40,221 bases of DNA, taken from NCBI RefSeq assembly GCF_900129125.1, contig NZ_FQVJ01000033.1:1-40221 (forward strand). Reading direction: 5' to 3'. The notes under the pieces are model-generated. The model saw only the letters and a list, made by a program, of their open reading frames with translations, had not been told where the DNA came from and made no database searches. The stretch is from Acidocella aminolytica 101 = DSM 11237. Lineage in GTDB: Bacteria; Pseudomonadota; Alphaproteobacteria; Acetobacterales; Acetobacteraceae. A program made the translations under genes and the position numbers. This document shows, in pieces, positions 1-40,221 of the stretch; position 1 is the stretch's first letter, and each line of letters opens with the position of its first letter.

Positions 1-8
1 GCAGGAGA

Positions 9-87
9 TTATGTTGCGGCGATCTGAGGTCATGTCAGGCCAAAAGGCATGGTCCGGAATTCCGCAACATAACACGCTAAGCAACAT
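9..87. repeat. Cluster of GCAACAT motifs in inverted and direct orientation
   Basis: The 7-mer GCAACAT occurs at 64-70 and 81-87 as direct repeats 17 bp apart, and its complement ATGTTGC lies at 11-17. The outer pair extends to an 11-bp inverted repeat, TTATGTTGCGG at 9-19 and CCGCAACATAA at 62-72. The cluster lies directly outside the palindrome at 93-118 and the truncation point of the primase-like gene. Several short motif copies beside a palindromic core are the usual form of a site-specific recombinase site with accessory arms, so this may be the edge of an inserted element. No recombinase gene is visible in the window, so that reading is inference. Confidence 0.5.
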
Positions 88-92
88 ATTCT

Positions 93-118
93 TGCTTATG
101 TGCAGTTACACATAAGCA
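93..118. repeat. 10-bp inverted repeat with 6-bp centre at a gene-truncation point
   Basis: TGCTTATGTG (93-102) and CACATAAGCA (109-118) are perfect inverted repeats around CAGTTA. Arms of about 11 bp with a 6-bp centre resemble the core site of a tyrosine recombinase. Recognisable similarity of the downstream reading frame to toprim primase-like proteins starts at about base 118, exactly at the right edge of this palindrome. A recombination core, the tip of an insertion element, or an operator are all possible. Confidence 0.55.
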
Positions 119-146
119 GGATGCCGCCGAGGGCACGCATGGCGAT

Positions 147-1121
147 ATGCTGGATTTGATCCGCGAAAGCTGCGGCCTGACCGAGTTCCGGGACGTGGCC
201 GAGGAGGCACGGCGGTTTTTGGGGCTGGCGGCGGATGATCATGCTGTCGGCGACAAACTCTGTCACCATCACCATCACCATCACCATCACCTCCACCCTC
301 AAGGCCATCTGCCGAGTTTGTCGGGTGCTTGTGCCGTCCCCAAGCCGCAGGTGGATGATGGTGGTGATGCAGCTCCTGACGCCGCCCAGGCCCAGCGCGC
401 CGCACGGCGGTTGTTCGGCATGGCGCAGCCGCTCTCGGGCACCCTTGCTGAAACCTATTTGAACAGGCGCGGCATCACGGCGGCGGCACTTATTGGCATT
501 GGCGCGTTACGTTTCCATCCGCGCTGTTTCTACCGCGCGACTCCCGATGCACCGCCAGAACCCTGGCCCGCTTTGATCGCGGCGGTGACGGACCTCGAGG
601 GCACCATCACCGGTATCCAGCGCACCTGGCTTGATCCTGACGGGTTTGATCCGCTCGATCCCATCCGGCTGGGCAAGGCACCGCTGGCAGTTCCACGCCG
701 GGCGCTGGGGCTGCTGCTTGGTCATGCCGTGCGGTTCGGCACCACGGCAGGGCTGGAAAGCGGCCCGGAGCATGGCTTGCTCGCGGCGGGCGAAGGCATT
801 GAAACTGTGCTGTCGCTGCGCTGCGTGCTGCCCGTCATGCCAATAGTGGCCGCACTCTCGGCCGGGCATTTGGCCGCTCTTTTACTCCCCACTGGACTAC
901 GCCGGCTCTATATCGCCCGCGATGCCGATGCGGCCGGTGACCGCGCCGTGGCAAGTTTGACCGGACGCGCAATTGCCGCCGGGGTCGAGGCGATCCCGCT
1001 CTCGCCCCGCCTGGGGGATTTCAACGATGACCTCCGCGAACTTGGCCTCGCTGAATTGCGGGCACATCTGCGGGTGCAACTGGCGCCGGAGGATGCACAC
1101 CGCTTCATGGCGTGCGGCTGA
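147..1121 (+). CDS. Toprim-domain primase-like protein (DUF7146 type), N-terminally truncated
   Basis: The C-terminal half carries the toprim signature: an acidic GEGIET motif, the DxD of ARDADAAGD, and a GDFNDDL stretch. This fold binds Mg2+ in DnaG-type primases. The middle (RFHPRCFYR, TDLEGTITGIQRTWLDPDG, GKAPLAVPRR) matches the DUF7146/toprim proteins common on alphaproteobacterial plasmids, where they are thought to prime or process plasmid DNA. Family members normally begin with a CHC2-type zinc-binding domain of about 80-100 residues. That domain is missing here: the frame is open only from base 81, has no start before 147, and family-like sequence (DAAEGTHGDMLDLIRE) begins at about 118, where a palindrome ends. 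The ATG at 147 is therefore inside the ancestral gene. There is no clear ribosome binding site, and the product may be non-functional. An odd run of nine histidines sits at residues 40-48. Confidence 0.8.
   Translation: MLDLIRESCGLTEFRDVAEEARRFLGLAADDHAVGDKLCHHHHHHHHHLHPQGHLPSLSGACAVPKPQVDDGGDAAPDAAQAQRAARRLFGMAQPLSGTLAETYLNRRGITAAALIGIGALRFHPRCFYRATPDAPPEPWPALIAAVTDLEGTITGIQRTWLDPDGFDPLDPIRLGKAPLAVPRRALGLLLGHAVRFGTTAGLESGPEHGLLAAGEGIETVLSLRCVLPVMPIVAALSAGHLAALLLPTGLRRLYIARDADAAGDRAVASLTGRAIAAGVEAIPLSPRLGDFNDDLRELGLAELRAHLRVQLAPEDAHRFMACG
264..290 (+). repeat. Hexanucleotide microsatellite (CACCAT) encoding His9
   Basis: Four and a half copies of CACCAT give nine consecutive histidine codons within the truncated primase-like gene, where related proteins have a variable proline/arginine-rich linker. 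A perfect 6-bp tandem repeat can change copy number by slippage without shifting the frame. It may be harmless linker drift in a gene no longer under selection. Confidence 0.85.
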
Positions 1122-1268
1122 GATTTTACGCAGCGGATTGGCGAGTGACGGCCCGCCAACGCCGGGATCATCGCGCCCGCCGGGTAGTGTATTCCCCCAA
1201 TTTGCCGGGCGGCCGCGCCGGCGGCCTTCCGAGAGGGCGCTCTGTGCCGTGGGCGGCGTCGGCCCGCA

Positions 1269-1382
1269 ATGGCGGCGGGGCCACTATTTTCCGCCGCCCC
1301 GGGGGCAAAGGGTGGCACCATGATCTTGCTCAGCGATTCCGGGGCTTTGCAGCGCGAAGCAAAATAGCGGCCCCACCGCCAT
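1269..1382 (+). other. Long inverted repeat upstream of the DUF2493 gene
   Basis: Bases 1269-1290 and the complement of 1361-1382 match at 20 of 22 positions (ATGGCGGCGGGGCCACTATTTT versus ATGGCGGTGGGGCCGCTATTTT) around a 70-bp centre. The right arm runs on into TCCGCTTACGCTCCGGCCCGCAA. A very similar tail, TTCGCTGACGCTACGGCCGCAA, follows the equivalent hairpin before the DUF736 gene. No protein-coding gene is supported in 1122-1522. The structure could be a transcribed leader, a binding site or an origin-type hairpin; its role is unknown. Confidence 0.6.
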
Positions 1383-1522
1383 CCTCCGCTTACGCTCCGG
1401 CCCGCAAAACCAGCCCATGACGTCACGGAGAGCCATGGCGGGTGCGGGCCGCCGCCGCCCCCGGCTGGGATCGCCATGGAAGGCCGCGATGGGCGCGGGC
1501 TTCCGGCACACAGGAGCATCCC

Positions 1523-2461
1523 ATGACCCGCGACTATGACGAGACCGGCTATGAGCCACCGCACGCCGCTTCACCCACCGCCCATATTCTCGGCGAACTG
1601 CAACTCTATGGCTATCACCCCGGTCAGGAGGAGCCTGACCCACGGCCCTTGCCCGAAGCCCCGCTGATCGCCGGGGCGATCGCGGATATCTTCGACGCTT
1701 TCACCGCCACCCTGAGTGACACCCGCCTGGAGCCTGACCTCGAGGAATTGCTCTGGGCCACGGTCAATCTGTTCCACCGCGCCACCGGACGGATCGAACG
1801 GCAGCTCGATGATAACGAGCAGGCGCAAAAGCGCAGCCAGAAGGAGCAGGACGGCTCAGAAATCCGCTCGGTCGAGTTGGAAAGGCTGACGGCGGAGGGG
1901 CAGACCTTGCTGGAGCGCCGGGATTGCCTGGAATTCTTCCGCGACCAGGCTGCCGAGCAGTTCGAGCGCCACACGCGTACCGCCTGGCGCCCGCGCTCAG
2001 GCTCGATGGTTAACCACCGGGCATTGACCGCTTCCCTCATCGATAGCCGCGATTTTATCGCCGCTAAGCGCCAGGTACAGATCGCGCCTCTGCTGCCCAC
2101 CGGTCCGAAAATCGCCTTCACCGGCGGGATGGAGTGCAATGATCACATTCTGATCTGGGACAAGCTGGACAAAGTACACGCCAAACACCCGGACATGGTG
2201 TTGTTGCACGGCGGCAGCCCGAAGGGAGCCGAGCGCATCGCCGCCGCCTGGGCGGATGCGCGCAAGGTGACGCAGATTGCCTACCGCCCCGACTGGACCC
2301 GGCACGCCAAGGCCGCCCCGTTCCGGCGCAATGACGCGCTGTTGGAGGCGTTGCCAATCGGCGTCATGGTGTTTCCCGGCACCGGCATCCAGGACAATCT
2401 CGCCGACAAAGCCAAGAAGCTCGGCATTCCGGTGTGGAGCTTTGGAAAAGGGGGCGCGTAG
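1523..2461 (+). CDS. DUF2493 (SLOG-like) domain protein
   Basis: The product is 312 residues. The C-terminal third (KIAFTGGMECNDHILIWDKLD, VLLHGGSPKGAERIAAAWAD, AYRPDWTRHAKAAPFRRND, GVMVFPGTGIQDNLADKAKKLG) is a DUF2493/YspA-like Rossmann fold of the SLOG superfamily, expected to bind a nucleotide or nucleotide-derived ligand. The N-terminal two thirds are acidic and helical with a likely coiled coil around residues 90-150. The start at 1523 is chosen because an AGGAG lies 6 bases upstream; an upstream in-frame ATG at 1442 has no such site. The family is a common passenger of alphaproteobacterial plasmids beside toprim and DUF736 genes. The actual function is not established. The name is secure, the role open. 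Confidence 0.85.
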   Translation: MTRDYDETGYEPPHAASPTAHILGELQLYGYHPGQEEPDPRPLPEAPLIAGAIADIFDAFTATLSDTRLEPDLEELLWATVNLFHRATGRIERQLDDNEQAQKRSQKEQDGSEIRSVELERLTAEGQTLLERRDCLEFFRDQAAEQFERHTRTAWRPRSGSMVNHRALTASLIDSRDFIAAKRQVQIAPLLPTGPKIAFTGGMECNDHILIWDKLDKVHAKHPDMVLLHGGSPKGAERIAAAWADARKVTQIAYRPDWTRHAKAAPFRRNDALLEALPIGVMVFPGTGIQDNLADKAKKLGIPVWSFGKGGA

Positions 2462-2966
2462 CCCCCAAAACTCAGCTCGCACATGCAGTATCCCCGATGA
2501 CAGAATGAGGTCGCCCGGCCCGGCGGGCTTATTCACCGGACAAGCCCCCGCCAACGCCCCGCCCGGCATCACCGGCGGAATTCATCGCGGCGTGCGTCCC
2601 GTTTTGCTGGCGGAACCTGACGTGAAAGGCGATACCCTCGCGGCATTGTCTTGGATTGGCAGGGTCAGGTGCGCCTCTCGATTCATCGCTTGGCCAGAAT
2701 GATCGCTTGACGGCGAAACTCATGGCCATGTGCCGGCCAATCCGCTTGTCCATTGATGTGACGGCAGGATGGCCTCGGAGCAACCCGTTATACGCGGCAT
2801 GATAACGCGGTGACGTCTGCAAGACAGGTTACGCTCATATTCCATGGGCGATGCCACTTTCATGAAAGCCCCGAGTATCGCCAAATATCTCCTGACTGCC
2901 TGCCCCAAGCCGCGCCACGTGGCCTCTCCGTGGCTGATCTGACCGAAGGACGATCGCCTTCCTGCA
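2462..2966. other. Gene-free stretch after the DUF2493 gene
   Basis: About 500 bp without a supportable gene; the open frames here lack start signals and family resemblance. A weak hairpin (GCGGGCTT at 2523-2530 pairing with AAGCCCCCGC at 2542-2551, with extra C residues) lies 60 bp after the DUF2493 stop and might end its transcript. Nothing else is recognised. Confidence 0.4.
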
Positions 2967-3048
2967 ATGGCAACTTCAGGCTTTTTTCCCCGGCAGCGCT
3001 GCTGCCTCCTCGCGGACGCTGCGCTCCAAAAAAGCCAGAAGCCGCCAT
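2967..3048 (+). other. Long inverted repeat upstream of the DUF736 gene
   Basis: Bases 2967-2987 and the complement of 3028-3048 match at 18 of 21 positions (ATGGCAACTTCAGGCTTTTTT versus ATGGCGGCTTCTGGCTTTTTT) around a 40-bp centre. The right arm is followed by a tail closely similar to the one after the hairpin at 1269-1382. Both begin and end with the same ATGGC/GCCAT edges. The DUF736 start lies about 110 bp downstream. This suggests a mobile or conserved cis element shared by the two genes. Confidence 0.6.
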
Positions 3049-3159
3049 CCTTCGCTGACGCTACGGCCGCAAGCGGTGCAGGCCGATCGCGCCCCCGGTC
3101 ATTTGATCGCCATCGAGGCTGCGATGGTCGCGGGCTCGAAACAGCATAGGAGAATTGAC

Positions 3160-3483
3160 ATGGCTAACATTGGAACCTTCAAAAAAGTCGGCAATGAAAT
3201 CCACGGCGAGATTGTGACCTTAAGCGTGCAGACGAAAAATGTGCGTATCGTACCTGAAACAAACCGCGGCAACGACAACGCACCCAGCCACCGCATATTC
3301 TGTGGACGCGCCGAGCTCGGTGCTGGCTGGTCCAAGCGTTCCGCCGAAGGGCGCGATTATATCTCGGTCAAGCTGGATGACCCAAGCTTTAGCGCACCGA
3401 TCTACGCCAACCTCTTCGACGATGAAGGCGGCGAGGGCTACACCCTTATCTGGTCCCGCAGCCGCAAGCAAAACGGGGAGTAA
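3160..3483 (+). CDS. DUF736 family protein
   Basis: A 107-residue protein with the hallmark DUF736 layout: MANIGTFKKVGNEIHGEI at the start, RIFCGRAELGAGWSKRSAEGRDYISVKLDDPSF in the middle, and YANLFDDEGGEGYTLIWSR at the end. The start at 3160 has a good AGGAGA about 7 bases upstream; the longer frame from 3076 has no support. Family members are small soluble proteins found in great numbers on alphaproteobacterial plasmids and integrative elements, usually near ParB-like, DUF2493 and toprim genes. Their biochemical role is not known. A strong hairpin follows the stop codon. Confidence 0.9.
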   Translation: MANIGTFKKVGNEIHGEIVTLSVQTKNVRIVPETNRGNDNAPSHRIFCGRAELGAGWSKRSAEGRDYISVKLDDPSFSAPIYANLFDDEGGEGYTLIWSRSRKQNGE

Positions 3484-3496
3484 CATCCGCGATGAA

Positions 3497-3521
3497 CCCC
3501 GCCCGGCGATGCCGGGCGGGG
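3497..3521 (+). terminator. Hairpin after the DUF736 gene
   Basis: CCCCGCCCGGC (3497-3507) and GCCGGGCGGGG (3511-3521) are perfect 11-bp arms around GAT, 13 bp after the stop codon. No run of T follows immediately, so termination would rely on the stem's strength or on another factor. Confidence 0.6.
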
Positions 3522-4056
3522 ACGTGCCATAAAAATTGACGTGAGCTTTTGGGAAACGTCGATGCCAGTAGGAAAAAAGATTCAACGTAAACCTCGCAGC
3601 TTTTTGAAAAAACCTGCACCAAAAACTTTTTGATTTTATTTGGGCAGGCCGTTGACGCTGAAGCTTTTTCCGATATGAATGAAGAAGATTGACGCCCAAT
3701 AACAGTCGCAGGTAATTCAGCAATTCGCGATTACTTCGCAAATGGGAGCTATGCCATCAACATCTGCCATTCTACTATGACCATCGACGCTTCCGATGAT
3801 AATTAGAATGGAACGAAGCTGTCATACCGTTTTGGAACCAAATCTAGCGGATATCATCACCACATGACCTAAAGAACGGCAGAACGGCATTCATTCCAGA
3901 ATGTCATCAAAAAAACTACAAGAGATGGCTGACTGCGGTCGTCTGCTTCTTCCGCGCTTCATCCATGTGGCGCTAAGTTCTTGACACTTGACCCGGCGTT
4001 CCTACAGCTCAAGCCACGGGATCCACCCCATGGCTCCGCCGGTGCTATGACCGTGT
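3522..4056. other. AT-richer non-coding stretch between the DUF736 and KAP genes
   Basis: Base composition drops sharply just after the hairpin at 3521, and no frame shows a recognisable protein. The stretch separates two genes that point towards each other (DUF736 on plus, KAP on minus). It may mark the left edge of a transferred segment carrying the KAP gene. No repeat, tRNA or insertion-sequence end was recognised in it. Confidence 0.4.
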
Positions 4057-7000
4057 CTAGCGTTCGACTGCCTTTTTGGCATCACGAATTCGACTAGATG
4101 TTGGAAACACTTTCGTAAGAATGTCAACCTGCTCACCATCCAGCATGCCTAAGATCTTATCATCGCGTTCGAGCGCGCTTATTCCACCCAGGTCACCGAT
4201 ATTTCGCGCCACTAAATGCAACTCATTTCCGGATAGCGAAGGTAAAGATGCGATCATATGATTAGCCAACCTGCTTCGGGCAATATCAGACGGGCAGGCT
4301 CGTATAACTTGGGGCAACCGCTCGACCAGTGCGCTTCGTGTTTTCGGGCGCGTAGAATCTTTCAGCAATGCCTCGACTGCAGCAGGTGCACCCGGCAGCG
4401 CCGAATTGTCGATGCGAGCAAGAACTCTATTTCTTTGCTCATCGTTAAGGCTATCGTCGGCAAGAAGGTCAATTACAAACTTCGGATCACACTCAGTACC
4501 AGCTGAGACCCACAACTCGAAAGCACCATCGGGCCTTTCAAGGAGTGGCACCGGCGCGGACGCTAGGACACGTTTGGCCGTATCGTGCATTTTGTCCTTG
4601 TCGAATACGTTCGATATTACGGCTAGAAACCCGGAGAGATCGCCACCCTCCAGATTCTGCGCTTGCGTTCCTGTGAGGATTTCCGCCACATTCGCAGTCG
4701 TTAAGATGCTTGCGACGAAACTGGACATTGCCGCAACAATCCCTGGAGCCATACGCCATACTATCGGAGTAATTTCTGCAATTCCTTGATTGCTCCCTGC
4801 GCTGGTCAAACCCCTCTGGGCAATATCACACACCGATTCATACACATCGCCAACGCCCGCATTTCCGGGTTGTTCGCGAATGAACTGGCAAGCCCTCGTT
4901 ATGATACCTTCCGGGTTGTAATTCCCGATGTTCTCGCTGAGTTCAGGCCATACGCCCTTCAAACTGCGATGGACTGCAATGTAGGCATTTGGCGTGCCGA
5001 CCGCATTCGCGAGAAGCTGGGTCAGAATCTGCCCCACCTTTCCGCCGACCGAGAATCTGAATACACCCGTCGTAATGGGCAGCAGTTGACTCAAATAGTC
5101 GGGATTATTGTGCATCGCGTTGATGCGATCCAGCAGCCGCACGAGGTGGTCCTTGAGCGGCGCCGCAGACCACACCGGGTCGGGCATACTCTTTACGAGA
5201 GTGTTATAGCCGTCGACTAAATTTTTGTCCGGAGCGTTTGTATTTATAAGTGCATCCATCTTTGTTACGAGCTGGTTCTGTCCAGCCGTGTCAATCGCAC
5301 CGAAATTGCTCCCCACATAACGCGAAACGCCATCCGGCCGCGCGGAAAGCTCCAGTTGACTCAGTACGGATATAATCCTGTCCCAGGACTCCTTGGCCTG
5401 TCCCTTCAACAAATCCAATGCACGCAGAGCAAATTGCTGCCGCGACGCATCTTTCGCCCAAAGCAAGACGAGCTTCTCTATTTCGGTTGCCGTTTTCGCG
5501 TCGATATCCGCGCACCACTCTGCGCCCAGATCATTAAACCTGATCGCGCCTTGGGCCCCGTCGATGGGCCAATTTTCTCCATCTTCAATCTCTTTGCAGA
5601 GGCGCGTAGAGAACGCGATCAAAAACGCCCGGCATTTGCTAGGTGAGGCAAGACGGCTGTAGCGTGCAGCATCGCCCCAGGCGGCCTCAGCTGCCGCTTG
5701 CGGCTGGACGCCTACCAGGCGGGTAAGCTGGCTCCACAGCACCTCGCGCTGGTCCTGGCCGAGCGTTGCGATGCCTTCGAATACCGATGAAATTTTCGGA
5801 AGGACGGCAGCAGTAAACGTCGGGGCTGTCTTTTCACGTTCAAATTCACCAATGGCCTGATCCGAATAGTCGTTCGCCAGATATCCAGGAAGAATACCGC
5901 TGTACCCTTCCACCCACCCCTCAAGATCAGTGAATGGCAACGTCCGAGATGCGCTTCCGAGGCGGATTTCCCGTTTCAACAGCCAACCTCTGAGAATGAC
6001 GTCCGCACCGGTAGGAAGATCGTTAGATTGTTTTACCTCCAAGGCAAGTTCGACTGTGTCTCTGACGGCGCCCACCGCCTCGTCGAGGTTGGGCTCGCCT
6101 CCCGTAGCCAAACGCCAATCCAGTGGTTCTGAGTTCAAAAGATCGCCGACGAATTTCTCAGCAACATCTCGTCGGTCGTCGGCCGATGCGCCCTGAACAA
6201 TCTGCCGAGCGCGCTTGGGTTGGATGTTCATACGCACCGTCTTGAGCGCAGCCATCTGTCTTATGAGCGGAGATAGAATTCTACGCCTTCGATCCTGAGG
6301 TATGCGGTCTACTAGCGCAGCGAAGACGCGTGCCGCATTGGTGCGCCTCGTTTCGGTTTCTAGCGGTAACGCTTCACCGAAATCTTCCAACAACACCACA
6401 TCTTCGTCCGCAAGAGGCTTATCGTCCAGATTCCGTCCAAATGCTTCCAATACGCCTTCGACATCACCGGAAACAAGGCTATCGAAAACGGTGGCAGCTC
6501 TATCGCCAAATTTCCGCGTGATCGGATCTTCGGCTAACCGCAGCAGCGGCTGCAATACCACCGGCCAGCGCAAATCTGCCAGACTAGAAAAATAGCGTCT
6601 AAGCTTGCGGTGATCAGCCCGTACTTCGTTTGTCAGTTCGCCATTCTGCCCCGCTATGAGAAACTCTTGAAGCAGTTCACGCGCCTGCGGCGCTAATTCT
6701 GAGGGGGATTTCCCTCCGAAAATCACCTGGCGAAATTCATGGATAATCTCCGGACGATTTTGTACTACGTCATAGAAATCAGGAAAATCGACGCGAAGGA
6801 CGCATAATGCCGCCAGTGACAGTGGGTGGTCGGTCACGGCTCCTTTGTGCAGCGCGCCAGCCGCACTCGAACCGACTCCGTTGCGCTCGCGGACGCTGCC
6901 GATCCACCAGGATTGTATGAAGGCATTTATGAGCTGAATAGCGTTTCGTGGACTCTGCACATCGACATGAATTAGTCGATCGATGATGTCTTCCAAAGCT

Positions 7001-8127
7001 ACGTTTTGCTTTTTCAGATCGCTGGCTACGCTTTCGATGCCCTTAAGCTTCTTCAGCGCAAAATCGCGCATGTCCAGCTTTGGAAACTGAGGAATTTCCA
7101 GGCGAAACTGAAATAGGCGGTCGAGATACCTGCGGGCATCTCCACGTGAAAATACCGCACCGGGCAAATCGGGGCTGCCAAAGCCGTTGCGTCGTTTGAT
7201 TGCTTCTGCGATCTTATCTTCGTCACACGAAATGACGAAAACGACACCAAAACCATTTTCAATCGTATTAAAGGGCAATTCGAGAAACGTACGGATTGCA
7301 TCGAGGCCGGCCACCATTTCCGGCGCTGACAGCCGATCGAGATCGTCAACAAATATAACTAGACGCTCGCATTTTTTTCCGACACCGCGCTTGAATTTGG
7401 CAATCTGATCGGTAAGCAAACGTTCATATTCTTCTGCTGAAGTCGCAGGGAATGAAACAGATGTTTGAGGTAAAAACCAGGCCGGTGAACGTATGCGCAG
7501 ATCGACGATCGTTTTCCCAAGCCAGCCAGTTAATACCGTTGCTGCCACGAAGACCGCGCCTATGGAATGAGGGTCCTTCAAGCCCGTGACCAGAACAAAG
7601 ATCCATGTGGTTATTACCGCTACCACAAAGAGCAATAGAAGTATGATCGCCGAACCAGCGAGCTGGCCAAACGCCTCCCCGAACCATTCTTTCAGGCTCC
7701 GCCGATCCTGCGTAACCTTGTTGACCTGTTCGAATAGCGCGCGCCGCAGAGTGGCCTCATCTCCACCAAGCTGTTTGAAAGCCTCCCTCAGCAGCGAACG
7801 CTTCAAGTCTTGTTCGCCGCCGAAGCGCCAAGCATTGAAGGTAATGACATGGACACGATCAGTTCGGCGGCTTCCGACGGCCCCTGCCTTGTCGGACTCT
7901 AAATCTCGCCTGTAGAGTGCCTTGATCGAACTCTTGCCGGTTCCCCATGGTCCAAGCAATCCGATGCTGAAGGGCGGCTTATTTGTAGGTGCCTCAATCA
8001 GATCTCTAAGCGCAATCGCAAAATCCTGATGCCCGAATGCATCCCCACTCCGGTCATCAAGCTCTTTGTCCAGGATGCTGGGCATTCCCAAAAATTGACC
8101 AGTGGCTCGCCTTGAGCTGTCATTCAT
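4057..8127 (-). CDS. KAP-family membrane P-loop NTPase, 1356 residues
   Basis: The N-terminal 350 residues are a KAP NTPase: Walker A GPWGTGKSS at about 59-67, the family's FNAWRF motif at 97-102, and Walker B RLVIFVDDLDRL with aspartates at 261-262. Two membrane helices (about 157-182 and 189-206) are inserted between Walker A and Walker B, as is diagnostic of this family. An ISCDEDKI sensor-like segment follows at about 299. The remaining ~1000 residues are mostly helical with no domain I can name, which is long for the family. KAP NTPases act at the inner membrane and several are linked to phage or plasmid conflict; a defence role here is inference. Codon use is AT-richer than its neighbours (24 GC of 60 in 5221-5280). 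It stands alone on the minus strand, 205 bp downstream of vapC. No strong ribosome site precedes the start; the Met at residue 15 is an alternative. Confidence 0.85.
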   Translation of the reverse strand: MNDSSRRATGQFLGMPSILDKELDDRSGDAFGHQDFAIALRDLIEAPTNKPPFSIGLLGPWGTGKSSIKALYRRDLESDKAGAVGSRRTDRVHVITFNAWRFGGEQDLKRSLLREAFKQLGGDEATLRRALFEQVNKVTQDRRSLKEWFGEAFGQLAGSAIILLLLFVVAVITTWIFVLVTGLKDPHSIGAVFVAATVLTGWLGKTIVDLRIRSPAWFLPQTSVSFPATSAEEYERLLTDQIAKFKRGVGKKCERLVIFVDDLDRLSAPEMVAGLDAIRTFLELPFNTIENGFGVVFVISCDEDKIAEAIKRRNGFGSPDLPGAVFSRGDARRYLDRLFQFRLEIPQFPKLDMRDFALKKLKGIESVASDLKKQNVALEDIIDRLIHVDVQSPRNAIQLINAFIQSWWIGSVRERNGVGSSAAGALHKGAVTDHPLSLAALCVLRVDFPDFYDVVQNRPEIIHEFRQVIFGGKSPSELAPQARELLQEFLIAGQNGELTNEVRADHRKLRRYFSSLADLRWPVVLQPLLRLAEDPITRKFGDRAATVFDSLVSGDVEGVLEAFGRNLDDKPLADEDVVLLEDFGEALPLETETRRTNAARVFAALVDRIPQDRRRRILSPLIRQMAALKTVRMNIQPKRARQIVQGASADDRRDVAEKFVGDLLNSEPLDWRLATGGEPNLDEAVGAVRDTVELALEVKQSNDLPTGADVILRGWLLKREIRLGSASRTLPFTDLEGWVEGYSGILPGYLANDYSDQAIGEFEREKTAPTFTAAVLPKISSVFEGIATLGQDQREVLWSQLTRLVGVQPQAAAEAAWGDAARYSRLASPSKCRAFLIAFSTRLCKEIEDGENWPIDGAQGAIRFNDLGAEWCADIDAKTATEIEKLVLLWAKDASRQQFALRALDLLKGQAKESWDRIISVLSQLELSARPDGVSRYVGSNFGAIDTAGQNQLVTKMDALINTNAPDKNLVDGYNTLVKSMPDPVWSAAPLKDHLVRLLDRINAMHNNPDYLSQLLPITTGVFRFSVGGKVGQILTQLLANAVGTPNAYIAVHRSLKGVWPELSENIGNYNPEGIITRACQFIREQPGNAGVGDVYESVCDIAQRGLTSAGSNQGIAEITPIVWRMAPGIVAAMSSFVASILTTANVAEILTGTQAQNLEGGDLSGFLAVISNVFDKDKMHDTAKRVLASAPVPLLERPDGAFELWVSAGTECDPKFVIDLLADDSLNDEQRNRVLARIDNSALPGAPAAVEALLKDSTRPKTRSALVERLPQVIRACPSDIARSRLANHMIASLPSLSGNELHLVARNIGDLGGISALERDDKILGMLDGEQVDILTKVFPTSSRIRDAKKAVER

Positions 8128-8332
8128 CGCGTCCGAATACCCCTGATTAACATAAAATTAACCGATGTGGCTGTGTCATTACTTGTCTGTTATATCAGAA
8201 CAATCAGAGCATGTCTGCTTACGCACTACGGCTCGAGGATGGGATTGACCAGTTAAGTCGCAATCACGCCTAAGGTGGCTACCGGAGACGGACTGACGGC
8301 TCTTGAAGATATCTTGCCGACCACGACCATAC

Positions 8333-8764
8333 TCAGGGCAAGCGAACAAACGGATCATGTACCGCCACCCCAAGTGGCTCAAAATGCCGCAGGTTGCGGG
8401 TTAGGATGGTCAGCCCGTGTTGCTGGGCGGTGGCGGCGATGATGATGTCGGCGAAGCCGGGTGCATGACCCCGGCCACGGGCGCGGTCTGATAGACTGCC
8501 CGCGAGGCGGGCGGTGGCAAGGTCAAAGGGCAGGATGCGGGCTGCGTAGAGGTGCAGCACGGTCTCCAGCCAGGCGGTTAAGTCCCGGGCTTTGCGGGTT
8601 GCCCCCTCACGCTGGGCCTTGGCGATGCCGTCCTCAATCTCGGCGATGGTGACGGTGGAGAGGAACAATTCAGCCGAGTGAACGTCCATCCACGCGGCCA
8701 GCTCGGGCAGGGGGACGCGCGAGGGTGCGCGCGCCGAGATGACGTTGGTGTCGACGAGATACAA
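8333..8764 (-). CDS. vapC: PIN-domain ribonuclease toxin, VapC family
   Basis: A 143-residue PIN domain of typical length. The acidic residues expected to hold Mg2+ are visible: D5 in YLVDTN, E42 in AEIEDG and D106 in FADIIIAATA, followed by LTRNLRHF. VapC toxins cleave RNA, often initiator tRNA or 23S rRNA. The ATG lies 3 bases past the stop of the antitoxin gene, so the two are translated as one unit. Its role on this element is probably stabilisation after transfer. The call is secure; the RNA target cannot be read from the sequence. Confidence 0.92.
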   Translation of the reverse strand: MYLVDTNVISARAPSRVPLPELAAWMDVHSAELFLSTVTIAEIEDGIAKAQREGATRKARDLTAWLETVLHLYAARILPFDLATARLAGSLSDRARGRGHAPGFADIIIAATAQQHGLTILTRNLRHFEPLGVAVHDPFVRLP

Positions 8765-8767
8765 GGA

Positions 8768-9010
8768 TCAAAGGCCGCTATCACGGAGCGGGGAGGGGTT
8801 ACGCAGCGGCAGATCGCCCGCATCGAGAGGTGCTGCCATCAACAATTGGCCGAAGGAGGGCACATACGAGAGCCGCTGCCATTCCGCGAAGCTCAATACC
8901 ACTGCCTCGGGCTTGCCGTGGCGGGTGATGATGGCGGGTTCGCCGCGCACGGCATCGTCAACGACGGCAGACAGGCTGGCCTTGGCGTCGCGAAGTTGGA
9001 TTTCCCGCAT
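8768..9010 (-). CDS. vapB: Phd/YefM-type antitoxin partner of VapC
   Basis: An 80-residue antitoxin beginning MREIQLRDAKASLSAVVDDAV, the Phd/YefM N-terminal DNA-binding fold, with RHGKPEAVVLSFAEWQRL as the rest of that fold. The C-terminal tail (from about residue 50) is the part expected to wrap the toxin. The start at 9010 is chosen because GGAGG lies 6 bases upstream; a longer frame to 9208 has no support. It directly precedes vapC. The small palindrome at 9035-9045 just upstream is a likely autoregulatory operator. By family the antitoxin is Phd-like; the symbol follows its VapC partner. Confidence 0.88.
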   Translation of the reverse strand: MREIQLRDAKASLSAVVDDAVRGEPAIITRHGKPEAVVLSFAEWQRLSYVPSFGQLLMAAPLDAGDLPLRNPSPLRDSGL

Positions 9011-9034
9011 GGCGGCCTCCGGGTGGTGCGGTGA

Positions 9035-9045
9035 ACTACAGTAGT
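9035..9045 (-). promoter_or_regulatory. Candidate vapBC operator
   Basis: ACTAC-A-GTAGT is a perfect 5-bp-arm palindrome 24 bp upstream of the antitoxin start, in an AT-richer stretch (9035-9055) that would suit a promoter. Phd-type antitoxins repress their own operon by binding such palindromes. Position and symmetry are the only evidence. Confidence 0.4.
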
Positions 9046-9146
9046 CATATTTAGGGCTGTGTGCGGGGATGGGCAAGGGTAATGTTCCGGGCGGCTGCTC
9101 AGTACGCGCTGCTGGCAGGCGGAGCTGGAGGTTATTGGACGGGTGC

Positions 9147-9794
9147 TCAAGGCGAGGCGGGGGATATCGGGTCGGTCCAGACCGGCATGAAGCAGTAGTG
9201 ACGGCCATCGGCGTCTTGCTGCATGGATTTGCGGCAGGCGGCCAGGGCGGTGGCGCCGTCGTTATCCTGCATCAGCTGCCCCCAGGCGATTGCCTCGGCC
9301 GGGCTGGCTTTCATGGCGGCGGGGATGATGTGTGCGGCGATTTCGGCCTGAAACCGGCCGTCATTCAGTCCGGCGGCATAGGTGAACAGGCTGGGCACCA
9401 GGATGGCCAGGGCCAATGCCAGACCCAGGGCCACGATGCTGCGGATGCGCAGGGTGGTGATTTTTAGCCGCATGGCGCGGTCGGCGGCATTGGCCAGTTG
9501 CGGGGCAAGCTGCTTGACGATGTCCATGCCCGAGGCGTGCACCCGCTCGATGGCTTCATTCGCGATGGCGTCGGTTTGGGTTTTCAGGGTGTTGGCAATG
9601 TCGATCTGGGTCGCCTCGCTGGCCTGGTAGAGGTCACTCAGCGCGCCGACGCACACGGCCAGTGCCTGGAGTTGCTCGGCCAGAGGGTCACTTTTCAGGG
9701 CGGCGGCCGCGGCGGCGCGGCGCAGGACCGTCTGGGCCTCGGCGATCTGCTCGTGCAGGGCTTCGCGGCGGGCGGCGGGGCTTATGGGATCCAT
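9147..9794 (-). CDS. Membrane protein of the mobilisation operon (TraM-like position)
   Basis: A 215-residue protein that I cannot assign to a named family. Residues 1-110 are helical and Ala/Gln-rich (AEAQTVLRRAAAAAALKSDPLAEQL and following), with likely coiled coil. One strong membrane helix, IVALGLALALAILVPSLFTYAAGL, lies at about residues 118-141, and a soluble tail with a Cys pair follows (AACRKS, HYCFMP). The start overlaps the end of the upstream ParA-like gene by 13 bp, so the two are coupled. It is the third gene after a DNA-binding protein and a ParA-like ATPase, the same order as traK-traL-traM beside oriT in RP4. A role in relaxosome anchoring at the membrane is inference from order only. 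Confidence 0.7.
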   Translation of the reverse strand: MDPISPAARREALHEQIAEAQTVLRRAAAAAALKSDPLAEQLQALAVCVGALSDLYQASEATQIDIANTLKTQTDAIANEAIERVHASGMDIVKQLAPQLANAADRAMRLKITTLRIRSIVALGLALALAILVPSLFTYAAGLNDGRFQAEIAAHIIPAAMKASPAEAIAWGQLMQDNDGATALAACRKSMQQDADGRHYCFMPVWTDPISPASP

Positions 9795-10663
9795 GATCTG
9801 ATGCCCGCAAAACGATGATCCATGGCGTCGAGCCAGACGCGCACCCGGGCGGCGTCAAACAGACCGAGCGGCGGAGTGATGGTGCCATCGCGCGCGGCGG
9901 CGAAGCTGCATTGCCGGCTTTCCACGGCCTCGGCGGCGTGCAGCCGGGGCATCCAGAGCTTCACGCAGTCGGCGGCCAAATTGCCATAAGCGGTGGAGGT
10001 TGTGATGCGGGCAAAGGCGCGCTCACGGGTCGAGCCGGGCTCAATGCCGTATTCGTTGAGCACCAGGGCTTGCGCTGTTGGGGTAAAACCGCGGGCGGCC
10101 AAAGTGAGGGCAGGGAGCAGATCCTCGGGCTGCGGTCCGGTGAGATGGAACATCACCGGCGCCATGCCGGCGGCCTCAATATGGGTCGCCAGGCCCGGCA
10201 TTTCGGTGGCAAGGGAGCGCAGGGTGGTGTCGCCGCCACCCAGGTCGATGAGGGCGGAGTGCCGTTCGGTGATGCAATACTCGATCAGTCCCTGCAGCCA
10301 GGTGGCGACCCCGGCGGGGTTGTCCGTATCCGGGCGGGCGACGTCGGCGAAATAGGCAGAGAAGGTGGCGTTGCTGGGATCGACATCGGCCAGGATCGGC
10401 GCACCGCCATTGCGGATGGAGGTTTCGGTGAGCCAGCGGAGCAGGGTGGTCTTGCCGGTTTTGCCACGTCCGGCGGCGAAGATGATTTTAGCGCGACCGG
10501 TGAGGTCGATGCCCTGCTCGATGTCGGGCTCGGACTCCTTGGGTGGCGCCAGACTGATGATGTTGGCGCGCGGGCCAGTGAATTTTGTGGCGCTGGGGCG
10601 ATAGGGCGTGGCGCCGGATGGCTTAGTTGGAGTGGTGGGCGTTTGTGGTTTGTCCTCGGGCAT
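9782..10663 (-). CDS. ParA/MinD-like ATPase of the mobilisation operon (TraL-like)
   Basis: A 293-residue protein with a disordered, Pro/Thr-rich N-terminus (residues 1-45) followed by a deviant Walker A, GRGKTGKTT, at 65-73. The extra lysine K68 is typical of ParA/MinD/SIMIBI ATPases. ADVDPSNATFSAYF and IDLGGGDTTL look like the following switch regions. The start codon overlaps the upstream stop as TGATG, showing translational coupling. In RP4, traL encodes a comparable ParA-like ATPase between traK and traM near oriT; its exact function is not settled. Partition of the element would be the other reading, but no parB-type partner is adjacent. Confidence 0.78.
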   Translation of the reverse strand: MPEDKPQTPTTPTKPSGATPYRPSATKFTGPRANIISLAPPKESEPDIEQGIDLTGRAKIIFAAGRGKTGKTTLLRWLTETSIRNGGAPILADVDPSNATFSAYFADVARPDTDNPAGVATWLQGLIEYCITERHSALIDLGGGDTTLRSLATEMPGLATHIEAAGMAPVMFHLTGPQPEDLLPALTLAARGFTPTAQALVLNEYGIEPGSTRERAFARITTSTAYGNLAADCVKLWMPRLHAAEAVESRQCSFAAARDGTITPPLGLFDAARVRVWLDAMDHRFAGIRSWIP

Positions 10664-11184
10664 CAGCTTGGCTCCTTGGGTTCAGATGGGCTGAATGTCT
10701 GGCGGTGGCTGCGTGCGATGTCCGCCGGGGTGGATTCACTTGGCGCGGGTGATGTTTCCTGGATGCGGAATGAGGCAGGCTTGAAGCGGGGCGCAGCAGC
10801 AACCGCTGGGCTGGGTGCCGGTGGTGGAGTTGGCGGCAGGTCCGTTTGAGCAACTGCTCCGGGCGGCATGGCAGTTTGCGCCGTTGGCAGTGCTTCGGAT
10901 TTTGGCCGCCGTTGTCGGTAGCCTTTGAGGGGCATCAACGCACGAGACAGCTCGCTGCGCAGCCTCTTGTCGGTCCAGGGCGTGCCGGTTCGATAAGTGA
11001 TGCCGAGCTTGGTCAGCGCTGCGCCGATCGCAGCCCAGGATGAGTCGCCATGCACAAGCGAGCGCAGCAGCTCATGATGCTGACGCAGCCACGGGCGCAT
11101 AATATCGCCTTGCCGCCAGAGCGGACGGAAGATTTCAGCCAGGGCTTCAATGTCTGCTTCGGTTGGTCTGCGCTTGAGCGACAT
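10663..11184 (-). CDS. TraK-like oriT/DNA-binding protein
   Basis: A 173-residue basic protein. The first ~95 residues hold a helix-turn-helix-like segment, SSWAAIGAALTKLGITYRTG followed by PWTDKRLRSELSRALMPLKG, the pattern seen in TraK-type proteins that bind next to nic. The C-terminal half is Pro/Ala-rich and probably disordered. It is the first gene of a three-gene minus-strand unit. The upstream 450 bp contain a 19-bp near-palindrome shared with the luxI promoter, a 12-bp tandem repeat and further palindromes, so this protein may bind there and the operon may be quorum controlled. The TraK assignment is by motif and gene order and needs a profile search. Confidence 0.65.
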   Translation of the reverse strand: MSLKRRPTEADIEALAEIFRPLWRQGDIMRPWLRQHHELLRSLVHGDSSWAAIGAALTKLGITYRTGTPWTDKRLRSELSRALMPLKGYRQRRPKSEALPTAQTAMPPGAVAQTDLPPTPPPAPSPAVAAAPRFKPASFRIQETSPAPSESTPADIARSHRQTFSPSEPKEPS

Positions 11185-11235
11185 GAACAGTCTTTCAAAA
11201 TAGCGGCGGGATTTTCACCATTTTTGACGCTGCGG

Positions 11236-11254
11236 GCAATCTTCCGAATCGGAA
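11236..11254 (-). promoter_or_regulatory. Candidate LuxR-binding box of the mobilisation operon
   Basis: GCAATCTTCCGAATCGGAA on the plus strand contains the dyad TTCCGA-A-TCGGAA. The identical 19 bp occur in the opposite orientation at 12534-12552 before luxI, so each copy reads TTCCGATTCGGAAGATTGC towards its own gene. Here it ends 51 bp before the start of the TraK-like gene. With a LuxR/LuxI pair between the two copies, a tra/lux-box role is the simplest explanation. Confidence 0.7.
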
Positions 11255-11271
11255 GTAGGGGAAGGCGGATT

Positions 11272-11367
11272 GCTCAACCGCTGGTGCAATCAATAGCTCA
11301 TTGGCTAGCTCAATCGCTATCTCATTGGCCTGCTCAATGGCTGGCGCAAAGGCTGGCTCTAATCTCG
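11272..11367. repeat. Tandem 12-bp repeat array, about seven to eight degenerate units
   Basis: Units begin at 11272, 11284, 11296, 11308, 11320, 11332, 11344 and less clearly 11356, in exact 12-bp register. Examples are GCTCAACCGCTG, GCTCATTGGCTA, GCTCAATCGCTA and GCTCAATGGCTG, giving a consensus near GCTCAATGGCTG. The array lies 18 bp beyond the candidate lux box, upstream of the mobilisation operon. Iteron-like binding sites for the TraK-like protein or a part of oriT are likely roles. No gene with a start signal covers it, so a coding repeat is unlikely. Confidence 0.7.
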
Positions 11368-11628
11368 TTGGTCTGGTGTGGTATCGGATTACGTTTCTAC
11401 AACAGACCAAGGAATGCTAGCGCATGCGAGAGCGGTAGTATCAGGAGCGTCACGCGGGGATGTTTGCTGCTAAAATCACGTGGCGGTGACCGCCAATGTT
11501 GATGAAATGCCCGTGTAAAACAGTGGCTATTAATTGTCGTCAAACATTACCGATATTTCAATTTACGCAAGCATTCGTAGCACGGTAGTGCAATTTGGGG
11601 TTGTTTCCATGTAACCGGAAAGCTTGGG
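11368..11628. other. Palindrome-rich region upstream of luxR, candidate oriT
   Basis: TTGGTCTG (11368-11375) and CAGACCAA (11403-11410) form an 8-bp inverted repeat 27 bp apart, starting where the 12-bp array ends. TGGCGGT-G-ACCGCCA (11481-11495) is a perfect 15-bp palindrome. The rest, to luxR, is AT-richer and probably holds its promoter. Conjugative origins usually carry inverted repeats beside binding sites for accessory proteins and lie next to the gene for such a protein, as here. A nic site cannot be named by eye. Confidence 0.4.
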
Positions 11629-12366
11629 ATGATTGCCGGATCGGATGATGGCTACGAAGAGATTGTCACCCAGATTGGCGAGGCCACCAGCCTTGCGGCC
11701 ATGCAGGATATCGCTGGCAATATTTGCAAGTTCTATCATCTGGCGAATATTGCGTATCACGCGGTTTATATTCCCGGCGCGAAGATGTTCAATCCGATTT
11801 TAGTTTTGACTTACGATCCAAGCTGGGTCGCGCGCTATAAAGACAACGACTACTTCAGAATCGATCCGGTGGTTGTTTGCGGTACAAAGAGTTTTTTGCC
11901 GTTGGATTGGATGAAGCTCGACCGAGAAAATGCCGTGGCGCGGGGGTTTTTCGCGGAAGCTGACCGGTTTGATGTTGGCCGGCAGGGTATAACGCTACCG
12001 GTGCGCGGGACTGGGGGCGAACGGGCGTTGTTTACCGTCACCGCCAATATGTCGATGAGAGAATGGGAACAGCGCCGGGCAGGCTATATGAAAGAGTTCC
12101 AGATGATCGGGCATTACATGCATGATCGGATTGTCGAGCTCTCGGGTTATCGGGATACCGCACCCAAGCCAGCGTTATCGCCGCGCGAGATGACATGCCT
12201 GGAGTTTGCGGCAAGCGGTGCGACTGTGAAGCAGATCGCGGCAAGTTTGTGCATTACGGACCGGGCTGTTCGTTTGTTTCTGACATCCGGCTGCGCCAAG
12301 CTCAATTGTGCCACGATCCCGCAGGCGATTGCCAAGACGGTCTCACGCGAAATGCTGCGCCCGTAA
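11629..12366 (+). CDS. LuxR-family acyl-homoserine-lactone-responsive regulator
   Basis: A 245-residue two-domain regulator of typical length. The N-terminal autoinducer-binding domain keeps the key pocket residues W66 and Y70 in WVARY, D79-P80 in FRIDPVV, and W94 in LDWMK, matching the W, Y, D and W of TraR. The last ~65 residues are a LuxR helix-turn-helix: LSPREMTCLEFAASG, then TVKQIAASLCITDRAV, then KLNCATIPQAI. Ligand-bound proteins of this family dimerise and bind lux-box dyads. It sits between two copies of a 19-bp dyad and 300 bp before luxI. It most likely activates the mobilisation and secretion operons, although repressor-type LuxR proteins also exist. Confidence 0.92.
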   Translation: MIAGSDDGYEEIVTQIGEATSLAAMQDIAGNICKFYHLANIAYHAVYIPGAKMFNPILVLTYDPSWVARYKDNDYFRIDPVVVCGTKSFLPLDWMKLDRENAVARGFFAEADRFDVGRQGITLPVRGTGGERALFTVTANMSMREWEQRRAGYMKEFQMIGHYMHDRIVELSGYRDTAPKPALSPREMTCLEFAASGATVKQIAASLCITDRAVRLFLTSGCAKLNCATIPQAIAKTVSREMLRP

Positions 12367-12425
12367 GCGGGTAGAGAGCGCATTACGAAGCCCACACAAA
12401 CAAATCTCAATCGACTGAAGCAACC

Positions 12426-12450
12426 GCCCTGTCATCTTATGTGGCAGGGC
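12426..12450 (+). terminator. Hairpin after luxR
   Basis: GCCCTGTCA (12426-12434) pairs with TGGCAGGGC (12442-12450) through nine pairs including one G-U, with a 7-base loop, 60 bp after the luxR stop. It is followed by ATTTG rather than a long T run. It would separate luxR transcription from the luxI promoter that follows. Confidence 0.5.
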
Positions 12451-12533
12451 ATTTGCGTCGTCCGGCGCGTAGAGCACGGCCGAAATCCAGACAAAACTTG
12501 TAATTGATGCGCGATTGAGGGGGTCTGTCAAGA

Positions 12534-12552
12534 TTCCGATTCGGAAGATTGC
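12534..12552 (+). promoter_or_regulatory. Candidate LuxR-binding box of the luxI-virB operon
   Basis: TTCCGATTCGGAAGATTGC is identical over 19 bp to the complement of 11236-11254. Its dyad is centred at 12540. A lux box centred near -42 would put the start of transcription near 12582, and TGTAAACAT at 12571 could serve as the -10 region. luxI starts 120 bp downstream of the box. The shared sequence and the same orientation towards the controlled gene make a common LuxR site likely. Confidence 0.72.
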
Positions 12553-12672
12553 GGCCTGAATCATCCAGCTTGTAAACATGAATCCGCTGCGCCGGAGACG
12601 CTCAAATCTTTCCCGCAGCCGGCGCTGATATTTTGTTGGCCATGATGTTTCAAGAACTGAAACGGAGCACAA

Positions 12673-13287
12673 ATGATCATAACTTTGAGTCAGGATGACA
12701 GGATCGAGCATCCCGCATTATTCGACCAGATGTTTCAGTCCCGCGCGGCGGTATTTCATGACCGTCTGGGGTGGGATGTGCTGGTCAAAGACGGCCATGA
12801 GGTTGATCGCTACGATGAAGAGGCTGATCCGGTCTATCTCCTTGCGGTCGATGAGCATCAGCAAGTGCAGGGTTCCTTGCGCTTATTGGCGACCACCGGG
12901 CCGACGATGCTGCGAAGCGAGTTCAGGTATTTTTTCGATGATGACGTGGACGTGATGGCCCCCACGATTTGGGAATGCACGCGGTTTTGCGTGCCGCCGG
13001 TTCTGGACAGGACCGAACAGGATTTGGGCATTGTTTCCGCTGAATTGCTGATTGGCCTGTGTGAGCTTTGTCTCGCGTCGGGCATCGAATTTGTTGTTGG
13101 TGTTTACGACACACCGATGACGCGCATCTATGCGCGGATCGGTTGGTGCCCGGAGGTTTTGGCGCGGGCACGGCCGGAGATTGGAAATATAACCGCTGGT
13201 ATCTGGGAGGCGACGCCGGCGGCACTGTCAATCATGCGTCAACGCCTGTCCGCCCGGTTGCGCGGGCGGCCGGTCCTGGTGACGTAA
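12673..13287 (+). CDS. LuxI-family acyl-homoserine-lactone synthase
   Basis: A 204-residue autoinducer synthase that makes an N-acyl-homoserine lactone from S-adenosylmethionine and an acylated carrier protein. The residues invariant in the family are in the expected places: R24 and F28 (RAAVFHDR), W34 (LGWDV), E43-D45-D48 (HEVDRYD), R70 (GSLRLL), F84, and E101-R104 (WECTRF). The start has a CGGAG 5 bases upstream. The next gene, virB1, begins on the base immediately after the stop, so luxI is the first gene of the secretion operon, as traI is of the Ti-plasmid trb operon. This would give positive feedback if LuxR acts at 12534-12552. The acyl chain cannot be predicted from sequence. Confidence 0.95.
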   Translation: MIITLSQDDRIEHPALFDQMFQSRAAVFHDRLGWDVLVKDGHEVDRYDEEADPVYLLAVDEHQQVQGSLRLLATTGPTMLRSEFRYFFDDDVDVMAPTIWECTRFCVPPVLDRTEQDLGIVSAELLIGLCELCLASGIEFVVGVYDTPMTRIYARIGWCPEVLARARPEIGNITAGIWEATPAALSIMRQRLSARLRGRPVLVT

Positions 13288-14049
13288 ATGGCCGCGCGGC
13301 GGGAAAGGTTGCGCGGCTATCGCCTCGCCGGTGTGCTGCTCGGACTGACCACGATCAGCCCGCCACCGGTCTTTGCTGCGAGCCTATCGGATGCGGATTT
13401 TGCCACGCTCGCGGCCCGATGCGCGCCAGGGGTGCCGGTATGGGTTCTGCGCGGTGTTGCCCGCACGGAGAGCGATTTTCATCCATGGATGCTGCACGAT
13501 AACAGCACTCATGCCAGTGCCAGCCCGGCGAGCCTGGCCAACGCCGAGGCTCAGGCGACCGCATGGATCGCCGCGGGGCATTCGGTCGATCTTGGCCTGA
13601 TGCAGATCAACAGCGCCAACCTGCCCGCGCTGGGGATGACGGTCGGCGCGGCGCTTGATCCGTGCGCGTCATTGGCGGGCGGTGCGGCAGTGCTGCGGGC
13701 CGCTTACGGCACAGCCCCAGTTCGCACCGGGCAGCAGGCCGCCTTGCTCATGGCGTTGTCGATCTACAATACCGGCTCACCGCTCAAAGGGATCATGAAC
13801 GGCTATGCAAGGCGGGTGATGCGCCATGCGGATGAGGCGGCGTCGGGCCTTCCCGTGCCGCCGCTACCGCCCGCTAACGAGCCCGTCATGCCGCCCGCTT
13901 GGGATGTTTCGGCCACCGGCAGTTACGCGCGGAACCATGGCGCGCCCTGGCTGGTGCCGCTGGGGCTGGATGTCGCCGAGCGAAGCAATGCCGCGGCCGC
14001 TGAGGTCGATTCCCAACTCCAAACGATGAGGTCGCCATGGTCGACATGA
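13288..14049 (+). CDS. virB1: VirB1-like lytic transglycosylase
   Basis: A 253-residue exported SLT-fold enzyme that opens peptidoglycan for assembly of the type IV secretion channel. A signal peptide spans about residues 1-31 (cut near VFAAS). The catalytic glutamate is E61 in ARTESDFHP, followed by DLGLMQINSANL and ALSIYNTGSP, the usual lysozyme-like motifs. The C-terminal tail is proline-rich. Its ATG directly follows the luxI stop codon, and its end overlaps virB2 by 13 bp, so it is part of one long operon. Confidence 0.9.
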   Translation: MAARRERLRGYRLAGVLLGLTTISPPPVFAASLSDADFATLAARCAPGVPVWVLRGVARTESDFHPWMLHDNSTHASASPASLANAEAQATAWIAAGHSVDLGLMQINSANLPALGMTVGAALDPCASLAGGAAVLRAAYGTAPVRTGQQAALLMALSIYNTGSPLKGIMNGYARRVMRHADEAASGLPVPPLPPANEPVMPPAWDVSATGSYARNHGAPWLVPLGLDVAERSNAAAAEVDSQLQTMRSPWST

Positions 14050-14399
14050 TCGCCCCGATGCTTCTTGCACAGGCGCAGATGTTTCGCCTGACCAGATTAT
14101 GGTCCGTGGCCGCCCGAGCGTGGCCCATGACGTTGCTGGCGGTCATGCTGGGGCTTCCGGCATTTGCCTACGCCCAGACCGTTTCTGGCGGGGCCAGCCC
14201 GCAGACGATGATCAATAATGTCTGCACCTTCATCCTGGGGCCGTTTGGTGAGACGATCGCCGTGCTCGGGATTATCGGCATCGGGTTTCTGTTCATGTTC
14301 GGCAGGGCGTCGCTGGGGGTTATTGCGGGCATTATCGGCGGCATCGTCATCATGTTTGGCGCTTCCTATCTCGGCCAGACCCTGACCGGGGGCGGCTGA
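14037..14399 (+). CDS. virB2: VirB2-like pilin
   Basis: A 120-residue prepilin. A long leader ends near AFAYA-Q (cut after residue 46), leaving a mature pilin of about 74 residues with two membrane helices (ETIAVLGIIGIGFLFMFG and LGVIAGIIGGIVIMFGASYL), the normal VirB2/TrbC shape. Mature subunits polymerise into the conjugative pilus. The start overlaps virB1; the Met at residue 4 is an alternative. Its leader is longer than usual, so the true start may also lie further in, for example at residue 15 or 31. Confidence 0.9.
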   Translation: MVDMIAPMLLAQAQMFRLTRLWSVAARAWPMTLLAVMLGLPAFAYAQTVSGGASPQTMINNVCTFILGPFGETIAVLGIIGIGFLFMFGRASLGVIAGIIGGIVIMFGASYLGQTLTGGG

Positions 14400-14400
14400 G

Positions 14401-14736
14401 ATGGAGCCCCTTGAGGCCGACACGCTGTATCTCGCGGCGACAAGGCCCGCGATGTTCATGGGCGTGCCGCTGAGTCTGGGGGCGATGTTGCTCATGCTGG
14501 CCGGGCTGATCGTCGTGATCTTCAAGAACCCGCTTTATTTGATGGTCATGGCGCCGCTCTGGCTGGCGGCTCGGGAGTTGGTGGCGCGGGATTATAACGC
14601 CGTCGGTGTTGTGCTGCTGTATTTGCGTACCGCTGGCCGGTCAGTTGATGGCAAGAGATGGGGTGGGGCCTCGGTGTCGCCGGCACCGGTCCGTGGCCGC
14701 GCTCGTTACCGGGGGATGCGTGATGTGGGGGGATAG
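14401..14736 (+). CDS. virB3: VirB3-like inner-membrane protein
   Basis: A 111-residue protein with the VirB3 signature: a short cytoplasmic start (YLAATRPAMFMGVPL), two close membrane helices at about 22-41 and 45-59, and KNPLYLMVMAP between them. It joins VirB4 at the inner membrane in the secretion complex. The start follows the virB2 stop by one base. The Arg/Gly-rich C-terminus from about residue 78 lies in an overlap with the virB4 leader and may be poorly conserved. Fusion to VirB4 is seen in some relatives but not here. Confidence 0.88.
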   Translation: MEPLEADTLYLAATRPAMFMGVPLSLGAMLLMLAGLIVVIFKNPLYLMVMAPLWLAARELVARDYNAVGVVLLYLRTAGRSVDGKRWGGASVSPAPVRGRARYRGMRDVGG

Positions 14737-17113
14737 CGCCCGCGCTGAGCGCGCCGCCACGCAATATTTGCCCTATGTCGGCCATATCGGGCCTCAAACC
14801 GTGCTGCTGGAAAGCGGGGCGCTGCTGGCGATGGGCCATGTTGAGGGCCAGGCGTTCGAGCTGGCAGACCATGCGCTGCGCAATGCAAGGCTGCGGCTGC
14901 TCAACACGACCTATCGCAATCTCGCCGATGACAATGTCACCATCCATACGCATCTCATCCGCCATGCCGATCTGGGGGCAACACCTACCCGCCGGTTCCG
15001 CTCCGGCTTTGCCCACGCACTGGATGAAACCTATCGGAACAAGGTGCTCGCGGGTCGGCTGTACCGAAATGATTATTTTATCAGCCTGCTGATTTCACCG
15101 CGCAGCCCGCTTGGCTCGGGCATGGCCAGAAAATGGGCGCGGCTCGGGCGTAAATCCCCGGAAGCAGCGGATGGGCTGGTGCGAGAGTTAGAGGACCAAT
15201 GGCTTGTTTTGGCCAATGGGCTGGAAGGGTTCAGAGTCCGGCGCCTTGGTGTGTATGAGCGGGACGGGATCGCCTTCTCGGAAATCGCCGAGGCGTTGCG
15301 CCTTATTATCACCGGCAGGCCGCTGCCGGTGCCGGTTGTCTCCGGGCATCTGGGTGATTCGATTTACACTGATCGCGTCATTTGCGGGCGGCGGGGGATA
15401 GAAATCCGCGCGCCGGATAAGAGCTTGTTCGGGACGATTTTCTCCTTTCGGGAATATCCGGCGAAAACGAGGCCGGGCATGCTGAACACGCTGCTCTCCG
15501 TGCCGTTCCCTATCGTGCTGGCGCAATCCTTCGCCTTTGTCACCCGCGCCCAGGCGCAGGACCGGCTTTCTTTGAAATCCGCTCAGATGCTTGGCGCGCA
15601 GGACAAGGCGGTTAGCCAGATCGCCGGGCTGGAGGAAGCGGCGGATGCCCTGGCGTCCAATGAATTCGTCATGGGCGCGCATCACCTCTCGCTGGCGGTC
15701 TATGGGGATTCGCTGGCGGCAGTGGAGGAGCACGCTGGCCGGGCCAGGGGGCGGTTGGCCGACGCGGGGGCCGTTGTGGTTGAGGAGCGGCTGGGGCTGG
15801 AGGCGGCCTTCTGGTCGCAACTCCCGGGTAATCTGGAATGGCGCACGCGGCCCGGGGCTATCAATTCCCGGAATTTTGCTGGGCTGTCGAGCTTTGATAA
15901 TTTCCCAGCAGGAGAAGAGCGCGGACATTGGGGTGCTGCTATCGCGCGCTTCCGCACGGATGGTGGCACAGCCTATGACTACGTGCCGCATGTTGCCGAT
16001 GTTGCGATGACGATCATCTTCGGTCCCATAGGCTCGGGCAAGACCGCGCTGCTGATGTTTCTGCTGGCGATGTTCGAGCAATCGATGGTGGAGGAGAATA
16101 CCCCATCCGGCCGTGCCGGTTCGGTGGTGTTTTTCGATAAGGACCGGGGTGGGGAATTGCTGGTGCGCGCCACGGGCGGCACTTACCTCGAATTGCGCCG
16201 TGGTGAGGCGTCAGGGTTGGCACCGTTGTGTGGGCTGAAGGACACCGAGGCGGATCGGGATTTTCTGCGGGGCTGGCTGATCGCTCTGGTGCAAAGCGAC
16301 GGCAAGGGCGGGCTGAATCCGGAGGATGAGAAGCGCCTGGAGCGTGCCATCACCCGGCAGATGAGCATGCCCGAAGAGTTGCGTTCGCTGGCTGGATTGC
16401 GGGAATTCCTCGGCCATGCCGATCCGATGGGGCTGGGTCCTCGCCTCGAGAAATGGTGCCGGGGCAATGCGCTGGGCTGGGCATTCGATGGGGAGCGCGA
16501 CGAGGTGCGGCTCGATGGCGCGATCACCGGCGTCGATATGACCCAGCTGCTCGAACATGACGAGGTTTGCGCGCCGGCCGGGGCTTATCTGCTCTATCGT
16601 GTGACACAAATCCTCGATGGGCGACGCGTCGTGCTGAGTATCGATGAATTCCGCTTCTACCTTAAAAACCCGCAATTTGTCACCGTGGTCGATAATCTGT
16701 TGCTCACCGTGCGCAAGAGCAATGGCGCGGTGTTTCTGGCGTTGCAGATGCCCGAGCATATTCTGGAGAGCCCGCTGGGGCCGTCGATCGTGGCGCAATG
16801 TCAGACCAAGATCATGTTCCCATCGCCGACGGCGGACCGCGCGGTTTATATTGACGGCCTCAAATGCACTGAAGGGGAATATAGCGCGGTGCGCGAAGAG
16901 ATGGCGGTCGGCAAGCGCCGCTTCCTGCTCAAGCGCGAGCAGGCCAGTGTTATTTGCGAATTCGATCTTGGCCAGATGCGCGATGATGTCGCTATACTTT
17001 CCGGCCGGGCGAATACCGTGCGCTTTGCCGAACGACTGCGCCGCCAGCTGGGCGATGAGCCAGACAAATGGCTGCCGGAATTTTTGAGATCCTACCATGA
17101 CGCCAAGGACTGA
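14723..17113 (+). CDS. virB4: VirB4-like secretion ATPase
   Basis: A 796-residue ATPase that powers pilus assembly and substrate transfer at the inner membrane. Walker A is GPIGSGKTA at about 434-442 and Walker B VVLSIDEFRF with the acidic pair at 641-642. QYLPYVGHIGPQTVLLESGALLAM near the start and RSKDRLSL-type helical segments match the CagE/TrbE/VirB4 N-domain. The ATG at 14723 is chosen over one at 14606 because family similarity begins there and it has a G-rich site upstream; it overlaps virB3 by 14 bp. The length fits the family. Confidence 0.93.
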   Translation: MWGDSARAERAATQYLPYVGHIGPQTVLLESGALLAMGHVEGQAFELADHALRNARLRLLNTTYRNLADDNVTIHTHLIRHADLGATPTRRFRSGFAHALDETYRNKVLAGRLYRNDYFISLLISPRSPLGSGMARKWARLGRKSPEAADGLVRELEDQWLVLANGLEGFRVRRLGVYERDGIAFSEIAEALRLIITGRPLPVPVVSGHLGDSIYTDRVICGRRGIEIRAPDKSLFGTIFSFREYPAKTRPGMLNTLLSVPFPIVLAQSFAFVTRAQAQDRLSLKSAQMLGAQDKAVSQIAGLEEAADALASNEFVMGAHHLSLAVYGDSLAAVEEHAGRARGRLADAGAVVVEERLGLEAAFWSQLPGNLEWRTRPGAINSRNFAGLSSFDNFPAGEERGHWGAAIARFRTDGGTAYDYVPHVADVAMTIIFGPIGSGKTALLMFLLAMFEQSMVEENTPSGRAGSVVFFDKDRGGELLVRATGGTYLELRRGEASGLAPLCGLKDTEADRDFLRGWLIALVQSDGKGGLNPEDEKRLERAITRQMSMPEELRSLAGLREFLGHADPMGLGPRLEKWCRGNALGWAFDGERDEVRLDGAITGVDMTQLLEHDEVCAPAGAYLLYRVTQILDGRRVVLSIDEFRFYLKNPQFVTVVDNLLLTVRKSNGAVFLALQMPEHILESPLGPSIVAQCQTKIMFPSPTADRAVYIDGLKCTEGEYSAVREEMAVGKRRFLLKREQASVICEFDLGQMRDDVAILSGRANTVRFAERLRRQLGDEPDKWLPEFLRSYHDAKD

Positions 17114-17125
17114 GAGGAGGACATC

Positions 17126-17851
17126 ATGAAACCAGCCCTGTTTACAATTGTTGTTCTGTGCGCCGGGGGGGCTTTAACACTGTGCGTGGTGTCAGATGCA
17201 GCCGCGCAAATGGCGGTGATCGACAGTGCTAATCTGGGGCAGAATATCCAAACCGCGGCGCAGTCGGTCATCGCGGTCGAGCAGCTCAAGGCGCAATTGT
17301 CCCAGCTTGAGCAGACCTATCAGATGTTCACCAACCCCACCAATGTCTTGGGCATGGCGGCTGGAATGGAGAACCAGTCCATCGAAAACCCGATGCCCAT
17401 GGCGAACGCGATGGCGGGGCTGGTCGGAGGAGCCGCCGCGCCGTCCGGTGCGGCGGCAAGTTATTATAACCAGAACCATGTTTATGCACCAACGGATGGT
17501 TCGGCCGCGAGTGCGCAGTTGAATGCCAATGGCAATGCCATTGCGAATATCGAAGGCATCGCATCTACGAATCTCGCCGCGATTCAACAGCGTATGCAGG
17601 ATTTGCCGAATTTGGAATCGGATTTGAACGCTGCCACCTCGATCACCCAGGTCGATGCGATCAATGGCCGCATCGCGGCGGAATCGCAATTCGTGCAGGC
17701 GCAGCAAGCACAGGCGCAGAATCTTCAGGTGCTGGCAAGCGAGCAGGCATTGTCGCAGCAACAGCAGCAGAAGGAGCAGTTCGTCGAGGATATGACCAAT
17801 GCCTCTTCGGACTACAGCCAGGCAGCTGCCGCCGATAATACAGGACAATAG
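17126..17851 (+). CDS. virB5: VirB5/TrbJ-like minor pilus protein
   Basis: A 241-residue exported protein. The signal peptide is cut near DAAAQ (about residue 28). The mature part is helical, with IQTAAQSVIAVEQLKAQLSQLEQTYQMF matching VirB5/TrbJ and a Gln-rich stretch (LSQQQQQKEQF) near the end. VirB5 caps the pilus tip and helps adhesion to the recipient. A strong AGGAGG precedes the start. A Gly/Ala-rich insert at about 95-115 is unlike the rest. Position between virB4 and eexN-virB6 agrees with the assignment. Confidence 0.87.
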   Translation: MKPALFTIVVLCAGGALTLCVVSDAAAQMAVIDSANLGQNIQTAAQSVIAVEQLKAQLSQLEQTYQMFTNPTNVLGMAAGMENQSIENPMPMANAMAGLVGGAAAPSGAAASYYNQNHVYAPTDGSAASAQLNANGNAIANIEGIASTNLAAIQQRMQDLPNLESDLNAATSITQVDAINGRIAAESQFVQAQQAQAQNLQVLASEQALSQQQQQKEQFVEDMTNASSDYSQAAAADNTGQ

Positions 17852-17853
17852 CC

Positions 17854-18207
17854 ATGTTAAAATCCCAGATTATAATGGGTTCATTGATCATCATAGGTGG
17901 CTGCGGCGCACTTTATCTCGTTGTCGATAACAGCCATTCTGGTCGTTCAACTGGTTCTTCAAGCACTGAAATAAGCCCGGTGAACTTGCCGCCTGAAGTG
18001 CACTCGGCGGCGTGGTATGTTCGCCATCCAGATGTTCTGAAGCAGGATGAGCGGCGCTGTGCCGGAAATACCGAAATGATGACGCCGGCCGCATGTCAGA
18101 ACGTGGCCTCGGCGGATGCGCAGCTGGCGGGCGCGGATTATGCGAAGGCTGCAGCGGCATTCAATGCATCAGCAGGACAATCGAACTCCAACCAGAAACC
18201 TCCATGA
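17854..18207 (+). CDS. eexN: EexN-like entry-exclusion lipoprotein
   Basis: A 117-residue protein. A short hydrophobic leader ends in IGGC (Cys17), an approximate lipobox. The core HSAAWYVRHPDVLKQDERRC, then AACQNVASADA, has the pattern of EexN lipoproteins, with a conserved W/Y-HP start, two cysteines and a helical end. EexN in the recipient blocks uptake of a like plasmid. It lies between virB5 and virB6, as eex does in IncN plasmids. It starts a stretch, with virB6 and virB7, that is clearly AT-richer than the rest of the operon. Confidence 0.75.
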   Translation: MLKSQIIMGSLIIIGGCGALYLVVDNSHSGRSTGSSSTEISPVNLPPEVHSAAWYVRHPDVLKQDERRCAGNTEMMTPAACQNVASADAQLAGADYAKAAAAFNASAGQSNSNQKPP

Positions 18208-18215
18208 GGTGAGTG

Positions 18216-19136
18216 ATGGCAAGCGCAAGCAATCTTGATCCGTTCTATGTGTTTGATCAAACGATCCAACAGCCATTTACGAATGGAATGACGGCCACTG
18301 TGAATGCCGCGATGTCGGCGATACAGGGGCCGCTCACTGCAATTATAGTGTTGTGGATTTTATTGACGGGTATACTCGTGATGCGGGGAGATGTCGGAGT
18401 CCGGACCGGCATTTCGAGGATCATATCGGTCAGTCTGGTGGTTGGTATCTTGATGTCCGCAACACTCTATAATGAGTATATCGTATCATTCTTTTCAAGC
18501 GGTATTCCAAACTGGCTTTCATCGGCGTTTTTGGGTGTCACAGGCGCACAGCCCACGGCCCATCAATTTGATGCGATCTGGAATGAAGCCAATGAGCTAT
18601 TTGTGACCGCAGAAAGGAACTTGAACTTCTACAATGTTCTGTATTCTGTAGAGCTTGGTCTTTTGCAGGATCTGATCGTTTTTCCAATCGGCATCACCTT
18701 CCTCATTTATGAGGCAACCAGGATCATGATCGATGTTATTGTCTCGATCGGTCCTTTTGTCTTGGCCGGTTATCTATTTTCCGCGACCAGGGGGATAGCT
18801 GATCGGTTTATTGGTAAGCTGATCGGTCTGACAATTCTCACGCTGCTTATCGATATCGTGTTGAGCATCATCATCAACGGTGACGCGGCATATTTCAATG
18901 TGAGCATGACAAATCTAAGTTTCGCGAATACGGCGGAAACGGTCACCATCTGCATCCAGTTCTTGGTTTTTCTGACGCTGGGCAGTTTAATCTGTGCCTT
19001 TTTACCGGCTGTGGCGAGTTATCTCGGTGGTGGTGTTGCCGTCAGCCCGTTGAGTATGGCGTCGTCAGCGATGCAGGCGGGGCGTGTGGTGCAAATGGTT
19101 CGCGGTAGCGGACGGCCAGTTCCGGGGAGAGCGTAG
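18216..19136 (+). CDS. virB6: VirB6/TrbL-like polytopic membrane protein
   Basis: A 306-residue protein with five to six membrane helices (for example PLTAIIVLWILLTGILVM, ISVSLVVGILMSATLY, LQDLIVFPIGITFLIYEA, LIGLTILTLLIDIVLSIII, IQFLVFLTLGSLICAFL), the TrbL/VirB6 layout. It forms part of the inner-membrane path of the channel. The ATG at 18216 is preferred to the GTG at 18213 because GAGGTGAG precedes it. Composition is low in GC (26 of 60 in 18661-18720) compared with virB4 (41 of 60 in 15601-15660). Confidence 0.88.
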   Translation: MASASNLDPFYVFDQTIQQPFTNGMTATVNAAMSAIQGPLTAIIVLWILLTGILVMRGDVGVRTGISRIISVSLVVGILMSATLYNEYIVSFFSSGIPNWLSSAFLGVTGAQPTAHQFDAIWNEANELFVTAERNLNFYNVLYSVELGLLQDLIVFPIGITFLIYEATRIMIDVIVSIGPFVLAGYLFSATRGIADRFIGKLIGLTILTLLIDIVLSIIINGDAAYFNVSMTNLSFANTAETVTICIQFLVFLTLGSLICAFLPAVASYLGGGVAVSPLSMASSAMQAGRVVQMVRGSGRPVPGRA

Positions 19137-19433
19137 ATGTACAATTTTATGATTATCTCAGCAAATAATCTGATTCACCTTCCACTCTTGCTCATTCTGG
19201 TTTGGGTTGTCTATCGGAAATTTTTCTCGAAAAAGCCGCTTCCCGCGATATTGACGGTTCCTGGGCGGTTATTTCGATTTCTACTGATCATCATCACCGT
19301 CGGGCTTCTCGCCGGATGCTCTAATCCCGATCCTCTTGTCGTGGCGTCCGGTCCGGTCTTTGCGCTGAATGCGGGGCACTGGCAGCCAACGCCGCAGGAT
19401 TTGGCAGCCCCTCCCAAAGTTGCGGACCGGTAG
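19137..19433 (+). CDS. virB7: VirB7-like lipoprotein with an N-terminal extension
   Basis: A 98-residue protein. The last 38 residues look like a VirB7 family lipoprotein: lipobox LLAGC with Cys61, then GPVFALNAGHWQPTP, the motif with which VirB7 binds VirB9 and VirB10. Before the lipobox, an extra membrane helix (HLPLLLILVWVVYRKFF) occupies residues 14-30, so the frame is about twice the normal VirB7 length. Translation from an internal start would give the usual short prolipoprotein, but no ATG lies between residue 5 and the second helix. The ATG at 19137 directly follows the virB6 stop, which supports the long form. Confidence 0.75.
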   Translation: MYNFMIISANNLIHLPLLLILVWVVYRKFFSKKPLPAILTVPGRLFRFLLIIITVGLLAGCSNPDPLVVASGPVFALNAGHWQPTPQDLAAPPKVADR

Positions 19434-19439
19434 GGCGTG

Positions 19440-20132
19440 ATGGATCAGAACTCCGGCACATTCCCGCTCGCGCCCGCTACGCTTGATAAGCATTACAAGG
19501 AGGTTTTGTCGTTTCAGGAAGCGCGAGCGCGCTCGGCCCGGCTGCTCTCCAAAGGCGCGCTGGTGGCGTTCGCTGTTTCCATGCTCGCCAATCTGGGGCT
19601 GGCATGGGCGGTGGCCTCGATGTTGCCATTGAACAAATTGGTGCCGGTGTATTTTCTCATTCGCCCGGATGGCACGATCGATAATTCAGTCGCGCTTTCA
19701 ACCTTGCCGGCCTCCACGCATCAAGCGGTGATCCGCGCGGCCCTCTGGCAATATGTGCAGATGCGCGAAGGTTATTCCTATGATACCGCTCGCTACCGCT
19801 ATGACATCGTCTCCGGCATGTCGGATGCCGCGACAAGAGCCGCCTATCAGGCGTGGTTCAATTATCCCAACCCGCAATCCCCGCAGGTGACCATCGGCAA
19901 GAATGGCGTCGTGACCGTGGAGCCGATTTCGGTGGCGCTGATCGGCCCCGGCGTGGCGCAAGTGCGTTACCAGCGGATCTTTGAGGCGGGCATGAATACC
20001 GCTGTTACGACCACCTGGACCGCAACGGAGCAATTCGAGCAGGTCGGTACCATGCCTGATGCCGAACGGCTGGACGATCCTGGAGGTATCATCATTACCA
20101 GCTATCAGGACGAGGAGGATACAGCGCCATGA
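19440..20132 (+). CDS. virB8: VirB8-like inner-membrane scaffold protein
   Basis: A 230-residue bitopic protein with a short cytoplasmic N-terminus (residues 1-40), one membrane helix at about 42-62, and a periplasmic NTF2-like domain (VPVYFLIRPDGTI, YVQMREGYSYDTARYRYDIVSGMSD, VAQVRYQRIFEAG). VirB8 organises the secretion complex in the periplasm. The ATG at 19440 is favoured over the GTG at 19437. Its end overlaps virB9 by 4 bp (ATGA). Confidence 0.92.
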   Translation: MDQNSGTFPLAPATLDKHYKEVLSFQEARARSARLLSKGALVAFAVSMLANLGLAWAVASMLPLNKLVPVYFLIRPDGTIDNSVALSTLPASTHQAVIRAALWQYVQMREGYSYDTARYRYDIVSGMSDAATRAAYQAWFNYPNPQSPQVTIGKNGVVTVEPISVALIGPGVAQVRYQRIFEAGMNTAVTTTWTATEQFEQVGTMPDAERLDDPGGIIITSYQDEEDTAP

Positions 20133-21055
20133 GACGAGCTTTTGCGCTGGTGCTCGTGGTTGGTGTGGGAAGTATAGTGATGGCGCGCGGCGCCGATGCT
20201 GATCAGACGCCGGATGCGGGCCATTATGACAGCCGAATGCGCTATGTCGCTTACAACCCGAGCCAGGTTGTGCATTTATCGACGATCATAGGCGCGACGA
20301 TGGTGGTGAGCTTCGCGCCGGATGAGACGGTAACCTCGGTGGCGGAGACGGACAGCCTGCACTTGGCCGCCGTGCCAAAGGGCAATTACCTGTTCCTCAA
20401 GCCCAGCGCCGCGCTCAAATTGCAGCCGATCATCGTGCTCACCCAGCGCCAGGATGGTGCGCTCAGACGCTATGTCTTCGAGATCGAGACCGTAGACGCC
20501 CCGAGCACGGCGGATGGGGCGGCGGGTATATTCTATTCGGTGCAATTCACCTATCCGGCGGATGCGGCCAAAGCGGCGGCGGCGCGTGCAGCTGCCGATG
20601 CCAAAAAGGTGGCGGCGCTCAACCGGCTGGCTTTGGCGCGGGCGACGCAAACCGCCGCACAGTCAGCACTTCAGAATGAGCAGACCAACCCTTATGCCGG
20701 GCCGCGCAATTACAAATATGTTGCCAAAGGAGACCGCTCGCTGGCGCCCTTAGCAGTGTGGGATAATGGCTACTCCACGCTGCTGCAATTTGCAGGCAAC
20801 GCCCGCATCCCATCGATCTTCGTGATTGACCCGGATGGGAAGGAGGCCACGGCCAGCTACGCAGTCAGCGGCTATATCGTGCAGCTCGACCAAACCGCAC
20901 GGGAATGGCGCCTGCGCGATGGCGGCACGGTCCTGGATATTTACAATCTCGGCTACCAGTCGGTGGGTGGTAATCCTGAGACCGGGACGACCAGCCCGGA
21001 TGTGTCGCGCGTTGTCGTGCCGCCGGGTAGCAGCTTGCCGGGAGCTAAGCCATGA
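20129..21055 (+). CDS. virB9: VirB9/TrbG-like outer-membrane complex protein
   Basis: A 308-residue exported protein. The signal peptide is cut near GADAD (about residue 25). [22 protein letters not shown] is the usual VirB9 N-terminal strand, and the C-terminal domain ([52 protein letters not shown]) is the beta-sandwich that contacts VirB7 and VirB10. A helical Ala-rich linker lies at about 150-185. It overlaps both neighbours by 4 bp, as expected in a tightly coupled operon. Confidence 0.93.
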
Positions 21056-22218
21056 GCGGGCAAGCGCCCAACGGGCCGGAGGTAGGGAGCCGGAGCGATC
21101 AGGCGGCAGCCTCGCCGGTGGAGGATGGCCGTTCGCCCGTTGCAGGCACGCCGCGCCGTGAGCTGACCACCGGCACCAAACTCGGCATTCTGGCGCTGGT
21201 GGCGGTTTTGGGGCTGGGCTTCATCTGGTTCAATGCGCTGTTCAGCCATACGCGGGCGGACCAGCAAAAAATAATTCCAGCGGCATATACGAATGGCGGC
21301 GAAATTTTTAACGGTCCGCCGGTCTCGGCCATGAAGCCCGCCGCGCAAAATTTGCCAGCGCCCGCCAATACACAAACGGGATTGTTGGACGCACCCGCGC
21401 AAGCCTCGCCCGCCGCGGCGCCGATCCTGGCCTTCTCCGGATCATCGGTGCCGGTTCCCAACCAGCCGCCTGCCTCGAGCGTCAGTCAGCCGGGCGCCAC
21501 GGCAGCGGCGGTGATGCCGGATAATTCCCCCTTGGCGGCGCGGTTGAAGCCCACGGTGCTCGATGGCGAACGGGCCTCGGTGCTGCAAAATCCCGACATG
21601 GTGATCACCGAAGGCACGATGATCCCCTGCACCCTTCAAACGGCCATCGACAGCCAGTTGCCCGGGCTGGTGACGTGTGTGGTGCCGATCGATGTTCGCG
21701 GGTCGACCGGGAATGTCGTTCTGCTCGATCGCGGCACAAAAATTGTCGGCCAAATGGAGAACGGTCTCTTGCAAGGCCAGAACCGGGTGTTCGTTGATTG
21801 GACCCGTGCAGAGACGCCGGATCATGTCATTGTTACACTGGATTCGCCGGGTTCCGACGAGCTCGGGCGAGCGGGCTTACCGGGCGCGGTCAACAACCAT
21901 TTTTGGGACCGGTTCGGCGGGGCGTTAATGCTGACCCTGGTGCAAGGCGGGCTGCAGGCAGGAACCCTGGCGGCGGCGGGGAATGGCAACGGTAATTCGA
22001 CGTCGCAGCAGGCGGCACTCGGCTTTGTGTATGCCGCGCAGAGCAATGGGCAGTCGGTTGCCAACACCGCCCTGGCAAACTCCATCAACATTCCGCCGAC
22101 GCTGACCAAGAACCAGGGCGATACAGTGTCGCTGATCGTGGCGCATGATCTGGATTTTTCCAGCGTGTACCGGTTGCGGCTGGATGATACGGGCGCGGAG
22201 ACGGGCAATGGCGGGTGA
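21052..22218 (+). CDS. virB10: VirB10/TrbI-like channel protein
   Basis: A 388-residue protein spanning both membranes of the complex. A membrane helix lies at about 43-65 ([20 protein letters not shown]) after a cytoplasmic tail, followed by a Pro/Ala-rich periplasmic linker to about 165. The TrbI domain then begins with [19 protein letters not shown] and continues through [23 protein letters not shown]. VirB10 senses ATP use by VirB4/VirB11/VirD4 and gates the outer pore. The end overlaps virB11 by 11 bp. Confidence 0.94.
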
Positions 22219-23248
22219 GGCGGCGCGCTTACTGACATTTTTACTCCGGCCGCTGGCGTCCTGGCTGGATGATCCCGCCACGGAAGAGATTTGCATCAAT
22301 CGGCCGGGCGAGTTGTTTGTCCGCCAGCGCGGTCAGTTCCGTGCGGAAGCCGTGCCGCTCGATTATGCCGGCCTCGAGGATATCGCCACCCTGGCCGGCG
22401 CGCTGCGTAAGCAGGATGTCGGACCGCGTAGCCCGCTATGTGCTACCGAATTGCCAGGCGGGGAGCGGCTGCAAATCTGCATGCCGCCCGCCGTTCCGGC
22501 TGGTACGCTCAGCATCACCATCCGCAAGCCGGGAGGCTCGGTGGCACCGCTCGACTCGCTGGTAAGCCGTTACCAGGTGGCGGGCTGGAATAACTGGGCC
22601 AGCCGCAAAGAGGCAGCGCAGCGGGACTTTGCCGCCTTGCTCGCCCTGTATGATGCAGGGGACATCAAAACCTTTTTGGAGCGCGCGGTGCAGGCGCGGC
22701 TCACCATTCTGCTCTGCGGTGCTACCGGCTCGGGCAAAACAACGATGAGTAAAACACTCATCAGCGCTATCCCGGCGCAGGAGCGGCTGATCACCATCGA
22801 GGACACGCTGGAGCTCGTCATCCCCCAGCCCAATCATGTCCGCCTGCTCTATGCCAAGGATAATATCGGCTTGGCACGGGTGACACCGGAGATGTTATTG
22901 CAAGCCAGCCTGCGCATGAAGCCAGATCGGATCTTGTTGCAGGAGCTGCGTGATGACGCGGCCTGGACCTACATCAATGAAATCGTTTCTGGTCATCCCG
23001 GCTCGATTACCACCATCCATGGGCGTAATCCCGAGCAGGCGTTCAGGCGGTTGTTTGCGCTGGTGAAGGGTAGCCCGCAGGGCGGGAGGTGGGATGACAA
23101 GACGCTGATGGAGTTTTTATCCGCCGCCGTTGATCTGATCATTCCATTCCATAATGAGGGCGCGGTCTATGAGATCGGCGAGGTGTGGTTTGCGGCCGAT
23201 GCTGCGCGCCGGGGTGAGAGTGCTGCGCATTTGTTGCGGGCGGCATGA
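22208..23248 (+). CDS. virB11: VirB11-like secretion ATPase
   Basis: A 346-residue hexameric traffic ATPase. Walker A is GATGSGKT at 171-178; TIEDTLEL (Asp box), [19 protein letters not shown] (Walker B region) and [12 protein letters not shown] (His box) follow in the usual order. The N-terminal domain has [20 protein letters not shown]. The start at 22208 fits family length; a start at 22145 would lie inside virB10 and adds foreign residues. It switches the machine between pilus building and DNA transfer. Confidence 0.94.
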
Positions 23249-23251
23249 ATC

Positions 23252-25093
23252 ATGAGCATCGCCATTTCAGAGCAAACCGGCCAGCTCATCGTCAAAATCG
23301 GCTTTGGTGTCATCCTGGCGCTGATCGCCTGGACTGTGGTTGCGTCCTTCGTGTTTTTGTTCGGGACCGGGCTGCTGCATGAGTTCCCACAACCGTTCTG
23401 GCAATGGTGGCTGTATGCGTTGAATTTTGACGGAAACACCCGTGTGGCGCTCTGGCTCAAAATCAGTGCCGGGGTGGGTGCCATGCCACCAGTGCTGATG
23501 ATTACAGCACTCATCTATCGCGGCCAGCAAGTGGTGGGGCCAAAACTTCGGCGGCCACTCTTTGGCGGTATCGTCAAATCGCCGCTGGCGGTAACGGATA
23601 ATCATGGGCGTGCGGCCTGGATGAGCATGGCGGCGGCGCGCGAACGCTTTCCTGGCCCAAATCCTGCCTTTGGCGGCATTGTCGTCGGTGAGGCTTATCG
23701 CGTTGACCAGGAGAAGGTGGCGGTTCGGCGCTTCGATCCGGACGATGCCAAAACCTGGGGACAGGGTGGCCAGGCAGCGCTACTAATCGATCCGTGCCGT
23801 GAGGGGCCGACCCATTCGCTGATGATCATCGGCAGCGGTGGCTACAAGACCACCACGGCCGTCTCCACCTTGCTGCATTGGACCGGCTCGGCGGTCATTC
23901 TCGACCCCGCCGGAGAAGTCGCTCCGATGCTGCGAGGCGCGCGCAAGGTAATGGGGCACGCGGTCTATGAGCTCGATCCAAGAACAGATACCGGCTTCAA
24001 TGTGTTGGACTGGATTGACATTGCTTCGCCGCTAGCTGCCACCAACATTGATTCCGTTGTTGCTTGGGTCTGTGGGGACCAAAAGGCAGCGAACAAAAAA
24101 GATGATTTTTTCGACAGCATGGCGCGTAATGTGGTGCGCTGTTTTTTGGCCCATATCCTATTCGACCAGACGGCACCGCAAAAACTCAAAACCTTGCGCG
24201 CGGTACGCCGGGCGATTGCTATGCCAGTTAATGAGGTTCGCGCTGTGTTGCGGGGTATCTTTGAAACCAGCCCCAGTGCCTATGCGCGCCAACTCGCTGG
24301 GCCGGTTTGCGGGCTGGTCGATGAGACGTTCAGTGGGGTGGTCGGTAGTGCCGCCGAGCTGACAACCTGGCTCGCCAATCCGGCTTTTGCCAATCTCGTT
24401 TGTGGGAATAGTTTTAAGACCTCGACATTGCTGGATGGCAAAGTAACGATCTTTCTGAAAATGCCGTTGAAGGCGTTGGAGACCGAACCCGGGATATCGC
24501 GCACCATCATCGGCGCGCTGTTGAATGCCGTGTACGAGGCGGATGGCGCGATGCAGGGCCGGGTGTTGTTCCTGCTCGATGAGGCGGCGCGGCTTGGCTA
24601 TATGAAAATCCTGGAAACCGCGCGGGATGCCGGGCGCAAATACGGCATCACCATGCAATTGCTCTATCAGTCGAGCGGACAGATCGTCGAGCAATGGGGC
24701 GAACAGGGCAAACGCTCCTGGTATGATGGCGTCTCCTATCGCTGCTACGCAGCGGTGCAGGATCTCGATACCGCCACTGAGCTGGAAAATTCCTTTGGTA
24801 CCTATGGGGTGATGGCGAGTTCCGAGGGGATGAATACGGGCAAATCCGGCAAAGCCATGCAGTCGTCCTCGCTCTCGCGCGGTTCGAATATTTCTTATCA
24901 TGAGATTGGGCGGCCGCTGATCCGTAAGGCGGAGTTGATGCGTGACGTGCGCGACGATGAGATGTTCGTCCTGGCACGCGGCATGGCCCCGTTGCGCTGC
25001 GGGCGGGCGATTTATTTTAGGCGGCCGGAGATGCGGGCGCGGGTTGCCGAGAACCGCTTCCACAAGCCGGGGTATCAAGCCGGTCCCAAGTAA
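23252..25093 (+). CDS. virD4: VirD4/TraG-like coupling protein
   Basis: A 613-residue ATPase that links the relaxase-DNA complex to the secretion channel. Two membrane helices lie at about 12-37 and 67-88. The nucleotide loop is GSGGYKTT at 194-201, without the classic GKT/S ending but typical of one TraG/VirD4 branch. Walker B is VLFLLDEAARLG with D443-E444, followed by GRKYGITMQLLYQSSGQ. It starts three bases after the virB11 stop. It is transcribed ahead of the relaxase, whereas in many plasmids it is encoded separately. Confidence 0.92.
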   Translation: MSIAISEQTGQLIVKIGFGVILALIAWTVVASFVFLFGTGLLHEFPQPFWQWWLYALNFDGNTRVALWLKISAGVGAMPPVLMITALIYRGQQVVGPKLRRPLFGGIVKSPLAVTDNHGRAAWMSMAAARERFPGPNPAFGGIVVGEAYRVDQEKVAVRRFDPDDAKTWGQGGQAALLIDPCREGPTHSLMIIGSGGYKTTTAVSTLLHWTGSAVILDPAGEVAPMLRGARKVMGHAVYELDPRTDTGFNVLDWIDIASPLAATNIDSVVAWVCGDQKAANKKDDFFDSMARNVVRCFLAHILFDQTAPQKLKTLRAVRRAIAMPVNEVRAVLRGIFETSPSAYARQLAGPVCGLVDETFSGVVGSAAELTTWLANPAFANLVCGNSFKTSTLLDGKVTIFLKMPLKALETEPGISRTIIGALLNAVYEADGAMQGRVLFLLDEAARLGYMKILETARDAGRKYGITMQLLYQSSGQIVEQWGEQGKRSWYDGVSYRCYAAVQDLDTATELENSFGTYGVMASSEGMNTGKSGKAMQSSSLSRGSNISYHEIGRPLIRKAELMRDVRDDEMFVLARGMAPLRCGRAIYFRRPEMRARVAENRFHKPGYQAGPK

Positions 25094-25121
25094 TAGCTGC
25101 ACCAGCAAGGAGTATGAACCG

Positions 25122-25346
25122 ATGTCAGAAATAGATGCCGATCTTGACCGCGCTGCCGCCGCGTACTGGCTTTCGGTGGCCAGTAAATCGACACCGGAGA
25201 AGAATGCCGCCCTGGCGCGGGCGGCGAGCCTGTTGCGCGATGCGCGGGCGGAGCAGCGTATCCCGGACAGTGCGCGCCAGCCAACGCTCAATGATCTGGA
25301 AGCACCGCCCTTGGACGTGCCGCACCGGCGGCGGCTGACTCCGTGA
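25122..25346 (+). CDS. Small hypothetical protein between coupling protein and relaxase
   Basis: A 74-residue acidic helical protein (SEIDADLDRAAAAYWLSVASKSTPEKN and following) ending in a basic PHRRRLTP. I recognise no family. The start at 25122 has AAGGAG 9 bases upstream. It sits in the same direction in the transfer operon, between virD4 and the relaxase, where accessory relaxosome proteins are often found. A link to DNA transfer is inference from position. Confidence 0.65.
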   Translation: MSEIDADLDRAAAAYWLSVASKSTPEKNAALARAASLLRDARAEQRIPDSARQPTLNDLEAPPLDVPHRRRLTP

Positions 25347-25365
25347 GACACGGCGGAGGGTGAGA

Positions 25366-25725
25366 GTGCCGCCCCCAACATCGCCTTTGTCCCTGGAGGC
25401 GATTGCCTCACGGCTGGCCGCACTCGATGCCGGGCAGGCGGCGATGAATGGCGCGCTGGGGTTGATGCTCGATACGCTGCATGTCCAGACCACTTTGCTG
25501 CGCAAGCTCGGTGAATTTGCCACCGCGGATTCGGCGCCATCGCCGCTGCTCAAAACCCTGCAGGGCCTGACCGCCGCGATCATGGAACTGGATGCCTCGG
25601 TCGGCGATGTGGAACGCAAATTCGACGGACTGGCGCAACTTCTGCGCTCGGCTTTTGGCGAGCCGCCCGATCAAAACGGGCCGGAGTGGCCACAGAGTCC
25701 AGGCATGGATGGTGAGGGCGGCTGA
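25366..25725 (+). CDS. Small coiled-coil protein upstream of the relaxase
   Basis: A protein of about 119 residues, helical throughout (LSLEAIASRLAALDAGQAAMN, TLQGLTAAIMELDASVGDVERKFDGLAQLL), with an acidic Pro-rich tail. It probably forms a coiled coil. The GTG at 25366 is chosen because GGAGGG ends 5 bases before it; the GTG at 25360 is the alternative. Its stop directly abuts the relaxase ATG, so the two are translated together. Position and shape suggest a MobC-like accessory protein, but no family match is visible. Confidence 0.65.
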   Translation: MPPPTSPLSLEAIASRLAALDAGQAAMNGALGLMLDTLHVQTTLLRKLGEFATADSAPSPLLKTLQGLTAAIMELDASVGDVERKFDGLAQLLRSAFGEPPDQNGPEWPQSPGMDGEGG

Positions 25726-28700
25726 ATGCTGACCTATCGTACCGGGGCGGCGGGAGCGCCGGCAGCGGCGCGTTTCATGAGCGAGCATCTGTTGCAGCAG
25801 ACCTTATCACCCGAGATGGCAGCGATGGCCGAATATTACGAGCAGGGCGTGACACCGCCAACACTCGCCGATGCCGCCGCCTCGCGCTATGGCCGGTTCA
25901 TGGCGGGTGGCGCTCCGCTGACGGCGGAAATGCTGGATGGGCTGGTGCGAGCGGAAGCCGAGCGCCTCGCTGAGAGCGGTGCCGGGCTGGCCAGTGGCTC
26001 GGATGACGAGCGGGATGAGCTGATCTTGCGCGCCTTGGCGGCCTTCGCGGCGGCGGGGTTGGTGGGCCGTGAAGAGGCACTGGCCTGTCTGGCTCGGATG
26101 TCTGCGGCGGAACCAACGAGCGCCAGGGCCGGTGAGGGGGCGACTAACAAAGAGAGGCGCTTGGACGCGGCGATGGCCGATGCCGCCGTCGCGCCAGATC
26201 GTAGCAGCGCGACGGCAGCGCCCCGGCGGGACATGAATCCAATGCTGGCCCGGCGGCTGGGGATTGAGCCACAGCGTGGGTTGAAGCCGGATGAAGTGGC
26301 GTCCGTCTTGAACGGGCAGCGCGCGGATGGTGGTACGATCGAGGGACGGGTGCAGCGCGCCTCAAGCCTGCCGCTCGCGCAAATTTTTGGTTTGGATGCA
26401 GCACGAGTGCCAACGCCCGAACAATTGGCGCGGATGCTGGCGGGGCGGAGGGTGAATGGGGAGGCGTTGCCCGCCGAGGAAGCTGAGCGGGCGGTGCGAC
26501 GTTTGCTCTCGGGCCTGGGCGTCAAAGACAAAACGCTGACCACCGAACAGCGCGCGCATATTCTCAAAGGACGTGATGCCGATGGTCGGGAGGTGAGTGC
26601 CCGCCAATACCGGACCATCTTTGAAGCCGCGAAGATGCGGATTGGCTATATCGATCTGACCTTCTCCGCGCCCAAATCCCTCTCCATCGCCTGGGCCTTT
26701 GCCCCGACCAAAGCCGAACAGGCGATGCTGCACCAGGCGCACCGGGACGCCATCGATAATGTCATGACCACCGTTGAGCGGGAGATTGGCCGCGCTTCAA
26801 TCGGGGATGCGGCTAAACGGGGTTATGAGGCCGGTTCCATTGGCTGGGTTTCGTTCGATCATTACGCGGCCCGGCCGACGGTTGAGATCGTGCGGGAAGA
26901 CGAGCACGGCCAGCCGGTGACGGAGTTGCACACGCTCACCGGCACGCAGGGCCGCGCACCCGGCGACATGCAGATGCACACCCATGTTGCGGTGTTCAAC
27001 ATCGTGGAAACACCGAGCGGGCGGGTGGGCAGCATCAATCTGGCACTGCTCGAGGGGCGCATTCATGAGTGGGGCGCGCTGTATCAGGCCTATCTCGCCA
27101 ATCATCTGCGCGCCCATGGTGTAGTGGTGGAACTCGATGCCCGCACGGAGATGGCGAAACTCTCCACCGTGCCGGAAACCGTTGTCGCGCAATTTAGCAA
27201 ACGGACCATGGGCGGGACCGAAGCGGCGCGGGCCTATGCCAAATCGCAGGGACTGGACTGGGAGACCCTTACCCCAGCTCGGAAAATCGCATTGCTGAAA
27301 GCCGGGGTACAGAACCCGCGCGAGGCCAAGAGCGATGATGTCAGCGACCTTGCCGCCTGGCGCGCGACGGCGACGCGGCTGGGCTATGAGCACCGCAGCG
27401 TGCTGCGTCCGGATGATATCGTACCTCTTCCCAGCCGTGGGCAGCGGCTGGAGGCCGCCTTCCAGGCCGCACTGCCGTTGCTGGGCAGGCAATTCGATCT
27501 ACGGGCGGTAATTGATGGTGCGGATGCACGGATCGCCGCCGCCAAGGGGCTGATCGCCGCGGGGATTGGGGAGGCCGTTGACGTGGACGCCATCACGCAG
27601 GCCTTTCGTGAACGCGGTGTTCAGCGCCGGGGTGAGGACGCCGCGTTGATCTGGGGGCGTGTGCCGGGGCGCCAGGGCCGGGACCGGGTGGCGGTAACCA
27701 CGACGCTCGAGCTTCGTGAGGAACAGAGGCTCATCGAGACGGCACGGGCTGGGGCGCGGGACCACAGTGCCGCGCTCTCGCGCAAAGCCATCGCGGCAGC
27801 GGTGGCCTCATTCCCGGAGATCGATTTTACCAGCGCGCATGGCCGGGCGCAGCGGCGGATTATCGACCAGCTTGGCGCTGGCGGGCGGGTAGGGCTCGCC
27901 ATCGGCGTGGCGGGCTCCGGCAAGAGCACCTTGCTGAAGCCACTCGTTCGGGTTTGGCAGGCGGATGGCAGGGCCGTCCATGGTATCGCTTTGGCATGGC
28001 GACAGTCGGATGATCTGGCGGAAGCCGGGATACCGACAGCAAACACCCGCGCTGTGACGGCATTCCTGCGGGATTTGAAGCGAGGGAAACTGGTCCTCGG
28101 CCGCAAATCCGTCGTGGTTGTCGATGAAGTGGGGTTGCTTGGTACGCGCCAACTGAACACGATCATGGCGGCACAAGCAGAGAAAAAGTTCCACTTGGTC
28201 ATGATTGGTGACCCCAAGCAGATGCAGGCGGTGGAGGCTGGCCCGGTGATCGAGCTGCTGCGCCGGGCGCTAGGCGCCGGCAAGGTGCCGGAATTGGGCT
28301 CTTCTGTCAGGCAGAAAGCGGAGGAAGAGCGCGAGACCGTGCTGATGTTCCGCAATGGCCGAACAGAAGAGGCCGTACGCCGGAAGGATGCAAACGGCAC
28401 GTTGCAGGTTGTGCCGGGCGGGTATGAAGAGGCGGTGGCGCAAACAGCTTCCCTATGGCGGCAGCGCCTTGAGGCAAATCGGGATCGGCCAGATTTTACA
28501 ATCTCAATCAGCGCGCCGAGTAACGCGGAAGCGCATGACATCAGCCTGGCCATCCGCCAGCAGCGCCGGACCATGAGAGACATTGGGCCGGATCAGATCA
28601 CGGTCAAAGCCACCGATGGGGTTGGAGAGCGGGAGTACGAACTGGCGCTTGCCGTAGGAGACCGGGTGCGGTTGTTCCGGCGGATAAACGCCAAATTCAC

Positions 28701-29517
28701 GGAGACCGGTACGGTCGGGAATATCGGTCGCAACGGGTCAGTGCTGGAAATTATAGCCGTCGACGCCGCCGGCCTGACCTTGCGGAATGCCGCGGGCAGG
28801 GAAGGGGTGGTCGCCTGGGATACATTGCACGATGAGGCCAGCGGCAGGGTCCAGTTGGCCTATGGTGATGCGCTGACCACCAATATCGCACAGGGTACCA
28901 CCGTGACGGAGCATATTCATGCGATGCCAGTCGGCACGAAACTGGTCTCGGCGTTTGGGGCCTATACGTCTGGCAGCCGGCATCGGGAGCAGAGCTTTAT
29001 CGTGACATCGGAGGGGGCGGAGCGGGCTGAGGTGATTGCGCGGAGGCCGTTGGGCGACCGGCGCGAGATTGGGCGCGGTGATCTGTTGCACAATATCATC
29101 CGCAATTTTGCGCAAACGCCGGAGAAGGAAGCGGCGCTGGCATTGATCGATCGTGCCGTTGGCCTGCGGCGTGGCGCGGTTCAGGCCATGCAGAGGGTTC
29201 ACCGGGCAGCGGAATCGCGCGAAGATGTCCGGGATCAGCCGTCGATGCTGGCTGAGGGGGTGATAAGCCGCCGGGTTGCACAGGCGTTCGCCGAGATTCT
29301 GCCCGGCTTGGCGGCGCAATTGGGCCGTCATGGCGGGGCATTGGCGCGTTTTGCTCGTATCAGTGCGGAGGTGGCGGAACTTCTGGCCAGGGTGGCCCGT
29401 CGCCCGTTAGTCAGTCGCCAGAGCGAGGCGGAATTCTGGCAGCGGGTTGGTCGGCGAGGTCAAGATTTGCGGGATCACTTGGAGCAGCGGAAGCAAACGA
29501 GGCGGCATAGCCGATGA
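25726..29517 (+). CDS. MobF-family relaxase-helicase (TrwC/TraI/TraA-like)
   Basis: A 1263-residue protein that nicks oriT and unwinds the transferred strand. MLTYRTG at the start places a candidate catalytic tyrosine at residue 4. The metal-binding histidine motif is MQMHTHVAVFN, with H418 and H420, preceded by IGYIDLTFSAPKSLSIAW and the HxE-like segment FDHYAARPTV. The helicase half has Walker A GVAGSGKST at 727-735, SVVVVDEVGLLG and MIGDPKQMQAVEAGPV, as in TraI/RecD2-type helicases. The histidine motif lies about 250 residues later than in TrwC because of an insert that holds three ~42-residue repeats (core LxGxRxxG at 195, 238 and 280). The protein is encoded last in the transfer operon. 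Confidence 0.92.
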   Translation: MLTYRTGAAGAPAAARFMSEHLLQQTLSPEMAAMAEYYEQGVTPPTLADAAASRYGRFMAGGAPLTAEMLDGLVRAEAERLAESGAGLASGSDDERDELILRALAAFAAAGLVGREEALACLARMSAAEPTSARAGEGATNKERRLDAAMADAAVAPDRSSATAAPRRDMNPMLARRLGIEPQRGLKPDEVASVLNGQRADGGTIEGRVQRASSLPLAQIFGLDAARVPTPEQLARMLAGRRVNGEALPAEEAERAVRRLLSGLGVKDKTLTTEQRAHILKGRDADGREVSARQYRTIFEAAKMRIGYIDLTFSAPKSLSIAWAFAPTKAEQAMLHQAHRDAIDNVMTTVEREIGRASIGDAAKRGYEAGSIGWVSFDHYAARPTVEIVREDEHGQPVTELHTLTGTQGRAPGDMQMHTHVAVFNIVETPSGRVGSINLALLEGRIHEWGALYQAYLANHLRAHGVVVELDARTEMAKLSTVPETVVAQFSKRTMGGTEAARAYAKSQGLDWETLTPARKIALLKAGVQNPREAKSDDVSDLAAWRATATRLGYEHRSVLRPDDIVPLPSRGQRLEAAFQAALPLLGRQFDLRAVIDGADARIAAAKGLIAAGIGEAVDVDAITQAFRERGVQRRGEDAALIWGRVPGRQGRDRVAVTTTLELREEQRLIETARAGARDHSAALSRKAIAAAVASFPEIDFTSAHGRAQRRIIDQLGAGGRVGLAIGVAGSGKSTLLKPLVRVWQADGRAVHGIALAWRQSDDLAEAGIPTANTRAVTAFLRDLKRGKLVLGRKSVVVVDEVGLLGTRQLNTIMAAQAEKKFHLVMIGDPKQMQAVEAGPVIELLRRALGAGKVPELGSSVRQKAEEERETVLMFRNGRTEEAVRRKDANGTLQVVPGGYEEAVAQTASLWRQRLEANRDRPDFTISISAPSNAEAHDISLAIRQQRRTMRDIGPDQITVKATDGVGEREYELALAVGDRVRLFRRINAKFTETGTVGNIGRNGSVLEIIAVDAAGLTLRNAAGREGVVAWDTLHDEASGRVQLAYGDALTTNIAQGTTVTEHIHAMPVGTKLVSAFGAYTSGSRHREQSFIVTSEGAERAEVIARRPLGDRREIGRGDLLHNIIRNFAQTPEKEAALALIDRAVGLRRGAVQAMQRVHRAAESREDVRDQPSMLAEGVISRRVAQAFAEILPGLAAQLGRHGGALARFARISAEVAELLARVARRPLVSRQSEAEFWQRVGRRGQDLRDHLEQRKQTRRHSR

Positions 29518-29563
29518 GGGTAGCGATCGCATTTGTATTGCATAATGCGCTACAGAGAGATAT

Positions 29564-29887
29564 ATGCATCCCATGACAAAAGCCACAGCCATGACCGTCT
29601 CAGCTAAGCGCAAGGACCATCCGCTCTCAATGCGGCTGCCGGAAGGTGACATCGCCATTATCGACCGCGCCGCCGATTTGCGCGGACGCTCGCGGACGGA
29701 TTTTGTGCGTGAGGCTGCGGTGCGGGCCGCTGAGGAAGTGCTTATGGAAAGCACGCTGGTTCGTATGAGTGCAGAGGGGTTTGAAGCCTTTATTCAAGCC
29801 GTCTCCGCGCCTGCCGCTCCCGTGCCGGAGATGGTGGCATCCCTTCGCCGCAGGGCGCCATGGGAGAAGGCAACGGCAAAGCGCTGA
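29564..29887 (+). CDS. tacA: DUF1778 (TacA-type) antitoxin
   Basis: A 107-residue protein. KDHPLSMRLPEGDIAIIDRAADLRG and SRTDFVREAAVRAAEE form the ribbon-helix-helix DUF1778 domain, and the C-terminal tail would neutralise the toxin. Such proteins repress their own operon and block a GNAT toxin. Three close ATGs (29564, 29573, 29591) are possible starts. The short upstream gap contains GCATAATGC, a 9-bp palindrome that may be the operator. The stop overlaps the toxin start as TGATG. Confidence 0.85.
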   Translation: MHPMTKATAMTVSAKRKDHPLSMRLPEGDIAIIDRAADLRGRSRTDFVREAAVRAAEEVLMESTLVRMSAEGFEAFIQAVSAPAAPVPEMVASLRRRAPWEKATAKR

Positions 29888-30420
29888 TGGCGGAGCCGCC
29901 GCTCTCTGCGCCGGAGCTCCTGAATTCCGGTCACGATGTATCCCAGTTCTCCTGCGGCAAGCACTCGCTAGACCATTGGCTGACGACAAGGGCGCTGGTC
30001 AATCAGCAAAAGGGGTTCACGGTGGTCATGGTCGTCCATGTGGCGGGCCGGGTGGTTGGCTATTACGGCTTGGCGCCTACCGCCATTGTGCCAGCCACTT
30101 TGCCGCGCGCGATCCGCACTGGCCAGCCACCGAACCCGGTGCCGTGTATTTTGCTCGGGCAGCTTGCGACGGACTGCGCCTGGGGCGGGCGAGGGATTGG
30201 CATGGGATTGTTCAATCATGCACTGGCCCGCAGCGTGAACGGCGCCGCGCTGATCGGCGGGCGGGCGCTTATCGTCAATGCCATTGATGACGAGGCGGCC
30301 GGGTTTTGGCGCCGCCGTGGCTTTTTACCGTCGAAGGATGACGCGCTGGTGCTGTTCCGGTCGATTGCCGATATCGCCGCTTCCTTAGCATTCGCGGCTC
30401 AGAACCCCTTAGTGTATTAG
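29887..30420 (+). CDS. tacT: GNAT acetyltransferase toxin (TacT-like), key Tyr replaced by Trp
   Basis: A 177-residue GNAT protein from the coupled ATG at 29887; a start at 29860 would add nine residues. FSCGKHSLDHWL at the start, GYYGLAP in the middle, and the acetyl-CoA loop AWGGRGIGMGLF at 98-109 match TacT/AtaT toxins, which acetylate the amino acid on charged tRNAs. In those enzymes a tyrosine in the motif FYRRxGF (Y140 in Salmonella TacT) is required. Here the motif reads GFWRRRGF, with Trp at residue 141. The protein may be weakened, or use another catalytic residue. The pairing with a DUF1778 antitoxin supports the toxin assignment. Confidence 0.85.
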   Translation: MAEPPLSAPELLNSGHDVSQFSCGKHSLDHWLTTRALVNQQKGFTVVMVVHVAGRVVGYYGLAPTAIVPATLPRAIRTGQPPNPVPCILLGQLATDCAWGGRGIGMGLFNHALARSVNGAALIGGRALIVNAIDDEAAGFWRRRGFLPSKDDALVLFRSIADIAASLAFAAQNPLVY

Positions 30421-30467
30421 CGAGATTGATTGAAACAAATAAAATCAATGTTTTGTAAGGAGTTTTG

Positions 30468-30480
30468 GCCCGGTGCGGGC
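30468..30480 (+). terminator. Short hairpin after the tacAT pair
   Basis: GCCCG-GTG-CGGGC is a 5-bp stem followed by ATAAATTTTT, 48 bp after the tacT stop. The T run makes it a plausible weak terminator; the stem is short and the T run is not immediately adjacent. Confidence 0.35.
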
Positions 30481-30515
30481 ATAAATTTTTGGCCGCACTC
30501 GGTCGTCTCTTGGTT

Positions 30516-30546
30516 TTGAATTTCCGCGACGGGTGGAAAGTAGAAC
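30516..30546 (+). promoter_or_regulatory. MerR/CueR-type promoter of the copper operon
   Basis: TTGAAT (30516-30521) and TAGAAC (30541-30546) can act as -35 and -10 elements and are separated by exactly 19 bp, the overlong spacer that MerR-family activators untwist. The spacer carries the dyad TTTCC-N9-GGAAA (30521-30539). The E. coli copA promoter bound by CueR has the same plan: TTGACC, a 19-bp spacer containing TTCC-N7-GGAA, then TAACCT. A CueR-like gene lies at 39381-39860. Transcription would start near 30553, about 80 bp before the first gene. Confidence 0.65.
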
Positions 30547-30634
30547 TTCTGCTGTCACGTGGGTAACTGATCCGTGAGGTGACGGATGCGCCGCTACTTG
30601 AGGCTAACCGGTTCATGGCTTATCATAGCCATCG

Positions 30635-30991
30635 ATGGACCTTTACAAGGGATTTGGACGCGGGATTTTGGCGCTGATCATTGTGATCACGTTGTCCGTG
30701 CCGTCGTTCGCCCGCGCCATGCCGATGCAATCCAGTCAAGCTCAAGCGAATATGAGCGTGATGGTTGGTTGTCATGGGCAACCTTGTAGTGACCACGAAT
30801 CTAAAAGCCCTGCCCCAAGTAAAGCTGCTACCTGCATGACGGCTCTCTGCACGGCTCCTCTACTTATGGCACCAAACTCGATGGCGGCTTTTAGTCACGT
30901 GTCCTACCCGATAACTCATCGGGTTATTGCAACGATATTCCCGTTGGGCATGTCGCAAAACCCAGACCCATACCCTCCCAGACAGAACTAA
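30635..30991 (+). CDS. Small exported Cys/Met/His protein at the head of the copper operon
   Basis: A 118-residue protein with a signal peptide (ILALIIVITLSVPSFARA, cut near residue 28). The mature part has potential metal ligands: MPMQ, NMSVMVGCHGQPC, DHES, ATCMTALC and LLMAPNSM. I recognise no named family, though small secreted proteins of this kind head copper loci in other Proteobacteria. It is the first gene after the CueR-type promoter, so copper binding in the periplasm is a reasonable inference. No good ribosome site precedes the ATG, so the start is uncertain. Confidence 0.6.
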   Translation: MDLYKGFGRGILALIIVITLSVPSFARAMPMQSSQAQANMSVMVGCHGQPCSDHESKSPAPSKAATCMTALCTAPLLMAPNSMAAFSHVSYPITHRVIATIFPLGMSQNPDPYPPRQN

Positions 30992-31000
30992 CTGATTTAA

Positions 31001-31056
31001 CCGCCTCCGGCCTTTCGGAAGGCGGCTCTAGCAGCTTGGTTGGCGCTTAGCGCCAA
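31001..31056 (+). terminator. Two hairpins between the first copper gene and the oxidase
   Basis: CCGCCT/AGGCGG (31001-31025) with an inner CCG/CGG pairing is followed by a second perfect stem, TTGGCGC-TTA-GCGCCAA (31040-31056), and then TTTG. They lie just after the stop at 30991 and could reduce read-through into the oxidase gene or stabilise the upstream mRNA. Confidence 0.45.
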
Positions 31057-31062
31057 TTTGTT

Positions 31063-31093
31063 CACGATTTTTCCGATCTATTCGGAAATCGTG
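31063..31093 (+). promoter_or_regulatory. Dyad in the leader of the multicopper oxidase gene
   Basis: CACGATTTTTCCGA (31063-31076) pairs with TCGGAAATCGTG (31082-31093), with a 2-base bulge and a 5-base loop, ending 23 bp before the oxidase ATG. It could be a terminator-like RNA stem or a protein-binding dyad (TTTCCGA-TCTAT-TCGGAAA). No -35/-10 pair with proper spacing was found around it. Confidence 0.45.
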
Positions 31094-31116
31094 TTTCATC
31101 TGTCGAGGATTGTTTC

Positions 31117-32550
31117 ATGTCGAATTTTTGGCCGGAGGCGTTGAGTCGCCGGCGTTTATTAATGGCGGGTAGTGCCGCTTTAACGATGCCCCTATTTGCT
31201 GCGCAGCGTGCCGTCGCCGATGGCGGCAAGGGGATAGTAACTCTCAAACCCGCGCCTGGTTTGGCGCCGATAATGGGGTCTGGGCAGGCAGAGACATCGG
31301 TGCTCGTCTACAACGGCATGGTCAGTGGGCCGGTGTTGCGACTGGCGCAAGGAAAGCCTTTTCAGGCCAATGTTATAAACGGGCTGGATGAAGGCACGAC
31401 GGTTCATTGGCATGGTATCAGGCTGCCCAACGCCATGGACGGCGTGCCTGGCCTGACGCAAGCCAGCATCAAGCCCGGCGGCAGTTTTCACTATGCCTTC
31501 ACGCCGCCGGATGCCGGCACGTACTGGTATCACCCGCATGACCATACAGCCCGGCAAATGGGCCGCGGCATGGCTGGTGCGTTGATTGTTGAAGAACCGG
31601 AGCCGCCAGGTTTTGACCGCGATATGCTGTGGGTTCTGCAGGATTGGGAGTTGCTTTCCGACAATCAGATTGTCGATGGCTTTGATAATGAGATGGAAGG
31701 CATGATGGCGGGTCGCATCGGCACGACCGTGACGATCAACGGTACGATCCCGACGCCGGTATCCATCCGGGCTGGTGAGAGGATCCGGCTGCGGCTAATA
31801 AATGCTTGTCTTGCCCGGTTTATGGCGCTGCGCTTTGCCGGGCATCGTGTTGTCGTAATGGCACTGGATGGCCAACCGGTTGTGCAGCCATTTGAGCCGG
31901 ATGGTGGGATCACCGTAATAGCGCCGGCCCAACGTGTGGATCTGCTGCTTGAAGCGACGGGCGAGCCTGGTAGCAAATACCCAATTACGGATGAGTTCTA
32001 TGGGAATGACGAGAGCTATAAGTTAGTTGATCTGGCTTATTCGGAATCTTCAAAATTAACCATCTCCACAAAGCCGATCATTCTGCGGCTCAATCCGGTT
32101 CCCAAACCCGATCTCACAAACCCCGTTCGCCATCAGCTTACCATCGTTGGTGGTGGAATGAGCGGGATGGGTATGGGGGGTATGATGGGTGGGATGATGG
32201 CCGATGGCAATTCCGCCACGCCGCAAATATGGGCTATCAAAGGCCCAGACGGTTTGAACCAGGGCATGGCGCCGATTTTGACGCTGCCGCTGGGCCGCAC
32301 TGCTGTCATTACCCTAATCAACCAGACGAAATGGTGGCACCCGATGCATTTGCATGGGTACAGTTTCCATGTGCTCTCGCGCAATGGCGACGCTGAGCAA
32401 TACCCGCACATCCGCGACACAGTGATCCTACGCCCGAAAGATACGGTCGAGATAGCTTTTGTCGCCGACAATCCCGGCGATTGGATGTTTCATTGCCACG
32501 TCGTCGAGCACCAAGATTTTGGCCTGATGACGGTAATTCGTGTCGCCTGA
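31117..32550 (+). CDS. Tat-exported multicopper oxidase (CueO/CopA-like)
   Basis: A 477-residue three-domain oxidase that converts Cu(I) to the less toxic Cu(II) in the periplasm using O2. SRRRLLMAGSAALTMP is a twin-arginine signal. All four copper-binding segments are present: HWHG (97-100), HPHDH (139-143), HPMHLHG (408-414) and HCHVVEHQDFGLM (459-471), the last holding the type-1 copper cysteine and its axial Met. A Met-rich loop, GGGMSGMGMGGMMGGMM, at about 346-362, resembles the Cu(I)-feeding insert of CueO. It is a little shorter than CueO. Downstream genes follow in the same direction with short gaps. Confidence 0.93.
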   Translation: MSNFWPEALSRRRLLMAGSAALTMPLFAAQRAVADGGKGIVTLKPAPGLAPIMGSGQAETSVLVYNGMVSGPVLRLAQGKPFQANVINGLDEGTTVHWHGIRLPNAMDGVPGLTQASIKPGGSFHYAFTPPDAGTYWYHPHDHTARQMGRGMAGALIVEEPEPPGFDRDMLWVLQDWELLSDNQIVDGFDNEMEGMMAGRIGTTVTINGTIPTPVSIRAGERIRLRLINACLARFMALRFAGHRVVVMALDGQPVVQPFEPDGGITVIAPAQRVDLLLEATGEPGSKYPITDEFYGNDESYKLVDLAYSESSKLTISTKPIILRLNPVPKPDLTNPVRHQLTIVGGGMSGMGMGGMMGGMMADGNSATPQIWAIKGPDGLNQGMAPILTLPLGRTAVITLINQTKWWHPMHLHGYSFHVLSRNGDAEQYPHIRDTVILRPKDTVEIAFVADNPGDWMFHCHVVEHQDFGLMTVIRVA

Positions 32551-32579
32551 AATTTATGTAAAACAAGGAGTCAAAAACA

Positions 32580-33038
32580 ATGAATAACATGCTAAAGTAT
32601 GCAGTATTTGTGCTCTCGGCGGTGACGCCGTTATCCGCAATCGCGGCACCGATCCAGGCGACATTATATAAAAACCCTGACTGTGATTGTTGTGAGAACT
32701 ATGCCCAGTATCTCGATAAAAACGGCTTTGATGTTAAGGTTATACCTTCACCAAACCTCGATGCCCTGACACAGGAAGCTGGGGTGCCGACAGCGTTGGA
32801 TGGGTGCCATCTTACGAAGATCGGTGGTTATGTCATCGAAGGTCATGTCCCAGCGTCGATTGTAAAGAAACTTTTGACGGAGCGTCCTCCGATTAAAGGC
32901 ATTGCCATTGCGGGCATGCCGGCGGGTGTACCGGGAATGCCAAGCATGGCGGGAATGAGCTCCGGCCCAATCAATGTTTATGAGGTTGGAACATCGACCC
33001 CCGTTATTTATGCGACGGTTCAACCGGGCGAATTCTAA
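32580..33038 (+). CDS. DUF411 metal-binding protein with Met-rich tail
   Basis: A 152-residue exported protein. After a signal peptide (to about residue 23), LYKNPDCDCCENYAQYL carries the DUF411 CxCC motif (C35, C37, C38), and GCHLTKIGGYVIEGHVPASIVKKLL gives C76, H77 and H89. DUF411 proteins accompany copper and silver resistance genes and are thought to bind the metal. The tail (GIAIAGMPAGVPGMPSMAGM) adds a Met-rich segment. AAGGAG lies 11 bases before the start. Confidence 0.88.
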   Translation: MNNMLKYAVFVLSAVTPLSAIAAPIQATLYKNPDCDCCENYAQYLDKNGFDVKVIPSPNLDALTQEAGVPTALDGCHLTKIGGYVIEGHVPASIVKKLLTERPPIKGIAIAGMPAGVPGMPSMAGMSSGPINVYEVGTSTPVIYATVQPGEF

Positions 33039-33071
33039 GAAACTACACGCAACCAATAAAGGAATAGGTTA

Positions 33072-33473
33072 ATGATCAAAATCGTACAAGCTATCGCAAT
33101 ATCAACCGTTTTAGTTGGAGTTGCAGCCGGTATTTCGACGGCGCAAGCAGCAACGCCGACTGCACCAACAAATGATATGACCCAAGGAAATGGTGGCGGC
33201 ATGATGGGTGGCGGCATGATGGGTGGCGGCATGATGGGTGGCGGCATGATGGGTGGCGGCATGATGGGCGGAGGCGGCATGATGGCCGACCATGATAAAA
33301 CGAAAGGAAAGTCCGGCGGTGATATGATGGGCATGATGAATATGATGGCGTCATGCTCCAATATGATGACAGCGCAAATCAACATGATGAATGCCATGAC
33401 AAACGAGATCAATGCTCAGACAAAGCTGCTAAATCAAGAAGCGGCGTCTGGTGCCGGCTCAGCTCAAAAATAA
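33072..33473 (+). CDS. Periplasmic Met/Gly-repeat protein, putative copper sponge
   Basis: A 133-residue exported protein (signal peptide cut near AQAAT, residue 26). Residues 41-70 hold tandem GGGMM repeats, followed by GDMMGMMNMMASCSNMM and NMMNAM, so about a fifth of the mature protein is methionine. Met clusters bind Cu(I)/Ag(I). The repeats are also perfect 15-bp DNA repeats, so their number can vary. No named family is recognised; its place between DUF411 and a membrane protein in the copper operon supports metal storage or delivery. Confidence 0.75.
   Translation: MIKIVQAIAISTVLVGVAAGISTAQAATPTAPTNDMTQGNGGGMMGGGMMGGGMMGGGMMGGGMMGGGGMMADHDKTKGKSGGDMMGMMNMMASCSNMMTAQINMMNAMTNEINAQTKLLNQEAASGAGSAQK
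33192..33266 (+). repeat. 15-bp tandem repeat, five copies, coding for GGGMM
   Basis: GGTGGCGGCATGATG is repeated five times head to tail from 33192, with a slightly altered sixth unit after it. Period 15 keeps the reading frame, so slippage would add or remove five-residue metal-binding units in the Met-rich protein. Confidence 0.95.
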
Positions 33474-33552
33474 GCTTTGAAATAAATGATTGGACGGTGA
33501 TGCACGATTATATCCGTGCATCCCCGCGCCCAACTCGCTGAGGAACCAGATT

Positions 33553-34032
33553 TTGAGGGATGTTATTTCAATAGAGCCGACATCAGTGATACATTGGCAG
33601 ATTATTCGTCGTTATATGCTCACCATGGCGGCAGGTAATCTCCTCTGGGAAATTCTCCAGCAGCCATTCTATACATTGTGGCAGACAGCTTCTCTGGCCT
33701 ATCTCACCTTTGCAATCGTGCATTGCTGGATCGGTGATCTGATGATTGCGGCATCCTGCCTTGCTCTGGGGATATGCACGTCACGCATTCTACGATCGAG
33801 ACAGTTTTTCCCAGTGGGTGCCTTTGTGACCCTTCTTGCAGGATTAGCTTATACAATATTCAGCGAGTGGCGAAATATGTCCATTCATCATTTCTGGACT
33901 TACAGCGCTTACATGCCACGACTACCGTTCGTTGGAACCGGTCTTCTACCCATATTACAATGGTTTTTAATTCCGATGCTTTCACTCTGTTTAGCGCGGA
34001 AATTGTCATTGGAATTGATGGCTATCACATGA
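33553..34032 (+). CDS. Four-helix membrane protein of the copper operon
   Basis: A protein of about 160 residues with about four membrane helices (for example LAYLTFAIVHCWIGDLMIAASCLALGI, VGAFVTLLAGLAYTIFSEW, PLLPILQWFLIPMLSLCL-like end). I recognise no named family. No ATG fits the N-terminus: the TTG at 33553 has AGGA 9 bases upstream and is chosen, while the first in-frame ATG is at 33616. The stop overlaps the start of the DsbD-like gene (ATGA), so they are coupled. A role in metal handling or in support of the disulfide reductase is inference from position. Confidence 0.6.
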   Translation: MRDVISIEPTSVIHWQIIRRYMLTMAAGNLLWEILQQPFYTLWQTASLAYLTFAIVHCWIGDLMIAASCLALGICTSRILRSRQFFPVGAFVTLLAGLAYTIFSEWRNMSIHHFWTYSAYMPRLPFVGTGLLPILQWFLIPMLSLCLARKLSLELMAIT

Positions 34033-36194
34033 ACGCTGTCAAAATGAAGCTGCAAGCGATCGCGTTGACGCTGTGTCTTAGCCTTACACTACAGGCACTA
34101 CTATCCCAGCCTGCTTTTGCTGCAGCAACGCCATGGGTTGGCGATGGTAACGCAGCGGCCCGATTGATTACAGCAGTGGAAGCGACGGGCTCAGCCGGAC
34201 AAATCGATGCTGCTCTACAGATTCGCCTGGCACCTGGTTGGCACGCCTATTGGCGCAGCCCAGGCGACGCTGGATTTCCGCCGTCGATTGATTGGGGTGG
34301 CTCCGAAAATTTAAAATCTGCCCAGTTATTCTGGCCCGCACCGAAGCGGTTCATCCTCGACGGTTTGATCACCCAAGGCTATGAGAATGGCGTGGTGCTG
34401 CCGATTGCGGTCACGCTTGAGCGAGTAGTTCAATCAGCGCGCCTGCAGGCAAGCGTGCGTTATGCAGCATGCAAGGATATTTGTGTTCCTTATACCGCGA
34501 AGTTCACATTGCCGCTCCCTGCCGGCGTTGCACTTCCGGGGCCAGAGGCGCCGCTGATCGCCAATGCGTGGGCCACTGTTCCAGGAACACCAGCCGAAGC
34601 GGGGCTCGGAGTTTCATCGGTTGTTATTTCAACTGTCGATACCACAAGTCCGGGATCGGTTCTTTCGGTTATAATCGACATGGGCTCAAAGCCTCTTTTA
34701 TATCCCGATGTTTTTATAGAGGGATTGTCAGGCTTTGCGCCGGGCGCTCCTACGATTTCACTCAGTCCTAAAAATCACCGCGCTATTTTGAGTGTGTTTC
34801 TAAAAAACCATCCCGCTGCATCGATCGCCGGCAAAAATTTGCAATTCACATTAGAGGGTGGAACGCAGCCCGTGACATTTGCGGCCGCACCTGTAGCTGG
34901 TCCGCTGCCTGCACAAGCAAGTGACCAGAATACTGCCGGCATTATCCTCATCGCACTTCTCGGTGGTTTGATTTTAAATGTTATGCCCTGCGTATTGCCG
35001 GTGCTCTCGTTGAAGCTATTCGGCCTGATATCAGCAACCGGCACACAAAGACGGCAGTTCAGGTTCAATCTTCTGGCGACTGCAGGAGGCGTTGTGTCCT
35101 CTTTCATCGTCATCGCAACGCTCTTAATTCTCCTGAAAATAGCCGGTCAGGCAATCGGTTGGGGGATTCAATTCCAACAGCCGTGGTTTCTGGGCGCCAT
35201 GGCGGTTGTTACCACATTATTTGCGGCTAACCTGTGGGACTGGCTGCCAGTTTCGACGCCGCGCTTCGCGCGGCACGCGGCAACGGTCGGCACCCGCAGC
35301 CATCCTCGCATCCTGGCGTTTTTCACGGGAGTATTCGCCACCATTCTGGCCACCTCCTGCTCCGCCCCCTTTGTGGGCACCGCAGTTGGTTTTGCCCTGG
35401 CGCGCGATCCTCTCACGATTGTCCAGATTTTCGTGGCACTCGGGGTCGGAATGGCCTTCCCTTATCTTGCCGTAGCAGCGCTACCCGGACTGGCCCGTTT
35501 TTTGCCCAGGCCCGGCCCGTGGATGGTCAAGCTTCGGGTAGTTTTGGGATTTGCACTCCTTAGCACGGCAATCTGGTTGATTTCGATCATCGCCGCAGTC
35601 GTTTCATTAACGGCAGCGATAATTTCCAGCTTCATCTTGCTGACTTTCTTGGTCATCCTGTTTCTCCGTCATCGAACACCTCTTGTATCGTCAAAACGCC
35701 GTCGGATTTGGTCAGGCGTTGCCGCAGCCGTGGCATTTACTGCGGTCATTACGCCAATTGTATTTCAACGGTCAGAAACTCGATCGCCGCCTATCGAAGC
35801 GAGTTTCAATTCGGTATTCCAACCTTTTGAGCAGTCTCGCATAAATGAATTGGTTGCCAAGAATAAACTGGTTTTTGTTGATGTGACCGCGGCGTGGTGT
35901 CTTGTGTGCAAAGTCAACGCACTCACGGTCTTGGACCGCAACCCTGTAGCGGCGCAATTACGGTCGGCAAATGTCGTCGCTATGCGCGCTGATTGGACCC
36001 GGCCGAGCCGAATTATCACCGCCTATCTGGAAAGTTTTCATCGCTATGGCGTACCGTTGGACGTCATCTACGGGCCGGGCGCGCCGGCCGGGATACTTCT
36101 CCCAAGTCTGCTGACGCCAGGTGCCGTCATGGATGCCTTTCAACACGCAGGCACCCCCATTCATTCCAACTATCGAGCAGAGTCTTCACAATGA
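34029..36194 (+). CDS. scsB: DsbD/ScsB-type membrane thiol-disulfide reductase
   Basis: A 721-residue protein of the usual three-part plan. The N-terminal periplasmic domain has the reactive pair C148/C152 (YAACKDICVPY). The middle CcdA-like domain has eight or so membrane helices with LNVMPCVLPVLSLK (C321) and ATSCSAPFVGT (C444). The C-terminal thioredoxin domain has AAWCLVCKVN (C624, C627). It moves electrons from the cytoplasm to periplasmic thiols. In copper loci the ScsB form supplies reducing power to metal-binding or disulfide-repair partners; the TlpA-like protein downstream is a candidate partner. It starts inside the stop of the previous gene and ends inside the start of the next. 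Confidence 0.87.
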   Translation: MNAVKMKLQAIALTLCLSLTLQALLSQPAFAAATPWVGDGNAAARLITAVEATGSAGQIDAALQIRLAPGWHAYWRSPGDAGFPPSIDWGGSENLKSAQLFWPAPKRFILDGLITQGYENGVVLPIAVTLERVVQSARLQASVRYAACKDICVPYTAKFTLPLPAGVALPGPEAPLIANAWATVPGTPAEAGLGVSSVVISTVDTTSPGSVLSVIIDMGSKPLLYPDVFIEGLSGFAPGAPTISLSPKNHRAILSVFLKNHPAASIAGKNLQFTLEGGTQPVTFAAAPVAGPLPAQASDQNTAGIILIALLGGLILNVMPCVLPVLSLKLFGLISATGTQRRQFRFNLLATAGGVVSSFIVIATLLILLKIAGQAIGWGIQFQQPWFLGAMAVVTTLFAANLWDWLPVSTPRFARHAATVGTRSHPRILAFFTGVFATILATSCSAPFVGTAVGFALARDPLTIVQIFVALGVGMAFPYLAVAALPGLARFLPRPGPWMVKLRVVLGFALLSTAIWLISIIAAVVSLTAAIISSFILLTFLVILFLRHRTPLVSSKRRRIWSGVAAAVAFTAVITPIVFQRSETRSPPIEASFNSVFQPFEQSRINELVAKNKLVFVDVTAAWCLVCKVNALTVLDRNPVAAQLRSANVVAMRADWTRPSRIITAYLESFHRYGVPLDVIYGPGAPAGILLPSLLTPGAVMDAFQHAGTPIHSNYRAESSQ

Positions 36195-36805
36195 ATTTTT
36201 ATGAGCGTCATATCCTGCCGCCTTTGCTGAATTTTGTCATGGGACAAAAACAGCTCAAACCATTCCGTGAACGTGTGATCGCAGGTGCGACAGGCGATGT
36301 TCTGGAACTTGGGATCGGGTCTGGTCTTAATCTGACGCATTACGGGAACAGCGTGCGCTCAGTAACTGGTGTGGAACCATCAGCAGAACTGTTGAAAATG
36401 GCTGAACAGCTAGTCGATCGGGCCATTGTGCCGGTAAAATTGTTAAAGACTTCCGCCGAGGGTTTGCCGATGGAATCTGCTTCCTTTGATACAGTTATCA
36501 CCACCTGGACACTTTGCACAATCCCGAACGCGCATATGGCACTACAGGAAGCGAGGCGCGTGCTCCGGCCAGGTGGCACCCTGCTATTTGTTGAACACGG
36601 CCGCGCGCCGGATGCCAATGTCGCCCGATGGCAAGATAGGCTTGACCATGTCTGGGGATGCATCGCAGGCGGCTGCCATCTAAACCGTCAAATTGATGCG
36701 CTCATCACCGATGCAGGGTTCGATATCCAGATACTGCATCATCACCGAATATCTGGGCCACGGACGCATACTTATCTTTATGAGGGGCAGGCAAGGCCCC
36801 AATGA
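36191..36805 (+). CDS. Class I SAM-dependent methyltransferase
   Basis: A 204-residue methyltransferase of the UbiE/COQ5-like fold. VLELGIGSGLNLTHY is the SAM loop, VTGVEPSAELLKMA the acidic-loop strand, and GLPMESASFDTVITTWTLCTIPN then LRPGGTLLFVEHGRAP the later motifs. Overlapping start and stop codons on both sides show it belongs to the copper operon. The substrate is unknown. A lipid or small molecule at the envelope would fit, but nothing in the sequence decides it. Confidence 0.85.
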   Translation: MNFYERHILPPLLNFVMGQKQLKPFRERVIAGATGDVLELGIGSGLNLTHYGNSVRSVTGVEPSAELLKMAEQLVDRAIVPVKLLKTSAEGLPMESASFDTVITTWTLCTIPNAHMALQEARRVLRPGGTLLFVEHGRAPDANVARWQDRLDHVWGCIAGGCHLNRQIDALITDAGFDIQILHHHRISGPRTHTYLYEGQARPQ

Positions 36806-37467
36806 GAATCATCCGAAATCTTGGGATCGGTATTTGCCTCGCACTTGCCGTGATCATCAGCATTGTGGCGATTGATCCGTCGCTTCTTAAGCTTGGTCAA
36901 GGAAACTTATCAGCGCCATTACCTGGTTCAGAGAGCGGTGGACAGATGGCCACGACAACCAATTCGGGAATTCCGCCTGGAGCGCCGATCGGTGGGCCAT
37001 TCCAACTTACAAACCAGCTTGGTCAACCGGTTTCCGACGCAACTTATCGCGGCAAATATATGCTGGTGTTTTTCGGCTATAGCCATTGTCCGGATGAATG
37101 TCCCCTGACATTGCAGAAGATGGCTTTGACTATGAATGCGTTGGGACCATTAGCGCAGCACATTGCACCGATTTTTATCACGATTGATCCAACGCGCGAT
37201 ACGCCGCCTGCCTTGAAACCCTATCTCTCAAAATTTGGACCAGATTTGATGGGTCTGACGGGAAGTAACGCGCAGATTGCCGGCGTGGCCCATGAATATG
37301 CTGTGGCGTTCAATACGAATAATCTCGAAGCATCCGGTGCGAGTGTGATCAGCCACTCGACATATATCTACCTTATGGGTCCGGATGGAAAATTTCTAAA
37401 CCTGTTTCCGTTTACCATAACTGTTGCTCAGCTAACTTCAGTCCTGAAAGCCCAAATAAACCCATGA
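36802..37467 (+). CDS. SCO1/SenC-family copper chaperone
   Basis: A 221-residue protein anchored by an N-terminal membrane helix (about 7-24). The thioredoxin-like SCO fold shows the copper ligands C96 and C100 in HCPDEC and H185 in ISHSTYIYL, with TIDPTRDTPPALKPYL between. SCO proteins deliver copper to cytochrome oxidase or act as thiol reductases; within this operon delivery to, or protection of, the oxidase system is plausible. It overlaps both neighbours by 4 bp. Confidence 0.92.
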   Translation: MRIIRNLGIGICLALAVIISIVAIDPSLLKLGQGNLSAPLPGSESGGQMATTTNSGIPPGAPIGGPFQLTNQLGQPVSDATYRGKYMLVFFGYSHCPDECPLTLQKMALTMNALGPLAQHIAPIFITIDPTRDTPPALKPYLSKFGPDLMGLTGSNAQIAGVAHEYAVAFNTNNLEASGASVISHSTYIYLMGPDGKFLNLFPFTITVAQLTSVLKAQINP

Positions 37468-38024
37468 TCGAGCGCAAGACAATGCCACGCCGGAACCTGT
37501 TGCGCACGGCTTTACTGGCGCCCCCTTTTGCCATGGGAGCAAGCCAGGTTGCGAAAGCACAGGAATTGCCTGATCCGCAAATGGATCAAACGGCACCAAT
37601 GGCAATGCCATCATTGAAATTTACAACAGCTGCCGGAAAACCGATCACCCTTAAAGATTTCAAGGGTAAATTTATTCTTCTGAATATCTGGGCGACCTGG
37701 TGTGGACCATGCCGTGAGGAAATGCCGACCCTTGACCGTTTGCAAGCCAAACTCGGTGGTACGCATTTTCAAGTTGTGCCGATATCCATTGATGCGGGTG
37801 GGCTGGCACCCGTGCAGCAATTCTACCACGAGATCGGGATCAAACATCTCGACATCTATTTAAATATATCTGGCGATGCCATGGACGCCCTAAATTTAGA
37901 AGGTATTCCAGCCAGTTTTCTTATTAACCCGGAAGGACTGCAAATTGGCAGTCTCGCCGGTGCTGCTGATTGGAGCAGCCCATCAGCCGTCGCTTTTTTT
38001 CAAAAGGCGATGGCCGCACTCTAA
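37464..38024 (+). CDS. TlpA-like periplasmic thioredoxin
   Basis: A 186-residue exported protein. PRRNLLRTALLAPPFAMG looks like a twin-arginine leader, cut near AKAQ (about 32). The redox motif is WATWCGPC (C80, C83), followed by REEMPTLDRLQAKL and GIPASFLINPEG with the cis-proline. A Met-rich stretch MDQTAPMAMP precedes the domain. It is a likely electron acceptor for the DsbD/ScsB protein and could keep the SCO cysteines reduced. The start overlaps the SCO stop; the Met at residue 7 is an alternative. Confidence 0.9.
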   Translation: MIERKTMPRRNLLRTALLAPPFAMGASQVAKAQELPDPQMDQTAPMAMPSLKFTTAAGKPITLKDFKGKFILLNIWATWCGPCREEMPTLDRLQAKLGGTHFQVVPISIDAGGLAPVQQFYHEIGIKHLDIYLNISGDAMDALNLEGIPASFLINPEGLQIGSLAGAADWSSPSAVAFFQKAMAAL

Positions 38025-38049
38025 CTTCAACTCAAATGGAGAATTTACA

Positions 38050-38436
38050 ATGAACTGTTGCTCACCTTCACCAAACTCTAACCCAACATCCCATCAATCC
38101 GGCCTCTCTCGTTGGCGTTCACGCCTGATGGGACGCACCGGAATCATTCTTGGACTAATCGCTATTGGCGGCGGCGCTTTGGCTTTTGGCGGTGGCTGGG
38201 GAAAGCTGGTCGCCATAGGTGTTGCGCCGATTATACTTTCAATCCTGCCCTGTTTGGTCATGTGCGGCCTTGGATTGTGCATGATGGGTATGAGTAAAAA
38301 GAAGTCCCAGCCTCCAACACAGGCCTTCGATCAAAATAATTTTGGCGAAGGCAACAGGGATATGATGCACAACAACTCATTGGAACCATCGCCTCAAGCG
38401 ATTTCCTATGCTCAGAAACCATTTTCTAGAGGTTAG
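38050..38436 (+). CDS. Small Cys/Met-rich membrane protein ending the copper operon
   Basis: A 128-residue protein with GGAGA upstream of the ATG at 38050. It starts MNCCSPSPNSN, has two membrane helices (GIILGLIAIGGGALAF and LVAIGVAPIILSILPCLVMCGLG), and then LCMMGMSKKK. The clustered Cys and Met residues beside the second helix look like metal ligands. I recognise no named family. As the last gene of the operon, a copper role is inference from composition and place. Confidence 0.7.
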   Translation: MNCCSPSPNSNPTSHQSGLSRWRSRLMGRTGIILGLIAIGGGALAFGGGWGKLVAIGVAPIILSILPCLVMCGLGLCMMGMSKKKSQPPTQAFDQNNFGEGNRDMMHNNSLEPSPQAISYAQKPFSRG

Positions 38437-38493
38437 AAGTTTTCACGAGATCTATCCAACAGAAAATGATCTGGTTGAACGCTGAAAAAGCTT

Positions 38494-38523
38494 GCCCGAT
38501 CGAGTAGCGCTATTTGGTCGGGC
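38494..38523. terminator. Hairpin between the convergent copper operons
   Basis: GCCCGA (38494-38499) pairs with TCGGGC (38518-38523); the loop contains the palindrome TAGCGCTA. On the minus strand the stem is followed by AAGC and a run of five T, so it could stop transcripts from the DUF4396 side; on the plus strand it is followed by GTTATTC. A two-way terminator is plausible. Confidence 0.5.
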
Positions 38524-38685
38524 GTTATTCTAATGATCTTCATAAAGGAAAGTTGGCAAAAATGCATGTATTCTCAAAGTGGATGACCTCAATGTGCTCC
38601 CTCAGATCGCAGCGGTAATCACGTAACTTTGGCAGGATCCCAAGTTGCATTCGAGCACGTTTTCGATGAAAATGAAGGTACACAG

Positions 38686-39384
38686 TTACATAGCCTCCTT
38701 GATGCCGGCGCGGACAAGAAACCAGTTCATCGGGTACGTGGTCGCGAATCCAATGATCATGCCGATCTGCATCATGAACCAATAGACCGGGCTGTCGGGA
38801 TGTAGTTGTGGTCCAAAAAACACGAAACGCATAAGCGTCATCCAGCCGAACAACCCAACTTCAAAGGCGGTTAGCGACAGGAAATCCGCCTTGACCGCTG
38901 CGATGATCCCATCCTTCAGGCCGAGGCCGCGCATCGGTGCGATCGAAAAATATTGGAAGGCCACACCCAGGGTGAATGCAAACACATAGTCGAGCACAAG
39001 TTCGGCGCCGAAAGTCGAGCCGACAAATACCGCCCCTGTGAAGAAAACCAGAAACTCCGCGATGATGTCGCCGAGTGTGCAACCAGCGCCGCAATGGGTC
39101 GAGCCGACGAAGGTGGAGACCCAGAAGGGCTGATCGGACCCATCGTGATGGCGATGGCCGCTATGTCCCGACATTTTGACGGATTGTGCCTTCGGGGCGC
39201 GACCGAGCGCATAATAGGCCCAGAGGCCAATCGGCCCGAAATAAAGTGCGGTTATCGGCCAGACCGGATTCATCACTGCCATCGGCTGAGGCCGTTTTCG
39301 AATATCAATAACAGCCAGCGCTGCAGATGCAAACGCGGTGATCAGTGAAACGATCGAGACAATTGTGAGCCAAGGTGGGATCAT
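38686..39384 (-). CDS. DUF4396 membrane protein
   Basis: A 232-residue membrane protein with about six helices. VWPITALYFGPIGLWAYYALG, the His-rich loop SGHSGHRHHDG, then STHCGAGCTLGDIIAEF and FGWMTLMRFVFFG match DUF4396 proteins, which are often found beside copper exporters. The His loop and the CGAGC motif may bind metal. Its start overlaps the cueR stop (ATGA), with GGAG upstream. The function is not established. Confidence 0.85.
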   Translation of the reverse strand: MIPPWLTIVSIVSLITAFASAALAVIDIRKRPQPMAVMNPVWPITALYFGPIGLWAYYALGRAPKAQSVKMSGHSGHRHHDGSDQPFWVSTFVGSTHCGAGCTLGDIIAEFLVFFTGAVFVGSTFGAELVLDYVFAFTLGVAFQYFSIAPMRGLGLKDGIIAAVKADFLSLTAFEVGLFGWMTLMRFVFFGPQLHPDSPVYWFMMQIGMIIGFATTYPMNWFLVRAGIKEAM

Positions 39385-39860
39385 GCATTTACTCCTTTCT
39401 GGCGGCGCGTTCCTGCGGTGGGAACCTTGACGGCGCAGGTACCTTGATCCTGCGTTAATTTGGTGGGCTTTACAGCTAGATCATCCATAATAGGACAGGT
39501 GGGACGCTGATCTCCACGGCAATGATCCGCGAGGTGCTCTACTGCACGTAGCATAACTTCCATCTCGGCGATCTTGCGGCGGAGGGAAGTCGCGTGATCG
39601 AGTGCGATCCGCTTCACATCGGCACTGGCCCGCGCCTCGTTGCGCCAGAGCGAGAGCAGACGTTCGATATCGGCGATCGAGTATCCGAGATCACGTGCCC
39701 GCCTGATGAGTTGAAGCGTATGGATATCGCTTTCAGTATAGGTCCGGTAATTGCCTTCGGTGCGTCCAACGGCCGGCAACAGCCTTATGCTCTCGTAGTA
39801 ACGGATCATTTTCGTGGAGACGCCGGATTGTTTTGCCGCGTCGCTGATAGTGTTCGGCAT
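39381..39860 (-). CDS. cueR: CueR-like Cu(I)-responsive MerR regulator
   Basis: A 159-residue MerR-family activator. The DNA-binding domain is AAKQSGVSTKMIRYYESIRLLP then GNYRTYTESDIHTLQLIRRARDLGYS. The metal loop has C114 and C122 with seven residues between (HCRGDQRPTCPI), the CueR spacing, and a serine at 79 (RASADVKR) as in Cu(I)/Ag(I) sensors. It would activate promoters with a 19-bp spacer, such as that at 30516-30546, and probably the one ahead of copA. The tail after residue 130 is longer than in E. coli CueR. Confidence 0.92.
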   Translation of the reverse strand: MPNTISDAAKQSGVSTKMIRYYESIRLLPAVGRTEGNYRTYTESDIHTLQLIRRARDLGYSIADIERLLSLWRNEARASADVKRIALDHATSLRRKIAEMEVMLRAVEHLADHCRGDQRPTCPIMDDLAVKPTKLTQDQGTCAVKVPTAGTRRQKGVNA

Positions 39861-39894
39861 AATGGCCTCGGTCGTGTCGAGAGTGTGTATAATT

Positions 39895-40221
39895 TCAAGC
39901 AGCTTTCTGAGTCGTCCTACTGGCGATTACTGTTTTGACGTCGGGCTCAGGCGCAACAATCCGAACCGCGCGTCCGTTCGGCTTCCAGCGGCGCAACAGC
40001 AGCGCGTTGGAGACGACGCTGACGCTGGAGAAGGCCATGGCAGCGCCGGCGATCACCGGGCTGAGATAGCCGAGGGCGGCAAGTGGAATTCCCACTACGT
40101 TGTAAAAGAAGGCCCAAAATAGACCCTGACGGATCTTGGAAAAAGTGCGGCGGCTGATGTCGATTGCGTCCGCGACAAGTGCTGGGTCGCCGCGCATCAA
40201 GGTCATTCCAGCGGTATGTAT
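39895..40221 (-). CDS. copA: Copper-exporting P1B-type ATPase, C-terminal end only
   Basis: The frame runs off the right edge of the window, so about 109 residues of the C-terminus are seen. TLMRGDPALVADAIDISRRTFSKIRQGLFWAFFYNVVGIPLAALG and MAFSSVSVVSNALLLRRW are the last part of the P-domain and the two final membrane helices; the MxxSS segment is the copper-site signature of CopA. It exports Cu(I) to the periplasm. cueR follows in the same direction after a gap of 34 bp. Confidence 0.93.
   Translation of the reverse strand: MHTAGMTLMRGDPALVADAIDISRRTFSKIRQGLFWAFFYNVVGIPLAALGYLSPVIAGAAMAFSSVSVVSNALLLRRWKPNGRAVRIVAPEPDVKTVIASRTTQKAA

Follow-up and report, generated by a model that had tools for sequence, protein, structure and literature searches.

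A 13-bp dyad flanking luxR as a likely operator for quorum control of transfer genes in Acidocella mobile elements

Control of conjugation by LuxR-type proteins is known, and three described systems bear on the locus reported here. In the TraR/TraI system of the Agrobacterium Ti plasmid, a luxI-type gene heads the mating-pair operon and inverted-repeat operators precede several transfer operons; the available text of one account puts the distance of class II tra boxes from the transcription start at about 45 nt and reports that no box was detected in the traR promoter (PMC3907764). TraR-TraI1 quorum sensing by AHL governs the integrative elements ICEMlSym R7A and ICEMcSym1271, and, in the available part of that report, the reads of ICEMcSym1271 start 44 bp past the centre of the tra box (PMC5882170). 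In excerpts of a third paper, the lux box of Vibrio fischeri is an inverted repeat of 20 bp with its centre 42.5 bp ahead of the transcription start (PMC3376562). The control proposed here for the locus would resemble that by TraR and its tra boxes, with another recognition site, and would share AHL quorum sensing with the ICEMlSym system. The locus differs from the Ti system, as described in the same excerpts, which has tra boxes of 18 bp, mating-pair genes of the trb and not the virB type, and a repABC plasmid, and from ICEMlSym, where the boxes serve traI1 and the traI2-msi172-msi171 operon leading to excision, whereas here they precede luxI-virB, oriT-side and primase genes. A lux box of 20 bp is also even-centred, in contrast to the odd-centred core that we find.

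The window, by which we mean the whole 40,221-bp stretch of Acidocella aminolytica DNA that was analysed, contains the following features.

147..1121, plus strand: DUF7146/Toprim_3 primase-type gene, 5' part absent from the contig
9147..10663, minus strand: rest of the minus-strand operon (next two lines)
9147-9794, minus strand: 215-aa protein, no family
9782-10663, minus strand: P-loop protein, only a CLP1_P match, below cut-off
10663..11184, minus strand: first gene of the minus-strand operon (the oriT-side gene), 173 aa, no family, helical N-terminal part predicted
11236..11254, minus strand: dyad 1, 19-mer, core TTCCGATTCGGAA (11242-11254) facing the 10663-11184 gene and 57 bp from its start codon
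11294..11422, no strand assigned: putative oriT, between dyad 1 and luxR, with three 12-bp direct repeats at 11294-11329
11365-11386/11392-11413: imperfect inverted repeat of the putative oriT
11402-11422: conserved block of the putative oriT, ACAGACCAAGGAATGCTAGCG
11629..12366, plus strand: luxR, Autoind_bind 1.6e-27 and GerE 2.3e-10 (both above cut-offs)
12534..12552, plus strand: dyad 2, 19-mer, core at 12534-12546, 126 bp between core and luxI
12549..12578, plus strand: candidate luxI promoter, -35-like TTGCGG at 12549-12554, -10-like TGTAAA/TAAACA at 12571-12578
12673..13287, plus strand: luxI, AHL synthase, Autoind_synth 1.1e-35 (above cut-off), directly before the virB genes
13288..23248, plus strand: VirB-type T4SS genes by Pfam/NCBIfam (next ten lines)
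13288-14049, plus strand: transglycosylase
14037-14399, plus strand: VirB2-like
14401-14736, plus strand: VirB3
14606-17113, plus strand: VirB4
17126-17851, plus strand: VirB5-like, score below the NCBIfam cut-off
18213-19136, plus strand: a gene that we take to be VirB6-like, score below the NCBIfam cut-off
19437-20132, plus strand: VirB8
20129-21055, plus strand: VirB9
21052-22218, plus strand: VirB10
22145-23248, plus strand: VirB11-like
23252..25093, plus strand: T4SS coupling protein, T4SS-DNA_transf 9.1e-76
25726..29517, plus strand: TrwC-type relaxase with a helicase-like AAA domain, TrwC 7.4e-36 and AAA_30 6e-37, presumably of the MOBF kind

Pfam recognises a LuxR/LuxI quorum-sensing pair, with an AHL-binding domain and a GerE HTH in the one protein and an adjacent LuxI synthase. 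The best solved relative of this LuxR is 2q0o, a TraR (2.8e-13), and its score against the TraR equivalog model NF010444 is 53 bits, below the cut-off of 250. The segment 11294-11422 is likely to be an oriT, judging from its repeats and conserved block. The gene at 10663-11184 had initially been called TraK-like, a label that we do not retain: the 173-aa protein has no match in Pfam, NCBIfam or PHROG, and none in Foldseek at E 0.001 or better.

The 19-mer GCAATCTTCCGAATCGGAA lies at 11236-11254 on the plus strand and recurs as its exact reverse complement at 12534-12552, as the initial annotation had reported, and these are the only two copies in the window at up to 3 mismatches (0.02 expected from 100 shuffles). 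No separated inverted repeat in the window is longer than this pair. That annotation had held chance to be very unlikely. The length of 19 bp is by itself modest evidence, because one of 40 order-1 Markov simulations reached at least 19 bp (the longest repeat did not exceed 17 bp in 37 of them and measured 18 bp in two and 20 bp in one); the repeat is nonetheless secure, because related loci, too, have its 13-bp core to either side of luxR. This was seen wherever LuxR is at least 70% identical and the contig is long enough, with one mismatch in one luxI-side copy.

Comparison of the copies reduces the proposed 19-bp recognition unit to this 13-bp core, TTCCGATTCGGAA, which is symmetric except for its central base, T, so that its axis passes through a base. 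The asymmetric GATTGC flank, once taken as part of the site, is not required, since the gene-proximal flank reads GATTGC, GTTGAA, TCTTG or GATAGC in different copies. The outer arms also vary between elements. At the luxI-side site of a second contig of the same genome, C45, the dyad extends to 23 bp, CAAGATTCCGATTCGGAATCTTG, again symmetric except for the central base, and dyad 2 of the window also matches a looser 23-bp frame, CAANNTTCNNNNNNNGAANNTTG, at 12529-12551. In 39 of the 40 classified sites the central T is oriented towards the gene, the exception being on contig C1 of genome G068. No dyad lies directly before luxR.

The sequences of the tra box and of the lux box differ from that of the core. 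The dyad is thus unlike both, as had been proposed, also in having a single central base where the 18-bp and 20-bp boxes are even-centred.

In the source genome assembly (3,964,820 bp) the exact core occurs only five times: the window and C45 each have two copies, and a third contig, C85, has one near its end. C45 represents a second element; its LuxR is 74% and its LuxI 75% identical to the window's proteins, and its dyads also flank luxR; the spacing between the dyads is 1292 bp in the window, 1289 bp on C45 and 1313 bp in G068. The C85 dyad lies 101 bp upstream of the start of a Toprim primase-type gene. To the two targets first suggested, luxI and the oriT-side gene, this adds a third class before the primase-type gene; in the window itself this third dyad is missing because the primase gene at 147-1121 loses its 5' part at the contig edge. 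A common genome-wide repeat had been named as the finding that would speak against a regulatory site, and five exact cores in 3.96 Mb, all on three contigs of such elements, are not that.

Across 38 Acidocella genomes we counted 44 exact cores, compared with four matches of a reversed-control pattern and a uniform expectation of about 3.2. By automatic assignment, 16 of the 44 lie 57-65 bp upstream of the oriT-side gene, 13 lie 96-102 bp upstream of the primase gene and 11 lie 125-131 bp upstream of luxI; the remaining 4/44 meet contig ends and were placed by eye, twice at the primase gene and once each on the oriT and luxI sides. Close relatives of the window's LuxR come from Acidocella isolates (A. 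aquatica and Acidocella sp. KAb 2-4) or from metagenome bins, some of which are named Acidocella and others only to higher ranks. The luxI-side core is present in all 11 close-LuxR loci (10 exact, one with one mismatch) and the oriT-side core is exact in all nine with enough sequence, although these loci lie mostly on the same contigs as in the 38-genome set, so that the two sets are not independent. Among nine further primase loci, two close ones (77-100% identity) have a one-mismatch core, six distant ones (42-64%) have none and one had too little sequence. The search of related elements for the site next to luxI and transfer genes, called for at the outset, thus finds it across Acidocella in the form of the 13-bp core. 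On the window, genome and genus counts together, we reject chance or a genome-wide repeat as the origin of the dyads.

Presence of the core also follows that of luxR. Taking a match at E 1e-25 or better as presence of LuxR (10 of the 38 Acidocella genomes), the core is found in 10/10 genomes with LuxR and in 6/28 others (Fisher 1.7e-5, a value that counts genomes as independent and overstates the evidence). Part of this co-occurrence reflects shared descent, because luxR, luxI and dyad travel on one element.

We consider it likely that the dyads are operators through which the element's own LuxR-AHL activator controls a transfer regulon of three predicted operons. At high cell density, AHL made by LuxI would bind LuxR, and the LuxR-AHL dimer would bind TTCCGATTCGGAA and activate the luxI-virB-coupling protein-relaxase operon, the oriT-side operon and the primase operon; at luxI its place would be immediately ahead of the -35 region. 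Positive feedback is to be expected because luxI heads the largest gene block. Of the original proposal of a LuxR-family site controlling conjugation, the dyads bear out the position on both sides of luxR, towards two divergent transfer operons, and the link to luxR/luxI transfer elements, while binding by LuxR itself is a prediction. We stop at likely because there are cores without LuxR, because an odd centre is unusual for LuxR boxes and because of the shared descent. That promoter signals are clear on the luxI side alone also counts against this reading.

An unlikely alternative is that the dyad is the operator of a regulator other than LuxR, for instance a repressor made by the element, possibly the 173-aa protein, which would hold the three operons silent until released. 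Odd-centred dyads are common for other HTH families, the dyads persist without LuxR, and the predicted helical N-terminal part of the 173-aa protein could bind DNA. Against the 173-aa protein, cores occur in genomes G408, G469 and G471 without its gene (although the G408 contigs end before its expected place), and five loci with the gene and no luxR nearby lack the dyad: up to 2 mismatches were allowed, and the 0.6-1.3 kb upstream contained no core; this count leaves out the weak traK-like matches in G466, G460, G473:C70, G187:C4, G479:C61 and G479:C519. One further traK-like locus, G283:C91, had too little sequence for a dyad check. The gene is also less strongly associated with the core (13/18 genomes, Fisher 7e-4) than is luxR (10/10). 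Among the 30 window proteins scanned, the only regulators named by Pfam besides LuxR are a Phd antitoxin and a MerR on the cargo side, leaving the proteins of no family as candidates.

The surroundings of the luxI-side dyad bear on the direction of control. An alignment of 13 luxI-side rows shows TGTCAAGA, the core and a following TTG to be kept, the core having a single mismatch in one of the rows, and a -10-like element lies 24-26 bases after the core at the best -10 place in the scan; the -35 match is only the fourth best place in the same scan. The dyad centre would then lie about 43-45 bp before the transcription start, just upstream of the candidate -35, where class II tra boxes and the lux box are also centred. 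A consensus promoter scan of the window listed none at either dyad, and no sigma-70-like promoter stands out at the primase sites and only weakly so at the oriT-side sites. Sigma-70 promoters at all three dyad classes were considered and rejected, since the luxI side alone gives a convincing -10. Weak basal promoters are what activated genes would be expected to have, though this is not proof.

Some LuxR proteins, such as EsaR, are repressors released by AHL, and sequence alone does not separate an activator from a repressor. It is nevertheless improbable that LuxR represses from this dyad and is released by AHL, because the luxI-side core lies upstream of the candidate -35, some 43-45 bp before the likely start, which is the position of a class II activator, rather than over the -10. 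Least probable is that the repeats are remnants or recombination sites rather than operators, or chance: on the oriT side and ahead of the primase gene, elements do differ in the type of sequence upstream of the dyad, as though there were recombination in its vicinity, but the core stays constant while both flanks change, and three different gene contexts share it at narrow distances to their start codons.

Dyads without a neighbouring luxR were found at four oriT-side sites with enough adjoining sequence, each a dyad plus oriT-side gene: at 8132 of locus L098 (G068:C1), 3304 of L099 (G187:C20), 2292 of L100 (G187:C22) and 2214 of L116 (G478:C303). All three of these modules that were checked for it, L098, L099 and L100, contain the conserved block of the putative oriT. 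Of the three genomes concerned, two (G068 and G478) also have a luxR element on another contig. Six genomes have the core and no LuxR at the above threshold (G187 and G372, both 99% complete, and four of 81-97% completeness). In these, either LuxR was lost or missed, or the signal of another element is answered, or another protein reads the dyad.

A tentative extension of the LuxR-AHL activator model, possible though doubtful, is that a family of Acidocella mobile elements uses the dyad as a common code for responding to quorum signals. The luxR-less modules would be satellites that read the LuxR-AHL signal of a helper, which may be co-resident or newly arrived, and open for mobilisation with it. 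Separate mobile elements would be linked through quorum sensing if luxR-less modules do respond to a helper in this way. Two observations concern individual loci: the G068:C1 module adjoins type I restriction-like genes (by eye, from protein starts), and in L119 (G479:C396) luxR matches in two overlapping pieces (residues 1-183 and 179-245) and looks broken, or misread, with both dyads remaining.

A diverged regulator and dyad occur together in genome G468. Its contig C95 encodes a LuxR about 51% identical to that of the window, differing in the HTH as well, together with luxI and virB genes. Between luxR and luxI lies the dyad CAATCTTCTGTTTTAGAAGATTG, which is 23 bp long and has an odd centre and perfect 9-bp arms. 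Its distance to luxI is 46 bp from the end of the dyad and 51 bp from the core, compared with 125-131 bp for the core elsewhere. Within the 9.7 kb of this locus, the frame CAANNTTCNNNNNNNGAANNTTG, which was drawn after seeing the G468 site and is thus post hoc, has this dyad as its only exact match. A second dyad before the gene labelled traK-like in G468 was considered and dropped, the best upstream match to the locus's own core having 3/13 mismatches and the frame having no match there within 2 mismatches. Although counted among the 10 genomes with LuxR, G468 gives no support to a direct link between LuxR and the canonical core, because its LuxR is divergent and that core lies on another contig. 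That a LuxR reads the odd-centred site beside it is suggested by the diverged pair, not decisively so.

Among the matches listed, the closest named relatives in the plasmid collection are from Rhizobium, with LuxR 43-48% and LuxI 52-55% identical, and one of these LuxI proteins is annotated raiI-2. Excerpts of one paper describe raiI/raiR beside alanine-metabolism genes in a Rhizobium system of RaiI/RaiR type (PMC13133039). The Rhizobium loci that we read differ from the present one: luxI stands before luxR in three of five, and three annotated 5.5-kb stretches contain no transfer genes, with an alanine racemase beside two of them. None of the five has a core within 2 mismatches, or a frame match, before luxI. 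Locus L040 has a 2-mismatch match to the 23-bp frame away from luxI, and on a Rhizobium phaseoli plasmid a 2-mismatch core (L037, 2375-2387) lies upstream of a luxR 48% identical and may be chance. A one-mismatch frame match in G549, from another family (L134, 1545-1567), lies inside the 3' end of a luxR 36% identical, about 150 bp before luxI, and may reflect coding constraint. A palindrome search before luxI in 27 loci, some of them duplicates, found no dyad shared with LuxR relatives of 26-36% identity in the order, at a threshold of 8/9 pairs that would miss dyad 2, so that a shared dyad may still exist there; the other palindrome searches, including those of the Rhizobium and G468 loci, are likewise insensitive.

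In the accessible portion of the open-licence literature, the only match listed for the 13-mer core is an unrelated fungal transformation paper, and the matches listed for Acidocella quorum sensing, conjugative plasmids and LuxR/ICE/Acidiphilium include no description of this system; the part of PMC9040811 available to us does not mention Acidocella. Judged by these matches, the sequence of the operator, the odd centre and the set of targets all appear to be new. They provide an exact candidate for the operator through which a mobile element of acid-loving bacteria, in this window one with likely copper-handling genes, would come under quorum control, and the operator sequence lets candidate targets be listed directly. 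The odd-centred dyad, with the diverged LuxR/dyad pair, also offers a case for how LuxR-type proteins change their DNA site.

The element is likely to be an ICE whose tRNA/integrase and transfer genes lie on separate contigs, because C85 (L025) opens at 267-1954 with a tRNA-Met and, after it, a gene resembling an integrase (below the Pfam cut-off), and the 3' end of this tRNA is partly repeated, at 82% identity, at C45:53939-53983. The tRNA-Met and integrase-like gene are probably the left end of such an element. The 21-base block of the putative oriT does not vary among the window, C45, G068 and the modules L098-L100, which lack luxR, and has 3-4 changes in L128, L129, L131 and the G468 locus; none was found in L133. 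Sequence types of the oriT side and of the luxR side are mixed between elements (L030 and L032 compared with the window, C45 and G068), which suggests recombination between dyad 1 and luxR.

With G068 as reference, the window and C45 elements share one cut point in the primase gene. Both contigs begin about 118 bp upstream of that cut, with similar sequence (positions 1-120 of each) that includes the inverted repeat CTTATGTG/CACATAAG. On the minus strand of the window, a KAP-family NTPase (1356 aa) and a PIN/Phd toxin-antitoxin pair adjoin the oriT-side operon at 4057-9208, and at 31117-39860 the window carries likely copper-handling cargo, comprising multicopper oxidase, DUF411, DsbD-like, SCO1/SenC and MerR genes.
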